Positions 1-64,000 of a DNA stretch of 64,000 bases are shown here, piece after piece. Under the pieces are notes generated by a model. That model did not search any database, was not told the DNA's origin, and saw nothing but the letters and a program-made list of their open reading frames with translations. The DNA is from Ulvibacterium marinum. Lineage in GTDB: Bacteria > Bacteroidota > Bacteroidia > Flavobacteriales > Flavobacteriaceae. The translations under genes were made by a program, and so were the position numbers. The stretch's first letter is position 1, and every line of letters begins with the position of its first letter. Where the stretch lies: positions 496,001 through 560,000 of the forward strand of contig NZ_RBCJ01000001.1 of assembly GCF_003626755.1 (NCBI RefSeq), written 5' to 3'.

Positions 1-107
1 TCCCCAATTAATATTGGATAGTTCGCCTCCACGCTCCAATTCTTGTCTTGAGAAATTGCTTGTAGGGATAAAAGTAATAGAAGACCTAAGAGTAATTTTT
101 TTGTCAT
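1..107 (-). CDS. Secreted protein, N-terminal fragment (probable outer-membrane protein)
   Basis: The first 35 codons of a minus-strand gene are visible; the rest lies beyond the window edge. It starts at an ATG (107-105) with a clear Sec signal peptide: M-T-K-K, a run of leucines, then S-L-Q-A-I-S-Q followed by D-K-N-W-S-V-E-A-N-Y-P. Cleavage after the Gln at about residue 20 looks likely. Short proteins of this type with a mature start like NWSVEANYPI are often outer-membrane beta-barrels in Flavobacteriaceae, but that family call is inference. It lies 135 bp downstream of sufD on the same strand. Confidence 0.6.
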   Translation of the reverse strand, partial: MTKKLLLGLLLLLSLQAISQDKNWSVEANYPILIG

Positions 108-242
108 TTTGCTAGTTTTCGGTTAGACAATTTTCTATACGGCTAAACTAGCAGAAATGACATGTAAGAAAATATAACGCCTTGTTAAGTTTTATACAAA
201 CAACCGTTAAAACTCACTTAATAAGTCCTTAAAATCGATAGT

Positions 243-1559
243 CTAAAGATCAAATCCTAAACTAACCCCCAACTTATTGGCAATCAATTTATTGATTCTT
301 GTTTTTAGCTCAGGAATCCGTACGCTTTCCAAAACATTATTGGCAAAGGCGTACATCAGCAAGGCCCTGGCTTCCTTTTTGGGAATACCCCGGGATTGTA
401 GATAAAAAAGTGCTTCTTCGTCCAATTGGCCTATGGTACAGCCATGGGAACATTTCACATCGTCCGCAAAAATTTCCAATTGGGGTTTAGTATTTATAGT
501 GGCCTTGTCGCTGACCAGGATATTATTGTTCTGTTGAAAGGCATTGGTCTTTTGAGCTATTTTGTCCACGATAATCTTTCCGTTAAAGACTCCAGTAGAA
601 TTTTCACCATAGATACCTTTATAGTCTTGATGACTTTCGCAATTCGGTTCTATATGGTGTACCAAGGTATGGTGGTCCACATGCTGCTTTTCGCCCAATA
701 TGGTAACTCCTTTCATAGTAGAGTCTATGTGCTCACCATTTTGATAGAAGTTAAGGTTGTTCCTTGTAAGCTTTCCCCCAAAGGAAAAGGTATGTACCTT
801 GACCACACTTTTGTTTTTCTGATTGATATAGGTATTATCAATCAATGAAGAGGATGCCGTATCGTTCTGAACTTTGTAGTAATCGACAATAGCATTTTCC
901 GCAGCATAGATCTCCGTGACACAATTGGTCAACACTTCATTGCTCGTTAAACTCTGATGTCTTTCTATTATCTGTAATTCGGCATTCTCTTCAACAACAA
1001 TCAAATTCCGCGGCTGTAACATTAGGGAGGCTTCATTTCCAGTAGCAAAATGCACGATTTCCACCGGCTTTTTGGGCATTTTATTTTTTGGAATATAAAT
1101 ATAGGCCCCCTCCCTGCTGAAAGCAGTATTCAAAGTAGTCAAGGATTCGTCGTTGGACGCCACTTTATTGAAGTAAACATCGATTACAGGTTTGTACATG
1201 GGCTTGGTAAGGGCGGAGCTCATTAGGCAAATATCCACGCCATCATGAGTGGTCTCGGATAAAAAAGAGCTATAGATACCATCAACAAATACTATTTTGT
1301 AGGTGTCCATTTCGTGCAGGAAGTACTTTTTAACATCCTTATATTCCAAGGCATTGACCTCCTTTGGAAAAATGCTAAAGTTTACCTTTTGTAGGCTATT
1401 CAACGAGGTATACTTCCAGGCTTCCTGTTTTTTGTTCGGAAATCCCTTCATCTCAAAATTCTTCATCGCCTCAACACGAACATCATGAACGGGATGGTCA
1501 ATATCCACATTGCTTTCGAAAGCCATGAAGGATGATATGAGTTTGTCTTTTAAATCCAT
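243..1559 (-). CDS. sufD: Fe-S cluster assembly protein SufD
   Basis: Codes for 438 aa, the usual SufD length. SufD pairs with SufB in the SufBC2D scaffold that builds Fe-S clusters in the cytoplasm. The C-terminal half carries the conserved SufB/SufD beta-helix signature, including a DVKCSHGCTIGQLDEEALFY segment near residue 370, and the N-terminal helical region contains the typical KKQEAWKYTSL motif. It is the last gene of the minus-strand suf operon, 72 bp after sufC. No cysteine desulfurase (sufS) follows within the visible 242 bp; a secreted-protein gene comes instead. Family assignment is firm. Confidence 0.97.
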   Translation of the reverse strand: MDLKDKLISSFMAFESNVDIDHPVHDVRVEAMKNFEMKGFPNKKQEAWKYTSLNSLQKVNFSIFPKEVNALEYKDVKKYFLHEMDTYKIVFVDGIYSSFLSETTHDGVDICLMSSALTKPMYKPVIDVYFNKVASNDESLTTLNTAFSREGAYIYIPKNKMPKKPVEIVHFATGNEASLMLQPRNLIVVEENAELQIIERHQSLTSNEVLTNCVTEIYAAENAIVDYYKVQNDTASSSLIDNTYINQKNKSVVKVHTFSFGGKLTRNNLNFYQNGEHIDSTMKGVTILGEKQHVDHHTLVHHIEPNCESHQDYKGIYGENSTGVFNGKIIVDKIAQKTNAFQQNNNILVSDKATINTKPQLEIFADDVKCSHGCTIGQLDEEALFYLQSRGIPKKEARALLMYAFANNVLESVRIPELKTRINKLIANKLGVSLGFDL

Positions 1560-1631
1560 CTTTTTGGTCTTAAGTAGATAGTATTTGGTAAGCAGAATCT
1601 GATTCCAGCCCTACTCCCTAAAGACTACCAA

Positions 1632-2384
1632 TTAAACAACAGCTTCATTTTTGATCCAATCATATCCTTTTTCCTCCAACTCAAAGGCCAATTCCTTGGA
1701 ACCAGACTTTACAATCTTTCCTTCATGCAGCACATGTACATAATCCGGCACAATGTATTCCAACAAACGCTGATAGTGCGTAATCACTATAACCGCGTTA
1801 TCCTTACTTCTCAATTTATTGACCCCATTGGCCACGATACGAAGCGCATCAATGTCCAAACCTGAATCCGTTTCGTCCAAAATGGCCAATTTAGGCTCCA
1901 ACATGGCCATTTGAAAAATTTCGTTCCGCTTTTTTTCGCCACCTGAAAAACCTTCGTTCAACGATCTGGACAAAAACTTTCGATTTATCCCTAACAGTTC
2001 GGATTTCTCCCGAATTAGCTTTAGCATTTGATTGGCGGGCATATCCTCCAAGCCTTTTGCTTTTCTAGATTCGTTGATGGCGGTTTTCATGAAGTTGGTC
2101 ACTGTTACGCCTGGAATTTCAACTGGATACTGAAAAGACAGAAAAATCCCCTTGTGGGCACGTTCTTCCGGAGCGGAGTCTTCCAAATCCTCCCCATCCA
2201 AAACGACGGTACCTTCCGTAACTTCAAATTCCTCTTTGCCAGCAATTACTGCAGCTAGAGTACTCTTCCCAGACCCGTTTGGACCCATAATGGCGTGCAC
2301 TTCTCCTGCGTTTACCTCCAGGTTGATACCGTTTAATATCTCGTTTCCTTCTACACCTGCATGCAGGTTATTTATCTTTAGCAT
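1632..2384 (-). CDS. sufC: Fe-S cluster assembly ATPase SufC
   Basis: Codes for a 250-aa ABC-type ATPase that powers the SufBCD scaffold; it has no membrane domain of its own. Visible motifs are Walker A GPNGSGKST near residue 35, the SufC-type signature GFSGGEKKRNE near residue 146, Walker B LAILDETDSGLD near residue 167 and the H-loop in VITHYQRLLEYI. It lies between the metallo-beta-lactamase lipoprotein gene (11 bp upstream in transcription) and sufD, consistent with one transcript. Confidence 0.98.
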   Translation of the reverse strand: MLKINNLHAGVEGNEILNGINLEVNAGEVHAIMGPNGSGKSTLAAVIAGKEEFEVTEGTVVLDGEDLEDSAPEERAHKGIFLSFQYPVEIPGVTVTNFMKTAINESRKAKGLEDMPANQMLKLIREKSELLGINRKFLSRSLNEGFSGGEKKRNEIFQMAMLEPKLAILDETDSGLDIDALRIVANGVNKLRSKDNAVIVITHYQRLLEYIVPDYVHVLHEGKIVKSGSKELAFELEEKGYDWIKNEAVV

Positions 2385-2395
2385 AGTATTTCAAT

Positions 2396-3271
2396 TTATT
2401 TCAAATATTCTGGTGCCTTAGGCATCTCATTAAAGTCTTTTTTGGAATGTTGTAAATACACCTTGGCCTTTTTTTCCTTGGCAAACGCCTCAAAGGCGTC
2501 CATACTGGCCCTGGTCTTGGATATATCGTGATTGAAAATAGGGACTCGTTTAAACTTTCTATTATCGGAAAAATGGTACAGGTCTCCTGTTAAAAGTAGG
2601 GGGCCGTGTTCCTTTAAATCAACAAACAATACCTGATGGCCCGGAGTATGGCCCGGCATAAACTTTATGATTACACTGCCGTCCCCAAACACGTCAAAAT
2701 CACCTTTCAGTTTTTTAATACGTGTCAATCCTTTGATGGCATTATAGCTATCCGCATTGTTTTTCCGGGTTTCCTTACTGGTAATAAAATCATATTCCGC
2801 TTCTTGAACCAACCAGGTCGCCTCATCAAAAACATTGGCATGCCCACTATGGTCAAAATGGGTGTGGGACAACGCTATATATTTAAAATCTGCCGGAGTT
2901 AACCCAATGCCTTTCAGTTGATTGATTACCGAATCCTTTCTGGACACCGTAAATGCCCCGTCCGGAGAAGTATAGGGTTCCTGAAGCCCGACTAGATTCT
3001 CAGGCAAGCCTGCATCCCACATTAAATTACCTTCCGGATGGCTGATAACATAAAAGGCATCCGCGAACTCCGTACTTTGTCCTTCATAGGTGCCATCTTG
3101 TGAAAAAAGTCCCAATTTATTTACCTGTACGGTACCTCCATCAAAAACATAGAGCTTTATTTCCGACTTGGCGGTGTCAATGTCGGACGAGTTGGTATGG
3201 GCAATTTCCTTTTTTTGCTCTTTACAGGCAATCAAGGTCAGCCCAAACACAATTACTAAAAGCTTTTTCAT
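2396..3271 (-). CDS. Metallo-beta-lactamase fold lipoprotein, AHL-lactonase-like
   Basis: The chosen start gives 291 aa with a lipoprotein signal (MKKLLVIVFGLTLIAC-KEQ), so the enzyme is predicted to be lipid-anchored at the periphery of the cell. A 21-residue longer reading exists upstream but would bury the signal peptide. The zinc motif HTHFDHSGH is followed by GHTPGHQ and later D and H ligands, matching the metallo-beta-lactamase superfamily. The overall layout resembles N-acyl homoserine lactonase family proteins (AttM/AiiA group), but the substrate is not shown by sequence. It is inserted between sufB and sufC, 69 bp after sufB and 11 bp before sufC. There is no known link to Fe-S assembly; it may simply share the transcript. 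Confidence 0.88.
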   Translation of the reverse strand: MKKLLVIVFGLTLIACKEQKKEIAHTNSSDIDTAKSEIKLYVFDGGTVQVNKLGLFSQDGTYEGQSTEFADAFYVISHPEGNLMWDAGLPENLVGLQEPYTSPDGAFTVSRKDSVINQLKGIGLTPADFKYIALSHTHFDHSGHANVFDEATWLVQEAEYDFITSKETRKNNADSYNAIKGLTRIKKLKGDFDVFGDGSVIIKFMPGHTPGHQVLFVDLKEHGPLLLTGDLYHFSDNRKFKRVPIFNHDISKTRASMDAFEAFAKEKKAKVYLQHSKKDFNEMPKAPEYLK

Positions 3272-3340
3272 TCTTGTTCTATTCTTAGAGGAAGTCAAAA
3301 CCCCTAAAGTCCCTATTAAAAAGAGGGCAATCAAAATATA

Positions 3341-4786
3341 TTATCCCACAGAGCCTTCTAAACTTATTTCCAACAATTTTTGGGCTTCAACGGCGAATTC
3401 CATTGGTAATTTGTTCAATACCTCTTTACTGAAACCATTTACAATAAGGGCGATGGCCTTCTCGGTGTCTATTCCCCGTTGGTTGCAATAAAAAATCTGA
3501 TCTTCACCAATTTTACTTGTGGTGGCCTCATGCTCTATTTGGGCCGATTTATTCTTCGCTTCTATATAGGGAAATGTGTGGGCTCCACATTCATTGCCCA
3601 TCAAAAGGGAATCGCATTGCGAAAAATTCCGCGCATTTTCAGCTCTACTATTTACCTGTACCAATCCCCTGTAACTGTTCTGTGATTTTCCTGCAGAAAT
3701 ACCTTTTGATATAATGGTACTTCGGGTATTCTTGCCTAAATGCACCATTTTAGTCCCGGTATCCGCTTGTTGAAAGTTGTTGGTTACGGCAATAGAATAA
3801 AATTCCCCAATGGAATTGTTCCCCTTTAAAATACAGGATGGATATTTCCAAGTTATGGCCGAACCTGTTTCTACTTGGGTCCAAGAAATCTTTGCGTTAT
3901 CCTCGCATAATCCTCTCTTGGTCACAAAATTGTAAACACCCCCTTTGCCTTCCTTATCCCCAGGGAACCAGTTCTGTACCGTTGAGTACTTTATTTCAGC
4001 GTTGTCCAAGGCAATAAGTTCGACTACCGCTGCATGTAATTGGTTTTCATCACGGGATGGGGCGGTACAACCTTCTAGATAACTAACATAACTACCTTCA
4101 TCCGCTATGACCAAAGTCCGTTCAAATTGGCCTGTACCGGCTTGATTTATCCGAAAGTACGTGGAGAGTTCCATTGGGCATCTTACCCCTTTAGGTATGT
4201 AGCAGAAACTCCCGTCCGAGAATACCGCCGAATTCAAAGCGGCATAAAAATTGTCTTTTTGGGGGACGACGGAACCTATATATTTTTTCACCAGTTCCGG
4301 ATGCTCCTGTATGGCTTCCGAAATGGAACAAAAAATAATTCCTTTTTCAGCCAAGGTCTTTTTAAAGGTAGTGGCTACGGAAACGGAGTCCATAACAATA
4401 TCTACCGCAACTCCTGCCAGTTTTTTCTGTTCATCAAGGGAAATTCCCAATTTTTTAAAGGTCTCCAACAATTCGGGATCTACCTCGTCCAGGCTATTGT
4501 ATTTGGGCTTTTTATTCGGGGCCGAATAATAGGAAATATCCTGAAATTCAGGTTTCTTATAGTGAATATTGGCCCATTCCGGTTCAACCATCTCCTTCCA
4601 GTACCGGTAAGACTCCAAGCGCCACTGCGTCATCCAATCAGGTTCCTCCTTTTTCTTGGAAATGGCTATGACAATTTCCTCGCTGAGACCTTTGGGAAAA
4701 GTATCCGATTCAATATCCGTATAGAAACCATACTCGTATTCCTTGGTTTCCAGTTCTTTTTTTAATTCCTCTTCAGTATATGCCAT
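3341..4786 (-). CDS. sufB: Fe-S cluster assembly protein SufB
   Basis: Codes for 481 aa from ATG 4786 ([12 protein letters not shown]), the usual start in Flavobacteriaceae. A three-codon longer TTG start at 4795 is less likely. SufB is the main scaffold subunit of SufBC2D. The conserved C-terminal region near residues 395-440 is present: [19 protein letters not shown] with the cluster-related Cys, then [20 protein letters not shown]. It follows the sufA-type gene after a 65-bp gap that is filled by an 8-nt periodic repeat (separate entry). Confidence 0.98.
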
Positions 4787-4858
4787 TCTTTTCAATTAAT
4801 TAATTTGAAAATGTAGCCATTTGAAAATTGGCCTATCTTCAAATCTTCAAATTATAGC
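4787..4858. repeat. Octanucleotide-periodic inverted array between sufA and sufB
   Basis: The whole sufA-sufB gap is an array with an 8-nt period. The dinucleotide AT recurs at 4795, 4803, 4811, 4819, 4827, 4835, 4843 and 4851. The units read ATTAATTA, ATTTGAAA, ATGTAGCC, ATTTGAAA, ATTGGCCT, ATCTTCAA, ATCTTCAA, ATTATAGC. The left units (TTTGAAA) are inverted relative to the right units (TTCAAAT), so the array could fold as a hairpin centred near 4830. It resembles the arrays that flank the two four-helix-bundle genes in this window, but holds no gene. Confidence 0.75.
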
Positions 4859-5181
4859 GAAAAACTCTCACCGCATCCACAGGTCCTTTGCGCATTGGGA
4901 TTGTTAAATACAAAGCCTTTGCCGTTTAATCCACCTGAGTATTCCAAGGTTGTGCCTACGAGGTACAGAAAACTCTTTTTGTCCACAATGATGCGAACAT
5001 CATTATCCTCAAAAACCTTATCGGCTTCATCCACCTTATTATCAAAATTCAATTCATAGGACAACCCGCTGCATCCTCCGCTTTTTACACCTACGCGAAC
5101 ATAGTCCTTGGAAGCATCAAAACCTTCCTCTGTCATTAATGTGACAACTTTCTGCTTAGCCGTTTCCGATACCTGAATCAT
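4852..5181 (-). CDS. sufA: A-type Fe-S carrier (HesB/IscA/SufA family)
   Basis: Codes for 109 aa, the standard length for A-type carriers that pass Fe-S clusters from the scaffold to apo-proteins. The three ligand cysteines are visible: C37 in SGGCSGLSYE and C101/C103 in the C-terminal TCGCGESF. It is the first gene of the suf operon, followed by sufB. The symbol sufA is given by context; iscA or erpA would describe the same family. Confidence 0.93.
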   Translation of the reverse strand: MIQVSETAKQKVVTLMTEEGFDASKDYVRVGVKSGGCSGLSYELNFDNKVDEADKVFEDNDVRIIVDKKSFLYLVGTTLEYSGGLNGKGFVFNNPNAQRTCGCGESFSL

Positions 5182-5211
5182 ATCTTAATTGGATTTATTC
5201 TAAATAGTTTA

Positions 5212-5219
5212 CAAATATA
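5212..5219 (-). promoter_or_regulatory. Candidate -7 element of the suf operon
   Basis: Read on the minus strand the site is TATATTTG, a full match to the Bacteroidota -7 consensus TAnnTTTG, 31 bp upstream of the sufA start codon. A good -33 TTG at the usual 19-21 nt spacing is not visible. Sequence match only. Confidence 0.45.
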
Positions 5220-5316
5220 AGGTATCGTGGGGTTTTTACCACATTTCCTAACATTATTATAACGTATTAAAGTATAAGGGTAACTTATGGTGCAGTGCAG
5301 TCTCGGGAAAAGAAAA

Positions 5317-6678
5317 TTACTTGATTTTAATTAGGACCAAGTCTGTCTTTCCCTTCCCTTGAAGTTCCAAGAAGCCAGGGTCATCCATCTCGCCGACCAA
5401 GATAATACCTCCATCGTTACTTTGTAGGGCATCAAATCCAAAGTCCAATCCGGTGCCTCCATAGCTATCTTGCCAGATTAAGGTGCCATCGGCATCGGTC
5501 TTAACGACCCAGATATCATTCTCACCTTTGTTTTCGGTGAGGTCGTCATCTGAACTTTTGGAATTCCCCGAGATTATGAATCCGCCGTCCTGGGCTAAAC
5601 TTACATTTTCGGCGGCATCAAATTGAGACCCTCCCAAAGTTGTTTCCCATAACAGATTTCCGGAATCATCAATTTTAATCATCCAAACATCTGATTCTCC
5701 ATTGTTTTTGGAAACATCGGTATCGTTACTAAAGGTATGTCCAGTAACCACGTAATTCCCATCATCCGTTTTTACGATGTCCTGCGAAATTTCAATTCCT
5801 GTCCCTCCAAAAGAGTGCTCCCAAACCAAATCGCCCTGGGGATTGGTTTTTAGCACCCAAAAATCATAGCTCCCCTTGGTATTTGAGATATCAAAATCAT
5901 CGCTTTCCGAAAACCCGGCCATAACAAAGCCACCATCATCCGCCTGTACCACAGCATGGGCCCTGTCATTATTGGTCCCCCCAAAATATCTTCGCCACTC
6001 TATGTTACCCTGTGCATCAATCTTGGTACCCCAAAATTCACCAACGCCATGACGCGTAAGGGAATACCCCTTTTCTTCATATCCATCCGCCCTGGCAGCC
6101 GTAATGTCCAAAAATCCAATAAAAAAATACCCTCCATCATCAGTCTGTAACACATCATAAGAATGATCATGTCCGGAAAATCCGTAACTCCGTTCCCATT
6201 CAATATTTCCCGAAGCATCCAACTTAACGATCCAATTGTCGTGGAAACCTTCATTGTTACTGCCATCTCCATCGCTGCTCATCGCATAGCCCGTAATGGC
6301 ATAGCCGCCATCCATGGTCTGCACCACAGACTGCCCCCTATCATCCATGCTACCGCCATAGGTTTTGCTCCATTGCAAGTTGCCGTCCACATCTAATTTC
6401 AATAACCAATAATCATTTACCTCCAAAGTCCTGTCCGCAAGGTCCCCATCGGTGCTATTGCTGTATCCCAATATGGCATAGCCTCCATCAGAAGTTGCGA
6501 TAAGGGTTCTTGGGGTATCCTCTCCCGATCCGCCAAAACTCTTAACCCAATCAATTTCGCCCTCAAAAATATTTTCCTCTTCTCTTTCTAAGGGCTGGTT
6601 TTCTAAATTGTCATTTTCGGAGTCTGTAGAACAGCCACTTAACCCTATTAAAAAAAATAAAAAGAATACCCTCTTCAT
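5317..6678 (-). CDS. Repeat lipoprotein, probable beta-propeller
   Basis: Codes for 453 aa with a lipoprotein signal (FFLFFLIGLSGC-STD near residue 16). After an acidic linker, about seven imperfect repeats of about 50 residues fill the protein. Each carries a core like SFGGSGEDTPRTLIATSDGG, then GY-I/V-L/V-GYS, an acidic stretch SSDGD/NNEG, and a closing W-L/I/V-KLD-GN-L/I-W. This is the pattern of beta-propeller-type repeats in secreted Bacteroidota proteins. No catalytic motif is evident. The acidic D/N-rich turns may bind calcium (inference). It is followed on the same strand by nothing closer than sufA; the next gene upstream (6711-7961) is also a lipoprotein and may be cotranscribed (32-bp gap). 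Confidence 0.8.
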   Translation of the reverse strand: MKRVFFLFFLIGLSGCSTDSENDNLENQPLEREEENIFEGEIDWVKSFGGSGEDTPRTLIATSDGGYAILGYSNSTDGDLADRTLEVNDYWLLKLDVDGNLQWSKTYGGSMDDRGQSVVQTMDGGYAITGYAMSSDGDGSNNEGFHDNWIVKLDASGNIEWERSYGFSGHDHSYDVLQTDDGGYFFIGFLDITAARADGYEEKGYSLTRHGVGEFWGTKIDAQGNIEWRRYFGGTNNDRAHAVVQADDGGFVMAGFSESDDFDISNTKGSYDFWVLKTNPQGDLVWEHSFGGTGIEISQDIVKTDDGNYVVTGHTFSNDTDVSKNNGESDVWMIKIDDSGNLLWETTLGGSQFDAAENVSLAQDGGFIISGNSKSSDDDLTENKGENDIWVVKTDADGTLIWQDSYGGTGLDFGFDALQSNDGGIILVGEMDDPGFLELQGKGKTDLVLIKIK

Positions 6679-6710
6679 TGCGAACTACTTTTAAGACATA
6701 GGGATTATCC

Positions 6711-7961
6711 CTAATCCGATTTTCTAATTACAAAAAGTCCCGAATTCGTATCACTAACAACTATTTTCCCACTTTCAAAATAGGGGTAAACGCTCCAAAC
6801 ACCATCAAAACCAGGCGTGTCGTTTTCAGGATAGGTGTCAAAAAAACCTTCTTCAAAAACATTCTTATTCGCAATGTCCGAAATATCAAGAACACGGATT
6901 CCGGCCGTGTAATTAGCCAGGAAAAATTGATCCCCCTTTACATAGCCATTATGATCTGTTGCACTGGTAGGTCCTAAATATGTATGATGTAATACGGGTT
7001 CATCTAAATCCGTAAAGTCAAAAATCAGGGTCCGTGATTGGAACCCGAAGTTGATTTCATCTGTTTCGTCCCCAAGAATAAAATAAGTATGATCTTCCGT
7101 AAACCATCCCTGATGGGTGTAGCCAATATTACTGTACTGAATTGTAGCTATTTCCGAAGGATTTGCCTTATCCGTAACATCGGCTACTATTATTCTATTT
7201 TCGTTAGCACCAATGTAGATTTCCCTACCGCTATAATCCGGATCCGGTCCATTATACGTAACCACCTGTGCATCATGTGAATATCCATTGGCGCCATAAC
7301 CCCCTGCCGGAACTGGACTTTTAGAATCTTGGACATCTACAAAATGAGCCCCGCCGTTAAAAGCATCGTCCCGGGCAGTGCCTACTGGATAGGCAAATCC
7401 GGTATCCTCATTGATCACAACATTATGCGCATTGCCAAACCCGGTGTATATCGCGTCCTCGTCAAAAGTCTGTGGTGGATTGGCTACATTACGTAATCTG
7501 GTGAGATCAAAGACTTGCATGCCATGTCCATTGGCTTCGGAAACAATAAATGCATGGTCATTAAAAACCTTTACATCACGCCAAATGCTGGCTACCGTTG
7601 TAGTAGGCAATTTTCCTAAATATATCAAATTTTCGGCATCCGATATATCTACAAAGGCTGTTCCGTTGTCCAACCCCATTAAGGCATATTCCTTTCCTGT
7701 GGAACTATCGGTCCATCCCCAGATATCATTTCCTGAATTCGCTCCAAAATCCGATAGCGAAATTCTCCCAAGCAGATCATATCCATCACATGCAAACGGT
7801 CCCGCCGTTCCATTCTCACAAGGGGTAAATCCGACCGTATCATCTATGTTGCCCTGTGGTGCTTGATTATCCATATTGCCGTCATCTCCACTGCCATTGT
7901 CATCGTTGGAGCAACCAAAAAATAGAAAAATGCCAAACAGGAAAGCGAAGAACCTTTTCAT
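6711..7961 (-). CDS. Choice-of-anchor B family lipoprotein (LVIVD-type repeats)
   Basis: Codes for 416 aa with a lipoprotein signal (FAFLFGIFLFFGC-SNDD). The body contains repeated LVIVD-like strands (AFVDISDAENLIYLGKLP, IIVADVTDKANPSEIATI, IRVLDISDIANKNVF), a histidine-containing GNAHNVVINEDTGFAYPVG segment and SHDAQVVTYNGPDPDY. This layout matches the choice-of-anchor B family (TIGR04312), a beta-propeller surface family of unknown function. Here the anchor is the N-terminal lipid. It lies 32 bp upstream of the 453-aa repeat lipoprotein. Confidence 0.85.
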   Translation of the reverse strand: MKRFFAFLFGIFLFFGCSNDDNGSGDDGNMDNQAPQGNIDDTVGFTPCENGTAGPFACDGYDLLGRISLSDFGANSGNDIWGWTDSSTGKEYALMGLDNGTAFVDISDAENLIYLGKLPTTTVASIWRDVKVFNDHAFIVSEANGHGMQVFDLTRLRNVANPPQTFDEDAIYTGFGNAHNVVINEDTGFAYPVGTARDDAFNGGAHFVDVQDSKSPVPAGGYGANGYSHDAQVVTYNGPDPDYSGREIYIGANENRIIVADVTDKANPSEIATIQYSNIGYTHQGWFTEDHTYFILGDETDEINFGFQSRTLIFDFTDLDEPVLHHTYLGPTSATDHNGYVKGDQFFLANYTAGIRVLDISDIANKNVFEEGFFDTYPENDTPGFDGVWSVYPYFESGKIVVSDTNSGLFVIRKSD

Positions 7962-8015
7962 AGCCTAATTATAAGTTCTTTTCTAGTAAAGATACTATTT
8001 ATATTATATCCTCCT

Positions 8016-8023
8016 TATTTTTG
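8016..8023 (+). promoter_or_regulatory. Candidate -7 element of thiL
   Basis: TATTTTTG matches TAnnTTTG fully and ends only 4 bp before the thiL ATG. If used, transcription would start at or next to the start codon, giving a nearly leaderless mRNA. No clear -33 TTG is seen at the normal spacing, so the call is weak. Confidence 0.35.
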
Positions 8024-8027
8024 CAGC

Positions 8028-9074
8028 ATGCTGGAAAATAAGAATCAGGAACGCACCTCCTTGGAGCAATTGGGGGAATTTGGATTAATAAACCATTTGA
8101 CCAAGGACTTCCCTATAAATCTAAAATCGACCATAAAAGGTATTGGCGATGATGCCGCCGTGCTTAATTTTAAGGATAAAAGAACCGTAGTTACCAACGA
8201 TTTGTTGGTCGAAGGGGTTCATTTTGACCTCAGCTACATGCCCTTAAAACATCTGGGGTACAAATCAGTAGTGGTGAACCTGTCCGATATCTATGCCATG
8301 AATGCCAAGGCCTCCCAAATCTTGGTGTCCATTGCGGTTTCCAATAGATTTCCTTTGGAAGCGCTCGAAGAACTTTACGAAGGGATTGCATTGGCTTGTA
8401 ATTTTTATAAGGTGGATTTGGCCGGAGGGGATACCACTTCTTCTACTAAAGGCATGCTCATTAGTGTAACCGCGATGGGAGAAGTGAGGGAGGAAAATAT
8501 TGCTTACCGCAACGGGGCAAAACCGAACGACCTATTGGTCGTTACCGGGGATTTGGGCGGAGCGTATATGGGGCTACAAGTGCTTGAACGGGAGAAAGAA
8601 GTTTTTAAGGTAAACCCGAATAGCCAACCCGACTTGGAGCCCTATTCCTATATCGTGGAACGGCAATTGAAACCTGAAGCACGAAAGGATATGGTAGTGC
8701 TTTTGAAGGACCTACAGGTAAAACCAACTTCGATGATAGACATTAGCGACGGCCTATCCTCTGAGATATTACATCTCTGTAAACAGAGCCAAGTGGGCTG
8801 TAAGCTATTCGAGGATAAGATTCCTTTGGACCCTACCGTTATTTCAGCCTGCGAGGAGTTTAAAATGGACAGTACTTTGGTAGCGCTTAGTGGTGGCGAG
8901 GACTATGAGCTGTTGTTTACAATAGACCAAAAGGACTTTGACAAAATTAAAGGTAATCCAAATTTAACCGTCATTGGGCATATGACAGATGAATCGTTTG
9001 GTGCCAACTTAATTACACGAGGCGAAAGCCAAATTCCGTTAACTGCACAAGGATGGAATTCTTTTTCTGGATAA
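8028..9074 (+). CDS. thiL: Thiamine-monophosphate kinase
   Basis: Codes for 348 aa, the usual length. ThiL phosphorylates thiamine phosphate with ATP to give thiamine diphosphate, the cofactor. Diagnostic motifs are GIGDDAAVL near residue 41, TNDLLVEGVHFDLSYM near residue 57, the metal-binding DLAGGDTTSS near residue 125, SMIDISDGLSSE near residue 236 and LSGGEDYELLFT near residue 288. It stands alone here, without other thi genes. The start ATG at 8028 is the first in frame after an AT-rich promoter region. Confidence 0.97.
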   Translation: MLENKNQERTSLEQLGEFGLINHLTKDFPINLKSTIKGIGDDAAVLNFKDKRTVVTNDLLVEGVHFDLSYMPLKHLGYKSVVVNLSDIYAMNAKASQILVSIAVSNRFPLEALEELYEGIALACNFYKVDLAGGDTTSSTKGMLISVTAMGEVREENIAYRNGAKPNDLLVVTGDLGGAYMGLQVLEREKEVFKVNPNSQPDLEPYSYIVERQLKPEARKDMVVLLKDLQVKPTSMIDISDGLSSEILHLCKQSQVGCKLFEDKIPLDPTVISACEEFKMDSTLVALSGGEDYELLFTIDQKDFDKIKGNPNLTVIGHMTDESFGANLITRGESQIPLTAQGWNSFSG

Positions 9075-9130
9075 CAGTCAGCACCCTATCTTAAAATGTG
9101 TTAGTTTGTAGTTTGGAATAATACATTTTT

Positions 9131-10258
9131 ATGGAAATTATCCTCAATGCAGGGTTGGGTATTGGCTCCCTAATGTTTTTGCTTCTGCTATTTAAAACGG
9201 GCAAAAAACAAGAGGATTATTTTTTTCTTTGTTGGATAGTGGTTACACTGGGCCAAATTGCCTTCTATGGTGTTACCATATACCGTTTTGAACTCCGGAG
9301 TGTTTGGGCCATTGCCACCTTTGGATTGCCTTTGTTAGGCGCACCTCTTCTCTTTCTTTATATTCTGGCGTTGACCGGGCGCTTTGTAACATGGAAAACT
9401 GTTTTGGCGCATCTTAGTGTTTATCCCATATATATTCTGTTGCTATTTTTGATACAAGAGCGTGATGGAGTAGTCCTTATTGCCTCTAATGGACTTTTTC
9501 GACTTCCAAAAAATCCCCCGGTTTGGATGCAATATTATGCCGTGCCCTTGGCCCTATCCGCACTTTTCTATTGTATTTGGGATTTGGTGCTGCTAAGGAA
9601 GCATAGCCAGAATATCGTGGAATTCTTCTCGTTCCATGAAAAGGTCAACCTTAGGTGGGTAAACTATATTGTTTACTCCTATTTTTTACTTTTTTTGGTG
9701 GCTTCCTTCCTGATTTTTGGAGCCATTCATTTTCAACTTTTGCCTATTGAAAATGCCTTTGCCCTGGTGGGGATAACGCTATGCCTTATGCTTATCGCTT
9801 TCGTGCTTTATGGATTTCGACAGACTGCGGTTTTTTCCAATATCGATGTTGGACGCACAATGGATTCAAAAGTTAGTGCCGCAGAAAAGGCTTCCTACTC
9901 TAAATCGGGACTCACACCGTCAAAAATCGAAACCTTGGCAAATCAATTGAGTACATATATGGAGCAAGAAAAGCCCTTTTTGAACGAAGACCTCAACTTG
10001 ACCCTCCTTGCGGAACAAAGTCAGATTTCACCCTCCTATCTTTCACAGATTGTCAATCAGTATTTTCAGAAAAACTTTTACGATTTCATCAATCAACATC
10101 GCGTGGAAGAGGCAAAGAAGAGATTGTTATCAGCAGATTACCGGCATCTATCCATTTTGGGAATTGCATTTGATTGCGGTTTTAAATCAAAATCTTCCTT
10201 CAATCGCTATTTTAAAAAATATACGGGAAAGGCACCTTCGGAATTCAGGAAAAAATAG
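9131..10258 (+). CDS. Membrane-bound AraC-family transcriptional regulator
   Basis: Codes for 375 aa. The N-terminal 230 residues form about seven hydrophobic segments (for example IGSLMFLLLLF, FGLPLLGAPLLFLYILAL, LLFLVASFLIFGAI), and the C-terminal 110 residues form a two-helix-turn-helix AraC DNA-binding domain with the signature IAFDCGFKSKSSFNRYFKKYTGKAPSEFRK. This architecture is common in Flavobacteriaceae and suggests that a membrane sensor domain is tied directly to DNA binding. The signal and targets are unknown; the adjacent small membrane protein could be a partner or target. Confidence 0.88.
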   Translation: MEIILNAGLGIGSLMFLLLLFKTGKKQEDYFFLCWIVVTLGQIAFYGVTIYRFELRSVWAIATFGLPLLGAPLLFLYILALTGRFVTWKTVLAHLSVYPIYILLLFLIQERDGVVLIASNGLFRLPKNPPVWMQYYAVPLALSALFYCIWDLVLLRKHSQNIVEFFSFHEKVNLRWVNYIVYSYFLLFLVASFLIFGAIHFQLLPIENAFALVGITLCLMLIAFVLYGFRQTAVFSNIDVGRTMDSKVSAAEKASYSKSGLTPSKIETLANQLSTYMEQEKPFLNEDLNLTLLAEQSQISPSYLSQIVNQYFQKNFYDFINQHRVEEAKKRLLSADYRHLSILGIAFDCGFKSKSSFNRYFKKYTGKAPSEFRKK

Positions 10259-10333
10259 CGAAATAGGTTTCAGCCCTTGGGTTGGGTCGTGCAATCCACA
10301 AACCATTTCCACATTTGTGAAAACTTCAAGGTT

Positions 10334-10975
10334 ATGGGCGATTACACTTTTTTACATCAGCTTAATATTGTTATTCATGTTACCAGCGGAACTGCCGCCC
10401 TGTTATTAGGACTTGTAGCATTACTGTCCCAAAAAGGAGGGAGAGTACATCAGAAAAGTGGGCTCATTTTTCTTTTCTTGATTGCCCTAGTGATTTTAAC
10501 GGCTTTAGTGGGTGTTTTCGCATTTGGGGCCAACGGGTTTTTATTAGCACTGACCATGTTGAGCGGGTATCAGGCATTTTCCGGGTATCGCGTTGTCAAA
10601 TCAAAATCGAATAAACCAAAAACATTGGATATCCTGGTCGCCTTGTTGACATTAAGTTCAGGACTTTACTTTTTGTACTACTTTGATTCTATCGGAATGA
10701 TTTGGTCCCCCGTAATTATTTACAGCACGGTAGGCGCATTGTTTATCATAATTGCCTATGATTTTCTTCGCTATCTAATTAATGCGGAACGCTATAAAAA
10801 CATTTGGCTTTACGAACATATCTATAAAATGATAGCCGCGTTTACCGCATTACTGGCCGCCTTTGTAGGCACCGTTTTTCCGCAATATCATCCCTATAGT
10901 CAGTTTTTGCCTTCCATTTTTGGATCTGTACTCGCAATCGGGTCTATCCTATATTTCCGTCGAAAACGGTCTTAA
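10334..10975 (+). CDS. Multi-pass membrane protein, DUF2306-like
   Basis: The chosen ATG at 10334 gives 213 aa starting MGDYTFLHQLN; a longer reading to 10277 would add a polar, non-conserved N-terminus. Seven hydrophobic segments cover almost the whole chain. The first two contain IHVTSGTAALLLGLVALLSQKGG followed by HQKSG, which resembles the H…G…HR..G pattern of DUF2306-type membrane proteins. Biochemical role unknown. It starts 75 bp after the membrane AraC regulator. Confidence 0.7.
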   Translation: MGDYTFLHQLNIVIHVTSGTAALLLGLVALLSQKGGRVHQKSGLIFLFLIALVILTALVGVFAFGANGFLLALTMLSGYQAFSGYRVVKSKSNKPKTLDILVALLTLSSGLYFLYYFDSIGMIWSPVIIYSTVGALFIIIAYDFLRYLINAERYKNIWLYEHIYKMIAAFTALLAAFVGTVFPQYHPYSQFLPSIFGSVLAIGSILYFRRKRS

Positions 10976-10982
10976 TAAAAAA

Positions 10983-11003
10983 GACCCGTCTTACGAACGG
11001 GTC
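10983..11003. terminator. Bidirectional Rho-independent terminator
   Basis: A perfect 7-bp stem (GACCCGT / ACGGGTC) with a 7-nt loop starts 8 bp after the stop of the membrane protein. On the minus strand the stem is followed by TTTTTTATT, a good T-tract; on the plus strand the following tract is AATTTATCTT, which is weaker. It separates the plus gene from the minus-strand small gene at 11163-11381. Confidence 0.7.
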
Positions 11004-11162
11004 AATTTATCTTCAAAAAAAATTCCCGAAAATCAAGGGCAATCCCTACTAAACTGTTGTGGGGCAAACGACAGTGGAGAATAAGGGTGCTTACTCAATT
11101 TCCAGGAATAACTTATAATTCCGCCTGCCCCTAGGGCGCGGAACCTAATTGCCAAAGCATAG

Positions 11163-11381
11163 TTAAGCTACTTGCTGTGCAGCTCTATGTCTTTTTTGAT
11201 AAAGACCTTCCAAGGTCTTGTTAATGTCCTGTAATTCTGGAGTCAAAGTGGAAAGATTTCCACTGACGTCCGTGGTAACTTCTTTACCACAATGTATACA
11301 TTTATATTCCTTAATGTGATGGGTAACCTTCTTGGACACGGAATAATGATGGCCAAAAAGATTGCAAAAAAACTTTTTCAT
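11163..11381 (-). CDS. Small conserved protein with CxxC motif
   Basis: Starting at ATG 11381 the product is 72 aa: MKKFFCNLFGHHYSVSKKV, then a CIHCGKEV element, a polar helix (LTPELQDINKTLEGLYQKR) and a short tail. A 14-residue longer form exists but lacks support. The FGHHY…CIHCGKEVTTD core looks like a minimal zinc-ribbon half (Cys and His ligands). I recognise this as a small flavobacterial conserved protein of unknown role. The bidirectional terminator at 10983-11003 lies downstream. Confidence 0.65.
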   Translation of the reverse strand: MKKFFCNLFGHHYSVSKKVTHHIKEYKCIHCGKEVTTDVSGNLSTLTPELQDINKTLEGLYQKRHRAAQQVA

Positions 11382-11649
11382 ACTTGTAGGTTTATCAAGT
11401 CGCATTCGATGATTTGGGGTCAAATGAATACGAAATTCTGGATTTGGGTTAACTGCTTACAATGTCCGTTGAGCAATATATAGCATACAACGTCTTAGCG
11501 CTGTTTTTTATTGGGTATAGCTGGCATTTCTTTTTAAAAATTCGACAAAGTGCACCTTTTCGAATAATCCGGAACATGAGCTGAAGTAGCTATGCTTGGC
11601 ATAAAGCTTAATTTTAGACTACCTTTCGGGCTTTAAAAAAATCGATAAA

Positions 11650-12921
11650 GTGAACGTAACCAAGGAAACCTTTGTAACGGCATTTGCCTTATTCTCACTT
11701 TTCTTTGGTGCCGGTAATCTTATCTTGCCTCCATTGCTAGGCTTTCGTTCCGGAGAACTTTGGTGGTTGGTAGCCCTGGGATTTTGTCTCTCTGCGGTTT
11801 TAATTCCTATTTTGGGTATCTTGGCCCATGCCCGTTTGCAAGGAACACTTTTTGATTTAGGAAAAAAGGTGTCCCCTACTTTTAGTTGGGTCTATTCTTT
11901 TTTGATTTATGCCATCGCCATTAGTTTACCTTCTCCTAGAACGGCTGCTGTTACCCATGAAATGGCCATTGCACCTGTGTTCCGAACTCCCTCCATTTTG
12001 ACCAGCTCTATCTATTTTATACTGGTCTTCATTTTTGTTATGAACCGATCCAAAATCCTAAATGTGATTGGAAAGTGGTTAACCCCGGCAATTATTCTCA
12101 TCCTTTTGGCAATTATCTCTACGACCTTCTTTTCGTTCGAATTCAATTTTGGAAATATCAATTTTAATAGTCCTTTTACCGATGGCGTCTTGGAGGGTTA
12201 CCAAACGTTCGACGCTATTGGGGCCGTTGTCGTTGGTGGAGTGATCATCGTCTCCATAAACCTTAAGATGGCCGATGCCAATTACAATGAAAAGAAAGCC
12301 CTAATTGCCAATGCCGGATGGTTGGCGGGATCAGGACTGTTCCTTATATATGCAGGGCTTATCCTTACCGGGGCCCTGATGCATTCCGAATTCGATGACA
12401 CTATTACCCGAACCGCATTACTGAGTGGTATCGGCAAGTATACCTTGGGTAGTACAGCTAATCTGCTTCTTAGTGTTTTAGTGGGATTGGCCTGTTTTAC
12501 TACAGCCGTGGGCATCATTACGGGAACTTCAGATTTTGTAAAGTATCGTTTCAAAAATTCGCAAAAGGCCTATACCCTAACAGCATTGATCGGGTGCGTT
12601 CTTGGAGTGGCCATGGGACAATTCAATGTAGGGTATATCATTGCCGTGGCCTTGCCGGCCCTCATGTTCGTTTACCCGATTACCGTAGTTTTAATTCTAC
12701 TTAATGTAATTCCCCTGAAGTTTGCATCGCCAAAAGTCTTTAAATGGGTGGTATTTACCACGATACTTTTTAGTATTCCCGATTTCTTGGCCAGTATTGG
12801 TCTTGGGGAATCGATTGCCGGTATTTCTGAATGGATTCCTTTAAGTCAATTTAGTATGGGATGGGTATTACCCGCCACTGCAATTTTTGTATTAAATAAT
12901 TTTACAACAAAAGATCAATAA
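11650..12921 (+). CDS. brnQ: Branched-chain amino acid transport system II carrier protein
   Basis: Codes for 423 aa with about twelve transmembrane segments. The N-terminal signature LFSLFFGAGNLILPPLLGFRSG and the later FLVFIFVMNRSKILNVIGKWLTP match the LIVCS/BrnQ family, which imports leucine, isoleucine and valine with Na+ or H+. It begins after 268 bp without a gene and is convergent with the lipoprotein gene at 13015. No transport partner is needed for this family. Confidence 0.95.
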   Translation: MNVTKETFVTAFALFSLFFGAGNLILPPLLGFRSGELWWLVALGFCLSAVLIPILGILAHARLQGTLFDLGKKVSPTFSWVYSFLIYAIAISLPSPRTAAVTHEMAIAPVFRTPSILTSSIYFILVFIFVMNRSKILNVIGKWLTPAIILILLAIISTTFFSFEFNFGNINFNSPFTDGVLEGYQTFDAIGAVVVGGVIIVSINLKMADANYNEKKALIANAGWLAGSGLFLIYAGLILTGALMHSEFDDTITRTALLSGIGKYTLGSTANLLLSVLVGLACFTTAVGIITGTSDFVKYRFKNSQKAYTLTALIGCVLGVAMGQFNVGYIIAVALPALMFVYPITVVLILLNVIPLKFASPKVFKWVVFTTILFSIPDFLASIGLGESIAGISEWIPLSQFSMGWVLPATAIFVLNNFTTKDQ

Positions 12922-13014
12922 TCTGAATTGCGTTTGTTTACTCGAAATCTATTTTTTTATAGGTTAAGTCTTCCCTAACTGAACGAACAAGGTAACTTTA
13001 CCCAATCCCTATTG

Positions 13015-13974
13015 CTAAAGTTGAAGCTTTTCTTTTGAAGAAGCACTTTCCTCAATTGATGTAGCTGCCCCGGTCAACATGTCAATTGGGATTATATAAA
13101 AACGGGAAAATGCCCTCGTGAAAATCAAATATTTCCCATCTGCGGTAATAACCGGAAAGTTTTCCGTTTCTGCAGTATTTATTCCATTGTTCAACTTTTT
13201 CGGCCGGGTCCAATCATTATTTTTAAAATAAGAAATATATAAATCCGTATTCAAGGTTCCTTTTTTGGATTCCTCCTTAATACAAACTATGAGATAATCC
13301 TGGTTCGGGGCCATGGCGAATTCGTAGATTGTTAAGCCCTGCTGGGACCTCCATCGGTTTATGGGTTCAAATGGTTTCGGCTCGTCATACGTGTCATTAT
13401 CAAGCAATTCCATCTTATAGGAATAGGTATGTGCCCAATCGGGTGTATCCGATGTAAAGAAAATCGAACCACTTTTAGCCATTGAAGGTTGGGAATTGTA
13501 GTTATATATTAGGCTTTTTGGCCCCAATTCTTTGGGCAATCCATAACTCCCGTCAGATTGCTCAATCGACCAGAAATTGTAATTCGGCTTATCTGTTGTA
13601 TCATTTTTAGTCCTCATGTTGGACAAAAAAATAAGCTTGTCCTTTTTCGGAACATTTAGTTGGTATGTAAACGAATACTCCTCATCATAATATTCGGCCA
13701 CCTGCGGTGCGTTCCACTTGCCTTTTTGAAAGGTGGATCGATAGGGTATATATTTTTCCTGATCCTTTGTTTTCTTTCGAAAAAAGAAGAAGGAATTATA
13801 ATCGTCTGAAAAAGAGCCCTTATAGGTATTTCGCGCCACGGCCAATTCAGGGGCAAAAACGGTCAAGGAATCAATATTTTCATACTTGGTCAACCCGTTG
13901 GCCGTTTTATAATTCGTGCAACTTGCCACTAAAAGCCCAAATATACCTACGGCTATCTTAATTCTTTTTTTCAT
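13015..13974 (-). CDS. PD40-repeat-like lipoprotein
   Basis: Codes for 319 aa with a lipoprotein signal (IKIAVGIFGLLVASC-TNY). The sequence shows several WD40-like/PD40 strands: SGSIFFTSDTPDWAHTYSYKME and ENFPVITADGKYLIFTRAF are the clearest, each with the TADGKYLIF type core. Similar PD40 proteins in Bacteroidota are periplasmic or surface beta-propellers related to TolB or to OmpA-linked proteins. No enzyme motif is seen. Function unknown. Confidence 0.7.
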   Translation of the reverse strand: MKKRIKIAVGIFGLLVASCTNYKTANGLTKYENIDSLTVFAPELAVARNTYKGSFSDDYNSFFFFRKKTKDQEKYIPYRSTFQKGKWNAPQVAEYYDEEYSFTYQLNVPKKDKLIFLSNMRTKNDTTDKPNYNFWSIEQSDGSYGLPKELGPKSLIYNYNSQPSMAKSGSIFFTSDTPDWAHTYSYKMELLDNDTYDEPKPFEPINRWRSQQGLTIYEFAMAPNQDYLIVCIKEESKKGTLNTDLYISYFKNNDWTRPKKLNNGINTAETENFPVITADGKYLIFTRAFSRFYIIPIDMLTGAATSIEESASSKEKLQL

Positions 13975-14046
13975 CGTTTTCCATTCAATAAATGTCCATT
14001 GATCCCAATATAAATACTACTCCTTTGTGTAAGTGAGCCAACACAA

Positions 14047-15339
14047 CTATTTCGCCATAAGGGATTCGATTTCCTCCAATTCAATCGGGATTTTATGCAT
14101 TAGATTAAACGGTTTCCCATTCTCCTGAATGACCACATCGTCTTCCAATCGTACCCCCATTTTTTCCTCGGGAATATAGATGCCCGGCTCAACTGTAAAT
14201 ACCATATTGGCCTTCATAGCCGTCTTTAGCTCCCCATAGTCATGGGTGTCCAAGCCAATATGGTGACTGGTGCCGTGCATAAAGTACTTTTTATAAGCTG
14301 GCCAATCTTTATCCTCGTTCTGTACATCGGCCTTATCCAAAAGGTTTAGGTCTAAGAGTTCGGAAGTCATCACCTTCCCTACTTCCTTGTGGTACTCAGC
14401 CCAAATTGTTCCGGGAACCAGCATTTGTGTCGCTTCTTTTTTAACACGTAAAACGGCTTCATATACCGACTTTTGGCGTTCGTTGAATCTACCATTTACG
14501 GGAATGGTGCGTGTAAGATCACTGGAGTAGTTGGCGTATTCCGCAGCGACATCCATTAAAATTAGTTCCCCATCCTTACACTGCTGATTGTTCTCTATAT
14601 AATGAAGTACATTGGCATTATTGCCCGAAGCGATTATAGGCGTGTAGGCGAATCCTTTGGAACGATGACGTACAAATTCGTGGAGCAATTCGGCCTCAAT
14701 CTCATATTCCCAAACGCCGGGTTGTACAAAATCCAACACGCGTCGAAAGCCTTTTTCGGTAATATTGCACGCCTTTTGCATAAGGCCTATTTCCTCGGAT
14801 TCCTTAACCCCACGAATCTGCTGTAAAATAGGATTACTTTTGGCGACGCTATGTGCCGGGAACTTCCGTTTGCATTCTTGAATAAATCGATCTTCTCGGG
14901 TCTGGGTCTCTACGGCTTGCCGATAATGTTCATTGGTATTTAAATAAATAGTGTTGGCCTCGGTCATGAGGTCAAAAAACACCTTGTCAAAATCGGACAG
15001 CCAATAAATGGTCCCGATTCCGGAAACTTCCATGGCCTTTTCCTTGGTCAATTTTGCCCCTTCCCAAACGGCAATATGAGCATTCGTTTCCCTTACGAAG
15101 AGAACTTCACGATGTTTTTTGTCCAGAGCATCGGGGAAAAGTACCAAAATTGTTTCCTCTTGATCCGCGCCGCTCAGATAGAAAATGTCCCGATGTTGCT
15201 GAAAGGGCATTGTGCTATCCGCACTAATGGGGTATATATCATTGGAATTGAATACCGCTAAACTTTTGGGCAGCATTCGGGCCATGAATTTTTTACGGTT
15301 CTTTACAAAAAGTGTATTGGGAATTTGGTCGTATTTCAT
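14047..15339 (-). CDS. pepP: Xaa-Pro aminopeptidase (aminopeptidase P)
   Basis: The start at ATG 15339 (MKYDQIPNTLFVKNRKKF) gives 430 aa; a seven-residue longer TTG-type reading was not used. The N-terminal AMP_N domain precedes the M24 pita-bread catalytic domain. The metal ligands are visible: LILMDVAAEYANYSSDLTRTIPVNG (two Asp), GTSHHIGLDTHDYG (His), TVEPGIYIP (Glu) and VRLEDDVVI (Glu). The enzyme releases N-terminal residues linked to proline. A possible -7 element (minus-strand TATTTTTG, 15358-15365) lies 19 bp upstream. Confidence 0.95.
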   Translation of the reverse strand: MKYDQIPNTLFVKNRKKFMARMLPKSLAVFNSNDIYPISADSTMPFQQHRDIFYLSGADQEETILVLFPDALDKKHREVLFVRETNAHIAVWEGAKLTKEKAMEVSGIGTIYWLSDFDKVFFDLMTEANTIYLNTNEHYRQAVETQTREDRFIQECKRKFPAHSVAKSNPILQQIRGVKESEEIGLMQKACNITEKGFRRVLDFVQPGVWEYEIEAELLHEFVRHRSKGFAYTPIIASGNNANVLHYIENNQQCKDGELILMDVAAEYANYSSDLTRTIPVNGRFNERQKSVYEAVLRVKKEATQMLVPGTIWAEYHKEVGKVMTSELLDLNLLDKADVQNEDKDWPAYKKYFMHGTSHHIGLDTHDYGELKTAMKANMVFTVEPGIYIPEEKMGVRLEDDVVIQENGKPFNLMHKIPIELEEIESLMAK

Positions 15340-15402
15340 TTTGACATGTGCTTTGACCAAAAATAGCGATTTCCGTGAAGATCTAAGTCATCAAAATAAA
15401 GA

Positions 15403-15432
15403 GACCCCAAAGGTTTTAAAACCTTTGGGGTC
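15403..15432 (-). terminator. Perfect 15-bp inverted repeat, terminator of the small membrane protein gene
   Basis: Two 15-nt arms, starting GACCCCAAAGG and ending CCTTTGGGGTC, form a perfect palindrome 28 bp beyond the stop of the minus-strand gene at 15461. On that strand the stem is followed by TCTTTATTTTG, a modest T-rich tail. It also separates that gene from pepP. Confidence 0.65.
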
Positions 15433-15460
15433 AGAGTTTACGTTGGTTATGTTATCGTTG

Positions 15461-15745
15461 TTATTTTCCTATCGCATTTTTGATAGCCCCTATAATGGCC
15501 ATGAGAACGCCGCCGCCTACTCCACCTCCGGCTATACTGCCTAAAATGCTGGCCATATCCATTTCCCCACCACCGGTTTCCAATCCCAACATTCCTAAAA
15601 GTTGGCCTCCAAGGCCCCCTCCCAAAATTCCCAAGACAGAGTTAACCACAGTTCCTAAGGACAGGTTGTTCATTAACTTCCCAGCCAAGTTGCCTCCGAT
15701 GGCCCCTGAGATTAACTGAATAATTAACGGTAAGTATTCTTCCAT
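15461..15745 (-). CDS. Small glycine-rich membrane protein
   Basis: Codes for 94 aa. It has three hydrophobic, Gly-rich segments (LIIQLISGAIGGNLAGKL, VVNSVLGILGGGLGGQLLGMLGL, ILGSIAGGGVGGGVLMAIIGAI), with GxxxG packing patterns and little charge. This composition suggests a small helical inner-membrane protein that may oligomerise. Similar short proteins occur in Bacteroidota without a known role. A strong inverted repeat lies downstream, so it is probably a single-gene transcript. Confidence 0.7.
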   Translation of the reverse strand: MEEYLPLIIQLISGAIGGNLAGKLMNNLSLGTVVNSVLGILGGGLGGQLLGMLGLETGGGEMDMASILGSIAGGGVGGGVLMAIIGAIKNAIGK

Positions 15746-15941
15746 TTTTAAAAGGTTTGGTTGGTTATTGTCAATAAATTAACAAAAAATTAGGTTAATA
15801 CGCAACTAGGCGTTGTATTATTTATCATTTTATCATTCAAGTGCCTGTTTTAAGATTGGCAATCAACTAAACTTGAGTTGATACGATTTCTGGTGAAGTT
15901 TCCTTAACTTTCCCAATATGATTTTTTAAATACGGAATCTT

Positions 15942-18809
15942 ATGCGTGGATTTGTAACTACAGGTCTATTATTCTGTCACTTTTTGATTTTTGGGCAACC
16001 ATCTTCCACTGCATCGCAAGAGGTGGTAGAAGGGCTTCGCCAAAAAAATCAGATGGCCAATACTACATTGGTAAAGAATATTCCGCTGAAAAATGTGGGG
16101 CCATCTGTGATGAGCGGCCGTGTGGTAGACTTGGACGTAAATCCAGAAAATCCTGCGGAGTTTTACGTAGGCTACGCTTCGGGTGGGCTTTGGTATACCA
16201 AAAATAACGGCACCTCGTTTGATCCGGTATTGGATTCCTCAGAGACCCAGAATGTAGGGGATGTTGCGGTAGATTGGAATTCGGGTACTATTTGGGTCGG
16301 CACAGGCGAAAACAATGCATCCAGATCTTCATATGCAGGTATCGGGATACTTAAATCCACGGATAAAGGTCGGACTTGGCAACATATGGGCCTGGCCGAC
16401 TCACATCATATCGGGAGAATCCTTTTACATCCCAATAATCCCGATGAAGTTGTGGTAGGGGTTACGGGGCATTTGTATTCTGCCAATTCCGAACGGGGTG
16501 TATTCAGGACTTCGGATGGGGGGAAATCTTGGCAAAAAACCCTTTTTATAGACGATGAAACAGGAATTATAGATTTGGCCCACGCACCGGGCAATTTCAA
16601 TACCCTGTATGCAGCGGCATGGCAGAAAGATCGAAAAGCATGGGATTTTACAGGTAGCGGCAATGCCTCAGGTGTTTACAAGAGCACCGATGCAGGAACC
16701 ACCTGGAATAAAATCTCAACATCGGAAAGTGGGTTTCCTACAGGTGATGGCATGGGCCGTATTGGTCTGGACGTTTTTGATGAGAACACCCTATATGCGG
16801 TGCTTGATAACCAATTTCGTCGTAAAAAAACAGAGGAGTCCACAAAGAAATCGGACAAGCTTAACAAAGATGATTTCAAGACCATGTCCTCTGAACGTTT
16901 TTTGAAACTGAATAACCAAAAACTCAATGACTTTCTGAAGACCAACAATTTTCAGGAAAAATATAGGGCGGAAAATGTAAAGCAACTTATTCGAAGCGGA
17001 TCGGTAAAGCCGATAGATCTGGCCAACTATTTGGACGATGTCAATGCGCTTCTTTTCGATACGCCGGTAATCGGAGCCGAGGTCTACCGAAGTGATGACG
17101 GTGGCAAAACTTGGGCCAAACAAAATGAAAACTACATTGATGACCTTTTCTATAGTTATGGGTACTACTTCGCCCAAATCCGGGTAGATCCCAATGATAA
17201 GGATAAAATCTATTTAGGTGGTGTCCCCATACTAAAATCAGGAGATGGGGGCAAGACCTTTACTTCCATCAGTGGCAAAAATGTACATGCCGATCATCAT
17301 GCTCTTTGGATCAATCCTACACGTTCGGGCCATCTGATTAACGGGAACGACGGAGGTGTAAACATCTCCTACGATGATGGGGAACATTGGATAAAAAACA
17401 ACTCCCCGTCCGTAGGGCAGTTCTATGCCATAAACGTGGATAATGAAGAACCCTATAATATCTATGGCGGATTGCAGGATAATGGTGTTTGGAAGGGGCC
17501 ACACAATGCGGAAGAAAACAGTCTTTGGCATCAAACTGGTCACTATCCTTGGAAATCCATCTTGGGGGCTGATGGTATGCAGGTGCAGATAGATAATCGA
17601 AATTCCAATACGGTATATACAGGGTATCAATTCGGAAATTATTATCGTTTGGATTTGGAGAAAAACCAAAGAATCGGGATAATGCCCAAACATGAATTGG
17701 GGGCTCCCCCATATCGTTTCAATTGGCAAACCCCAATTCTACTGTCCTCCCACAATCAAGACATCCTATATATAGGAAGCAATGTACTTCACCGCTCCAT
17801 GAACCAAGGGGATGATTGGGAACCCATTTCGACAGACCTTACCCAAGGCGGTCGGAAAGGCAACGTTGCCTATGGTACCTTGACTACGATCTCAGAATCT
17901 CCATTCGCCTTTGGACTATTGTATACCGGAAGTGATGACGGTCTTGTCCATGTTTCCAAAAACGGAGGCGGGAGTTGGGAAATTGTATCTAGCTCTTTCC
18001 CTAAAGGTTTATGGATAAGCCGTCTTACCGCTTCCAAGCATAAAAAGGAGCGGGTGTATGTAAGTTTAAACGGGTATCGCTGGGACGATTTCACTCCCTA
18101 TGTTTTTGTAAGCGATGATTATGGCAAGACTTGGAAAGATATTTCCAAGGGCATCCCAGCTTCGCCCGTGAATGTGATTATTGAAGATCCCGAAAATGAG
18201 AACCTCTTGTTCACTGGAACGGACAATGGACTTTATGTTTCTTTTGACCGAGGCGAATCATGGGAGGTCTTCCAAAATGGAATGCCCAACGTTGCGGTGC
18301 ATGATCTGGTCATCCAACCTGATGCCAAGCACCTTTTGGTCGGCACCCATGGCAGAAGTATTTACAAGGCGGACATTGCCCATATGCAACAACTGAAACC
18401 TGAGGTATTGGAAAAAGACTTACATGTTTTTGAAATTGAACCCATAGTATATTCTCCAAATTGGGGCAATTCCTCCGGAGCCTGGTCAAAACCCACAACT
18501 CCAGGGCTGGATGTTGTTTTTTATAGTTCCGAGCCGGCCACTTTTTCTGCCACCATCAAGACATTGGATGACATTGCCGTTAGTAGCACTGATATCCAAG
18601 CGGATAAAGGCCTTAATATCTTGTCCTATGATGTGGCTTTCTCAAAATCGGGGAAAATGGCTTACTTGAAAAAAAACAAGAAAGAGCTGAAGGAGGCCCA
18701 AAATGGAAAGACCTATTTGCCCAAAGGAAGGTACACCTTGATTTTGGAGGGGAATGGGAACAGTGAACGTTTGGAATTTGAAGTAAAGGATGCTTCCAAA
18801 ATAAAATAA
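15942..18809 (+). CDS. Sortilin/VPS10-like Asp-box repeat secreted protein
   Basis: Codes for 955 aa with an N-terminal signal peptide (GFVTTGLLFCHFLIFGQ). At least ten Asp-box motifs (S-x-D-x-G-x-T-W) are visible, for example STDKGRTWQHM, TSDGGKSWQKT, SDDGGKTWAKQ, SKNGGGSWEIV, SDDYGKTWKDI and SFDRGESWEVF. This is the ten-bladed beta-propeller pattern of VPS10/sortilin and of BNR-containing glycosidases such as xyloglucanases. The central insert of about 80 polar residues (about 290-370) interrupts the blades. No catalytic Asp can be assigned by eye. It is followed 29 bp later by a ThuA-domain gene, suggesting an operon in extracellular carbohydrate or protein turnover. Confidence 0.85.
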   Translation: MRGFVTTGLLFCHFLIFGQPSSTASQEVVEGLRQKNQMANTTLVKNIPLKNVGPSVMSGRVVDLDVNPENPAEFYVGYASGGLWYTKNNGTSFDPVLDSSETQNVGDVAVDWNSGTIWVGTGENNASRSSYAGIGILKSTDKGRTWQHMGLADSHHIGRILLHPNNPDEVVVGVTGHLYSANSERGVFRTSDGGKSWQKTLFIDDETGIIDLAHAPGNFNTLYAAAWQKDRKAWDFTGSGNASGVYKSTDAGTTWNKISTSESGFPTGDGMGRIGLDVFDENTLYAVLDNQFRRKKTEESTKKSDKLNKDDFKTMSSERFLKLNNQKLNDFLKTNNFQEKYRAENVKQLIRSGSVKPIDLANYLDDVNALLFDTPVIGAEVYRSDDGGKTWAKQNENYIDDLFYSYGYYFAQIRVDPNDKDKIYLGGVPILKSGDGGKTFTSISGKNVHADHHALWINPTRSGHLINGNDGGVNISYDDGEHWIKNNSPSVGQFYAINVDNEEPYNIYGGLQDNGVWKGPHNAEENSLWHQTGHYPWKSILGADGMQVQIDNRNSNTVYTGYQFGNYYRLDLEKNQRIGIMPKHELGAPPYRFNWQTPILLSSHNQDILYIGSNVLHRSMNQGDDWEPISTDLTQGGRKGNVAYGTLTTISESPFAFGLLYTGSDDGLVHVSKNGGGSWEIVSSSFPKGLWISRLTASKHKKERVYVSLNGYRWDDFTPYVFVSDDYGKTWKDISKGIPASPVNVIIEDPENENLLFTGTDNGLYVSFDRGESWEVFQNGMPNVAVHDLVIQPDAKHLLVGTHGRSIYKADIAHMQQLKPEVLEKDLHVFEIEPIVYSPNWGNSSGAWSKPTTPGLDVVFYSSEPATFSATIKTLDDIAVSSTDIQADKGLNILSYDVAFSKSGKMAYLKKNKKELKEAQNGKTYLPKGRYTLILEGNGNSERLEFEVKDASKIK

Positions 18810-18838
18810 ATATAATTTTAATCTAAAACTTGAAAACA

Positions 18839-19819
18839 ATGAGGTTCAAAAGTATGGTTTGCGCCGGTTTATTTATAGTCCTAACCGGAAACCTCTATTC
18901 CCAGCCAGAAGAATCAAACAAAAGCAAAATTAATGTTCTGATTGTCGATGGTCAAAACAATCATAACCAGTGGCCCAAAATTAGCTTTATGCTCAAGCAC
19001 TACTTGGAAGATGCAGGTTTGTTTGAGGTAGATGTGGTTAGGTCTGCCAATACGTGGGAGGGTGACGACTATCTGGAAGATTTCCATATTGACGGAATCG
19101 GAAAAACTGTGGCCATGGAGAAACCCAAACCCGATCCCAATTTCAGCCCCAATTTCTCCAATTATGATGTAGTTATTTCCAATTTTGGATGGAATGCGGC
19201 TCCCTGGCCGGAATCGACCCAAAAGACATTTGAAAAATATATGGAAAATGGAGGCGGACTGGTGGTCTTTCATGCCGCGGACAACTCTTTCCCCAAATGG
19301 GAGGCCTACAATAAAATGATAGGCCTTGGCGGTTGGGGCGATCGAACGGAAAAAGATGGTCCCTATGTTTATTTCAATGATGCGGATGAGCTTGTTCGAG
19401 ATACTTCTGCTGGAAAAGCCGGGGCACATGGTCCCCAGCATGAATATGTTATCCAAGTTAGAAATACGGAACATCCAATAACAAAGGACATGCCAACCAA
19501 ATGGCTTCACACCAAGGACGAACTCTATGAACGCCTTCGTGGCCCTGCGGAAAAAATAGAAATCTTGGCGACGGCCTATGCTTCTCCGGAAATGAAGGGC
19601 TCTGGGCGACATGAACCCGCATTAATGGTACTAGACTATGGTAAGGGACGCATCTTCCATAACATTATGGGGCATGCGGATTATTCCGTAGAATGCCTTG
19701 GTTTCATTACTACAATAGTACGGGGTACTGAATGGGCCGCCACTGGGAAAGTAACACAAGAAATTCCCGAAGGTTTTCCAACGGAAAACAAATCCAGCTC
19801 CCGGGTGTTCAAAAAATAA
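18839..19819 (+). CDS. Secreted ThuA domain protein
   Basis: The ATG at 18839 gives 326 aa with a signal peptide (VCAGLFIVLTGNLYSQ). A TTG nine bases upstream is a less likely start. The ThuA fold, related to class I glutamine amidotransferases, is supported by NVLIVDGQNNHNQW at the start, NYDVVISNFGWNAAPWPE, GGGLVVFHAADNSFPKW, HPITKDMPTKWLHTKDELY and GKGRIFHNIMGHADYS. ThuA proteins are linked to sugar (trehalose and related) metabolism, but the activity is not established. It follows the Asp-box protein and precedes a DUF2721 protein with a 6-bp gap. Confidence 0.88.
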   Translation: MRFKSMVCAGLFIVLTGNLYSQPEESNKSKINVLIVDGQNNHNQWPKISFMLKHYLEDAGLFEVDVVRSANTWEGDDYLEDFHIDGIGKTVAMEKPKPDPNFSPNFSNYDVVISNFGWNAAPWPESTQKTFEKYMENGGGLVVFHAADNSFPKWEAYNKMIGLGGWGDRTEKDGPYVYFNDADELVRDTSAGKAGAHGPQHEYVIQVRNTEHPITKDMPTKWLHTKDELYERLRGPAEKIEILATAYASPEMKGSGRHEPALMVLDYGKGRIFHNIMGHADYSVECLGFITTIVRGTEWAATGKVTQEIPEGFPTENKSSSRVFKK

Positions 19820-19825
19820 GCTGCC

Positions 19826-20215
19826 ATGCAATTGACCTTAAGTATTCCTGCGTTGCTTTTTCCAGCCATTTCCTTGACCATGTTGGCCTACAATGCACGC
19901 TATTTGGCCATTGCTGCCCTAATTCGGCAATTGCACAAACAATTTGAGGAATCCTCCTCATCGCCATTGAAAAGACAGATCCAACAACTACGCAAACGCT
20001 TGGGTATCATAAAAAACATGCAGGCCAGTGCCATTGTCAGTTTTTTGTTATCGGCGGTAACCATGTTCCTAATTTACGTGGAGCAAGATATTTTGGCCAA
20101 TGTTATTTTCGGCATCAGTTTGGTGTTCTTAATGGTCTCTCTTTTCCTTTCGCTGATAGAGGTACAATTATCCACCAAGGCTTTGAGCATTCAATTGAAC
20201 AATATGGAAAAATAG
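19826..20215 (+). CDS. DUF2721 membrane protein
   Basis: Codes for 129 aa. The layout is one N-terminal hydrophobic segment (LSIPALLFPAISLTMLAYNARYLAI), a charged helix (LKRQIQQLRKRLGIIKNMQAS) and two more membrane segments (AIVSFLLSAVTMFLIYV, VIFGISLVFLMVSLFLSLIEV). This matches DUF2721, a widespread small membrane family of unknown role. It starts 6 bp after the ThuA gene, so cotranscription is likely. Confidence 0.85.
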   Translation: MQLTLSIPALLFPAISLTMLAYNARYLAIAALIRQLHKQFEESSSSPLKRQIQQLRKRLGIIKNMQASAIVSFLLSAVTMFLIYVEQDILANVIFGISLVFLMVSLFLSLIEVQLSTKALSIQLNNMEK

Positions 20216-20365
20216 TCCCCATTATTCACTAAAAAGAACATTGATCATTGGCCATCACTTCGAACTGGGTCAGAAACTTCATAAGTAGCGGTCTTCCTTT
20301 CCTTGCAGTGAAAACCCAAAAATAATGCTATATTTATCCTTTATACCTCATACGTAAATTTTGCT

Positions 20366-20806
20366 ATGAAACGTGTAAGAGACCTTGATTTCTTTAAAAA
20401 TATTCGGGAAATACGAGAATTCGAATTCGGAGTTTTCTATTACTTCGAAGGTTTGGTCATTTCTGAAATGAAGGAAGGTGCCTTCTTCAATTGGAAAATG
20501 GCCAAAAAGGCCATTAAGGCGGCCCATGAAATCTTTGGGGAAGATCAACCCATCGCGTACATATCCAACCGAATAAACAGCTATACGGTAGTGCCTACCG
20601 ATTGGGTAAAGTTTTATAAAAATAGACACCAGCTCGATTTTTATTCCGTTGTTGGAAGTACCAAGGGTAGCTTCGCGAGCTTGGTTCTGGAGAGGATGTT
20701 TTTTCAAAATTCCATTAACCAGTTTTCCGACTTGGAAAGTGCCGTGGAATGGAGTGTAAACAAAATCAAAAGTCGGAAAAGAAGAATTGGCATAGTGCCG
20801 CAATAA
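20366..20806 (+). CDS. Conserved flavobacterial hypothetical protein
   Basis: Codes for 146 aa, no signal peptide or membrane segment. It contains alternating beta and helix stretches (EFEFGVFYYFEGLVISEM, PIAYISNRINSYTVVPTDW, QLDFYSVVGSTKGSFASL) that resemble the STAS/SpoIIAA-like fold seen in other short Bacteroidota proteins, with no clear active site. The start ATG lies after an AT-rich region (TACGTAAATTTTG). Function unknown. Confidence 0.65.
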   Translation: MKRVRDLDFFKNIREIREFEFGVFYYFEGLVISEMKEGAFFNWKMAKKAIKAAHEIFGEDQPIAYISNRINSYTVVPTDWVKFYKNRHQLDFYSVVGSTKGSFASLVLERMFFQNSINQFSDLESAVEWSVNKIKSRKRRIGIVPQ

Positions 20807-20931
20807 CCAATACGCTACGCATGTTGAAACCCTTTCAGATTATCCTCGGTCTAAAGGTTCAAAATCCTTGTTACAATTGGGTTTCATAGCTTTTACGAAA
20901 CTCGACTTCCAAATATTTCGTATTTTTAAAT

Positions 20932-21795
20932 GTGATAGTTGATATTCAACAATACTTCAGGAACAATCCAAACTTCAACAAACTTGTAGGTGACAATTAC
21001 CTTTTTGTTGAATATAAGTGTCCCATCGATATTGAAAAATTCCAATTGTTCACGGATTCGCATATCATTAACTATGTAATAAGTGGGAAAAAGGATTGGA
21101 TTGCACCCAATAAAACATACCATATAGAAGGAGGGGACGCCATATTTGTAAGAAAGGGTATTTATACAACGAGACAACATTTTGAGGTAGATTTTTGTGT
21201 GATACTGTTTTTCATCGACGATGACTTCATCATCAATTTTCTTAAGGAGCATCCTTCATTACAATTTCCATCGGAGAAAAATGAATATGACCAGATTTTC
21301 GAAATTGATGTAAATGACACTTTTAGTTCCTTGATCTATAGTGTATTTAACTACTTTAAACAAAGCGGAGGTGTTCCCAAAAGTTTGGTGGAAATAAAAT
21401 TTAGGGAATTGCTGTTCAATATTATTTTAAACCCAAGGAATAGACCATTAGCCAAGTATCTGAACTCTCTTCTGGAAACCGAAAAAACAGATTTGGAATA
21501 TACAATGCTTAAAAATTTTCAACATAATCTTAGCTTGGATGAATTCGCAAGACTATGTGGTAGAAGCCTATCCACTTTCAAAAGGGACTTTAATGAACAC
21601 TTCAAAGAGACTCCGGGAAATTGGATCAAGAACAGGCGTTTGGAATGTGCAAAAGCATTGCTTACCCGTTCCTCGCTTACGATAAATGAAATCTGTTATG
21701 AAAGTGGTTTCAAAAACCCATCACACTTCAACAAAACGTTTAAGGAAAAATATAATCTTCCTCCACAGCAGTTTCGTTCTGCAAAAAACAAATAA
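20932..21795 (+). CDS. AraC-family transcriptional regulator
   Basis: Codes for 287 aa from a GTG start at 20932; the ATG two bases earlier is followed at once by a stop. The N-terminal part holds a cupin-like sensor region with GKKDWIAPNKTYHIEGGDAIFVRKG, typical of AraC effector domains, and the C-terminal 100 residues a two-HTH DNA-binding domain ending in ICYESGFKNPSHFNKTFKEKYNLPPQQFR. It lies 120 bp upstream of an acyl-CoA dehydrogenase gene, which may be its target (inference). Confidence 0.87.
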   Translation: MIVDIQQYFRNNPNFNKLVGDNYLFVEYKCPIDIEKFQLFTDSHIINYVISGKKDWIAPNKTYHIEGGDAIFVRKGIYTTRQHFEVDFCVILFFIDDDFIINFLKEHPSLQFPSEKNEYDQIFEIDVNDTFSSLIYSVFNYFKQSGGVPKSLVEIKFRELLFNIILNPRNRPLAKYLNSLLETEKTDLEYTMLKNFQHNLSLDEFARLCGRSLSTFKRDFNEHFKETPGNWIKNRRLECAKALLTRSSLTINEICYESGFKNPSHFNKTFKEKYNLPPQQFRSAKNK

Positions 21796-21915
21796 CAATA
21801 TATTGTTCTTTTTCAACAGGTTAGGCTGAACTTCAGAACAAATCATTTGACCTTCTGAGAAAACTACACCTGGAAAAGTTGGTCCAATTTTGCATGGTAA
21901 ACAAATTACAATACC

Positions 21916-23037
21916 ATGGAAACAAAAACACCACAAACAAAAAATTGGATTCTACAAGCCCATGAACTGGGAAAAGCATTTACTGAAAAAGCAATGGAGC
22001 ATGATGCCAATGGCACATTCGTCCATGAAAACTATGCGCTTTTAAAATCAGAAGGTTATTTCTCCGCACTAATTCCCATAGAATTGGGTGGAGGAGGAGT
22101 TTCATATTCTGAAATGTGCAACATTATAAGGGTCATTGGAAGTTATTGCGGCTCTACTGCATTGGCATTTTCTATGCACCAACATTTGGTGGCTGCTGCG
22201 GTATGGAAATACAAGCACAAAAATGAAGGGGCGAGAACACTTGCAAAAATAGCTGAAAGCCAGTTGGTTCTGGTAAGTACCGGGGCCAAAGATTGGTTGG
22301 GATCCAATGGAGAGCTTACAAAACTTGATGGAGGCTATTTGTTTTCGGCCAAAAAACACTTTGCCAGTCAATCTGTTGTCGGTGACATTGCCGTTACGAG
22401 TTCTATTTTCAAAAATCCGGAAGGGAACAACTCTGTATTACACTTTTCGGTTCCATTAAAACAAAAGAGGGTATCCCTTGTGGACGACTGGGATGTTATG
22501 GGCATGCGAGCCACGGGGTCGCAAACCATTTTCTTTGAGGAGGTCTTTATTCCAGAAGATGCCATTGCCTTGACACGAAAGCAAAACGAATTTCACCCTG
22601 TATGGAATATTGTACTGACCGTGGCCATGCCCTTAATTATGTCCGCTTACATGGGCATAGCTCAAGATGCTCATGAAATGGCTGTAAAAAGTGCACGGCA
22701 AAACAGACAGCAACATTCAATCTATAGTATTGGTCAGTTGCATAACACTTTGCTTTCGGGGCAAGCACAATGGAAGGCTATGCTGGAGCTGACCAGCAAC
22801 CTGGATTTTAGACCTTCGGAACTACATACGGCGAATATGTTAGCCTATAAAACCAATGTTTCGGATTTGGCAAGGGAGGTAGTAAGCCTGGCCATGGAAA
22901 TTGTTGGAGGTCAGAGTTTTTACAAACTACATCGTCTTGAAAGATTATTTAGGGATGTTCAGGCATCACAGTTTCACCCACTACCCAAATGGAATCAATA
23001 TGAATTCACAGGAAAGCAAATTCTTGGAAGAGAATAG
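21916..23037 (+). CDS. Acyl-CoA dehydrogenase family flavoprotein
   Basis: Codes for 373 aa. The fold is supported by an N-terminal helical domain, the substrate and FAD segment GSYCGSTALAFSMHQHL, the middle beta-domain with FSAKKHFASQSVVGDIAVTS and GMRATGSQTIFFEEVFIPED, and a C-terminal four-helix domain ending in EIVGGQSFYKLHRLERLFRDVQASQFHPL. The FRDVQ segment is the FAD-binding region near the C-terminus. Members include acyl-CoA dehydrogenases and related monooxygenase or desulfurisation flavoproteins, so the exact substrate is not assigned. An AraC regulator lies just upstream. Confidence 0.85.
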   Translation: METKTPQTKNWILQAHELGKAFTEKAMEHDANGTFVHENYALLKSEGYFSALIPIELGGGGVSYSEMCNIIRVIGSYCGSTALAFSMHQHLVAAAVWKYKHKNEGARTLAKIAESQLVLVSTGAKDWLGSNGELTKLDGGYLFSAKKHFASQSVVGDIAVTSSIFKNPEGNNSVLHFSVPLKQKRVSLVDDWDVMGMRATGSQTIFFEEVFIPEDAIALTRKQNEFHPVWNIVLTVAMPLIMSAYMGIAQDAHEMAVKSARQNRQQHSIYSIGQLHNTLLSGQAQWKAMLELTSNLDFRPSELHTANMLAYKTNVSDLAREVVSLAMEIVGGQSFYKLHRLERLFRDVQASQFHPLPKWNQYEFTGKQILGRE

Positions 23038-23072
23038 AACGCTAAAAGCAAGTAATCTAAAAATCAAAAATT

Positions 23073-23615
23073 ATGAAAAGTATAATTTTTTCATCGGTTT
23101 TTCTTTGTATTATACTAAATATGCAAATAAGTAAAGGGCAAGAGAATCAGCTAGTTGCATCCAATAATGGTACAACAAAAACAACCGCGCCTTCAAAATC
23201 AATAATAGAGAAAAAAATTAGAAACTATGATTATCTAAAAAGAAATGCCCAAAATGAACGGGCATTGGAAATAGATAAGCTACAGCGGGAAGCAGCTAAT
23301 TTCAATCTCAGTTCTTTGGCTATTTATGATCAAAGCGAAAAATCAAAATACGATGTGATCATAAGATCCCCATATTCCAAATTATATATTAAATATGATC
23401 CTCTAGGAAACATTATAAGTAGCGCTGAACAGTATAAAAATTTAAAAGTCCCATTAAAACTAAGTCAAAAAATTGCTAGAAAATATCCGGGATGGGGTTT
23501 TGAAAAATCAATCTATTCCGTGAAATATAGAAATGGAAAATCACTTAAGGGCAAATACAATATTCGCCTTAGGAAAGGGGAAAAATATAAATCTGTCCAA
23601 TTCAATGTTTTATAA
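23073..23615 (+). CDS. Secreted protein with PepSY-like C-terminus
   Basis: Codes for 180 aa with a signal peptide (MKSIIFSSVFLCIILNMQIS). The middle is lysine-rich and helical; the C-terminal 60 residues (KVPLKLSQKIARKYPGWGFEKSIY…GKYNIRLRKG) look like the PepSY-like/putative beta-lactamase-inhibitor-like domain, common in Bacteroidota exported proteins. It is unusually AT-rich and lysine-rich compared with its neighbours, which may mark a foreign origin. A terminator follows directly. Confidence 0.6.
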   Translation: MKSIIFSSVFLCIILNMQISKGQENQLVASNNGTTKTTAPSKSIIEKKIRNYDYLKRNAQNERALEIDKLQREAANFNLSSLAIYDQSEKSKYDVIIRSPYSKLYIKYDPLGNIISSAEQYKNLKVPLKLSQKIARKYPGWGFEKSIYSVKYRNGKSLKGKYNIRLRKGEKYKSVQFNVL

Positions 23616-23622
23616 AAACATC

Positions 23623-23660
23623 TCGTTCATGGCTTAACCCGCATGAGCGATTTTTTATTT
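23623..23660 (+). terminator. Rho-independent terminator
   Basis: Arms TCGTTCATG and CATGAGCGA pair with one G-T wobble around a 10-nt loop and are followed by TTTTTTATTT. It starts 8 bp after the stop codon of the 180-aa secreted protein gene and insulates the sulfatase gene. Confidence 0.75.
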
Positions 23661-23729
23661 CCCCAATAAAGAACAATCAACCATCCGATATTCAGGTTAT
23701 TCGTATCTTGTTCCAAACCATACTAATCT

Positions 23730-25616
23730 ATGAGAGTTCTTTTATTAAGCCTTATAGTTGTTGGTCTTTTTCCCTCTTGTAAACAAGGCGAAAAGGAGCC
23801 GATAAACCCACCTAATATCTTATGGATATCCACGGAAGACATTAGCCCCGCTTGGGGTTGTTATGGGGATAGCATGGCGACGACACCAAACATAGATGCA
23901 TTGGCAAGCCAAGGTTATGTTTTTACCCAAGCCTTTTCCAATGCTCCCATATGTGCTCCGGCAAGGGCAACTTTGATTACGGGAATGTATGCTACCAGCA
24001 CCGGCACCCAAAATTTAAGGTCTACCATCCCCATGCCGCAAAATCTAAAAATCCTATCTCAGCTCGTATCGGAAAAAGGGTATTTTACCTCCAATAACTC
24101 CAAAACGGACTACAATTTTAGCCCTGATGACAAATGGGACGACTTGGGGAACCAAGCGCATTGGAGAAATAGGGAGGATAAGTTACCCTTCTTTAGTGTC
24201 TTCAATTTCGGGATTACCCACGAGGGCCATGCCAACAAATACAATCCAGATGATACAAAATCCTTGAAAAAGAAGCATGACCCAAAGGATATGATAGTTC
24301 CACCCTACTTCCCGGACACTCAGGAATTTCGAAAAATAATAGCGCATCAGTATGATCTCATCAGCGTTTTTGATCAGGAAGTTGGCAAGCTAATTGAACA
24401 ACTTAAGGAAGATGACCTTTATGAAAATACCATCATTTTTGTATTCTCGGACCATGGTTTTGGGTTGCCCCGCTACAAAAGATGGCTATATGATACGGGA
24501 CTGCGCGTACCTTTTGTATTGCACGCTCCGGAGAAATACAAGCATTTGGTCTCCAATCTTAATGCGGGAAATATCGATAAAATGGTAGGTTTCGTAGATT
24601 TTGCTCCGACCGTTTTAGGTCTTGTTGGAGCAGAAATTCCTCCAATTATGGAAGGAAAGAGTTTTTTGGGTACAAATGCACAAAACAAAAAATACATTTT
24701 TGGTTATCGCGACAGGGCAGATGATGTTTTTGATGTCAGTAGGTCAATTTTTGATGGCAGATATTTATATATCCGAAATTACTTGCCACATAGACCATAC
24801 ATTCAAAATGCACAGATATTCAATACAGGGAAAAGGTCATATGACGAGCTGTTCCGAGTAAAGAACTTAGGAGAACTTTCGGAGGAATCCCTAAAAATGT
24901 TTAAGCCAAAAGCCGTTGAAGAACTTTACGACTTACAAAAGGACCCAAATGAATTGCACAACCTAATTGAAGACCCCCAATACGAAGAAGTTAAGAACAA
25001 ACTTCATGAAAAGGTAAAAGACCACATTGTTGAAACAAGGGATACCGGATTTATGGCGGAGGGCCAAATGATGATCTTAGGAGAAAACAGTTCCGTCTAT
25101 GAAATGGCAAGGGATCCCAGCCAATATAGACCGGAACACGTATTGGAAATTGCGGAATTGGTAGGCCAAATACAGGATCTGAATCAATTAGAAAAGTACA
25201 TTCAAAGTCAGGATCCATCGGTTCGGTTTTGGGCACTAAACGCTTTAGACGCTTTTGAGGGGGATATAAGCTCACAAAAGGAAAATGTATTGGATGCATT
25301 GGATGATTCTTCTCAACCCAATCGGGGATTGGCAGCAGAAATTTTGATCAACAAGCTAAATCGACCCAAGGAAGCATTAGGAGTTTTGGAGGGTTTACTG
25401 CAACATCCAGAAAATGAAGTTGTGCTGCTTCATATTGCCGTGAATGTGAGAAACCTAGGGGGAAAAGCAGCCCCATTGATTCCGTTAATCAAGGAAAAAG
25501 TATTTCCAAAAATAGCTGGAGATGTATGGGGGCGCTACAAAAATTGGTCCTATCCCATGTTTATTGGAATGGCATTGGATCAAACTTTGATTAACTGTGG
25601 TGAGTCCATTGAATAA
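23730..25616 (+). CDS. Formylglycine-dependent sulfatase (S1 family lipoprotein)
   Basis: Codes for 628 aa with a lipoprotein signal (LLLSLIVVGLFPSC-KQG). The active-site motif CAPARATLITG begins at Cys75, which should be converted to formylglycine in type I sulfatases. Other sulfatase landmarks are PNILWISTEDISPAWGCYG, TPNIDALASQG, FVFSDHGFGLPRYK, and LRVPFVLHAPE. The C-terminal 150 residues form HEAT-like helical pairs (LEKYIQSQDPSVRFWALNALDAF, VLDALDDSSQPNRGLAAEIL). Substrate unknown; marine flavobacteria use such enzymes on sulfated algal glycans. It is followed 21 bp later by a putative toroid glycosidase gene. Confidence 0.93.
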   Translation: MRVLLLSLIVVGLFPSCKQGEKEPINPPNILWISTEDISPAWGCYGDSMATTPNIDALASQGYVFTQAFSNAPICAPARATLITGMYATSTGTQNLRSTIPMPQNLKILSQLVSEKGYFTSNNSKTDYNFSPDDKWDDLGNQAHWRNREDKLPFFSVFNFGITHEGHANKYNPDDTKSLKKKHDPKDMIVPPYFPDTQEFRKIIAHQYDLISVFDQEVGKLIEQLKEDDLYENTIIFVFSDHGFGLPRYKRWLYDTGLRVPFVLHAPEKYKHLVSNLNAGNIDKMVGFVDFAPTVLGLVGAEIPPIMEGKSFLGTNAQNKKYIFGYRDRADDVFDVSRSIFDGRYLYIRNYLPHRPYIQNAQIFNTGKRSYDELFRVKNLGELSEESLKMFKPKAVEELYDLQKDPNELHNLIEDPQYEEVKNKLHEKVKDHIVETRDTGFMAEGQMMILGENSSVYEMARDPSQYRPEHVLEIAELVGQIQDLNQLEKYIQSQDPSVRFWALNALDAFEGDISSQKENVLDALDDSSQPNRGLAAEILINKLNRPKEALGVLEGLLQHPENEVVLLHIAVNVRNLGGKAAPLIPLIKEKVFPKIAGDVWGRYKNWSYPMFIGMALDQTLINCGESIE

Positions 25617-25637
25617 AACGAGCCAAATGGAACAACC

Positions 25638-27293
25638 ATGAGAAACTATATTACCCTTTGCTTAATTGTCATCCTGATAGTGTCCTGTTCGCACCCCTCC
25701 CAAAACCATGGAAAGGTATCCAAAGTGGATAGTCTGGCCCTTAAGCAAGCAAAAATCAATGGCGATTTGGCAAATGAAGGTCTTCAACGTTGCCAACGGT
25801 TTGTTACGGATTGGCTGGCCAAGGCAGACACTACTACCGGACTCATTCCCAGAAATCTGGATGAAAGTTTGGATATCTGGAATGCCCAGGATGCGGCTGC
25901 GGACAACTATCCATTTATGGTCTTGACAGCTGCTTTAACAGATTCAAACCTTTTCCAAGGGCGAATGCTGGACATGTTGCATACGGAGACCCGATTGACC
26001 TCCCGCTTGGGGAACCTTCCCGACACGTATTCGTTTAGCAAAAAGGGGTTTGAAACCCAAGAATATGACCTGCACAATTTGTTGTTCGGGTCTTCAGAGT
26101 ATATAAAAGATGGCCTTTTACCACTAACTGAATGGTTAGGCCCAAGTCCTTGGTCGGATAGGATGATTGCTATTTTGGATGATATTTGGAAATATGCCCC
26201 TATTAAAACGTCCCATGGAAACATTCCCTCTACCAATGTAGAATTGAATGGAGAAATGTTGCAAGTACTTTCCCGAGTGTATTGGATGACCGGAGAGGGG
26301 AAATATTTGGAGTGGGCCACAAGACTTGGGGATTATTATGTATTCGGAGACCATCATCCCACTCGAAATTTTGAGGTTCTCAGGCTCCGAGATCATGGTT
26401 GTGAAATAGTATCCGGATTGTGTGAACTCTATGCAACCTTAAGCAAAGCCAATCCTGAAAAAAAAGAGGTATATCAACCTCATATCCATGAAATGCTTAA
26501 CCGGATTTTAGCGGTGGGGCGAAATGATGACGGCCTTTTTTATAATGCCGTTGACCCTAAAACCGGAACCGTAAAATGGGAAGGAACGACGGACAATTTT
26601 GGGTATACCCTAAATGGCTTTTATACAGTATTTCAAATAGATTCCGTTGAAGCTTACAGGGAGGCAACGATAAAGGCGCTTGAAATACTCAACCAAAAAT
26701 ACCGAAATTATGATTGGGAACACGGGTCATCCGATGGATATGCCGATGCCATTGAGGGAGCCTTAAATTTATATGCAAGGGAGCCCCTACCCTCAACAGA
26801 AGCATGGGTCGAGAGTGAAATTCAAGTCATGTGGTCCCTACAGGATTCCAGTCATCGCAAAAATGCCCAAAAATGGAAAGGTTCAGGGATTATTGAAGGT
26901 TGGCATGGTGACGGTAACTTTGCTAGAACCACAATAATGTATTGCCTATGGAAAACCCAGGGTACCACCATACAGCCATGGCGATCGGATATTAAATTAG
27001 GGGCAGTAGACAGCGATGATGGGATAATCCTAAGCATTAAGGCAGATGAAGATTGGCAAGGGATACTGAAATTTGATGCGCCCAGGCACCATACTATAAT
27101 GCAAATGCCTGCTGATTGGCCTCGGATCAACCAGTTCCCGGAATGGTTCACGGTAAACCAAGAAAAAGCCTACGAGGTGAAAGATCTGACCAATGGTTCA
27201 TCCACAAACTATAAAAGGAAACAGCTCTTGGAAGGAATTGAATTTACCCTAAAGAAAGGTACCGTATATGCGATTAGGGTAAGTCCTATTTGA
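25638..27293 (+). CDS. Putative (alpha/alpha)6-toroid carbohydrate-active lipoprotein
   Basis: Codes for 551 aa with a lipoprotein signal (ITLCLIVILIVSC-SHP). The middle is rich in helical hairpins with aromatic and acidic residues (GLIPRNLDESLDIWNAQDAAADNYPF, MLQVLSRVYWMTGEGKYLEWA, LRDHGCEIVSGLCELYATLS, NFGYTLNGFYTVFQID, SDGYADAIEGALNLY), the usual look of six-hairpin glycosidases and polysaccharide lyases. A C-terminal beta-rich domain follows. I do not recognise a CAZy family; catalytic residues cannot be named. The 21-bp gap to the sulfatase suggests that both act on one sulfated glycan. Confidence 0.65.
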   Translation: MRNYITLCLIVILIVSCSHPSQNHGKVSKVDSLALKQAKINGDLANEGLQRCQRFVTDWLAKADTTTGLIPRNLDESLDIWNAQDAAADNYPFMVLTAALTDSNLFQGRMLDMLHTETRLTSRLGNLPDTYSFSKKGFETQEYDLHNLLFGSSEYIKDGLLPLTEWLGPSPWSDRMIAILDDIWKYAPIKTSHGNIPSTNVELNGEMLQVLSRVYWMTGEGKYLEWATRLGDYYVFGDHHPTRNFEVLRLRDHGCEIVSGLCELYATLSKANPEKKEVYQPHIHEMLNRILAVGRNDDGLFYNAVDPKTGTVKWEGTTDNFGYTLNGFYTVFQIDSVEAYREATIKALEILNQKYRNYDWEHGSSDGYADAIEGALNLYAREPLPSTEAWVESEIQVMWSLQDSSHRKNAQKWKGSGIIEGWHGDGNFARTTIMYCLWKTQGTTIQPWRSDIKLGAVDSDDGIILSIKADEDWQGILKFDAPRHHTIMQMPADWPRINQFPEWFTVNQEKAYEVKDLTNGSSTNYKRKQLLEGIEFTLKKGTVYAIRVSPI

Positions 27294-27345
27294 AACGCAC
27301 AATCATTGGTTGGCTCCTGGTTTATGAGAATGCATCGTCAAGTAG

Positions 27346-28320
27346 TCAGGAAACACCCCTACCCAAATGGAACAAGGCATCGCCTTGATTGACTACTGCC
27401 TGATGATTAACGCTAATGACGTATCCATCAAAAGGAGACTTTATTCGCTTCGTATGTTTGGCGTAAGTGTCCGTTACGATTCCCATTAATTGTCCCTTTT
27501 TCAACTCACTACCATTGATAATCTCCGGAATGAACATTCCGGCTGTGGGTGCTCGCAGCCATTTTCGGTCCTTAAGAAGAATGGTTTCCTTGCGTTCCAC
27601 CAAGAGGGGGCCTTTTTTGGTTATCATCCCGAAGTGTTTTAACACATTTAAGATGCCCTGCATACCTTCCAAAATAGCATAATCGTCAAAACGCATACTT
27701 TCCCCGGCCTCAAAAACAATGGTAGGTTTCCCCATACGATAAGCGGCATTTCGAAACGACCCTTTGATTAATCGTGATGCAAAAGAAATGGGCGCGTTAA
27801 AGATTTCTGCCAAATCCTTGCTTTTTTTATCCTCTTCGGTAAATCGGATCTGTGGGAAATTGTGCCGTTGGGCACCTCCTGTATGGAGGTCTATGGCAAA
27901 ATCCATTTGGTGCATAATCTCGGTAACGTAATGATAGGCTATCCTACTGGCCATGGATCCTGATTTTGTTCCTGGAAAGCTTCGGTTTACATCCTTTCCA
28001 TCCGGAACGTCCCTGGAAAAATGGATGAAACCAAAAATATTGAGAATAGGTACGGCGATGACCGCACCTTTTTTGACCTTAAGCTCCTTCTGCTTAAGCA
28101 TTCTCCTAACAATTTCAATACCATTGATTTCATCTCCATGGAGGCCAGCTTGTACCAATAAAACAGGGCCTGGCTTTTTGGCGTTGAAAACATATATGGG
28201 AATATCGATAAGGGTACCGGTAGGTAAGCGGTCAATATTAATTTTTAAAAGTTTGCTTTCCCCAGGAGCAACGCTCTCACCTCCGATGATGATTTCCCTA
28301 TTTTCTTCTTCTACGTCCAT
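27346..28320 (-). CDS. Succinylglutamate desuccinylase/aspartoacylase family metallohydrolase
   Basis: Starting at ATG 28320 (MDVEEENREIIIGGESV) gives 324 aa; a 12-residue longer form was not used. The zinc-carboxypeptidase-like domain is supported by VQAGLHGDEINGIEIVRRML (His, Glu ligands), DVNRSFPG, the DLHTGG motif (third ligand) and FEAGESMRF. A C-terminal barrel-sandwich domain (RAPTAGMFIP…SPFDGYVISVNH) resembles a biotinyl-lipoyl-like fold. It overlaps the RimK-like gene by 23 bp, so the two are translationally linked. A role in trimming acylated or glutamylated amino acids or peptides is inference. Confidence 0.9.
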   Translation of the reverse strand: MDVEEENREIIIGGESVAPGESKLLKINIDRLPTGTLIDIPIYVFNAKKPGPVLLVQAGLHGDEINGIEIVRRMLKQKELKVKKGAVIAVPILNIFGFIHFSRDVPDGKDVNRSFPGTKSGSMASRIAYHYVTEIMHQMDFAIDLHTGGAQRHNFPQIRFTEEDKKSKDLAEIFNAPISFASRLIKGSFRNAAYRMGKPTIVFEAGESMRFDDYAILEGMQGILNVLKHFGMITKKGPLLVERKETILLKDRKWLRAPTAGMFIPEIINGSELKKGQLMGIVTDTYAKHTKRIKSPFDGYVISVNHQAVVNQGDALFHLGRGVS

Positions 28321-29188
28321 TTCTCTCAACAAATAAAATGATTTCCTTGGCCACATTAATTCCTGTAGCGGCCTCTATGCCTCGTAACCCAGGGGAGGCA
28401 TTGACCTCAATCAACAGGGGTCCCTTTTTGGAACGGATCAAATCCACTCCGGCAACCCCAAGTCCTAAATGTTTGGCTGCGTTTAGGGCGATGAATTGTT
28501 CCTTTGCGGTTGGTTTAATGGATTCCGTGGCACCTCCCCGATGTACATTGGATCGGAATTCGCCAACTTCACTAATACGTTTCATAGCGGCCACTATCTT
28601 GTTGCCGATTACGATAATCCGTATATCCTCGCCATTGGATTCCTCTATATATTTTTGGATAAGTATACTAGTATCCATCTTATAAAAAGTATCGATAATG
28701 GATTTGGCAGATTTTTTGGTCTCCGCCAAAATCACTCCCAAACCTTGTGTACCTTCTTGTAGTTTGATGATGACGGGGGTACCTCCTAAAATTTTAATCT
28801 GTTCCTCTATGTTATCCGGATTTATGGAAAATAGGGTTTCAGGTATTGGGATGCCTTTTCTGGCCATTATCTGTAACGTCCGCACTTTGTTTCTGGCCCT
28901 TGTAATGCCCAAGGAACGAGCTGTACTAAACACTCCGTTCATTTCAAATTGCTTTACTATAGCCGCTCCATGACGGGTTACCTTGGCCCCAATCCGAGGT
29001 ATAACTGCATGGAATTCTTGCGTAATGTTTTCATCGCGCAAATAAATTTGGGGTTTGCCCGAACCTAATTTTACCGAACATTTGGTGTGATCAATAAGTT
29101 CAATATAATGTCCAAGTTTTTCCGCCTCTTCGGCTATCCGCTTCGTTGAATAGACGTTCATGCTAACGGAAAGAAGTCCAATGTCCAT
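28298..29188 (-). CDS. rimK: RimK-type ATP-grasp ligase
   Basis: Starting at ATG 29188 (MDIGLLSVSMNVYSTKRI) gives 296 aa, matching RimK length; an upstream 30-residue extension lacks conservation. The N-terminal STKRIAEEAEKLGH segment and the ATP-grasp core (PVIIKLQEGTQGLGVILAETKKS, LIQKYIEESNGEDIRIIVIGNKIVAAMKR, GVAGVDLIRSKKGPLLIEVNASPGLRGIEAATG) are clear. RimK adds glutamates to ribosomal protein S6 in E. coli; relatives make other amino-acid conjugates. The partner overlapping hydrolase suggests a ligase and hydrolase pair. Confidence 0.93.
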   Translation of the reverse strand: MDIGLLSVSMNVYSTKRIAEEAEKLGHYIELIDHTKCSVKLGSGKPQIYLRDENITQEFHAVIPRIGAKVTRHGAAIVKQFEMNGVFSTARSLGITRARNKVRTLQIMARKGIPIPETLFSINPDNIEEQIKILGGTPVIIKLQEGTQGLGVILAETKKSAKSIIDTFYKMDTSILIQKYIEESNGEDIRIIVIGNKIVAAMKRISEVGEFRSNVHRGGATESIKPTAKEQFIALNAAKHLGLGVAGVDLIRSKKGPLLIEVNASPGLRGIEAATGINVAKEIILFVERNGRRRRK

Positions 29189-29581
29189 TTTAAGAATTGT
29201 AATGGTATAGTTTTCCAGATTGTAATATCGGGTAAAAAAGGACTTCCACCAAAACTTGAGAGCTAATGCAGCCTGCAAAGGCGTATTTGTAACAAAACCA
29301 TATGTGGATTTGACATACTTCTTACCAATTTGAAACTTGAAAGTTATTTGTATTTAATTTCTATCCAAGGGTTAGTACCTTACCGAATATGCTCGTGCCC
29401 CCAAACCAAAAAATCAAAAATGTAAGACTAGGGGGTACCATAACAAACTAATGATTTCATTTGCAAAAAGGCTTTTGTTGAACATTTAAGACTAAAATCA
29501 AGGCATATATGAATAACCGTTCAAACGATTTTGGCTTTTACTTATAATACTTCTAAATAAGGATCATTGGATTGTTGAAAG
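29189..29581. other. Intergenic region between rimK and sdhC
   Basis: The divergent gap between the two genes is 444 bp and AT-rich. Apart from the sdh promoter at its right end I see no gene, no long inverted repeat and no RNA structure here. A good TAnnTTTG element for the rimK side was not found. Confidence 0.5.
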
Positions 29582-29613
29582 TTTGTTAAAAACTTCCCTG
29601 TACAGTAAATTTG
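29582..29613 (+). promoter_or_regulatory. Bacteroidota-type promoter of the sdh operon
   Basis: A -33 TTTG (TTG at 29583-29585) and a -7 TAAATTTG (29606-29613) are 20 nt apart, matching TTTG-N(19-21)-TAnnTTTG exactly. Transcription would start near 29618, leaving a leader of about 15 nt before the sdhC ATG at 29633. Confidence 0.75.
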
Positions 29614-29632
29614 TAGTTAAAACCAGCTACTA

Positions 29633-30301
29633 ATGAGTGGATTGATAAAGTCTTCAATTGCCCGAAAAGTTGTGATGGCTCTTTCGGGTCTATTTTTAGT
29701 GATTTTTTTAGTATTACATGTCACCATTAACCTCGCTTCCGTTATTTCCCCGGAGTTTTTTAATGAAGCCTCCCATTTCATGGGATACAATCCATTGGTG
29801 CAATTTATTATGCAACCTATTTTAATCGCCGGTGTCATTGTACATTTTGTGATGGGGTTTGTCCTAGAGTTACAAAACAAAGCGGCCCGTGGCATAGGCT
29901 ATGTGAAATACAAAGGTAGCGCCAATGCACCTTGGGTCTCACGGAACATGATTTATTCCGGCTTAGTGATCTTAGCTTTTCTGGGGCTTCATTTTTACGA
30001 TTTTTGGATTCATGAAATGGCATACAAATATGTTGAGGCAAACCCTGAAGATCCTACCCGGTACTATGCAGAGACGGTTGAAAAATTCGCTCCGTTTTGG
30101 CGAACTATTCTCTATGTGGTTTCCTTCGTGTTGCTGAGCCTTCATTTGTGGCATGGCTTTGCCTCATCCTTGCAAAGCATGGGTATAAACAATAAATACA
30201 CTCCTGCCATAAAATCATTTACAAAACTATTTGCGGTGGTCGTTCCCTTAGCATTTGCATTCATTGCTATCTACCATCACCTTAACCCAATAACACATTA
30301 A
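29633..30301 (+). CDS. sdhC: Succinate dehydrogenase/fumarate reductase cytochrome b subunit
   Basis: Codes for 222 aa with five transmembrane helices, as in the Bacteroidota type (TIGR02046) di-heme subunit. Conserved His residues for heme ligation sit in [46 protein letters not shown] and [13 protein letters not shown]. It anchors SdhA/B at the membrane and reduces menaquinone. Start ATG at 29633; sdhA follows after 2 bp. Confidence 0.96.
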
Positions 30302-30303
30302 TT

Positions 30304-32307
30304 ATGGGCGTATTGGACTCTAAAATTCCATCAGGGCCATTGGCCGATAAATGGGTCAAGCATAAAAACGAAATCGACCTTGTAAACCCTGCAAATAAGC
30401 GAAACATTGATATTATTGTGATAGGAACGGGTCTTGCGGGAGGTTCTTCTGCCGCTACCCTAGCGGAGCTAGGTTATAACGTAAAGACTTTCTGTTATCA
30501 AGATTCCCCAAGGAGGGCCCATTCCATTGCGGCTCAAGGTGGGGTAAATGCTGCAAAAAACTATCAGGGCGATGGGGATAGTGTATATCGCCTTTTCTAT
30601 GATACCGTGAAGGGAGGGGATTATCGCTCCCGGGAAGCCAACGTTCATCGGTTGGCCGAAGTGTCTTCCAATATAATCGATCAATGTGTGGCGCAAGGGG
30701 TCCCTTTTGCTAGGGAATATGGGGGTCTTTTGGATAACCGTTCCTTTGGTGGTGTATTGGTATCCCGTACTTTTTATGCCAAAGGCCAGACCGGACAACA
30801 GTTGTTACTTGGTGCCTATGCCGCCATGAATCGGCAAATTCAAAGGGGTAAGATAAAATCCTATACCCGACATGAAATGTTGGATTTGGTACTTGTGGAT
30901 GGCAAGGCGCGTGGAATCATTGCAAGGGATTTGGTAACCGGAGACATTGAAAGACATTCGGCACATGCCGTAGTCTTGGCCAGCGGGGGTTATGGAAATC
31001 TATTCTTCCTCTCTACCTATTGTATGGGGGCCAACGTTATGGCCGCCTGGAGAGCACACAAAAAAGGAGCTTTCTTCGCCAATCCGTGTTTTACACAAAT
31101 ACATCCCACTTGTATCCCCGTTTCCGGAGACCATCAATCCAAATTGACCTTGATGTCGGAATCCCTGCGAAACGATGGCAGAATTTGGGTCCCCAAACGC
31201 TTGGAAGATGCGCAGGCCATTCGGGAGGGCAAATTGAAACCGACCCAGTTGAAAGAAGAGGATAGGGATTATTATTTGGAAAGGAGATATCCCGCATTCG
31301 GAAACCTGGTACCTCGCGATGTTGCCTCCAGGGCTGCTAAGGAACGTTGTGATGCGGGCCATGGGGTAAATAAAACAGGAGAGGCCGTTTACCTCGATTT
31401 TGAAGCTGCCATCATGCGTTACGGCAAAGAAAAAGCCTATACCTCCGGTATTAAAAATCCGGATAAGGAAACCGTACGAAAACTAGGTAAGGAAATTGTC
31501 GCCGCCAAATATGGCAACCTGTTTCAGATGTATGAAAAGATTGTTGACGAGAATCCTTATGAGACCCCAATGATGATCTATCCTGCTGTGCATTATACTA
31601 TGGGCGGACTTTGGGTGGATTACAATCTACAGACCACCATCCCTGGTTGTTATGCCGCAGGAGAGGCCAATTTCAGCGATCATGGCGCCAATCGTTTAGG
31701 AGCATCCGCATTGATGCAGGGCTTGGCAGACGGATATTTTGTTTTGCCATATACCATAGGAGATTACCTATCGGACGATATTCGTACGGGTCCTATTTCC
31801 ACAGATACCCCAGAATTCGATACTGCTGAAGAGGAGGTCAAAAATCGAATTACAAAGCTGATGTCGGCCAAAGGAGAGCATTCCGTAGACTATTATCACA
31901 AAAAATTGGGCAAGATCATGTGGAACAAATGTGGTATGTCCAGAAATGAAAAAGAATTGAAGGAGGCCATTGCTGAAATTGCCGAATTGCGAAAGGATTT
32001 TTGGGAAAATGTAAAAGTAACCGGAAATCCCGATGATAAAAATCAAGAATTGGAGAAAGCAGGACGCGTGGCCGACTTTTTGGAACTTGGTGAACTCTTT
32101 GCCAAAGATGCCCTGCATAGAAACGAATCCTGCGGAGGACATTTCCGTGAAGAATACCAAACGCCCGAAGGCGAAGCCTTAAGGGATGACAAGAACTTCA
32201 AATATGTTGCTGCTTGGGAATACATAGGTGAGCCCAAGGACGCTAAATTACACAAGGAAGATTTGGTTTATGAAAATATTAAAGTGAAAACAAGAAGTTA
32301 TAAATAG
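30304..32307 (+). CDS. sdhA: Succinate dehydrogenase flavoprotein subunit
   Basis: Codes for 667 aa, typical for the Bacteroidota enzyme. Key sites are the FAD-binding [20 protein letters not shown] near residue 40, the covalent-FAD His in [17 protein letters not shown], the active-site [18 protein letters not shown] and the C-terminal [13 protein letters not shown] motif. It oxidises succinate to fumarate in the TCA cycle. The stop codon TAG at 32305-32307 is followed at once by an octamer repeat array and a four-helix-bundle gene, so sdhB is separated from sdhA by 461 bp. Confidence 0.98.
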
Positions 32308-32340
32308 GTTATTGTGTTAATGAGTTTTTAAGTTATAAGA
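32308..32340 (+). repeat. Octamer array, left arm of the sdh four-helix-bundle insert
   Basis: Four consecutive 8-nt units begin with GTT at 32308, 32316, 32324 and 32332: GTTATTGT, GTTAATGA, GTTTTTAA, GTTATAAG. The next unit (ATTGGGTA) contains the TTG start codon of the four-helix-bundle gene. The array abuts the sdhA stop codon without a gap. It is inverted relative to the array at 32720-32759. Confidence 0.75.
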
Positions 32341-32718
32341 TTGGGTAGTCTTAAATCTTTTGAGGAATTAGCTTGTTGGAAAGAAGCTCGAATTCTTCGG
32401 AATTTTGTCAAGGATTATATTATTCCTAAGCTTCCCAGTTCTGAAAAGTTTGAGTTAGCAAGTCAAATAAGACGCTCTTCTCGATCTGTAGGAAATAATA
32501 TTGCCGAAGGATTCGGTAGGTTTCATTATCAGGAGAACATCCAATTTTGCAGAATAGCTAGAGGCTCCTTAAATGAAACATTAGATCATGCCATAATAGC
32601 ATTTGATGAAAATTATATCTCCGAGAAAGTTCTACAGGAACTGCGGGATTTTCATGATAAAACCCAAAAAATTTTAAATGGTTATATCAAATATTTGAAA
32701 GATTCCAAGGTCAGTTAA
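32341..32718 (+). CDS. Four-helix-bundle protein (TIGR02436/S23-like), inserted in sdh operon
   Basis: Codes for 125 aa from a TTG start at 32341 (LGSLKSFEELACWKEA; no suitable ATG exists). The family core QIRRSSRSVGNNIAEGFGRF, followed by YQENIQFCRIARGSLNETLDHAI, matches the four-helix-bundle family first known from intervening sequences of 23S rRNA and related to Avd of diversity-generating retroelements. No reverse transcriptase or rRNA gene is nearby, so this is an orphan copy. It lies between sdhA and sdhB and is bracketed by inverted octamer arrays. Codon and base use are more AT-rich than in the sdh genes. Cellular role unknown. Confidence 0.93.
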   Translation: MGSLKSFEELACWKEARILRNFVKDYIIPKLPSSEKFELASQIRRSSRSVGNNIAEGFGRFHYQENIQFCRIARGSLNETLDHAIIAFDENYISEKVLQELRDFHDKTQKILNGYIKYLKDSKVS

Positions 32719-32719
32719 T

Positions 32720-32759
32720 AAATAAACTCAGTAACAAAATAACTGAGAAACAAAGTAAC
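32720..32759 (+). repeat. Octamer array, right arm of the sdh four-helix-bundle insert
   Basis: Five consecutive 8-nt units end in AAC, with AAC at 32725, 32733, 32741, 32749 and 32757: AAATAAAC, TCAGTAAC, AAAATAAC, TGAGAAAC, AAAGTAAC. Read on the other strand they are GTT-headed like the left arm, so the two arms form a degenerate inverted repeat around the gene. The array ends 9 bp before the sdhB ATG. Confidence 0.78.
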
Positions 32760-32768
32760 TTTTAAGAC

Positions 32769-33515
32769 ATGAAAATATATCTAAAAATATGGCGTCAGAA
32801 GGATGCAAGTTCCAAAGGCAAAATCGTTGATTATACCTTGAATAATGTAGAATCGGATATGTCCTTTCTGGAAATGCTGGATGTCCTTAACGAGGATTTG
32901 GTGGCAAAAGGAGAAGAGCCGGTAGAGTTTGATCATGATTGTAGGGAAGGTATCTGCGGAACATGTTCTCTTATGATCAATGGGCAACCCCACGGTCCCG
33001 ACCGCCTGATTACCGTTTGTCAGCTACATATGCGAAGCTTTAATGATGGGGACACCATCGTAATAGAACCGTTTAGAGCCAAAGCTTTTCCGGTAATCAA
33101 GGACTTGATCGTTGATCGAACTGCTTTTGATCGTATTCAGCAGGCCGGAGGGTATATTTCGGTTAATACATCGGGCAATCCCGTAGATGCCAATGCCATT
33201 CCGATTGAAAAGCACGTTGCGGACAAAGCCATGGATGCGGCTACCTGTATTGGCTGTGGTGCCTGTGTTGCCGCCTGTAAAAATGCAAGTGCCATGTTAT
33301 TCACCTCTGCCAAGGTTTCCCAATTTGCCTTGTTACCACAAGGTAGGGTGGAAGCCGCTGAGCGGGTACAGAATATGGTGCGCCAAATGGATCTTGAAGG
33401 CTTTGGAAACTGTACCAATACCGGGGCCTGTGAGGTAGAGTGCCCCAAGGGAATTTCCTTGGAAAATATCGCCCGCATGAATAGGGAGTATTTGAGTGCC
33501 TCCGTAGAAGGATAA
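32769..33515 (+). CDS. sdhB: Succinate dehydrogenase iron-sulfur subunit
   Basis: Codes for 248 aa. The [2Fe-2S] site is in [17 protein letters not shown] and the C-terminal clusters in [17 protein letters not shown] and [14 protein letters not shown], as in the family. It passes electrons from SdhA to the cytochrome b subunit. It is the last gene of the operon and is followed by a strong terminator. It depends on read-through of the four-helix-bundle insert unless a promoter lies inside it. Confidence 0.98.
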
Positions 33516-33530
33516 AAACTTTTAAGATTT

Positions 33531-33576
33531 AAAAAAAATCCCTGACTCCATTCAATGGAGTCAGGGATTTTTTTAT
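33531..33576. terminator. Strong bidirectional terminator after sdhB
   Basis: Arms ATCCCTGACTCC and GGAGTCAGGGAT (33538-33568 with a short ATTCAAT loop) are perfectly paired, preceded by eight A and followed by seven T. It serves the sdh operon on the plus strand and the convergent AraC/GyrI gene on the minus strand, whose stop codon lies at 33573-33575. Confidence 0.9.
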
Positions 33577-34499
33577 TTAACTGGGATACAGATATCCACA
33601 AAGAATACCCCCTCGGGGTGTTGTTTACCATTGTTATGATAAATTTCATGGTAATGGCCTTCCCTTAATTCAAAGTTGTTTTCCGGAATCCATAGCGTCA
33701 TACTATTCCACGCCTTTTCAAACTCCTCCACTTTGATTTGAAAACTGCCCACTGCAAACCTTCCCTTGGGAATGGTAAGCTTGCCTATTTCGCCATTTGT
33801 TTCCACATCTGCGTCAACCGTCAAACAGGCACTGGATTGCATTTTTGATTCATCGGTGACCCTAGGACTGTCATAATAGATTCCTACCATTTTGGTTTTG
33901 GGGAAGTTTAAAAGACCCCTAGGTCCGGCCCAATTCATCAATCTTTCGTAAACCTTTCCAATCCCGGAATACGCGCCCTGATGTCTAAGGTGGACTAAAT
34001 TCAATTCGGGCATTTCCTTTACTTCTACTTTTGTCTTCATTTGTAACCAGTTTTTTAGATTATCCATGCTGTAAAAGTATTTCTGGAAAGACACTTTGTT
34101 TTCTCCTTTCTTGCTTTCGATCTTGCCTATCTTGCTAAATTCGCTTTGCCCCTTTTTCTGAAACTCGGTAGCGCTCATTCCGTAAAACTTACGAAACGCC
34201 CTTGAGAAGGAATAAATACTTTTAAAACCATACTGATGGGCCAATTGGGTCAATGATTCGCTCTTCCCCGGATAGAATAACCGGCCGGCGATTTTTTCAA
34301 TACGCCTTCGGGTTATATAACCGTTCGGGGTCTCACCCAATAGGGCAGAGAAAATACGATGGAAATGAAAAAGTGAGAAACAGGCAATTTTGGAAAGTTC
34401 TTCCAAGGACAAATCTGCATCCAGGTTGTTTTCGATGTACTCCACAACCTTGTTAATCCTATGGATATACAGTAGCTGCTGTTGATTCCTATTTTCCAT
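33573..34499 (-). CDS. AraC-family regulator with GyrI-like effector domain
   Basis: Starting at ATG 34499 (MENRNQQQLLYIHRINKV) gives 308 aa; a longer form adds 23 unsupported residues. The N-terminal AraC HTH domain (LEELSKIACFSLFHFHRIF, then HQYGFKSIYSFSRAFRKFYGMSATEF) is followed by a GyrI/SOUL-like ligand domain (VKEMPELNLVHLRHQGAYSGIG … GRFAVGSFQIKVEEFEKAWNSM). This is the Rob/BmrR-type layout for sensing small hydrophobic compounds. Targets unknown; the vsr gene is divergent from it. Confidence 0.92.
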   Translation of the reverse strand: MENRNQQQLLYIHRINKVVEYIENNLDADLSLEELSKIACFSLFHFHRIFSALLGETPNGYITRRRIEKIAGRLFYPGKSESLTQLAHQYGFKSIYSFSRAFRKFYGMSATEFQKKGQSEFSKIGKIESKKGENKVSFQKYFYSMDNLKNWLQMKTKVEVKEMPELNLVHLRHQGAYSGIGKVYERLMNWAGPRGLLNFPKTKMVGIYYDSPRVTDESKMQSSACLTVDADVETNGEIGKLTIPKGRFAVGSFQIKVEEFEKAWNSMTLWIPENNFELREGHYHEIYHNNGKQHPEGVFFVDICIPVK

Positions 34500-34626
34500 T
34501 ACCCATAAATTTTCTTCTAAAAATAAGGGTTTCTCCAAGAGAAAATCAAGTAGGTTTAAATGTCGCAAGATTCGTTAAATTTCCTGGATATTTTCCTTTA
34601 CAAAACACTTTTGGTATTTTTAAACC

Positions 34627-35109
34627 ATGCCAAAAAACTATCAGGAAGAACGTATTAAGGTACCTCGATTCAATGAGGAATCAGGGTTCTATACTACCCC
34701 TGAACGTTCCAAGATTATGGGCAAGATCCGAGGCAAGAATACCAAACCGGAGCTGGCCTTCAGAAAGGCACTCTGGGCAGCTGGATTTCGCTATCGCGTA
34801 GACTACAAGAAATTGATCGGCAAACCTGATATCGCCCTAAAAAAATACAAAACGGTGATTTTTATCGATGGCGAATATTGGCACGGCCATAATTGGGAAG
34901 AACGGAAGCCAAAAATAAAGACCAATCGGGAATTTTGGATCGCCAAAATAGAACGAAATATGCAACGGGATAAAGAGGTAAATCTTGAACTAAAAGCATC
35001 GGGATATACTGTTTTTCGTTTCTGGGAGAGCAAAATAAAAAAGGAACTGGATGTTTGCGTGCACCAAGTCGTTTCCCATTTAAAGTCGGTTGAAAAGGCA
35101 TCGGATTAG
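34627..35109 (+). CDS. vsr: Very short patch repair (Vsr)-type endonuclease
   Basis: Codes for 160 aa. The Vsr fold is supported by MGKIRGKNTKPELAFRKALWAAGFRYRVDYK, the catalytic KPDIAL (Asp), FIDGEYWHGHNW and KIERNMQRDKEV. Vsr nicks next to T:G mismatches made by deamination of 5-methylcytosine. In E. coli Vsr three Cys bind a structural zinc; here these positions read GEYWHGHNW and FWESKI, with no Cys. No Dcm-type methylase gene is in the window. It could therefore be an orphan or have changed specificity. Confidence 0.88.
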   Translation: MPKNYQEERIKVPRFNEESGFYTTPERSKIMGKIRGKNTKPELAFRKALWAAGFRYRVDYKKLIGKPDIALKKYKTVIFIDGEYWHGHNWEERKPKIKTNREFWIAKIERNMQRDKEVNLELKASGYTVFRFWESKIKKELDVCVHQVVSHLKSVEKASD

Positions 35110-35167
35110 CCTTCACTCCTATTCATATAAGATATAAATCCGAGTCTACTAAAAAGCCAATCTATTT

Positions 35168-35884
35168 TCAAATATGCGCAATTTGTTTTCCTAGTATGGC
35201 ATAGAGCTGATCTATCTCACCAACTTTTATTTCAAAATCCGAATACTCCGGTGAATCGTTCAGACTTTTACATACCACAGTTTTAGTTTTCCTGTTATAA
35301 TCGCTGATTACTTTGCACATTACATTTCCTTTATAAACCAATATAGAGGCACCATTAGGATTGCCTTGCATATATCCCTGAATTTTGTCCAATTGTACAA
35401 GCTTCCCTAAAACTATGGACTTGAACGGGATACTGTTCAAAGAACCATCGTCCATGGAGTTATTGGAGATTTCAAAAGCCATATAATGTGCTACGGATAC
35501 TCGATCCAATACGAATCCAATTCTCGGTAAAGTTTGAACAAAGACTTTTTTTGCATATTGTTTTGAGAATTTGCCATATTGCTCGGTCAAAAGCAAGGGA
35601 GCGTAAATCAGATATTTACCTGGGGCCAGTTTGGTTATGGTGTGTCCCTTTTCAACCGTTTCAGGGGTATCATATGCCGCACCCTTTTCATTGAGGTTTT
35701 CATTGGAATATAACTCTGCAATAGTGACATCAAAATATTGCGCAATTTTTGTAAGATTTTTTATGGGAATATTGGCATCTTTTTTTTCATAAAGCTGAAT
35801 AGTGCGCAAACTTACCCCTATGGCCTTGGCCAAATCGGTCTGATTTATACTTTTTTTACGCCTTAATTGCTTCAATATAAACAT
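35168..35884 (-). CDS. XRE-family repressor with S24-like domain
   Basis: Codes for 238 aa. The N-terminal HTH (INQTDLAKAIGVSLRTIQLYEKKDANIPI) is of XRE type; the C-terminal part carries a LexA/CI-like S24 region with ISNNSMDDGSLNSIPFKSIVLG, where the Ser in NSMDDG fits the catalytic serine of S24 peptidases. The catalytic Lys is not certain by eye. Such repressors control prophage or stress genes; no phage genes are visible here. Three TTTGTA half-sites lie in the divergent promoter region, suggesting autoregulation. Confidence 0.85.
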   Translation of the reverse strand: MFILKQLRRKKSINQTDLAKAIGVSLRTIQLYEKKDANIPIKNLTKIAQYFDVTIAELYSNENLNEKGAAYDTPETVEKGHTITKLAPGKYLIYAPLLLTEQYGKFSKQYAKKVFVQTLPRIGFVLDRVSVAHYMAFEISNNSMDDGSLNSIPFKSIVLGKLVQLDKIQGYMQGNPNGASILVYKGNVMCKVISDYNRKTKTVVCKSLNDSPEYSDFEIKVGEIDQLYAILGKQIAHI

Positions 35885-35974
35885 AAGTTTGTATTATTGT
35901 GTAATAATCCTACATATTTTGTAGAAAAACGAAATTAAACTGCACTATTTGTATATCGTTTACAAACAAATATA
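35884..35974. promoter_or_regulatory. Operator-like half-site array and promoter of the XRE repressor
   Basis: TTTGTA occurs at 35888, 35918 and 35948, exactly 30 bp apart. The third copy forms a 19-bp inverted repeat with TACAAA (35948-35966). Other local palindromes are ATTATT-GTGT-AATAAT (35893-35908) and CTACA-TATTT-TGTAG (35910-35924). A minus-strand -7 element TATATTTG (35967-35974, full TAnnTTTG match) sits beside the third site, so a bound repressor would cover its own transcription start. Confidence 0.5.
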
Positions 35975-36091
35975 ACAAAATACGCAACAGGACTATACAA
36001 TGCTCAAACCACGGCCCTGGAACATAATTGGGAAAAGAATCAATGTATCACCATACTATAAGTTTATTAACCCCCTAATACACTACAACCC

Positions 36092-36373
36092 ATGTTTACA
36101 GATCAGGAATACGGAAAACCCATTAACGAGAAATTATCACTAACATTAAGAAGAAACACTACCAAAGATGATTTTGCCAATGTGGCCACCACCACAGGTG
36201 TAAGCTTTTCAACCATTAGAGACGTAATCTATAGAACCAATAGTCTTACAAAATCAAACTCCAAAGCCATTGAAGAGCTTCTTCGGATCGCCTTTGACAA
36301 TTCCTTGGCAAGACAGCTTTTAGCAGAGGGGGATAAGCACTACCTGCACAAATTTTTACAAACTCATAGGTAA
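36092..36373 (+). CDS. Small protein divergent from XRE repressor
   Basis: Codes for 93 aa without membrane segments. The region FANVATTTGVSFSTIRDVIYRTNSLTKSNSKAIEELLRIA has the spacing of a helix-turn-helix (helix, TGVSFSTIRDVI recognition helix), although it lacks a strong family match by eye. Divergent transcription from the S24 repressor, across shared operator-like repeats, gives a cI/cro-like arrangement. Function unknown. Confidence 0.65.
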   Translation: MFTDQEYGKPINEKLSLTLRRNTTKDDFANVATTTGVSFSTIRDVIYRTNSLTKSNSKAIEELLRIAFDNSLARQLLAEGDKHYLHKFLQTHR

Positions 36374-36436
36374 ACATTCCCTTTTACCCAATCAGTAAGT
36401 GCTAAATTGTCTATTTTTAGGGCAATACTTGTGTTC

Positions 36437-37597
36437 ATGGCAATTTTTAAGACCAATATCCCCTCCAAACTCCCCAATGCAAAGACCACTATTTTCACTA
36501 CGGTGGGTAATCTGGCCAGAAAACATAAGGCCATTGATCTTTCCCAAGGGTTTCCCAATTTTGAGGCCGATAAAAAGCTAATGGGTTTGGTATCCGATGC
36601 CATGCTACATGGCCATAACCAATATGCCGCTATGCAGGGTTACTATGGACTTCGGGAAATCATCGCCGAGAAAATAGAAAAGTTGCACAACCGAAGTTAT
36701 AATCCTGAAAAAGAAATTACGGTAACCGTCGGGGCCACTCAGGCCATTTTTACGGCGATTACGGCGTTTGTCCACCCAGGTGATGAAGTCATAGTACTAA
36801 AGCCTGCTTACGACTGTTACGAGCCGGCCATTGAAGTAAACGGTGGTGTTACCGTACCTGTCCAGTTGAAGGGAAAGGATTATCACGTGGACTGGGAAGA
36901 ATTTCGAACCAGGATTACCCCAAAGACCAGAATGGTCGTCATCAACACCCCACATAATCCCAGTGGTCGGATTTTCTCCAAAACCGATATGCTACAGCTT
37001 CAGGAAACTCTACGGGACACCAATATCATTTTGGTCAGTGATGAGGTATACGAGCATATTGTTTTTGATGGAAAGGAACACGAAAGTGCTTCGCGCTTGG
37101 ATGATTTGGCCTCTCGTAGTTTTGTCTGTGCCTCTTTTGGAAAGACCTTTCACGTTACCGGATGGAAAATGGGTTACTGCGCCGCACCGGCCGAACTGAT
37201 GCACGAATTCCGAAAAACACACCAATTCGCCGTTTTCTGTGTGGATCATCCCGTGCAGCGGGCCATGGCAGAGTACTTAAAAAATGAAGCGCACTATTTG
37301 GAGCTGAAGGACTTTTACCAACAAAAAAGGGACTATTTCCTAAGTAGGCTTGCAGGTTCCAAATTTAAGTTTATACCTTCGCAAGGCACCTATTTTCAAT
37401 TGCTGGATTATACGGCAATAACCCATGAATCGGATGAAGTTTTAGCGCGACGATTAATAGTGGATTACAAATTGGCAAGTATTGCCATATCCTCTTTCAA
37501 TTTGAATAACCGGGACGATAAAGTGCTACGATTTTGTTTTGCCAAAACTGAGGATACGTTGGAAAAGGCCACCGAAATTCTTAGGCGCGTTCAATAA
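36437..37597 (+). CDS. PLP aminotransferase, methionine aminotransferase type
   Basis: Starting at ATG 36437 gives 386 aa (MAIFKTNIPSKLPN). Fold type I features are visible: DLSQGFPNFEAD, TVGATQAIFTAITAFVHPGDEV, NTPHNPSGRIFSK, LVSDEVYEHIVFDG and the PLP-Lys in ASFGKTFHVTGWKMGY. Sequence layout matches class I/II enzymes of the YbdL/methionine aminotransferase (kynurenine aminotransferase-like) group. It is convergent with the serine hydrolase gene with only 3 bp between stop codons. Confidence 0.93.
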   Translation: MAIFKTNIPSKLPNAKTTIFTTVGNLARKHKAIDLSQGFPNFEADKKLMGLVSDAMLHGHNQYAAMQGYYGLREIIAEKIEKLHNRSYNPEKEITVTVGATQAIFTAITAFVHPGDEVIVLKPAYDCYEPAIEVNGGVTVPVQLKGKDYHVDWEEFRTRITPKTRMVVINTPHNPSGRIFSKTDMLQLQETLRDTNIILVSDEVYEHIVFDGKEHESASRLDDLASRSFVCASFGKTFHVTGWKMGYCAAPAELMHEFRKTHQFAVFCVDHPVQRAMAEYLKNEAHYLELKDFYQQKRDYFLSRLAGSKFKFIPSQGTYFQLLDYTAITHESDEVLARRLIVDYKLASIAISSFNLNNRDDKVLRFCFAKTEDTLEKATEILRRVQ

Positions 37598-37600
37598 GGT

Positions 37601-38755
37601 CTATTTCAAGGCTGTGTTCAGCATAGTCATAAACTCGCCCAATTTACTGGGCTCCAACCAACGCGTTACCACCACCAAATCGTTCTCATTGTCAATAACA
37701 ATGTAGTTACCTCCAAAGCCAGCTGCGAAATAAATGTCTTCGGAAAGCCCCTCCCAATGCCGATCGCCTTTTTTGTTCAACCACCACATAAAACCATAAT
37801 TCACATTGGGTTTGGAGGATTCAATGGCTTTTTTTATCCAATCCTGGCTAATGAGTTGTTGATCTTCCCATTTCCCTTTGTTGAGGAACAACAAACCAAA
37901 GCGGGCCATGTCCTCCGTGCTAATAAACATTCCGGCCCCGGAATGACCACCACCGGTAACCGATTTCATCCGAACACCATCGATTTCTGTCCATGCATCG
38001 TAATACCCGTGCCATCTCCAGGTCGTAGAAGCACCTATTTTGTCCATTAGATTCTCCTTAAGTACCATGGGTAAAGGTTTTCGCCATACATGGGTCAACG
38101 CATAGGCCAACACATTAACGCGGACATCATTATATTCCATTATGGTTCCCGGTTCATTGAGCTTTCGGAATTTCCAATCATCCAAATCGCCTTCCCGAGG
38201 TGGACGGTCAGCCCAATCCTTTCCTCCCCAAAGTTCACCGGACCAATCGGAATTCTGTTGCAATAAATGCGCCCAGGTAATCTTCCCATTGTGTTCCCCA
38301 TCAAAAGTGCCGTCCCAGATATAGTTTGCCGCCTTATCACTGGTTTGGGCGATTAGCCCGTGATCCACGGCAAGTCCAGCCATTGTGCTTAAAAAGCTCT
38401 TGGTAACGCTAAAGGTCATGTCTACCCTTTTTGTGTCCCCCCATTGGGCTATGATATAACCGTTTTTCAAAATCATTCCGGCCGGGCCACCTCTTTTTTT
38501 GGTAGGGCCCAGGATTTCATGAAAAGGTTCCCGTTCAAAACCTTTAAGAATGGCGATACGCAAATCCCTTGAACCTGAATATTCATTTTCGAGGGCAAAA
38601 TCAAGTACTCGTTGAAGTTTATTTTCATCGATTTTAAAAGTGGCCGGGGCCTTGATTTCCCATACCTTGTTTCTTTCCGGAAAATAATAGTCCTTCTGGG
38701 CAAATAGGGTATTCAAGGAAAAGAGATAAAACAGAATAAGGCTGGAATACTTCAT
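37601..38755 (-). CDS. Beta-lactamase-family serine hydrolase, secreted
   Basis: Codes for 384 aa with a signal peptide (YSSLILFYLFSLNTLFAQ). The SxxK motif is SVTKSFLSTMAG, the YxN-like motif is in GTIMEYNDVRVNVLAYAL and the third motif region reads YFAAGFGGNYIVIDNEND. The class C-like penicillin-binding fold covers beta-lactamases, esterases and D-amino peptidases. No specific substrate is claimed. It is followed in the operon sense by the aminotransferase in opposite orientation; the GNAT gene lies upstream (11-bp gap) and is probably cotranscribed. Confidence 0.9.
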   Translation of the reverse strand: MKYSSLILFYLFSLNTLFAQKDYYFPERNKVWEIKAPATFKIDENKLQRVLDFALENEYSGSRDLRIAILKGFEREPFHEILGPTKKRGGPAGMILKNGYIIAQWGDTKRVDMTFSVTKSFLSTMAGLAVDHGLIAQTSDKAANYIWDGTFDGEHNGKITWAHLLQQNSDWSGELWGGKDWADRPPREGDLDDWKFRKLNEPGTIMEYNDVRVNVLAYALTHVWRKPLPMVLKENLMDKIGASTTWRWHGYYDAWTEIDGVRMKSVTGGGHSGAGMFISTEDMARFGLLFLNKGKWEDQQLISQDWIKKAIESSKPNVNYGFMWWLNKKGDRHWEGLSEDIYFAAGFGGNYIVIDNENDLVVVTRWLEPSKLGEFMTMLNTALK

Positions 38756-38766
38756 TTCAAAAGAAT

Positions 38767-39300
38767 TTATTCAGAATCCAAATTAATCAAATCAAACCGC
38801 ATAAGCCAATCGGTCTGTTCGTCCTTTCCGATAAAATAGGGATGGATCCCGAATTTTGTGAATCCCTGCCTTTGATAAAACCGAATGGCCTTAGTGTTCT
38901 TCTCCCAGACCCCCAACCAAAGAAAGTGTTTCCCTTTTTCAGAGGCAATTCGCTTTATTTCGGCAAGCATCCATGCCCCTATTCCTGAGCCTTGAAAGGT
39001 ATTTAGAACATAGATGCGTTCCAATTCGATACTAGTAACTGACTTTACTTCGGTCTGGGCCAAATTTTCATTCAACTTAAAATAACCCGCCGTCTGGGTA
39101 TCAACCTTAACGAAGTAGAAGCTTACATCCTTATCCTGTAGCTCGGCCAATAAGGCATCCCTATGAAATGCCGTACGCAGGTAGTCCTTAAAGTCTTCTG
39201 GGTCGTTATCCGCTTCAAAGGCGTCCTTGAATGTTCTTAGAGACAGTTCAACAAGTTCATCCAAATTATTTTGGTTGCATTTTTGAAGAAGTAAATGCAT
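38767..39300 (-). CDS. GNAT-family N-acetyltransferase
   Basis: Starting at ATG 39300 (MHLLLQKCNQNNLDELVEL) gives 177 aa. The acetyl-CoA-binding motif A is ERIYVLNTFQGSGIGAWMLAEI (Q-G-S-G-I-G) and motif B is LWLGVWEKNTKAIRFYQRQGFTKFG. Members of this subgroup resemble spermine/spermidine or PaiA-like acetyltransferases, but the acceptor is unknown. It lies upstream of the serine hydrolase gene. Confidence 0.92.
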   Translation of the reverse strand: MHLLLQKCNQNNLDELVELSLRTFKDAFEADNDPEDFKDYLRTAFHRDALLAELQDKDVSFYFVKVDTQTAGYFKLNENLAQTEVKSVTSIELERIYVLNTFQGSGIGAWMLAEIKRIASEKGKHFLWLGVWEKNTKAIRFYQRQGFTKFGIHPYFIGKDEQTDWLMRFDLINLDSE

Positions 39301-39332
39301 TTGGTTTGGGCCCATACCCAAAATTAGAAAAA

Positions 39333-39369
39333 AGAAAAGGAGCAGTGTAGGTTATACTGCTCCTTTTCT
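39333..39369 (-). terminator. Strong terminator after the 35-aa ORF
   Basis: Arms AGAAAAGGAGCAGT and ACTGCTCCTTTTCT (14 bp, perfect) enclose a 9-nt loop. On the minus strand the stem ends in TTTTC and is followed by TTTTTTCTAATTTTG. It lies 18 bp after the stop codon of the small minus-strand ORF at 39388-39495 and upstream of the GNAT start. Confidence 0.85.
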
Positions 39370-39387
39370 AGAATTTTTACCAAAATG

Positions 39388-39495
39388 CTATAGCATAAAT
39401 AGTTTCTTGGTCAACATGACAATACCGCTAAAAAAATCGTTTTTGTACACTTGAATTTCTTCTTTGGTCGGAGCATGGTTAATTTGGGCTTCCAT
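39388..39495 (-). CDS. Candidate 35-aa small protein
   Basis: A minus-strand ORF begins with ATG 39495 and encodes 35 aa: MEAQINHAPTKEEIQVYKND, then FFSGIVMLTKKLFML. The first half is polar and possibly helical, the second half is hydrophobic. Evidence for a real gene: it is the only ORF between scoB and the GNAT gene, and a strong terminator of the same strand follows 18 bp after its stop. No recognised ribosome binding site or -7 element was found upstream, and I do not recognise a family. It could also be the tail of a longer untranslated RNA. Confidence 0.4.
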   Translation of the reverse strand: MEAQINHAPTKEEIQVYKNDFFSGIVMLTKKLFML

Positions 39496-39785
39496 AGATC
39501 TGTGGGTTTTGAAAAAAGTCAGATTTGGGGTCTGAAACTTTTGAATTGATTTGTCTGGTAAAGGTACTTTGGAGACTTGCCAAATGGAAACTATTGTTGT
39601 GAAGACTTCACAAAATGTTGTGAAAGGGATGAACGGTCATTTTCTTCGATGAAATGCCTCGATGAACGGCATGTCTTTCAAAAAAGTCTTGGAAACAAGG
39701 TTGAAAATTAAAGGCCGATAATCGGAATTTCTTTGAACAAACATGCTTCGTTCCACTGCTTGGTATTTATAAGTAGTCGTGAACT

Positions 39786-40439
39786 TTAAAGTGTCATTTC
39801 CGGCACATCGCCTTTAAGGATCAAAGCACCCTCTGTGGCTTTTTTTATATCCTCTACATTCACTCCAGGTGCACGTTCCAGCAATTTAAACCCTTTTGAA
39901 GCGACTTCCAATACCGCTAGATTCGTTACTATTTTGGTGACACAGCCTACCCCGGTAAGCGGAAGGGTACATCTCTTTAGAAGCTTGGATTTGCCTGCCT
40001 TGTTGGTGTGCATCATGGCTACAATGATATTTTCCGCACTTGCCACCAAGTCCATGGCGCCACCCATTCCCTTCACCATTTTTCCAGGAATCTTCCAATT
40101 GGCTATATCACCGTTCTCCGCCACTTCCATAGCTCCTAAAATAGTAAGGTCCACATGTCGGCCGCGAATCATTCCAAAGCTAGTGGCCGAATCAAAAAAG
40201 GATGCACCGGGCAGAGTGGTAATGGTCTGTTTCCCGGCGTTGATGATATCCGCATCCTCTTCTCCATCAAAAGGAAAGGGGCCCATCCCCAATACGCCAT
40301 TTTCACTTTGGAATTCGACATTGATATCATTACGTACAAAATTGGCCACCAAAGTTGGAATGCCTATCCCTAGATTTACGTAGTAACCATCCTTGACTTC
40401 TTGGGCGATACGTTTTGCTATTCCTTCTTTGTTTAACAT
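39786..40439 (-). CDS. scoB: 3-oxoacid CoA-transferase subunit B
   Basis: Codes for 217 aa. The catalytic Glu lies in QSENGVLGMGP, and the oxyanion and substrate regions are DLTILGAMEVAENGDIANWKIPGKMVKGMGGAMDLV, as in the beta subunit of succinyl-CoA:3-ketoacid CoA-transferase (SCOT). The enzyme moves CoA between succinyl-CoA and acetoacetate or related acids. It is separated from scoA by a four-helix-bundle gene and an octamer array, so co-expression of both subunits depends on that insert. Confidence 0.95.
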   Translation of the reverse strand: MLNKEGIAKRIAQEVKDGYYVNLGIGIPTLVANFVRNDINVEFQSENGVLGMGPFPFDGEEDADIINAGKQTITTLPGASFFDSATSFGMIRGRHVDLTILGAMEVAENGDIANWKIPGKMVKGMGGAMDLVASAENIIVAMMHTNKAGKSKLLKRCTLPLTGVGCVTKIVTNLAVLEVASKGFKLLERAPGVNVEDIKKATEGALILKGDVPEMTL

Positions 40440-40498
40440 CTTAAGTTAGTGTAAAATTTAATCCGAAATCTGTACGATTATGATATTCTCAAACTTTT

Positions 40499-40530
40499 AA
40501 ATGTAACAATAAAACAATGTATCAATAGAG
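40499..40530. repeat. Octamer array, downstream arm of the sco four-helix-bundle insert
   Basis: On the plus strand CAAT recurs at 40507, 40515 and 40523, with AAAT at 40499: units AAATGTAA, CAATAAAA, CAATGTAT, CAATAGAG. It is inverted relative to the ATTG array at 40912-40947, so the two arms bracket the minus-strand four-helix-bundle gene. Confidence 0.7.
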
Positions 40531-40556
40531 CTGTATTCTAAAGTTGAGGCATCCAA

Positions 40557-40913
40557 CTACTTTTTGGATTTCTTCTTACTAGTACTCACTATTTTGTACA
40601 AAATGAGTCCCAATTCGTCAATGCTTGTCCTTAAATCCATATTGTGCGGATATGATTTTGCCTTCTCACATAGTTCAAGCCAGTATTTGGTTTCTTCCAA
40701 TTCCTTAAGGGCAATTTTCATCTTATGGATAAAGTCAGCCATGCTCTCCGCATTTTGTGCCTCATGTACATTAGCTCCGATACTTGTTCCCGATTTTAAT
40801 AGTTGATTGGCTACTGTGAATTTTCTCTTTTCTTCCAGAAGTTCACAAAATTCAATAATCATAAGTGCAAAATCAATGGATTTCTCCAGAACGGGATTTT
40901 CCCTCTTTGGCAT
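40557..40913 (-). CDS. Four-helix-bundle protein (TIGR02436/S23-like), inserted in sco operon
   Basis: I choose the ATG at 40913 (MPKRENPVLEKSIDFALMI), giving 118 aa. An upstream ATG at 40937 would add eight residues (MAQLNNGA) that are encoded by octamer repeat units, so it is probably not part of the protein. The family core QLLKSGTSIGANVHEAQNAES is followed by FIHKMKIALKELEETKYWLEL. It belongs to a different subgroup of the family than the copy at 32341. It sits between scoA and scoB on the same strand, with inverted octamer arrays on both sides. No rRNA gene or reverse transcriptase is nearby. Role unknown. Confidence 0.92.
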   Translation of the reverse strand: MPKRENPVLEKSIDFALMIIEFCELLEEKRKFTVANQLLKSGTSIGANVHEAQNAESMADFIHKMKIALKELEETKYWLELCEKAKSYPHNMDLRTSIDELGLILYKIVSTSKKKSKK

Positions 40914-40947
40914 TGCTCCATTGTTTAATTGAGCCATTAATTAATTT
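40912..40947. repeat. Octamer array, upstream arm of the sco four-helix-bundle insert
   Basis: On the plus strand ATT recurs at 40912, 40920, 40928, 40936 and 40944, the first three as ATTG. In the gene sense the units are TAATGGCT, CAATTAAA, CAATGGAG, CAATGCCA; the last contains the ATG at 40913. The array overlaps the scoA stop codon (40941-40943). Confidence 0.72.
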
Positions 40948-41642
40948 TTAACACGAACCGTTCGCTGTTCAATTCGCTTTTCGTAGTGTTCTCCTTGAAA
41001 TATCCGTTGCACGAATATTCCGGGAATATGAATCTGATTGGGATCCAAACCACCAGCTGGAAGCAATTCCTCTACCTCTGCTACGGTAATTTTTGCCGCC
41101 CCACACATGCAGGGATTAAAGTTACGTGCCGTACCCTTGAATATAAGGTTTCCGGCCTCATCACCTTTCCAAGCCTTTACAAAGGCAAAATCTGCAGTAA
41201 AAGCTTCTTCCAGTACGTACATTTTTCCTTTAAATTCTCGGGTTTCCTTCCCTTTGGCCACTTCCGTTCCATACCCGGCCGGCGTATAGAATGCAGGAAA
41301 TCCGGCTTGGGCCGCCTTACACTTTTCTGCCAAGGTTCCCTGTGGTGTAAGCTCTACCTCCAACTCACCGCTTAACATTTGCCGTTCAAACTCATCGTTC
41401 TCTCCCACATAGGAGGAAATCATTTTTTTAATCTGATGCTTTTGTAGCAGTAGCCCCAAACCAAAATCGTCTACGCCAGCGTTATTGGAAATACAGGTAA
41501 TCTCAGCAATTCCCAGGCGTACTAGTTCTGCAATGGCATTCTCGGGGATTCCGCAGAGGCCAAAACCCCCAAGCATAAAGGTCATCCCATCTTCCACACC
41601 CTTCAAAGCCTCTTTTACATCGGTTACGGTCTTACGTATCAT
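40941..41642 (-). CDS. scoA: 3-oxoacid CoA-transferase subunit A
   Basis: Codes for 233 aa, the alpha subunit of SCOT. The conserved region [31 protein letters not shown] near the start and [33 protein letters not shown] near residue 150 are typical. It is first in the minus-strand operon scoA, four-helix-bundle, scoB. Only 3 bp separate its stop from the octamer-encoded upstream ATG of the insert. Confidence 0.95.
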
Positions 41643-41648
41643 GTGGTA

Positions 41649-41677
41649 AATATTGAGTTATGAAGTTACTCGATATT
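41649..41677. repeat. Short inverted repeat with octamer spacing upstream of scoA
   Basis: Arms AATATTGAGT and ACTCGATATT (9 of 10 positions paired, one mismatch) enclose TATGAAGTT. GTT recurs at 41657 and 41665, one octamer apart (GTTATGAA, GTTACTCG). It starts 7 bp upstream of the scoA ATG and looks like a shorter member of the same repeat family. Confidence 0.45.
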
Positions 41678-41743
41678 TGGGAAATAGGAAAGCATAAAAC
41701 TCCAAAGTACTGCTGATTTTCAAGTAAGTGCTGCCAGCTTTTT

Positions 41744-44089
41744 TTAGAAGTCAAGATCGTCTAGGTCGTCCTCGGAATCCACTCCCTTTTGCAATTCCTC
41801 AATTACCTTGGTACAATCCACATTAATGGACAATTCTTCCGGTTCCGGAAAATCCTCCTCGGATACGCCCAATTCTTTATTGGCATAGTTTTTTCTCATG
41901 TAGAGACCCCAAATTGGGAGGGCCATGGAAGCTCCTTGTCCATAGGCTAGGCCCCGAAAATGGATGGAGCGTTCTTCACCACCGACCCAAACGCCAGTGA
42001 CCAAATTGGGTACCATTCCCATAAACCAGCCATCACTTTGGTTTTGTGTGGTTCCCGTCTTACCGGCTATGGGATTAGTAAATTCATAAGGATATCCCGT
42101 AACAACTTTCTTATATACCGTTTGGTTTGTTGCAAAAGTATGGCGTAACCGGGTTCCTGAACCCCCTTCGGTTACCCCCTTCATCAAATCTACCATAGCA
42201 TAGGCCACATCCTTGCTGAGCACATCTTTGGTTTCCGGTACATACTCATATAATACCGTACCATTTTTGTCCTCGATACGTGTGACCATAACCGGTTTCA
42301 CATACACGCCTTGGTTTGCAAAAGCGCCATAAGCCCCCACCATCTCATATACATTGAAGTCCTCCGTTCCCAAGGCAATGGATGGAACTTCTAGAATTTC
42401 CTTGGTAAGTCCCAAATTCTTTACGATAGATACTACAGACTTAGGACCGACCCGATCGATTAACTGTGCGGTAACCGTATTTATGGAATTGGCCAAAGCA
42501 TGTTTCAGCGTATGCATCCTTCCGGAATATTTTCCATCCGAATTATCTGGACACCACGCTTCCATATTCCCATGTTTCAGAGGTTCAATGCAATATTTGG
42601 TATCCGGTAACGAATCACAGGGTGATAATCGAAGTTGGTCAATCGCAGCTGCATACACAAAAGGCTTAAAAGTGGATCCGGCCTGCCGAGCACCTTGGAT
42701 GACATTATCATATTGAAAATGTTTGTAATCGATTCCTCCTACCCATGCTTTTACATGGCCCGTTTGGGGTTCCATGGACATCATGGCCGCACGCAAAAAT
42801 GATTTGTAATACCGGATGGAGTCCATTGGGGTCATGATGGTATCTTTTTCATGGACATCGCTCTTCCAATCAAAGACCGACATTTCTACTTTTTTAGTAA
42901 AGGACTCTCGGATTTCCTTTTCGGATTTTCCTTCATTCTTCATTTTTCGCCATCGTTCGGAAGTTTTTATGGCTTTTTCCATAATTCTATTTGTCTCCTC
43001 CGGGGTCAAATCGAGAAAAGGAGCCGTCTTATTGCGATCTGGTGTATTCTGTACAAAAAACTCCGCCTGTAGACGTTCCATGTGTTGGTTCACGGCATCT
43101 TCGGCATTTTGTTGCATTCTTGAATCAATAGTGGTGTAGATTCGGAGTCCATCCAAATACAGATTCCATTGATCTCTTTCCCCTTCCAAGGCCGGTTTCG
43201 GATTTTTCTTAATCCATCTATTCATGAAACCTTGTAGATACATCCTGAAGTAGGTTGCAATACCATCACTATGCGATTCAGGATGATAACTCAGATTTAT
43301 TTCCAGTGCTTGAAGCGAATCTTTTTCCGACTCGCTTATGTATTCATATTTTGCCAATTGAGCCAAAACAATATTCCTTTTTTTCCATGTCAATTCTTCA
43401 CGCCGTAAGGGATTGTAGAGCGATGAATTCTGTAACATACCCACCAACATGGCAGATTCTTCGATTTTTAGGTCTTTGGGCTCCTTTCCAAAATAAATTC
43501 TCGACGCGGATCTGATGCCATCCGCATTGTTACCGAAATCGTAGATGTTTAGATACATCTTGATAATCTCTTCTTTTGTATAACTGCGCTCTAATTGCGT
43601 GGCGATGACCCACTCCTTTGTTTTTTGCTTTATAGTCTCGAATTTGTTTCTAGATCGTACTCCCACAAAAAGCTGCCGCGCCAATTGCTGTGAAATTGTA
43701 CTGGCACCTCCTCGTTTTCCCAAAAAGAAAAGTGCCCGCAACGTCCCACGTGCGTCAATACCGGAATGACTATGAAAACGGATATCTTCGCTGGCAACCA
43801 AAGCATTTACCAAATTCTCGGGTAAATCCTTATACGAAACATCAGTGCGATTGTCGTCTAAATAGAACTTCCCTATTAATTTGCCATCCGAGGAAATTAT
43901 TTGTGAAGCCAGATTAGTCTGCGGGTTTTCCAAATGCTCGTAAGGGGGCAGTTCTCCCAAAAATCCCCAGGAAGCCAATAAAAAAAGAAATGCAACAGAA
44001 AGAATCCCCATTGCAAAGAGTATCCAGAACCATTTTATGAACCTAAAAAATCCTTTGTCGTTCTTTTTCTTTACCGTTTTTTTTGCCAT
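41744..44089 (-). CDS. Class A penicillin-binding protein (PBP1A type)
   Basis: Codes for 781 aa: a short cytoplasmic lysine-rich tail, one N-terminal membrane helix (WFWILFAMGILSVAFLFLLASWG), a GT51 transglycosylase domain (ASEDIRFHSHSGIDARGTLRA, GASTISQQLARQLF) and a transpeptidase domain with SxxK (STFKPFVYAAAID), SxN (ANSINTVTAQL) and KTG (IAGKTGTTQNQSDGWFMG). It polymerises and crosslinks peptidoglycan in the periplasm. It follows gldH by 3 bp in an operon with ricT. Confidence 0.96.
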   Translation of the reverse strand: MAKKTVKKKNDKGFFRFIKWFWILFAMGILSVAFLFLLASWGFLGELPPYEHLENPQTNLASQIISSDGKLIGKFYLDDNRTDVSYKDLPENLVNALVASEDIRFHSHSGIDARGTLRALFFLGKRGGASTISQQLARQLFVGVRSRNKFETIKQKTKEWVIATQLERSYTKEEIIKMYLNIYDFGNNADGIRSASRIYFGKEPKDLKIEESAMLVGMLQNSSLYNPLRREELTWKKRNIVLAQLAKYEYISESEKDSLQALEINLSYHPESHSDGIATYFRMYLQGFMNRWIKKNPKPALEGERDQWNLYLDGLRIYTTIDSRMQQNAEDAVNQHMERLQAEFFVQNTPDRNKTAPFLDLTPEETNRIMEKAIKTSERWRKMKNEGKSEKEIRESFTKKVEMSVFDWKSDVHEKDTIMTPMDSIRYYKSFLRAAMMSMEPQTGHVKAWVGGIDYKHFQYDNVIQGARQAGSTFKPFVYAAAIDQLRLSPCDSLPDTKYCIEPLKHGNMEAWCPDNSDGKYSGRMHTLKHALANSINTVTAQLIDRVGPKSVVSIVKNLGLTKEILEVPSIALGTEDFNVYEMVGAYGAFANQGVYVKPVMVTRIEDKNGTVLYEYVPETKDVLSKDVAYAMVDLMKGVTEGGSGTRLRHTFATNQTVYKKVVTGYPYEFTNPIAGKTGTTQNQSDGWFMGMVPNLVTGVWVGGEERSIHFRGLAYGQGASMALPIWGLYMRKNYANKELGVSEEDFPEPEELSINVDCTKVIEELQKGVDSEDDLDDLDF

Positions 44090-44092
44090 TAC

Positions 44093-44578
44093 TTATGGGT
44101 CACTTTTTTCAATTTGGAAACCGACATCCGTTATTCCCTGCAAGTTTACGATTCCTTCCACTTTACCATTTTTTCGCATAGCATGGGCCAAGCGTAAAGT
44201 ATATACGCCAGAAGAAGGAAAAACGATGTTCTCCTTGTACCATAATTTGTTTTCCTTTATGCTACCATAGCCTTTCCCCAGCCAACTCCCGTCCGGTCTG
44301 GCCATTTCATATTCCAAAGTATCAGCAATTGTATGCCCAGAAGGAAAATCGAGTTCGGCTATCAAAAAGAGGTTACTATAAGGGAAGGTCTCATCATTTC
44401 TTACATTGATAAACACATTATGGGAACGTAAGGTATCCATTTCGGAAAATGTAAATTCAATAGTGTTTTCCTTGTTCCAGAAGCCCTTGTCGGTAGCCTT
44501 GTATTCTGCTTTTATCAAAGCGTCATTACAGGAAATAAAGAGTAACATAACCGTCAGGGCAAGTAAACTCCTAAGCAT
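44093..44578 (-). CDS. gldH: Gliding motility lipoprotein GldH
   Basis: Starting at ATG 44578 gives 161 aa with a lipoprotein signal (LRSLLALTVMLLFISC-NDA); a longer reading would bury the signal. The body contains GFWNKENTIEFTFSEMD, VFINVRNDETFPYSNLFLI and YTLRLAHAMRKNGKVEGIVNLQGI, the typical GldH pattern. GldH is required for gliding and for the associated type IX secretion in Flavobacterium johnsoniae. The order ricT-gldH-PBP1A is a conserved flavobacterial cluster. It overlaps ricT by 8 bp. Confidence 0.93.
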   Translation of the reverse strand: MLRSLLALTVMLLFISCNDALIKAEYKATDKGFWNKENTIEFTFSEMDTLRSHNVFINVRNDETFPYSNLFLIAELDFPSGHTIADTLEYEMARPDGSWLGKGYGSIKENKLWYKENIVFPSSGVYTLRLAHAMRKNGKVEGIVNLQGITDVGFQIEKSDP

Positions 44579-45728
44579 TTTTTGGACGTCTTTTCTGATT
44601 CTTTCTTGATTTCCGATTCCTATTTTTTCTTCGCTTTGGTCTATCAAAACGGGTAAGACTGTCTTGACCTACAACATTTTCAAAGGCCATTTCTTCCTGA
44701 ACGGAATTATCGGCCACATATTCTTCCAAGCTGGCTACTTTTTCCTTTTTTTTATTCTTCTGAATAATTTCCAAAACCTGATCTTTGGAAAGTGCATGCC
44801 AATTAGAGGGTTCATTCCGGTAAGAGAACCATAAGGTAGATTTAAAGATATCCGCTTTTTGGCAGAAAGCCAATCCTTTTTCGGTTTGAAGTTTGGTATC
44901 TGAAGATGGGAAATCTGTTAAGGCCTCTAGATACATATCCAATTCATAATTGAGGCAACATTTAAGCTTACCACATTGGCCGGCCAATTTTTGGGGATTT
45001 AAGGATAACTGTTGATAACGTGCCGACGAAGTACTTACAGACCTAAAATCGGTCAACCACGTAGAGCAGCATAGTTCCCGGCCACAAGATCCAATTCCTC
45101 CCAGTCGTTGAGCTTCCTGTCGGTACCCTATCTGACGCATTTCTATGCGTATACCAAAGGCCTTGGCCATATCCTTTATCAGTTGGCGAAAATCTACGCG
45201 TTCCTCCGCAGTATAATAGAAAGTGGCCTTGGAGCCATCTCCCTGGAATTCAACATCCGAGATTTTCATTTGAAGACCCAATATAATGGCAATTTCCCTG
45301 GACCTTTTCTTGATTTCTTCTTCCCTGCCTCTACATTTCTGCCATTTATCGATGTCCTTTTGGGAAGCCCTGCGATATATTTTGGGAAGGTCAGGGGAAT
45401 GATGGTCTTCCTTTTTCTTTTTCATCTGGACCTTAACCAACTCACCTGTAAGGGTAACCATGCCAACATCGTGACCGGATTGCGCTTGGGTTGCTACAAC
45501 ATCACCAATGGACAGCGTTAGGTTTTCCGTATTTCTAAAGAACTCCTTTCTGCTATTTTTGAATCGGACTTCCACACAGTCAAACGGCTTTGCACCATTG
45601 GGAAGCGACATATTGGAAAGCCAATCGAAAACCGTCAATTTATTACAGCCATCCGTACCGCAAGTCCCGTTGTTCTTACATCCACGTGGCTGTCCGTCCT
45701 TAGCGGTCGAACAACTGCTACACCCCAT
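44571..45728 (-). CDS. ricT: PSP1/RicT family protein
   Basis: Codes for 385 aa. The N-terminal 35 residues are Cys-rich (MGCSSCSTAKDGQPRGCKNN and CGTDGCNK), then a PSP1 domain (RVDFRQLIKDMAKAFGIRIEMRQIGYRQEAQRLGGIGSCGRELCC, KLKCCLNYELDMY) and a basic C-terminal tail (KRRKNRNRKSRKNQKRR). In Bacillus RicT (YaaT) forms an Fe-S complex that helps RNA processing. In Bacteroidota its role is not established. First gene of the ricT-gldH-PBP1A operon. Confidence 0.93.
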   Translation of the reverse strand: MGCSSCSTAKDGQPRGCKNNGTCGTDGCNKLTVFDWLSNMSLPNGAKPFDCVEVRFKNSRKEFFRNTENLTLSIGDVVATQAQSGHDVGMVTLTGELVKVQMKKKKEDHHSPDLPKIYRRASQKDIDKWQKCRGREEEIKKRSREIAIILGLQMKISDVEFQGDGSKATFYYTAEERVDFRQLIKDMAKAFGIRIEMRQIGYRQEAQRLGGIGSCGRELCCSTWLTDFRSVSTSSARYQQLSLNPQKLAGQCGKLKCCLNYELDMYLEALTDFPSSDTKLQTEKGLAFCQKADIFKSTLWFSYRNEPSNWHALSKDQVLEIIQKNKKKEKVASLEEYVADNSVQEEMAFENVVGQDSLTRFDRPKRRKNRNRKSRKNQKRRPKNA

Positions 45729-45951
45729 ATTTAATATCTTGATTTGACCGAAATTGCCCTCAAAGCACTAAAATCTGCAGGATTCTCGATCAAAAAAGGT
45801 TCATATTTAACTTAAATGTAAAGGTAGTGATTTTTTAATTTGATGAAAAGTTATTCAATTCATGGGCATTGTTCGGGTAGATCAAAAAATTAAGTTTGAG
45901 CCTACTGAAATTTCGCATTTATTATTTCCCTGCACCTCCAAATTTTGGAGA

Positions 45952-46983
45952 TTATTTTTTGAATTTTAATACTTCTGAACGCCCTTTCTTGAAAATTTTG
46001 TTACTTACTACCTTTCCCTTGCGCAGTTTTTTTTGTTCTTCATAAGGAAGGTTGTGGACTTCCTTACAGTCGTCCGAACAGCAATCATCCATTTTCTTAG
46101 CGCATTCATCGCACTGGATGAACAAAAGATGGCAAGCCTCGTTGGCACAATTTACATGGTTGTCACAAGATCTACCGCATTGATGGCACTGGGCAATAAT
46201 ATCTTCCGAAATGCGTTCACCCCTGCGATGGTCAAAAACGAAATTCTTACCAAGGAATTTGTTCTCAAGTCCCTTTTTCTCTACCTGTCTGGCATAATCA
46301 ATGATTCCCCCCTCTAACTGATAGACTTGCTTAAACCCTTTGTGTTTATAATACGCACTGGCCTTTTCGCAACGAATACCCCCTGTACAATACATAACCA
46401 GTTTCTTATCCTCCTTATGGTTAGCCAAATCCCTTTCAATGATATCCAAGGAATCACGAAAGGTATCCACATCCGGGGTAATGGCATTTTTAAAATGGCC
46501 TATTTCACTCTCATAGTGGTTGCGCATATCTACTAACAGCGTATCCGGGTCATCAATGAGCTCGTTAAACAGCTCTGCGTCTACATGTATGCCCTTATCG
46601 GTGACGTCAAAAGTATGGTCGTTGAGGCCATCGGCAACAATTTTTTTACGGACTTTAATTTTTAGCTTTAGAAACGATTTGTTGTCCTGTTCAATGGCAA
46701 TGTTGAGACGAACATTTTCAAGGAACGAAATACTGTCCAGATGTGCCTTGAACGCCCCAAAGTTTTCAGCGGGAACGGATAGCTGGGCATTGATGCCCTC
46801 ATGGGCCACATAAATCCTACCTAGAACATCAAGCTCGTTCCAGTGTATGAACAAGTGGTTTCGAAAAATCAGCGGATTGCCAATTTGTGCATAGGAATAA
46901 AAAGAGATGGTCAGCCGTTCCTGTCCAGCTTTTTCAATAAGAGCAGCTCTTTCCTTTGCACTTAAGGTATTGTACAGTTGCAT
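45952..46983 (-). CDS. trhO: tRNA uridine hydroxylase TrhO, rhodanese family
   Basis: Codes for 343 aa. The N-terminal ferredoxin-like domain is followed by a rhodanese domain with the active-site CTGGIRCEKASAYY. The C-terminus adds a Cys-rich region (CHQCGRSCDNHVNCANEACH, CDECAKKMDDCCSDDC), likely metal-binding. TrhO (YceA) hydroxylates U34 of tRNA. Promoter sequences are visible 42 bp upstream. Confidence 0.93.
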   Translation of the reverse strand: MQLYNTLSAKERAALIEKAGQERLTISFYSYAQIGNPLIFRNHLFIHWNELDVLGRIYVAHEGINAQLSVPAENFGAFKAHLDSISFLENVRLNIAIEQDNKSFLKLKIKVRKKIVADGLNDHTFDVTDKGIHVDAELFNELIDDPDTLLVDMRNHYESEIGHFKNAITPDVDTFRDSLDIIERDLANHKEDKKLVMYCTGGIRCEKASAYYKHKGFKQVYQLEGGIIDYARQVEKKGLENKFLGKNFVFDHRRGERISEDIIAQCHQCGRSCDNHVNCANEACHLLFIQCDECAKKMDDCCSDDCKEVHNLPYEEQKKLRKGKVVSNKIFKKGRSEVLKFKK

Positions 46984-47024
46984 GCTATACCAATAGTTTA
47001 AGTTAAAAGAATGATTTTGATGTA

Positions 47025-47053
47025 CAAAGGTAAGATAATATGGAAAACTCCAA
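47025..47053 (-). promoter_or_regulatory. Candidate trhO promoter
   Basis: Minus-strand -7 element TACCTTTG (47025-47032) matches TAnnTTTG exactly; a TTG (47051-47053) lies 18 nt upstream. The leader would be about 35 nt to the trhO start at 46983. Confidence 0.6.
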
Positions 47054-47138
47054 GACGGTTCGAAGAGACTCCGTTAGGAAAAGAGTAGTGACATTATCCA
47101 TGACTATGAACAAAAAAAATACGCAGTCATCAATAAAA

Positions 47139-47165
47139 AAGAGCCTTGAACTGTTCAAGACTCTT
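47139..47165 (-). terminator. Minus-strand terminator upstream of trhO
   Basis: A stem (AAGAG/CTCTT joined to CTTGAA/TTCAAG by a mismatch) with a 3-nt loop is followed on the minus strand by TTTTTTATTG. On the plus strand there is no T-tract. It would end a transcript that begins in the 200 bp between it and recA. Two tiny ORFs lie there (12 and about 21 codons) but none is convincing. Confidence 0.5.
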
Positions 47166-47326
47166 CATCGGCCATCCCATTTTTCTTTTTCATAGCATTC
47201 TTTAAAAAAATGCAAAAAGGAAATGGCCACCGCTGCCCATTGCCACTAAAAACAATGGTTTATGTATTGAGTTAGTACCGGCGATTTTTAACTAGATGCA
47301 GGTTTTCCAAAAAGGTTGCGTCCCCA

Positions 47327-47357
47327 TTGCGATATGCAAAAAGAAATGGTATTTTAG
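47327..47357 (+). promoter_or_regulatory. Candidate recA promoter
   Basis: TTG at 47327-47329 and TATTTTAG at 47350-47357 are 20 nt apart; the second element differs from TAnnTTTG at one position. The start codon at 47378 would follow a leader of about 15 nt. No LexA-type box was identified. Confidence 0.5.
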
Positions 47358-47377
47358 CGTCCTTAATCAAAGATAAC

Positions 47378-48382
47378 ATGAGCTCCGAAAAAGACGCCAA
47401 ATTAAAGGCTTTAAAACTTACCTTGGATAAACTGGACAAAACGTATGGCAAAGGTGCCGTAATGAAAATGGGCGATAGTGTGGTTGAAGAAGTTGAGGTA
47501 ATCCCTTCCGGTTCCTTGGGTCTTGATATTGCGTTGGGCGTCGGGGGCTATCCAAGAGGAAGGGTCATCGAAATCTATGGCCCCGAATCATCTGGAAAGA
47601 CCACCTTAACGCTACATGCCATAGCCGAAGCTCAAAAAAATGGGGGGATTGCAGCCTTTATAGATGCAGAACATGCCTTTGACCGCTTCTATGCCCAGAA
47701 GTTGGGTGTAGATATTGACAACCTCATCATATCCCAGCCTGATAACGGAGAGCAGGCCTTGGAGATTGCCGATAATCTTATTCGTTCCGGCGCAATAGAC
47801 ATTGTAATTGTCGATTCTGTTGCCGCACTTACCCCAAAGAGTGAAATTGAAGGCGAAATGGGGGATTCCAAAATGGGGCTACACGCCAGACTCATGTCCC
47901 AGGCCTTACGGAAATTAACGGGATCTATAAGCAAAACCCACTGTACAGTTATCTTCATCAACCAATTACGGGAAAAAATCGGAGTTATGTTTGGCAATCC
48001 GGAGACTACCACGGGAGGTAACGCATTGAAGTTTTATGCTTCCGTTCGACTTGATATTCGTAGATCTACCCAGATCAAGGATACCGACGGTTCTGTACAA
48101 GGTAACAAAACACGGGTAAAAGTAGTCAAGAACAAGGTGGCCCCTCCCTTTAAGACCGCAGAGTTTGATATTATGTATGGCGAGGGAATTTCCAAGGTTG
48201 GGGAAATCATAGATTTAGGCGTTGAATACGAAATCGTAAAAAAGAGCGGTTCGTGGTTCAGTTATGGTGATACCAAACTGGGCCAGGGACGAGATGCCGT
48301 AAAATCACTGCTCATGGATAATCCCGAACTTTTTGAGGAATTAGAAGGTAAAATACGGGAAGCGATAAACGCCTTAAAATAG
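47378..48382 (+). CDS. recA: Recombinase RecA
   Basis: The ATG at 47378 ([19 protein letters not shown]) gives 334 aa, as in other Flavobacteriaceae; a TTG-initiated extension at 47327 overlaps the promoter and was rejected. Walker A is [16 protein letters not shown], Walker [13 protein letters not shown], and the L2 and C-terminal regions are complete ([37 protein letters not shown]). RecA catalyses strand exchange in recombination and induces the SOS response where present. A short hairpin (48413-48429) lies 30 bp downstream. Confidence 0.98.
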
Positions 48383-48412
48383 CATACAACTTCTCTTTTT
48401 GGTAAAAAAGCA

Positions 48413-48429
48413 TAGGGGTTTTTCCCCTA
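48413..48429 (+). terminator. Weak hairpin after recA
   Basis: Arms TAGGGG and CCCCTA enclose five T. There is no T-tract after the stem, so it may be a weak or Rho-aided terminator. It lies 31 bp beyond the recA stop codon. Confidence 0.35.
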
Positions 48430-48546
48430 ATGTCTTAAGCGCATTGATGCTAAGGTGTTGGATTAAACGCAATTTTAGTACATCATAACGTATATTTACG
48501 CAACCTTTGCCTTTTCTTTACATCTTAGAAGAAAACCCAATTGCCA

Positions 48547-48957
48547 ATGAAAAGTTATCGTATAATTTTTTATTCCCTTTTGGTGCTTGGCCTTAGTTCT
48601 TGCAATTTGGGGGATGATGGGCCAAACTTTCATTTTACGGCCTTACAGATTACGAGTGCGGAACTTCCCGAATCATTTGATCTCAATGGGACTTACGAAA
48701 TCAAGGTTACCTATGTAAGACCGGACGGCTGTACTTTTTTTGAAGGTTTTGACTTTGTCAAAGAGGATGTCACCGTCCGTAATGTGGTAGCGGTGGGTTC
48801 GGTACGGACAGATCAAGCCTGTACCGCAGCGGTTGAGGAGGAGGAAGCCACCTTTGTTTTTGTCGTGCTATTCGATGAGCCGTACACCTTTAGGTTCTGG
48901 CAAGGAACTGAAGATGGCACGGATGAGTATTTTGAAGTGGAAGTACCTGTTAACTAA
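48547..48957 (+). CDS. Small lipoprotein, unknown function
   Basis: Starting at ATG 48547 gives 136 aa with a lipoprotein signal (IIFYSLLVLGLSSC-NLG). The mature part is beta-rich (LQITSAELPESFDLNGTYEIKVTYVRPDGCTFFEGF, and VVLFDEPYTFRFWQG) with two Cys that may form a disulfide. No known domain was recognised. It lies 27 bp upstream of an ECF sigma gene and may be part of the same transcript. Confidence 0.75.
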   Translation: MKSYRIIFYSLLVLGLSSCNLGDDGPNFHFTALQITSAELPESFDLNGTYEIKVTYVRPDGCTFFEGFDFVKEDVTVRNVVAVGSVRTDQACTAAVEEEEATFVFVVLFDEPYTFRFWQGTEDGTDEYFEVEVPVN

Positions 48958-48984
48958 TTAAAGCAACAAAATCTAACCAACATT

Positions 48985-49554
48985 TTGAGTCTGGAAGAAC
49001 TCATAGCCAATTGTAAAAAGGGTAACAGAAGAGCGCAAGAACAGCTATATAGGAAATACTCCGATATACTGTTCGGTATATGCCTTAAATATTCCCGTAA
49101 TAGAACTGAGGCAGAAGATAGTCTTCATGACAGTTTTATTACCATTTTTGACAAGATTGGTCAATACCGCTCCAAGGGCTCTTTTGAAGGATGGATAAAA
49201 CGTATAACCGTGAATACCGTATTGCAAAAGTATCGCAAGGAGGAACACCTAAAAGTGGTTACTGAGAATATTGGCGAAGAAGTAGAATTTGAATCCGAAG
49301 GTTATGCGGACATCGGCTTGCAGACGTTGCTAAAATACATCCAAGAGCTACCTAATAAATACAGACTAACCTTTAATTTATATGTATTGGACGGCTATTC
49401 CCATAAAGAAATCAGTAAACTATTGGGAACGTCTCCAGGAACATCAAAATCAAACCTTGCCCGTGCAAGGACCATTTTAAAAGAAAAAATTGAAACCGAA
49501 ACGACCCGGTCAATAATCGGCATTTTGATTATTGCAGTAGTGGGCACCCTATAA
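48985..49554 (+). CDS. ECF-type RNA polymerase sigma factor
   Basis: Codes for 189 aa from a TTG start at 48985 (LSLEELIANCKKGNRRAQ); no ATG is near. Region 2 is EQLYRKYSDILFGICLKYSRNRTEAEDSLHDSFITIFDKIGQYRSKGSFEGWIKRI and region 4 YRLTFNLYVLDGYSHKEISKLLGTSPGTSKSNLARARTIL, both of sigma70 ECF type. The C-terminal tail ends in hydrophobic residues (SIIGILIIAVVGTL), unusual for a soluble sigma factor; it may be a short membrane anchor. The following gene may be its regulator or target. Confidence 0.93.
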   Translation: MSLEELIANCKKGNRRAQEQLYRKYSDILFGICLKYSRNRTEAEDSLHDSFITIFDKIGQYRSKGSFEGWIKRITVNTVLQKYRKEEHLKVVTENIGEEVEFESEGYADIGLQTLLKYIQELPNKYRLTFNLYVLDGYSHKEISKLLGTSPGTSKSNLARARTILKEKIETETTRSIIGILIIAVVGTL

Positions 49555-49613
49555 AGAAACTATAAACCGGGTTCGGAAAAAGAAAACATGAACATTGCTT
49601 AAGTCATTGTAAA

Positions 49614-51197
49614 ATGAACAAAAAGAACTTAGACACATTGTTCCAAAGAAAATTCAAGGATTTCAAGGAAAAACCGGACGAGAAAGTCTGGGAATCCATT
49701 GAAGCCTCATTGGACAAAAAGAAAAAATCCCATAAAGTGATTCCCCTTTGGTGGAAATTGGGTGGAGTGGCCGCCGTATTGGCCCTACTTATTTACGTTA
49801 TTGATCCCTTGGGGAATTCCCCTGAACAGGATATTATAATCACGGATATTGAAAATACCGATGTTCAAGATGTGGAGCAAACCAAAGGAGAAAAGGAAAC
49901 GGATTCCTCCTCTCCACAAGGTTCCATTGAAACTGAGGTTGCAGATGTTGATATGACTAACGACGAAGAAACCATAGATACAATCGATCGAACAGAGGAC
50001 AAAAATGCGGCCGTTGCAGATACCCAGGAAAATCCGGCGGATTCCCGTTTAGACAAAATCAATAAAGGGAAAAATGATATCATCTCGGAAAAAAATCGAC
50101 AAGGCGAGGCCATTCAAATTACAGATTCCCAAAAAGACAAGCGACAAAATCAAGCGGATACGGATAATTTCCAACTTAAGAATAGCCCTAATCTTGTTCC
50201 CAAAAATGAAAATAAAGCCGTTGTTATTTCAAATACTGATTTAGATGGCGAAAAAGGAAAAGAAATGGAGTCCATCCCTGATTCGGAAACCGATCCTGCC
50301 AAAGTATCACCCAAAGACAATCTAAAGTATACATCGGAGGAAGGTATTGCAAAAACAGGAGAAGAGATAACGAAGGAGGCTGAGCAGGACAATAATAAAT
50401 CAATTTTCGATGAAATTGAAGAGCAACAAGAAGATGAGGCCATAGCAGAGGTAAAAAGTAGTAAATGGTCCGCAGGACCCAGCATTGCACCCGTCTATTA
50501 TAATGCTATCGGTGAGGGATCTCCCGTACACTCCATTTTTGTTCCCAATTCAAAGTCCGGGGATATCAATTTAAGTTATGGTCTTACGGTGGCCTATGAA
50601 ATCAGTGATAGGTTAAGCATTCGTTCAGGGCTTCATAGGGTAGATTATGGTTACGATACCAACGATGTAGAATTTTCCTCCTCCCTTCAGGCTTCCGCCG
50701 AAGGGCAAATTGATAATATAGATTATACCTTTACTTCCAAAACCTTAGTGGTACAAAGCAAGGCTAACGGCATTTCCAATGCCGTGGCCGATCCAGAAGC
50801 AGCACTTTTGGATATAGCCGCCCAGAATCCGGCACGGAACGGAATTATGGCCCAACAGTTCGGATATCTTGAAGTGCCCGTGGAACTTAACTACGCCCTT
50901 CTGGATAGGAAATTTGGTATAAATCTAATCGGTGGGGTAAGCTCCTTGTTCCTAGTAGATAATGCGGTTACCCTTACCTCAGAGGGGCTTACCACAGAAG
51001 TGGGAGAGGCCAATAATGTCAATAATGTAAACTTTAGTACCAATGTAGGTTTTGGCCTCAATTATAGATTTACACCTAAATTACAGTTTAATCTGGAGCC
51101 TATTTTTAAGTATCAACTGAATACCTTCTCAGAAACTGCTGGGGATTTCCAACCGTTTTCGGTGGGCGTATATAGTGGATTGAGTTTTAAATTCTAA
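49614..51197 (+). CDS. Anti-sigma-like protein fused to outer-membrane beta-barrel
   Basis: Codes for 527 aa. Residues 1-43 are polar and lysine-rich (LFQRKFKDFKEKPDEKVWESIE), residues about 46-63 form a membrane helix (WWKLGGVAAVLALLIYVI), residues about 70-285 are a low-complexity acidic linker rich in Asp, Glu, Asn and Lys, and the C-terminal 240 residues form a beta-barrel that ends in GVYSGLSFKF (aromatic last residue). The N-terminal layout is that of anti-sigma factors that follow ECF sigma genes; the C-terminal part is PorT-like. One chain would thus span the inner membrane and the outer membrane, with the acidic linker crossing the periplasm. The gene follows the sigma gene by 59 bp. 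Confidence 0.8.
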   Translation: MNKKNLDTLFQRKFKDFKEKPDEKVWESIEASLDKKKKSHKVIPLWWKLGGVAAVLALLIYVIDPLGNSPEQDIIITDIENTDVQDVEQTKGEKETDSSSPQGSIETEVADVDMTNDEETIDTIDRTEDKNAAVADTQENPADSRLDKINKGKNDIISEKNRQGEAIQITDSQKDKRQNQADTDNFQLKNSPNLVPKNENKAVVISNTDLDGEKGKEMESIPDSETDPAKVSPKDNLKYTSEEGIAKTGEEITKEAEQDNNKSIFDEIEEQQEDEAIAEVKSSKWSAGPSIAPVYYNAIGEGSPVHSIFVPNSKSGDINLSYGLTVAYEISDRLSIRSGLHRVDYGYDTNDVEFSSSLQASAEGQIDNIDYTFTSKTLVVQSKANGISNAVADPEAALLDIAAQNPARNGIMAQQFGYLEVPVELNYALLDRKFGINLIGGVSSLFLVDNAVTLTSEGLTTEVGEANNVNNVNFSTNVGFGLNYRFTPKLQFNLEPIFKYQLNTFSETAGDFQPFSVGVYSGLSFKF

Positions 51198-51214
51198 TGA
51201 TGTTGGTTAGGTAA

Positions 51215-51275
51215 GTCGTTGTACCCTCAACGACTACTAATTCGCCTCGACAGCTTTGTCGAGGCGTTTTCATTT
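51215..51275 (+). terminator. Tandem hairpins, terminator of the sigma operon
   Basis: The first hairpin pairs GTCGTTG with CAACGAC (51215-51234). The second pairs CGCCTCGACA with TGTCGAGGCG (51243-51266) around GCTT and is followed by TTTTCATTTTT. The second is a strong Rho-independent terminator that also faces the convergent plsC gene, whose stop lies inside its T-tract. Confidence 0.85.
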
Positions 51276-52004
51276 TTGTAAATCCATTAAAATTAGACCG
51301 CGGACCTGTTCCCTTAGTTTCCCTTTATCTTCCTCGGTCAAGGATTGCGTCTCAAAAAAGGGATGTACTTTTACCCGTAGCACACCTGGGCCTCCGCTAA
51401 AAAAAGTAAAGGGGAACCGTTTTTTACCATCAAAAAAGGTCATGGGCACAATAGGAATACCATGGGCAATGGCCATTTTGAACGCCCCATCCTTAAATTC
51501 GTCCAAGATGACGTGTTCCTCGGGGACACCACCTTCGGGAAAGATGCAAATACTTAGCCCTTGGTTCAAACGCCGTTGCGCCCTTCTATAAACTCCCGTT
51601 CTGCTTCGCGTATCTTCCCGATCTACCATGATACAGACCCGTTTATAAAAAAATCCGAACAACGGGATTTTAACCAATTCCTTTTTGCCCACGAAAACAA
51701 AAGGACTTCTGCTTATCCATAGCATAAGCATAATGTCCAACATACTCGTATGATTGGCCACAAGCATATAACTTCTGCCTTTTTCCATATGCCGCCCGCG
51801 TACAATTTGGGGCGGACAGCCCATACCATAAAGAATAGGGATGGCCCACAGGTTTCGGGCCATCCAAAAAAATTGGGGGTAGTTTCTTTCTGAAAAAGTA
51901 AACGCCAAAAGGAATGGAAAAAAGATAAGGATAGGTACTGCCACCAAGATATAGAACCAAATACGGTACAGCGTCTGGCCTATTTTTTTTAGTAATGCGA
52001 GCAT
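51270..52004 (-). CDS. plsC: 1-acyl-sn-glycerol-3-phosphate acyltransferase family protein
   Basis: Starting at ATG 52004 (MLALLKKIGQTLYRIWFYI) gives 244 aa. The acyltransferase motifs are ANHTSMLDIML (HxxxxD), FVGKKELVKIPLFGFFYKR, FPEGGVPEEHV and IVPMTFFDG. An N-terminal membrane helix (IWFYILVAVPILIFFPFLLAF) anchors it at the inner membrane. It adds the second acyl chain in phosphatidic acid synthesis. Divergent from trpS; longer readings overlap the trpS coding region and were rejected. Confidence 0.92.
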   Translation of the reverse strand: MLALLKKIGQTLYRIWFYILVAVPILIFFPFLLAFTFSERNYPQFFWMARNLWAIPILYGMGCPPQIVRGRHMEKGRSYMLVANHTSMLDIMLMLWISRSPFVFVGKKELVKIPLFGFFYKRVCIMVDREDTRSRTGVYRRAQRRLNQGLSICIFPEGGVPEEHVILDEFKDGAFKMAIAHGIPIVPMTFFDGKKRFPFTFFSGGPGVLRVKVHPFFETQSLTEEDKGKLREQVRGLILMDLQK

Positions 52005-52029
52005 ACAGCCAAAAATAGCTATTTTGCCT

Positions 52030-52057
52030 TTGTTTTTTCTGATTTCTTTTACCTTTG
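52030..52057 (+). promoter_or_regulatory. Candidate trpS promoter
   Basis: TACCTTTG (52050-52057) matches TAnnTTTG fully; TTG at 52030-52032 lies 17 nt upstream, with an alternative TTG at 52024-52026 (23 nt). Leader about 15 nt to the ATG at 52078. Confidence 0.5.
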
Positions 52058-52077
52058 CCTCTCTTTGAACTAAGCTT

Positions 52078-53046
52078 ATGGCACGAATTTTAACGGGTAT
52101 ACAAAGTACGGGAACCCCACATTTGGGGAATATTCTTGGAGCGATAATTCCAGCAATAGGGATGGCCGCTGATTCCAAAAACGAGTCCTTTCTCTTTATT
52201 GCGGACATGCATTCGCTTACCCAGATAAAGGATGGGAACCAACTGCGTAATAATACGTATGCAACCGCCGCTGCTTGGATGGCCTTTGGGCTGGATGCGG
52301 AAAAAACAGTTTTTTATAGACAAAGTGATGTGCCTCAGGTCACCGAGCTGGCATGGTACCTCAGTTGCTTTTTTCCTTACCAAAGATTGACCTTGGCCCA
52401 TTCCTTTAAAGACAAGGCAGGTCGATTGGAGGATGTAAATGCCGGACTCTTTTCCTATCCCATATTGATGGCAGCCGATATCTTGTTATATGATGCCAAC
52501 ATTGTTCCTGTTGGTAAGGATCAATTGCAACATCTGGAAATGACCCGCGACATCGCTTCACGATTCCACGCCCAATTGGGTGAAACCTTTGTATTACCGG
52601 AAGCCAAGGTACAGGAAGAAACCATGTATGTCCCCGGTACGGACGGGGAAAAGATGAGCAAAAGCAAGGGCAACCTTATCGATATCTTTCAACCAGATAA
52701 AAAACTACGCAAGCAAGTAATGGGCATAGTTACCGATAGTAAGGCGCTCAAAGAACCCAAGAATCCTTCAACGGACAATGTATTTGCACTCTATAAAATA
52801 TTGGCCAGTGTGGAACAGATCGAGGAAATGAGCGCTAATTACCTAGCGGGCGATTATGGATACGGGCATGCCAAACAAGCTTTGTTCGAACTTATGCTAC
52901 AGAAGTTCGGTGATGCCCGCGATAAATTTGAGTATTATATGACCCATCTGGAAGAGGTGGACGAAGCCCTGGCCCTTGGGGCTCAAAAGGCCAAAAAAGT
53001 GGCTGACGAAGTTTTGTACAGGGTCCGTGGGAAATTAGGGTATTAA
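52078..53046 (+). CDS. trpS: Tryptophan--tRNA ligase
   Basis: Codes for 322 aa, the class I synthetase that charges tRNA-Trp. The HIGH-like motif is TGTPHLGNILGAI near residue 12, and the KMSKS motif is GEKMSKSKGNLIDIF near residue 194. Conserved AHSFKDKAGRLEDVNAGLFSYPILMAADILLYDA lines the Trp site. It is the last recognisable gene before a separate secreted-protein gene. Confidence 0.97.
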   Translation: MARILTGIQSTGTPHLGNILGAIIPAIGMAADSKNESFLFIADMHSLTQIKDGNQLRNNTYATAAAWMAFGLDAEKTVFYRQSDVPQVTELAWYLSCFFPYQRLTLAHSFKDKAGRLEDVNAGLFSYPILMAADILLYDANIVPVGKDQLQHLEMTRDIASRFHAQLGETFVLPEAKVQEETMYVPGTDGEKMSKSKGNLIDIFQPDKKLRKQVMGIVTDSKALKEPKNPSTDNVFALYKILASVEQIEEMSANYLAGDYGYGHAKQALFELMLQKFGDARDKFEYYMTHLEEVDEALALGAQKAKKVADEVLYRVRGKLGY

Positions 53047-53054
53047 TTCGTATA

Positions 53055-53078
53055 TTAAAGCGTCCGTCAACGCTTTAA
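53055..53078 (+). promoter_or_regulatory. Inverted repeat just upstream of the TonB-plug gene
   Basis: Arms TTAAAGCG and CGCTTTAA (8 bp, perfect) enclose TCCGTCAA. The repeat starts 9 bp after the trpS stop and ends 2 bp before the next ATG at 53081. It lacks a T-tract, so it may act as a weak terminator of trpS or as an RNA hairpin that covers the ribosome binding site of the next gene. Confidence 0.45.
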
Positions 53079-53080
53079 CC

Positions 53081-55633
53081 ATGTTTCATAACTTCCTCCC
53101 CCTTACAAAGAAAATACGGCTTGGTTTCTTCGTTACCCTTCTGTTCCCAGTACTTCAGGGTTCCAATCTCTATTCGCAACAGACCGAAAACCCGTCTCAC
53201 CAAATCATTTTAGAGGAATTACGTAATTATGCGACCACTCGCGGACCGGAAAAAATGTACGTACAAACGGACAAGGAGTTTTATGGCAATGGAGAGACTA
53301 TTTGGTTCAAAGCTTATTTGGTGGATGGCATCACCCACACTCAAAGCACCAAGAGCAAGATAGCCTATGTAGAACTTTGGAGCGAAAAAGATAGTCTAAT
53401 TGCCCAAAGGAAACTTTACATAGAAAATCTTGGAGCAGCGGGCGACATCAAAATAAATGATAGCCTTCAAGGGGGAACTTATACTTTAAGGGCCTATACC
53501 AAGTATATGCTGAACGAAAAAGAGCCGCTCTTTTTCCAAAAACAGATTCCTGTTTGGGACTTGCCAAAGGCCATGGATAAAATAGAACTGCCCGCTGCTG
53601 AAATATATTCAGCCCCTTTATCACAACCAAAAACAATCCGCCTGCAGATCAGATTTTTCCCAGAAGGTGGACATTTAGTCGAAGGACTGGAAAACGTCAT
53701 GGGTCTAAAGGTCACCGATGGTGTTGGAAACGGTATTGCATTACAGGGAAGCGTACTGGATGAAAATGGTACTCCGGTCGCTTTTTTCCGAACTTTCGAT
53801 TTTGGGTTGGGGAACGTGAATTTTACCCCGGAGCCCGGAAAAACCTATTATGCCCGGATTGACAATGGGGAAATCGATGCATCGTTTCCTTTACCGAAAC
53901 CATTGGCCAAGGGCTACCTGCTCAATCTCAAAAACAAAGGAGACCATATTCTTATTAAGGTTACCTCCAATAGTGAAAAGGGACTACAGGGATTGTTTTT
54001 ATTGGGCCATCTTCGGGGGGAAGTCATTTATCAACATCATATAGAGAAACCAAACGCCAAGGGTAGTGCCGTTTTTAAATTGTCCACAGATAAGTTAAAG
54101 GACGGTGTGGCACAATTTACCTTGTTCGCACGGGACGGGGAACCGCTCTGTGAACGTCTGGTATTCATGGATTCCCCTGATAATCCAGAACTTGAAATAA
54201 GCACAGAGTTCATGGACTATGGAGTCCGTGAATCGGTTTCTACCATGATAGCACTCACGGATAAGGAGGGGATGCCCATACCAGGTGAGCTTTCGGCAAG
54301 TGTGGTTAGCAATGATAACCATCTTAAAAGTAAAAGGGGAACGAATATCAAAAGTTGGTTGCTATTGGATTCCGATTTAGGTGGTACCGTGCCAGATTCG
54401 GACTATTTTTTTAGGGACGACTCTTCCTCCAGAAAACAGCTTTTGGATGTATTAATGCTTACCCATGGTTGGCGCAGGTTCGTATGGAAGGATATTCGTG
54501 ATACCTTAACGACCAAGATGTTGGAACATGCCCCCGAAAAGGGAATCGTAATACGCGGCAAGACCACAGCATTCTACAACAGTAACAAACCATTGAAGTC
54601 CCAGGTGAAGTTTACCATTTTGGATGATGGCGCCTATCAAGAACAAAGCCCGACCAACCCTCAGGGAGAGTTCAGTTTTGGTCCGTTTATCTTTCGGGAC
54701 AGTATTAAAGGAATCATCGAGGCCTTTGCACTGGAGAAAAAGAGAAAGCCGGAAGTGGCCATTTATCTGGATTCTACTACCTTTTCTGTCCCTTTCAAAC
54801 AACCTTTGGGGCGAAAGAGCACATTTGCACTTACCGGAAACATACAGGACTATCTCGAAACGGTACGTAAGAAAAAGGAAACCGACTTCGCTTATGACCC
54901 TAAAATAACCAAATTGGAAGAAGTGACCCTGGTTGGCGAGAAAAGGACCAGGGCAAAGCTTATAACGAAAGAGGCCGATGAAATTACGCTACACCAAAGA
55001 CCAACCCAACGATTATTTACAGATTCCCTCCCTGGCTTACAAGGCGCCAGTATGATGGATATGTTACGTAGAGTGGCCGGTGTGCAGGTATTTGGTAGTT
55101 ACCCCAAACAAAAAACTGTGTTGCGGCCAAATGGCAGTATTTCAGGGCCGCAGGAACCTCTCTTTATTGTTGATAGCGGTCCAGTTACTTGGGAATTTGT
55201 CAGATTTATGATGGCAAGTGAAGTTGTATTCCTGGATGTCCTTAAGGGAGGGGCGGCGGCAGCCTACGGCAGTCGCGGTATTAATGGGGTCGTAGCCATT
55301 TACACAAAAGGGTCCCTACGCATTCCCCCGCCCATCCCCAAACGCTTTCCCGGGGTCACGGGTTTTGTTGTTCCAGGGCTGTATAAGGCACGGGAATTCT
55401 ATTCCCCTGATTATGCCGTATCCAAAAAGGAACATGAAAAACCGGATTACAGAACCACTTTGCATTGGGAACCCAAACTGCCTGTAGCAAAAAATAGTTC
55501 TCCTTCCTTTTCCTTCTATACGGGTGATAGTACTGGGGAATATATCATAAAGGTGGAGGGAATGACCCAGGACGGAAGACCTGTCGAGGGACTATCCCGC
55601 TTTACGGTCAGCAACGAAGATTCCAAAATGTGA
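53081..55633 (+). CDS. Surface protein with MG2-like domains and TonB plug, no barrel
   Basis: Codes for 850 aa with a signal peptide (LGFFVTLLFPVLQGSNLYSQ). The first about 500 residues carry alpha-2-macroglobulin MG2-like beta domains (PEKMYVQTDKEFYGNGETIWFKAYL, YVELWSEKDSLIAQRKLYIENLGAAGDIKIND, GDIKINDSLQGGTYTLRAYT). A TonB-plug-like domain is at about 650-745: ASMMDMLRRVAGVQVFG, SGPQEPLFIVDSG, VFLDVLKGGAAAAYGSRGINGVVAIYTK. A C-terminal beta-barrel of about 500 residues, expected of a TonB-dependent transporter, is absent. Similar barrel-less proteins occur in Bacteroidota; their role is unclear. Confidence 0.8.
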   Translation: MFHNFLPLTKKIRLGFFVTLLFPVLQGSNLYSQQTENPSHQIILEELRNYATTRGPEKMYVQTDKEFYGNGETIWFKAYLVDGITHTQSTKSKIAYVELWSEKDSLIAQRKLYIENLGAAGDIKINDSLQGGTYTLRAYTKYMLNEKEPLFFQKQIPVWDLPKAMDKIELPAAEIYSAPLSQPKTIRLQIRFFPEGGHLVEGLENVMGLKVTDGVGNGIALQGSVLDENGTPVAFFRTFDFGLGNVNFTPEPGKTYYARIDNGEIDASFPLPKPLAKGYLLNLKNKGDHILIKVTSNSEKGLQGLFLLGHLRGEVIYQHHIEKPNAKGSAVFKLSTDKLKDGVAQFTLFARDGEPLCERLVFMDSPDNPELEISTEFMDYGVRESVSTMIALTDKEGMPIPGELSASVVSNDNHLKSKRGTNIKSWLLLDSDLGGTVPDSDYFFRDDSSSRKQLLDVLMLTHGWRRFVWKDIRDTLTTKMLEHAPEKGIVIRGKTTAFYNSNKPLKSQVKFTILDDGAYQEQSPTNPQGEFSFGPFIFRDSIKGIIEAFALEKKRKPEVAIYLDSTTFSVPFKQPLGRKSTFALTGNIQDYLETVRKKKETDFAYDPKITKLEEVTLVGEKRTRAKLITKEADEITLHQRPTQRLFTDSLPGLQGASMMDMLRRVAGVQVFGSYPKQKTVLRPNGSISGPQEPLFIVDSGPVTWEFVRFMMASEVVFLDVLKGGAAAAYGSRGINGVVAIYTKGSLRIPPPIPKRFPGVTGFVVPGLYKAREFYSPDYAVSKKEHEKPDYRTTLHWEPKLPVAKNSSPSFSFYTGDSTGEYIIKVEGMTQDGRPVEGLSRFTVSNEDSKM

Positions 55634-55801
55634 CAGGATCAAGTTTTTGGCAAACCTACCCCATGGTCGGTTTTATAAATTAATCTTTAATTTTCTGATG
55701 TGCCTATAGGGTTATTAAACTGCATTTTATCGATAAAGTGCCAAAAGTATTGATTCTCGAGTTCTTTTTCCAGCTGTGCAGACCTATTGGTCGGGGAAAT
55801 C

Positions 55802-56905
55802 CTAAATGGCTTCGAACAGTTTTCCGGGAAGGGGGCGTATTACACCCTTCATTTCCATATTCAATAAAGTAGAGGATGCCTTGAAAACAGGCAAGCTGCA
55901 TTCCAGGGCAATGCTATCCAATAATTGTTTACCTTCTTTCTGCAAATAAGTGTAAATGGATTTTTCAGTATCGTCCAACTCTATAAAAAGTTGTTTTTGT
56001 ACTGTCTTGGTCTCTTCTTTTTCCAATTCCCAATCCAGTAAATATATTAAATCAGCAGCCTTGGTAAGCATATGTGCTTTTTGTTGTTTGATTAAATTAT
56101 TGCAGCCTGAACTGAACTTGTCACCCGCACGACCTGGTACCGCAAAAACATCACGGTTATAACCATGTGCGATATCCGCAGTGACCAAACTACCTCCCCT
56201 CTCGGCAGATTCTACAACTACCGTTGCCTCGCTCATTCCGGCAATAATCCGATTACGTTTCAAAAAGTTCTCACGGTCCGGATTTTGGGTACTCCAAAAT
56301 TCGCTGAGAAATCCTCCGTTCTTCTCAACATCGTTCATGTATCTGGAATGTACTTTGGGGTAAATTTGATTTAAGCCATGTGCCAGACAACCTATGGTTT
56401 GTAATCCATGCTTTATGGCCGTTTTTTGAATACAAATATCCACTCCGTACGCAAACCCGCTCACAATAATAGGATTTAGTGGAGCAATGTCTTCGATAAA
56501 AGCTTCACAAAAGGCCATGCCGTAACTTGTTATGTTCCGTGTGCCTACAACACTGATAATTTTTCTTGCCTCCAAGTCCAGATTCCCCCGCATAAAAAGT
56601 AAAATAGGACTATCTATGCAGTGCTTTAGATAAGAGGGATAATCGGAATTCAGGAAATAGGAACATGTAATATCATTTTCCAAAATAAATTGGTACTCCA
56701 CGTGGGCAGCTTCCAGGTGTTCTGAATCGAACAATCCCTTTAGCTTGGCCGTGCCAATTCCGTCAATTTTTTTTAGGTGATGCAGTTTATCATCAAAAAC
56801 AGCTTCAGGGCTCCCACAATGCGCTATAAGTTTTTTGGCCGTAACATCGCCAATATTAGGGACGTTCTGGAGACGGAGCGCCGCAATCAATTCGCTATTA
56901 ACCAT
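55802..56905 (-). CDS. dprA: DNA-processing protein DprA
   Basis: Codes for 367 aa. An N-terminal helix-hairpin-helix region (LQNVPNIGDVTAKKLIAHCG, IDGIGTAKLKGLF) is followed by the Rossmann-like DprA core (KIISVVGTRNITSYGMAFCEAF, PIIVSGFAYGVDICIQKTAIKHGLQTIGCLAHGL, RNRIIAGMSEATVVVESAERGGSLVTADIAHGYNRDVFAVPGRAGDKFSSGCNNLI) and a winged-helix C-terminus. DprA loads RecA on incoming single-stranded DNA during natural transformation. It is divergent from the HU/SPOR gene. Confidence 0.96.
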   Translation of the reverse strand: MVNSELIAALRLQNVPNIGDVTAKKLIAHCGSPEAVFDDKLHHLKKIDGIGTAKLKGLFDSEHLEAAHVEYQFILENDITCSYFLNSDYPSYLKHCIDSPILLFMRGNLDLEARKIISVVGTRNITSYGMAFCEAFIEDIAPLNPIIVSGFAYGVDICIQKTAIKHGLQTIGCLAHGLNQIYPKVHSRYMNDVEKNGGFLSEFWSTQNPDRENFLKRNRIIAGMSEATVVVESAERGGSLVTADIAHGYNRDVFAVPGRAGDKFSSGCNNLIKQQKAHMLTKAADLIYLLDWELEKEETKTVQKQLFIELDDTEKSIYTYLQKEGKQLLDSIALECSLPVFKASSTLLNMEMKGVIRPLPGKLFEAI

Positions 56906-57010
56906 TTACAAAACCCTTTTAGTTATCCACAAAACGCCTGAAATACAATGTTAATAAAAAGTTATGCAGGTGCTTTATATGGCTATGATTTTTTTTAATA
57001 TTTGTCCCAT

Positions 57011-57964
57011 ATGGCATTGGAACATTATATAACAGAGTTACTTTATAGGTATGATTGCGTGGTGATACCGGGCTTTGGGGCTTTTTTGACCCAAACCAAA
57101 TCCTCCATTCTCGATACCACTACCCATACATTTCATCCGCCCACGAAAATGCTTTCCTTTAATAAGCAGCTCACTTCCAATGACGGACTTTTGGTCTCCT
57201 ATATTTCCAAGGTTGAAAAGATTTCTTATGAAGCAACATCACAAAAAATCGACCGTATTTCGAAAGAATGGAGTACCCGCTTGCAAAAAAATGAAAAACT
57301 GGAATTGCCAAATTTAGGAGAATTATGGTTGAACGAAATTGGCAAGATTCAATTTCAACCTTACGAACAAGTCAATTACCTCACATCTTCCTTTGGCTTT
57401 TCGTCATTCCCGTCTTCGCCCGTACTTCGGGAAAACCTAAAAGAGCGTGTTGTTGTTTTAGAGGAAAAAGTACCTTTTGCCTTCACTCCTGAAAAACGAA
57501 AGGAATATTCCTTTAGGCCCTATCTAAAATATGCAGCGGTATTCTTTTTGGCACTTGCCACCGGATTGACAGGTTTTCGTTCGTATCAGGAAGCGCAGAA
57601 CCGAGAACAGTTGGCAAGACAGGAAGCACAGGAACAAATCTCCAAACGTATTCAAGAAGCTACTTTTTTTAGCAATAGGCCTATGGAACTGCCCACGTTT
57701 ACCTTGGATGTTGTTACCAAAAAAGGCCTCGTAAAAGGTACGCATCATGTCATTGCAGGTGCCTTTCGATTTAGGGCCAATGCGGACAAAAAAATCCAGC
57801 AATTGAACCAACTTGGGTTTAAGGCTTCTTATTTAGGTGCTAATGCATTTGGCCTACATATGGTAGCCTATAGCAGCCATAATGACCCCAAGAAGGCTTT
57901 GGAAGCTTTAAAGCAGGTTAGGCGAACCCACTCCAGTGATGCTTGGTTAAAGTCCGTAAAATAA
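57011..57964 (+). CDS. HU-CCDC81-like and SPOR domain membrane protein
   Basis: The ATG at 57011 (MALEHYITELLYRYDCVVI) gives 317 aa. Residues 1-60 match HU-CCDC81-type bacterial domain 1 (YDCVVIPGFGAFLTQTKSS) and 60-130 domain 2 (KLELPNLGELWLNEIGKIQFQP). A membrane helix is at about 175-195 (YAAVFFLALATGLTGF) and a SPOR domain at about 240-315 (HHVIAGAFRFRANADKKIQQL). HU-like domains bind DNA; SPOR domains bind denuded peptidoglycan. The protein could therefore tether DNA to the division-site cell wall (inference). Divergent from dprA. Confidence 0.88.
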   Translation: MALEHYITELLYRYDCVVIPGFGAFLTQTKSSILDTTTHTFHPPTKMLSFNKQLTSNDGLLVSYISKVEKISYEATSQKIDRISKEWSTRLQKNEKLELPNLGELWLNEIGKIQFQPYEQVNYLTSSFGFSSFPSSPVLRENLKERVVVLEEKVPFAFTPEKRKEYSFRPYLKYAAVFFLALATGLTGFRSYQEAQNREQLARQEAQEQISKRIQEATFFSNRPMELPTFTLDVVTKKGLVKGTHHVIAGAFRFRANADKKIQQLNQLGFKASYLGANAFGLHMVAYSSHNDPKKALEALKQVRRTHSSDAWLKSVK

Positions 57965-58042
57965 CCTCCAGTCCTTTATTTCCCTTTAAATTGAATGTAT
58001 CTTTGCTCTTGTAATTAAGCATATAGCCCTAAAGACTTAAAG

Positions 58043-58555
58043 ATGCAGGCCAAAAAACCTTCTGAATCCCGAACCATAATGACCGACATGGTACTCCCCA
58101 GTGAGACCAACCCCTTGAACAATTTATTTGGAGGCGAATTGTTGGCCCGAATGGACAGGGCTGCCAGTATTGCTGCACGCCGACACAGCAGACGAATTAC
58201 GGTTACAGCTTCTGTAAATCACGTAGCCTTTAACCAATCCGTTCCCGTAGGTAGTGTCCTTACCGTTGAGGCGGCAGTGTCCAGAGCCTTTACTACTTCG
58301 ATGGAGGTATATATCGATGTCTGGATGGAAGATCGCTATAATGGAAAGCGAAGCAAGGCCAATGAGGCCATTTATACCTTTGTTGCCGTAGATGAAACCG
58401 GAAAACCTACCGAAGTACCCCCACTTGAACCGGAAAGTGCATTGGAAAAGGAACGTTTTGATGCCGCATTAAGGCGCAAGCAACTCAGCTTGGTATTGGC
58501 CGGAAAAATGAAGCCCAAGGAGGCCACCGAGCTAAGGGCATTGTTCATGGAATAG
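58043..58555 (+). CDS. Acyl-CoA thioesterase, hotdog fold
   Basis: Codes for 170 aa. The hotdog thioesterase motif is visible: VLPSETNPLNNLFGGELLARMDRAASIAARRHSRRITVTASVNHVAFNQSVPVGSVL, with the N-x-x-x-x-x-G-G-x-x-x-x-x-D pattern, then SMEVYIDVWMED and NEAIYTFVAVDETGKP. It is a YciA/BACH-like cytosolic acyl-CoA thioesterase. Convergent with the aldo-keto reductase gene. Confidence 0.93.
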   Translation: MQAKKPSESRTIMTDMVLPSETNPLNNLFGGELLARMDRAASIAARRHSRRITVTASVNHVAFNQSVPVGSVLTVEAAVSRAFTTSMEVYIDVWMEDRYNGKRSKANEAIYTFVAVDETGKPTEVPPLEPESALEKERFDAALRRKQLSLVLAGKMKPKEATELRALFME

Positions 58556-58578
58556 ACGCCAAACCCTATTAAAAAATC

Positions 58579-59415
58579 TTAAAAGTCGAAATTATCCGGA
58601 TCTGGACCGATACGTTCCCCACGGTCAAAACTATCCAAAAAAGCGATTTCATCTGCCGTAAGTTCAAAATCGAAAATTGCGGCATTGGCGAGGATTCGCT
58701 CCTTTTTGGCCGATTTGGGAATGGTAACCACTCCTTTCTGCAAATCCCATCTCAAAATAATCTGGGCCGCAGACTTATTGTATTTCTGTTCCAATTCCTT
58801 ACAAATGTCCAACCGAAACAGCTTCCCTTGCATAAATGGCGACCACGCCTCATATTGTATCCCTTTTGAAGTACAGAAATCAACTAGGTCCTGTTGTACT
58901 AAATAGGGATGGAATTCCATTTGATTGACCATAGGTACAACTTCTGTGGTCTGCAATAAATCTTCCAAATGATGTTGCAGAAAATTACTTACCCCTATGG
59001 CCTTTATCCTCCCTTCGGCATACAATTTTTCCATAGCACGCCAAGTATCCTTATAGCTTCCGGCAACCGGCCAATGTACCAAATAAAGATCCAGATATTC
59101 AAGTTTCAATCGCTTTAGACTATCCTCAAAAGCCCTTAAAGTACTTTCATAACCCTGGTCGGAATTCCAGACCTTACTGACCACGAAAACCTCTTCCCTG
59201 GCCACCGAACTCTCCCGGATACCCTGGCCCACACCTTCTTCATTCTTATAGACCGCTGCAGTATCCACATGACGATAACCGGCATCCAATGCCCATCGCA
59301 CCGCATCGACAGCCTCCTGGTCGTTATCCGACTGATATGTCCCCAATCCGAAATAGGGCATATGTACCCCATTATGTAATTCAAAAGTTCCTTGTATGTC
59401 GGTAATAGTGCTCAT
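58579..59415 (-). CDS. Aldo/keto reductase
   Basis: Codes for 278 aa. The catalytic tetrad regions are GYRHVDTAAVYKNE (Asp, Tyr), VVSKVWNSDQGYES (Lys), and LYLVHWPV (His). NADPH-binding residues are in VVTIPKSAKKERILAN. This AKR5-like group reduces small ketones, aldehydes or 2,5-diketo-D-gluconate; the physiological substrate is unknown. Confidence 0.94.
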   Translation of the reverse strand: MSTITDIQGTFELHNGVHMPYFGLGTYQSDNDQEAVDAVRWALDAGYRHVDTAAVYKNEEGVGQGIRESSVAREEVFVVSKVWNSDQGYESTLRAFEDSLKRLKLEYLDLYLVHWPVAGSYKDTWRAMEKLYAEGRIKAIGVSNFLQHHLEDLLQTTEVVPMVNQMEFHPYLVQQDLVDFCTSKGIQYEAWSPFMQGKLFRLDICKELEQKYNKSAAQIILRWDLQKGVVTIPKSAKKERILANAAIFDFELTADEIAFLDSFDRGERIGPDPDNFDF

Positions 59416-59434
59416 CCTATATGATTTTTGGTTT

Positions 59435-60664
59435 CTATAATCTATATACCCAATCCTCGGGATTTAGTTTTGAAGTATCCTTATATAAATAAAATTTTAG
59501 GCGGGTCTGACCATTGGACCGATTGGTATAAACTGTGCCCAGTTCCGTTTTTGCAGCAACTCTGTCCCCTTTTCTCACAAAAAGATCGGAGAGGTTGTAA
59601 TAGGTACTAATAAAATTCCCATGTTTTATTTGAACTCCTTTGTTTCCCCCTGGTACGGAAAGAATGGCAATGACCTCGCCCTCAAAAATAGCCCTGGCTT
59701 TGGCACCTTGTTCCGTGGTAATAATCACACCATTGCTTTGATGTTTTATCCCCGGATAAACGGCATCCTTATAAACCCCAAACCCCTGACTCTTTATTCC
59801 CTTTTCTACAGGCCAAATGAGCTTCCCTTTGTTAGCGGAAAAATTATTGGCCACAATTGTCGCTTCAGGGGTTAAAACAAATTTGTTGACACCTGTACCC
59901 GTTTTGCCGGCCCTTTTATTAGATGCCGCAATGGCGTTGCGTATTAGTTCTTCAATCTGCTTATCAATTTTTCGAGCTTCCCGTTGTTTGCTTTCAATAG
60001 CGGCAGCATATTTACTTTCATTCTTTCGAATTGATCCCAATAGTTCCTTTTGGGCCTTTATCTCACGCATTAATTGATTCTTGGCCTTTCTATTTTGTGC
60101 CAAGAGCACCTCCTTCACTTTTCGTTCCTCGGTAAGATCTTTGTTTAAACGGGTCAGTTCATCCGTTTTTTCGAGTATCATTTCTCCCTGTTCCCTACGA
60201 TAATCGGTATATTGTTTCATATACTGCAACCGCTTAAACGCCTGAAAGAAATTTTCCGCGGAAAACAGGAACATCAATCGGTTCCGTTGGGCCCTGTTTT
60301 GATAAGACTTCCGAATCATCGTACCGTATTCCTGTTTTAAGGTTTGCAAATCGTCCTTAAGTTTGGCAATATTCCGGATATTGGCGTTGATTTTTCGATT
60401 CAACAAATTGGATTGCTGATTGGTTACCTGGATCAACTGCTGACGCACATTGATTTTTTTGTCCAAAGCTTCCATTTGGTCCAAAACCGTTCCTCTCTGC
60501 TTCTTCTCGGCGAACAATAGGCGATTTATTTCCCGTATCTCATTCTGAAGTCTTTCCCGTTTTGCCTCCAATACCTTTTGTTCATTGGTCTGGGCATTTG
60601 CAGGCACCATGCAGAGAAGCGAAAACAATACTAAACAAATCCTATATAGCCCGCTATATATCAT
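59435..60664 (-). CDS. EnvC-like murein hydrolase activator, degenerate LytM domain
   Basis: Codes for 409 aa with a signal peptide (IYSGLYRICLVLFSLLCMVPANAQ). Residues 30-250 form long coiled coils (EIRELNRLLFAEKKQRGTVLDQMEALDKK and so on), and the C-terminal 130 residues a LytM/M23 domain. The active-site signatures are changed: the HxxxD motif appears as GIKHQSNGV and the HxH motif is replaced by RLKFYLYK. That is the pattern of EnvC/NlpD activators, which stimulate amidases rather than cut peptidoglycan. Part of the conserved flippase-dut-TPR-DUF4292-EnvC cluster. Confidence 0.92.
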   Translation of the reverse strand: MIYSGLYRICLVLFSLLCMVPANAQTNEQKVLEAKRERLQNEIREINRLLFAEKKQRGTVLDQMEALDKKINVRQQLIQVTNQQSNLLNRKINANIRNIAKLKDDLQTLKQEYGTMIRKSYQNRAQRNRLMFLFSAENFFQAFKRLQYMKQYTDYRREQGEMILEKTDELTRLNKDLTEERKVKEVLLAQNRKAKNQLMREIKAQKELLGSIRKNESKYAAAIESKQREARKIDKQIEELIRNAIAASNKRAGKTGTGVNKFVLTPEATIVANNFSANKGKLIWPVEKGIKSQGFGVYKDAVYPGIKHQSNGVIITTEQGAKARAIFEGEVIAILSVPGGNKGVQIKHGNFISTYYNLSDLFVRKGDRVAAKTELGTVYTNRSNGQTRLKFYLYKDTSKLNPEDWVYRL

Positions 60665-61451
60665 TCTTGTTCAAAACTATTTCTGTAAAACCCTTTGGTA
60701 TTTTATAAGGGAAGTTTAGCTGTTTATTGAATTCCATATTTCGGTATTCAATGTCAATACTATTTGTCTGGGTACTATCAACGGCGGCGACCGTCAACCT
60801 TTTAGGTAAAATCCAAGCACTCACCTTTTGATAGTCCTTGTAGTCTATTTCCAATAGCCGTCTTTTTGAAGGTTGGGATAATTGTTGCGTGGCTATCTTA
60901 AAATTTGTGGGTTCTACTTGAAACAATGCTTTGAAGACCGGTAAAGCCTGTTTCGGCTTAAGCTGATAGTTTGCTCGAGCAATGGAAACGTTATATTTTT
61001 CCTTACGTAAATCAAAAAGGGCATGACCCAATAATAGGTTCTGAACGTTGTCAAAATTCAACTCGGTTCCTAGAAGCTCACTTAGATATGAAAAATCCCC
61101 GTCAAAATACTCATTCTGTAATTTGTTATAAAAAGAAACCCTAGTAGGCGTAATATAAGCCTTTACCAAGCCCAGGGGAGCGCTCATCCATATGGCTTTG
61201 TCCTTTTGTATTCGAAGGCTTACATTGACGCTTTGAGTAGACTCTCCGTCCGAATAGTCTATTTTGGCCTTTCCACTAAGCGTATTGAAGTTTGTTTGGT
61301 TTTGATAATGCTTACGGATTACATTCTTTGCCGATAACTTCTCGTCTATGGAGCCATCTCCAACTACTTTGGCAGATTTGCAGGAAAGTACTAAACACAA
61401 AATTACCATAAAGCCTACCCCTGTCCGTGACCTCATCAATTGCCAATCCAT
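60654..61451 (-). CDS. DUF4292 lipoprotein
   Basis: Codes for 265 aa with a lipoprotein signal (GVGFMVILCLVLSC-KSA). A start at ATG 61436 (MRSRTG) would give a shorter signal region and is also possible. Core regions NVSLRIQKDKAIWMSAPLGLVKAYITPTRVSFYNKLQNEYFDGDF match DUF4292, predicted to be related to LolB/outer-membrane lipoprotein transport folds. It follows the TPR protein by 2 bp and overlaps the EnvC gene by 11 bp. Confidence 0.9.
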   Translation of the reverse strand: MDWQLMRSRTGVGFMVILCLVLSCKSAKVVGDGSIDEKLSAKNVIRKHYQNQTNFNTLSGKAKIDYSDGESTQSVNVSLRIQKDKAIWMSAPLGLVKAYITPTRVSFYNKLQNEYFDGDFSYLSELLGTELNFDNVQNLLLGHALFDLRKEKYNVSIARANYQLKPKQALPVFKALFQVEPTNFKIATQQLSQPSKRRLLEIDYKDYQKVSAWILPKRLTVAAVDSTQTNSIDIEYRNMEFNKQLNFPYKIPKGFTEIVLNKNDI

Positions 61452-61453
61452 AG

Positions 61454-62386
61454 CTAAAATCCGGGTTTTATCTTACGAAGATACATATTTGCCTTAGAAG
61501 TATCGTTCAAAGCCGTGTATGCGGTAACCAACTCTTCATAGAACTTATTGGCCAACGTAACATCATCCAAAATATAGTCCAATGCAGATTCCAGTTCCTC
61601 CGCTGCCCGCATATGTTTACCCTTTTTGTTAAGGGCATGCGCCAACGCATAATAAAAATAGGGCTGTAATGGATAGCTTTCCAAAGCCTCATTCGCCATC
61701 TCCTCTAGAGGCGACAAGTCATTGGCCTGAATAAGGGCCTCTATCTTAGTTTTATAGTCCAGTAACGGATCCGAAATAACCGTGTTTGTAGTCGCTAGAG
61801 ATGTTTTGGCTTTATACGACTTTTGCTTTTCGATTGAGTCTTTAAGTTTAGAACGCAGTTCTTCCGAAAATGCCGACACTTGGATTTCATCCAATACCTC
61901 CAACGCACTTTCGAAGTTCTTTTGTTTGAAATAAATCAAAGCCAGGTTTTCCCTCAATTGGCTATTGGCATAGGGGATATTTGGTTTTATGCTATTTATT
62001 GAACTTCCCTGCTTCAGGATAATATTTACCAAAGTATCCAAATACCAAAGATTTTCAGGTTCTGCATTCAGTGCATCTATTCCATATTCCTCGGCCAAGG
62101 TATATTGTTTGTCAGCTAAGTATACCTTGGCAAGTTCATGATCTATCACGTGGCCATCGGTATTCATTTGTCTACACTCCAAGAAAAGGTTTATGGCCTT
62201 GTCATAATTCTCGATACTTTTCTGCTTTAAGGCTTCAAAAAACTTCTCCTGGAAAGCATCGGAGTATTCCTCTAAGAAAACTTCAGCACTTTCTTCAACT
62301 TCTATGGGCTTTTCTTGTGCATAGATTAGAACTGGCATCAAAAGAAGCCCCATAAAAATCATAGTTATGGAAAATACATATTTCAT
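61454..62386 (-). CDS. TPR repeat protein, periplasmic
   Basis: Codes for 310 aa with a signal peptide (YVFSITMIFMGLLLMPVLIYAQ). Several TPR-like helical pairs can be seen (EALKQKSIENYDKAINLFLECRQM, LAKVYLADKQYTLAEEYGIDALNAEPENLWYLD, LALIYFKQKNFESALEVLDEIQ, AHALNKKGKHMRAAEELESAL). It is in the conserved cluster with dut upstream and DUF4292 downstream. Probably a protein-interaction scaffold in envelope assembly; no partner is known. Confidence 0.85.
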   Translation of the reverse strand: MKYVFSITMIFMGLLLMPVLIYAQEKPIEVEESAEVFLEEYSDAFQEKFFEALKQKSIENYDKAINLFLECRQMNTDGHVIDHELAKVYLADKQYTLAEEYGIDALNAEPENLWYLDTLVNIILKQGSSINSIKPNIPYANSQLRENLALIYFKQKNFESALEVLDEIQVSAFSEELRSKLKDSIEKQKSYKAKTSLATTNTVISDPLLDYKTKIEALIQANDLSPLEEMANEALESYPLQPYFYYALAHALNKKGKHMRAAEELESALDYILDDVTLANKFYEELVTAYTALNDTSKANMYLRKIKPGF

Positions 62387-62482
62387 ATATCAAACTTCTC
62401 GTTTGGTGTATTCAGGAAGTAAAAACGATGCTATGTTCTGCATTTCGGCATGGTTATATTCTCAACTTGTTCAATTGGGTTC

Positions 62483-62917
62483 TCACTTAGTACCAGTACT
62501 TCCAAAGCCCCCGGACCCACGAACGGTTTCAGATAATTCCGCAACCTCAGTCCAATCCGCTCGTTCATGTTTGGCAACGACCAATTGTGCGATTCGTTCC
62601 CCATTTTCGATTGTAAAGGGAACATCGGAAATATTTACAAGAATCACGCCAATTTCTCCCCTATAATCGGCATCAATTGTTCCTGGGGCATTTAATACGG
62701 TTATCCCCTTTTTTGCGGCCAATCCGCTCCTGGGGCGAACTTGTGCCTCAACCCCTAAGGGAAGTTCTATAAAAAGTCCTGTTGGTACAATGGCCCTCTT
62801 TAAAGGTTGTAACGTTATCCGTTCTGAAATATTGGCCCTTAAATCCATTCCCGCCGATGCTTTTGTTTCATAGTGGGGCAGTGGGTGAGCCGATTTGTTA
62901 ATAATCCTAATCTTCAT
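62483..62917 (-). CDS. dut: dUTP diphosphatase
   Basis: Codes for 144 aa, a trimeric dUTPase that hydrolyses dUTP to dUMP, keeping uracil out of DNA. The five motifs are visible: [43 protein letters not shown] and [10 protein letters not shown] at the C-terminus. It overlaps the flippase gene by 4 bp (ATGA), so the two are translationally coupled. Confidence 0.97.
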
Positions 62918-64000
62918 TTTTTAAAAAATATCTGTTTTAATTTATCATTTTCCATCTTGTAAATCAAGCCTAAGAACAATATGAGCAAAGTTGATCCCAA
63001 CAACAGGTTCCCATTGAAAACATAAAATGATAGTGCGGAAAACAGGATCGATAGTCCTAGATAGAATATAATTTTTCTGAAGTTATAGGGAATAGGATAG
63101 TACATACGTCCAAAAAAGAAAGACATAATCATCATAGACCCATATGCTACCAAGGTCGCCACCGCAGACGCAACATATCCAAAACGAGGAATAAACGCCA
63201 TATTAATTACTATGGTGAGCAAAGCACCTATCAATGATATGTAGGCCCCAATCCTTGTTTTATCCGTTACCTTGTACCAAACGGATAAATTGTGATAAAT
63301 TCCCAGAAAAAAACTGGCCAGGACAATAAGGGGCACAATGGACATGGCTTCCCAATAGGCCTCATTACGAACGAAAATAACCTTCAACACATCCGCAAAA
63401 ACCACTACGGACAATAAAATAATACTTCCTAAAACCACAAAATAATTGGTTACCTGTGCATACGCCTTTTGAGGGTTTTCGGTTTTAAAATGATTAAAAA
63501 AGAAAGGTTCAATTCCCATACGAAAAGCGGTGGCGAACAAGGTCATAAAAAGAGCTAATTTGTAGCATGCGGAATACTTTCCCACTTCGCTTTTAGCGAT
63601 ATCCTCCGGCAACAGCCATTCTAAAAGAATACGGTCAAAAACTTCATTGATTGTAAAGGCCACTCCAGCGATCATAATGGGCATGGAATACCGTATCATC
63701 TTGTGCCATAGCACCTTATCAAAAAAGAAAGGCTGTTGCAAATAGAGATGGGACATTAATATAAGCGTTACGCCGCTCGCCACGAGATTGGATATGAATA
63801 TATACGAAATTTCGAAATTTTCTTGGTACAATCCGCTAAATATGCTTTCAGGATTCCCCTGGGCAATTTTGGGCAGTAATAAAAGAAAGAAAATATTCAA
63901 CCCAAAGTTTAGGGATACGTTCAAAATTTTTATAACAGCATATCTCGTTGGCCTCTCGTTAGCCCTAAGCCATGCAAATGGAATGATGACCAAGGCGTCC
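62914..64000 (-). CDS. Polysaccharide flippase (MATE-type/Wzx-like), C-terminal part
   Basis: The gene runs off the right edge, so only the C-terminal part of about 362 residues is seen; the frame stays open to 64000, so no real start is present. About ten membrane helices are visible ([81 protein letters not shown]). The layout is that of oligosaccharide or lipid flippases of the MOP superfamily, involved in exopolysaccharide or O-antigen export. It is followed by dut, TPR, DUF4292 and EnvC. Confidence 0.9.

Follow-up and report, generated by a model that had tools for sequence, protein, structure and literature searches.

Why should a small four-helix-bundle gene, enclosed by short inverted repeats, stand between the subunit genes of two different enzymes? 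The question is raised by a 64-kb window (the whole stretch of 64,000 nucleotides analysed) from Ulvibacterium marinum, for which a sequence-only reading had proposed a family of such genes with inverted 8-nt arrays at operon junctions, to be looked for across Flavobacteriaceae. Both units were confirmed: the S23p (IVP) genes score 107 (sdh) and 78.4 (sco) bits against PF05635 (curated cut-off 33.8), and 99.9 and 92.1 bits against TIGR02436 (cut-off 24), each lies between enzyme subunit genes, and the arrays, when read, are inverted around it. The features of the window are as follows.

30304..32307, + strand: sdhA, upstream host gene (succinate dehydrogenase flavoprotein; NF005749, 1174.6 bits)
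32308..32347, + strand: sdh element upstream array, five octamers GTTAnTnn, reading GTTATTGT GTTAATGA GTTTTTAA GTTATAAG ATTGGGTA (repeat and arm-match analysis, sequence reading)
32341..32718, + strand: sdh element four-helix-bundle gene (S23p/IVP), TTG start within the last octamer (PF05635, TIGR02436, AlphaFold2)
32712..32759, + strand: sdh element downstream array, six octamers that carry the upstream motif as its inverted complement; the reverse complement reads GTTACTTT GTTTCTCA GTTATTTT GTTACTGA GTTTATTT ATTAACTG (arm-match analysis, sequence reading)
32769..33515, + strand: sdhB, downstream host gene (NF005746, 431 bits)
40941..41642, - strand: scoA, upstream host gene (TIGR02429, 257.8 bits)
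40911..40942, - strand: sco element upstream array, four octamers that overlap the IVP gene at its N-terminal codons, reading AATTAATG GCTCAATT AAACAATG GAGCAATG on the - strand (arm-match analysis, sequence reading)
40557..40937, - strand: sco element four-helix-bundle gene (PF05635, TIGR02436)
40500..40531, - strand: sco element downstream array, four octamers of AATGTAAC type on the + strand, there reading AATGTAAC AATAAAAC AATGTATC AATAGAGC (period scan, sequence reading)
39786..40439, - strand: scoB, downstream host gene (TIGR02428, 320.7 bits)
4788..4851, - strand: mini element without a gene, lying in the spacer ahead of sufB; ATTTGAAG motif with period 8 (sequence reading; sufB by PF01458)

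The sdh upstream array starts with the base that directly follows the sdhA stop codon, and a closing stem is predicted between the terminal complementary repeats of this element. The match between the two arms was equalled in 2 of 200 shuffles for sdh and in none of 200 for sco. For sdh the start codon does lie in the last upstream octamer, as the TTG inside ATTGGGTA comes first among the in-frame ATG/GTG/TTG codons; for sco, the first two in-frame ATGs fall within the array, one at 40937 and the next in CAATGCCA. The gene-less array reported at the sufA-sufB junction is likewise present, the 64-nt spacer containing two ATTTGAAG units and their complement (sufB is assigned by Pfam, sufA is the name given by the earlier reading); its motif does not match those of the S23p elements in the same genome (p=0.75). 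A further array said to lie upstream of scoA came down to a single weak pair, GTTATGAA GTTACTCG, and is unconvincing. In the whole window only two period-8 stretches pass the threshold, both at the flanks of the sdh and sco elements, which on its own is modest evidence, because two such hits also arise somewhere in 38 of 200 block-shuffled windows.

The window's genome holds 12 S23p genes, and the flanks of 103 distinct family members, mostly from Flavobacteriales, show the excess of periodicity that the earlier reading had suggested looking for: the period is 7 in 80 elements and 8 in 23, whereas control intergenic flanks are flat, with no 7/8 signal. At lag 7 or 8, 158 of the 206 arms pass, versus 11 of 206 shuffled ones (131 at lag 7 alone and 40 at lag 8 alone, with 7-24 at other lags). 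Period-7/8 flanks were similarly found in 31 loci whose titles do not name Bacteroidota, and also in 12 loci on cyanobacterial plasmids. As such, the gene with its inverted arrays stands as the unit of a family, while neither the restriction to period 8 nor that to Flavobacteriaceae does; the octamer is ruled out as the family unit, 7 being predominant, and the two elements of the window belong to an 8-nt minority. Arrays have a median length of 5.7 units upstream and 5.4 downstream, with unit counts from 2 to 18 and no peak at five. It should be noted that 48 of 189 elements are without two detectable arrays, and that in L243, L248 and L214 the two arrays seem, by eye, to be direct rather than inverted repeats.

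Which property of an element, then, does its motif follow? The two arms of one element resemble each other (similarity 0.73, z 4.2) and swapped arms do not (0.36, z 0.24). Between elements at different sites, motif similarity is 0.341 below 35% protein identity, 0.376 at 35-45%, 0.450 at 45-60% (permuted 0.375, sd 0.010; 0/500) and 0.645 above 60% (0/500), and elements that share a site at protein identities up to 35% reach 0.331 (22 pairs). Pairs from different phyla, by the labels in their record titles, show 0.424 at 45-50% identity (n=340, 1/500) and 0.516 at 50-80% (n=140, 0/500), in both cases with a permuted value of 0.376. The period clusters on the protein tree as well, with 10 changes versus 15.4 (0/500, 75 rows). 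The array motif thus goes with the protein and not with the site, between phyla too, and the proposed comparison of array consensus with protein subgroup gave a positive answer for motif and period alike. This co-inheritance may be caused by linkage as well as by recognition. A scan for residues that vary with the motif offers one lead, K110, whose column is barely above the corrected threshold (z 3.9 versus 3.82); positions 34, 113, 118 and 107 fall under it.

The protein itself is modelled by AlphaFold2 as a monomer of four helices (sdh S23p, pLDDT 96), which matches 2gsc with a TM-score of 0.88, and also 2rld. The model further resembles Avd (4dwl) with a TM-score of 0.77, though at a Foldseek E of 0.08 and 6% identity, and the ribonucleoprotein of diversity-generating retroelements (DGRs; 8ub7/8ube) was matched too. 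The PF05635 gene is the only one between the arrays, and the S23p Pfam match comes without a catalytic domain. In the six of ten pairs with unsaturated dS, dN/dS is 0.06-0.16 (0.16 for sco S23p against the same site in genome G001), and the S23p gene is under purifying selection. S23p proteins have been known in the literature since 1993; the Xanthomonas member is reported to be a homopentameric ring, and the family is described as having no known function (both PMC4990558).

The placement of the elements supports the proposed preference for operon junctions. While 324 of 620 ordinary genes (52%) lie between two genes of their own strand, 96 of 102 elements do so, and in the panels viewed they sit exactly between a stop codon and the next start codon. 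Empty-site alleles exist: in relatives the sdh loci have tight empty junctions of 6-16 nt in 14 of 30 cases, and the hisF junction of G001 is empty at 1 nt. Gain, loss and replacement are visible at one junction within the window's genus, unrelated elements occupy one site in different genomes, and the same site is reused among many unrelated ones. There are two sco lineages, with array motifs AATGTAAC and ATTTGAAA, the folD unit of G001 appears by eye to be decayed, and at the tpiA junction the neighbouring gene varies between species, for which reason that junction was left aside. No target-site duplication was recognised by eye at the hisF and sdh junctions, whose flanks are too diverged for certainty. 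We conclude that the gene and its two arrays form one heritable insertion unit.

In folded sense RNA the two arms of an element pair over at least 10 bp in 59 of 71 elements, as compared to 17 of 71 with the arm of another element; after column permutation, however, they still do so in 58 of 71, and the predicted pairing is therefore explained by the shared consensus alone. The best RNA fold of the sco unit has 0 arm-arm pairs. Pairing in the alignment is only mildly better (27/103 at p<=0.05), and a signature of G.U tolerance between the arms is absent (212 versus 218). The idea that compensatory or G.U-tolerant pairing would prove selection on RNA was rejected, as no such signal appeared in alignment, G.U counts or folds. 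The arms do differ in strand composition: upstream, G exceeds C in 93 elements and C exceeds G in 6 (control 113 versus 154), and downstream C exceeds G in 71 versus 25 (control 142 versus 126).

Gene-less hairpins of similar build were found at junctions of the same kind. Two of them share their motif with an S23p element elsewhere in the genome (L271 with L137 and L279 with L002, each p<0.0005), and GGGAACA arrays occur both in a gene-less hairpin and in an S23p element of one replicon. Among the 21 gene-less hairpins whose own genome has an element of equal period, 5 match it at p<=0.05, 3 of these sharing a locus with the element that they match (the genomes of 2 further hairpins are without an element of that period); Fisher's combined p of 3.5e-6 is inflated, because it includes such same-locus pairs. 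Scans for gene-less copies are specific only in part. Strict scans for mini-hairpins found 0 in the window, although the unit before sufB is visible by eye, and a second strict rule missed it likewise, giving 3 gene-less pairs at lags 7-8 and 1 at other lags in 400 kb of G009; the corresponding numbers for 464 kb of G000 are 1 and 1. A looser scan of 678 kb gave 28 pairs at lag 7 and 9 at lag 8 (5 each in shuffles) and is unspecific, with 24, 16, 25 and 21 pairs at lags 9, 10, 11 and 12; some of its hits (L107, L108) resemble ordinary terminators. The exact ATTTGAAR dimer has 22 matches in 61 genomes (the reversed pattern has 11, a scrambled unit 4), but about 9 of the 22 look by eye like chance matches in coding DNA, and 8 lie in a single genome (G053).

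So what is the unit? The explanation that we consider best, with roughly even chances of being right, is a processed cassette: an S23p gene with two lineage-specific inverted 7/8-nt arrays, in which S23p acts on the transcript by reading the array that belongs to it. The unit stands in sense orientation, with the stop codon of an operon gene before it and the next gene's start codon behind it. Once transcribed, its arrays can pair into a stem of about 20 bp whose loop holds the S23p gene, a layout also seen in 23S rRNA intervening sequences. S23p, a five-fold ring in the published Xanthomonas case, would most likely bind the motif of its own array, with about one unit per subunit, and RNase III-type cleavage could then process or excise the unit, leaving both neighbours translatable. 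New copies would presumably arise by transposition. The unit is probably selfish, a benefit to the host also being conceivable.

A less probable alternative is a mobile element acting at the DNA level in the manner of REPIN-RAYT, with S23p reading the arrays as terminal inverted DNA sites while some host nuclease or replication event moves the gene-bearing unit and the gene-less hairpins. The gene-less hairpins at the same junctions, some with the motif of an S23p element in the same genome or replicon, would fit this, as would the absent G.U asymmetry between the arms, the many unrelated sites and the repeated use of one of them. On the other hand, the Pfam match of S23p includes no catalytic domain, no target duplication was recognised by eye in the hisF or sdh panels, the sense-strand bias (96/102) is unexpected for a pure DNA element, and most gene-less hairpins do not match the element of their own genome.

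It seems unlikely that the unit serves the host as a regulator, its hairpin tuning expression or translational coupling of the flanking genes and S23p controlling its own operon through the arrays. The exact stop-to-start placement and the purifying selection agree with such a role, which has been proposed for cyanobacterial STRR hairpins, e.g. between hupS and hupL (PMC2670836). However, relatives often have tight empty junctions, one site is held by unrelated elements, and the folD unit appears decayed, which makes a conserved site function a poor fit. Slightly less likely again are passive hairpins, that is, slippage-prone inverted repeats born of replication errors, with S23p riding along and not recognising the array. 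One-sided expansion is indeed possible (15 exact CCCGTAA units downstream in L006), and arrays appear homogenised within an arm. Neutral non-coding DNA should nevertheless lose its motif at 45-60% protein identity, where the motif stays above permutation at different sites and between phyla, and the 7/8 signal is absent from control intergenic flanks.

The unit has a close counterpart in the 23S rRNA intervening sequences of Coxiella and Leptospira, with an S23p ORF in a unit of about 430-500 nt and terminal inverted repeats that close a stem (PMC4990558). In Coxiella, heptameric repeats lie just before the S23p start and RNase III has a site at the first of them; the authors of that work consider it improbable that the Coxiella S23p is produced in vivo and attach more importance to the RNA (PMC4990558). 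The present units differ in their position, which is between protein-coding genes of operons and outside rRNA, and in having lineage-specific motif arrays on both sides, across phyla. The link to rRNA rests on the literature, since no rRNA family matched in the 40 loci scanned; nor was there an Rfam match in positions 28000-46000 of the window. With the DGR accessory protein Avd the likeness lies in the fold, but 8 of 10 element-bearing genomes searched have no RVT_1 match, on which ground spread driven by reverse transcriptase was rejected, and the two matches are not near the window or the listed S23p genes (the only one in the window's genome, at C6:1215838, is >600 kb from the window).

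In REPIN-RAYT systems, short inverted motifs stand on either side of a protein gene, and gene-less copies occur as well, RAYT being a Y1 transposase. The present units share this layout, but are without a Y1 transposase, have tandem 7/8-nt arrays instead of single palindromes, and reach several protein-gene copies per genome (12 here).

Finally, STRR-type tandem heptanucleotides have been reported from cyanobacteria, as GGGAATC from Xanthomonas (186 sites reported for Xanthomonas campestris) and TAACTGA from Beggiatoaceae, and as paired octa/heptanucleotide sites from Geobacter metallireducens (PMC2670836, PMC4692102, PMC4679880, PMC2700814). Like the present arrays, these are tandem 7-8 nt units, mostly intergenic, forming inverted pairs in Xanthomonas and Geobacter and hairpins in cyanobacteria; with their period of 8, the two elements of the window are a period variant of them. 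Those separate reports from several phyla, as far as their text bears on it, name no cognate S23p protein, whereas the array pairs described here enclose an S23p gene whose lineage goes with the motif, tying such repeats to S23p. With this tie, the binding target of S23p can be tested directly; the tie also provides a model of nucleic-acid contact by Avd-fold rings and is relevant to the presence of S23p genes between operon genes, cas operons included. Tentatively, the STRRs, the Xanthomonas, Beggiatoaceae and Geobacter repeats and the present units might even be one element class, its arrays recognised by pentameric proteins of the S23p/Avd fold using a 7/8-nt code specific to each lineage, and its gene-bearing units and gene-less hairpins spread by these proteins through messenger and ribosomal transcripts. 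If so, it would amount to a REPIN-RAYT-like system that works without a transposase.

Profile searches place both S23p genes of the window far over the cut-offs of PF05635 and TIGR02436, and the matches of their neighbours agree with what had been read from the sequence alone, namely that each lies between genes of enzyme subunits, sdhA and sdhB for the sdh element, scoA and scoB for the sco element. The inverted octamers described around each gene are indeed present, and both of the period-8 windows that exceed the threshold in the 64 kb lie right at the flanks of these genes; two period-8 matches anywhere arise in 38 of 200 block-shuffled windows. The gene-less array at the sufA-sufB junction was likewise recovered, the spacer before sufB containing ATTTGAAGATTTGAAG and its complement. 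Taken alone, the arrays of the window are weak evidence, and the case therefore rests on the S23p family, of which this 5.9-Mb genome holds 12 PF05635 matches. Elsewhere in the window we observed:
2396-3334, minus strand: a metallo-beta-lactamase-fold gene (PF00753), between sufB and an ABC ATPase gene that we take to be sufC.
34627-35109, plus strand: an ORF that, in our judgement, resembles a Vsr-type mismatch endonuclease.
59771-59806: the one stretch of the 64 kb to exceed the threshold at period 7, no more than block shuffling yields (1.46 on average).

The flanks of the 12 S23p genes of this genome match themselves best at lag 7, with further peaks at its harmonics (14, 21 and 28), the pattern being clearest downstream, and 37 of 60 relatives have a PF05635 match over the cut-off. 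A wider, mostly Flavobacteriales set was assembled from the loci of this genome and its relatives, 60 more among the matches listed, and panels of sdhB and scoB loci, giving 161 loci and 115 family ORFs; leaving out ORFs below 95 aa, duplicates and edge cases, it comprised 103 distinct genes with both flanks. The best 28-nt match at lag 7 amounts on average to 17.5 in their upstream and 17.2 in their downstream flanks; for shuffles, and for 140 and 178 flanks beside other genes, it is about 12. Under a log-odds cut, arrays are called in 80 of the 103 upstream arms and in 78 of the 103 downstream ones, and on both sides in 67 elements; the same cut lets through 11 of 206 shuffled arms and, at single other lags, 7-24 of 206. 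Periodicity beside other family members, anticipated by the sequence-only reading, stands, but its 8-nt unit holds only for a minority: each element being given the better-scoring of the two periods, 80 of the 103 have 7 nt and 23 have 8.

A scan of named genomes, of which the best 80 of 587 loci were taken, extends this to 49 Bacteroidota loci and 31 without Bacteroidota in the title (that of L238 names no phylum). In the latter, 18/31 flanks upstream of the gene and 17/30 downstream of it pass at lag 7, 6/31 and 8/30 do so at lag 8, and 0-3 at other lags; the upstream arm matches the reverse-complemented downstream arm at z>3 in 22/30. The Bacteroidota loci give 33 upstream and 28 downstream passes at lag 7, 15 and 10 at lag 8, and 1-6 at other lags. 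From 41 plasmid records with an S23p match we took 12 loci, all cyanobacterial, of which 10 have two-sided arrays and 2 an upstream array only; in three (L243, L244, L246) S23p lies in cas6-S23p-cas4 or cmr2-S23p-cmr3 operons, and 18 S23p genes at cas loci were reported earlier (PMC3936711). Arrays also occur in several of 11 viral-collection loci, four of the 11 being near-identical. By eye, the two-sided arrays of loci L243, L248 and L214 seem to share one orientation rather than being inverted.

The two arms of an element match each other (z 4.2; z>2 in 75/103) far better than arms of different elements do (0.24; 11/103), and motif similarity is 0.73 within vs 0.36 between elements. Both arrays are present in 141 of the 189 elements, and among these different-site pairs have a motif similarity of 0.341 below 35% protein identity, 0.376 at 35-45%, 0.450 at 45-60% and 0.645 above 60%, the last two beating 500/500 permutations; same-site pairs with identity up to 35% reach 0.331 (22 pairs). 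Cross-phylum pairs do not exceed the permuted 0.376 below 45% identity; at 45-50% (n=340) their similarity is 0.424, a value reached by one of 500 permutations, and at 50-80% (n=140) it is 0.516, reached by none. The proposed comparison of array consensus with protein subgroup has thus come out in favour of a link, motif similarity climbing with protein identity across sites and phyla. At the scoA-scoB junction, genomes G009 and G015 carry ATTTGAAA-type arrays, which that of G002 resembles by eye, its protein grouping with theirs, and G000, G001 and G026 carry AATGTAAC-type arrays; each type goes with one of two protein branches, even within the single genus to which G000, G001 and G002 belong. 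Elements of like period also group together on the protein tree, with 10 changes over 75 rows where shuffling gives 15.4 (0/500 shuffles), a figure inflated by related rows. This co-inheritance is the strongest evidence that S23p may recognise its array, but part of it may reflect linkage. In KSB1 and Nitrospirae MAGs, loci L165 and L170 have a near-identical period-8 motif, AAAGGnAC, and proteins 67% identical, a likeness across phyla that suggests horizontal transfer.

The sdh S23p protein is predicted by AlphaFold2 to form four helices (pLDDT 96), and Foldseek matches the model to Xcc0516 (2gsc), BT_0352 (2rld) and Avd (4dwl, 8ub7). A five-membered S23p ring has been published (PMC4990558), and arrays have a median length of 5.4-5.7 units, which together suggest that one array unit may serve each ring subunit, although unit counts vary widely. 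In helix 4, the identity of K107, K110, N113 and Y118 tracks motif similarity, only K110 being over the corrected threshold.

Elements lie between two same-strand genes in 96/102 cases by a longest-ORF rule, compared with 324/620 ordinary genes, and several of the 11 recurring junctions are occupied by unrelated S23p branches. The names hisF, folD, hemW and tpiA are our own presumptive readings of the sequences. The hemW junction is occupied by one S23p branch in two genomes (G000, G020) and by a second branch in three (G001, G002, G013), and there is no S23p gene in G009 (a hairpin) and G023 (an 18-nt gap). Empty-site alleles, which had been called for, do exist: at hisF, stop and start codons are one base apart in G001, where its sister species G000 and G002 have an element between similar neighbours. 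At folD, what looks like a degraded G000-type element persists in G001, and a different type is present in G002. At the 30 sdhA-sdhB loci, the gap is short (6-16 nt) in 14 and mid-size (44-117 nt) in 12, three have the S23p gene (interrupted by a stop in one of them) and one is not assignable; 4 of 10 mid-size gaps tested pass a strict inverted-array scan. The sdhA stop is TAG instead of TAA before 9/12 mid-size vs 1/14 short gaps (L102-L131), as if the spacer started within the stop codon. Judged by dN/dS, which is 0.06-0.16 in 6 of 10 pairs (dS being saturated in the other four), S23p genes are under purifying selection. One locus, L006 (G000:C6:967888), has 15 exact CCCGTAA units 3' of the gene (16 with one variant) and roughly two degenerate ones on the upstream side; the expansion is strongly one-sided.

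Gene-less units can carry the motif of an element in their own genome: that at the G009 hemW junction has the motif of G009's sco element, and L279 in G000 that of locus L002 (both p<0.0005). Overall, 5 of 21 testable units match at p<=0.05, three of them sharing a locus with the matching element, and a loose scan for such units had no specificity for lags 7 and 8. In 100 kb of a Nostoc plasmid we found 15 period-7 and two period-8 arrays vs 0-3 per other lag, with GGGAACA arrays around S23p and also elsewhere.

Do the arrays act as RNA or as DNA? In sense-RNA folds the arms pair over at least 10 bp in 59/71 elements, vs 17/71 with another element's arm and 58/71 after column permutation. The predicted fold of the sdh unit has a closing stem (z -2.1), the arms of the sco unit are unpaired in its best predicted fold, and there is no G.U asymmetry between arms. 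These pairing statistics are neutral between RNA and DNA. The upstream arm has G>C in 93 elements and G<C in 6, a bias that controls do not show. The sense bias of the elements, together with the rRNA precedent, favours the RNA-level reading. Our confidence in the mechanism proposed for the unit is moderate.

The unit is real and occurs in many phyla: an S23p gene flanked by inverted 7/8-nt arrays of its own, which lies as a sense-strand insertion between the genes of an operon. Vioque reportedly described, in 1997, the tandem heptanucleotide repeats called STRRs in rnpB. Tandem hepta- and octanucleotide repeats are described in several bacterial phyla (PMC2700814, PMC2670836, PMC4679880, PMC4692102), and in Coxiella heptameric repeats precede the S23p ORF (PMC4990558); within the open-licence literature we found no paper that makes arrays of this kind a general trait of the S23p family. 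On a bold reading, the S23p units would belong to a trans-mobilised element class that takes in the STRRs.
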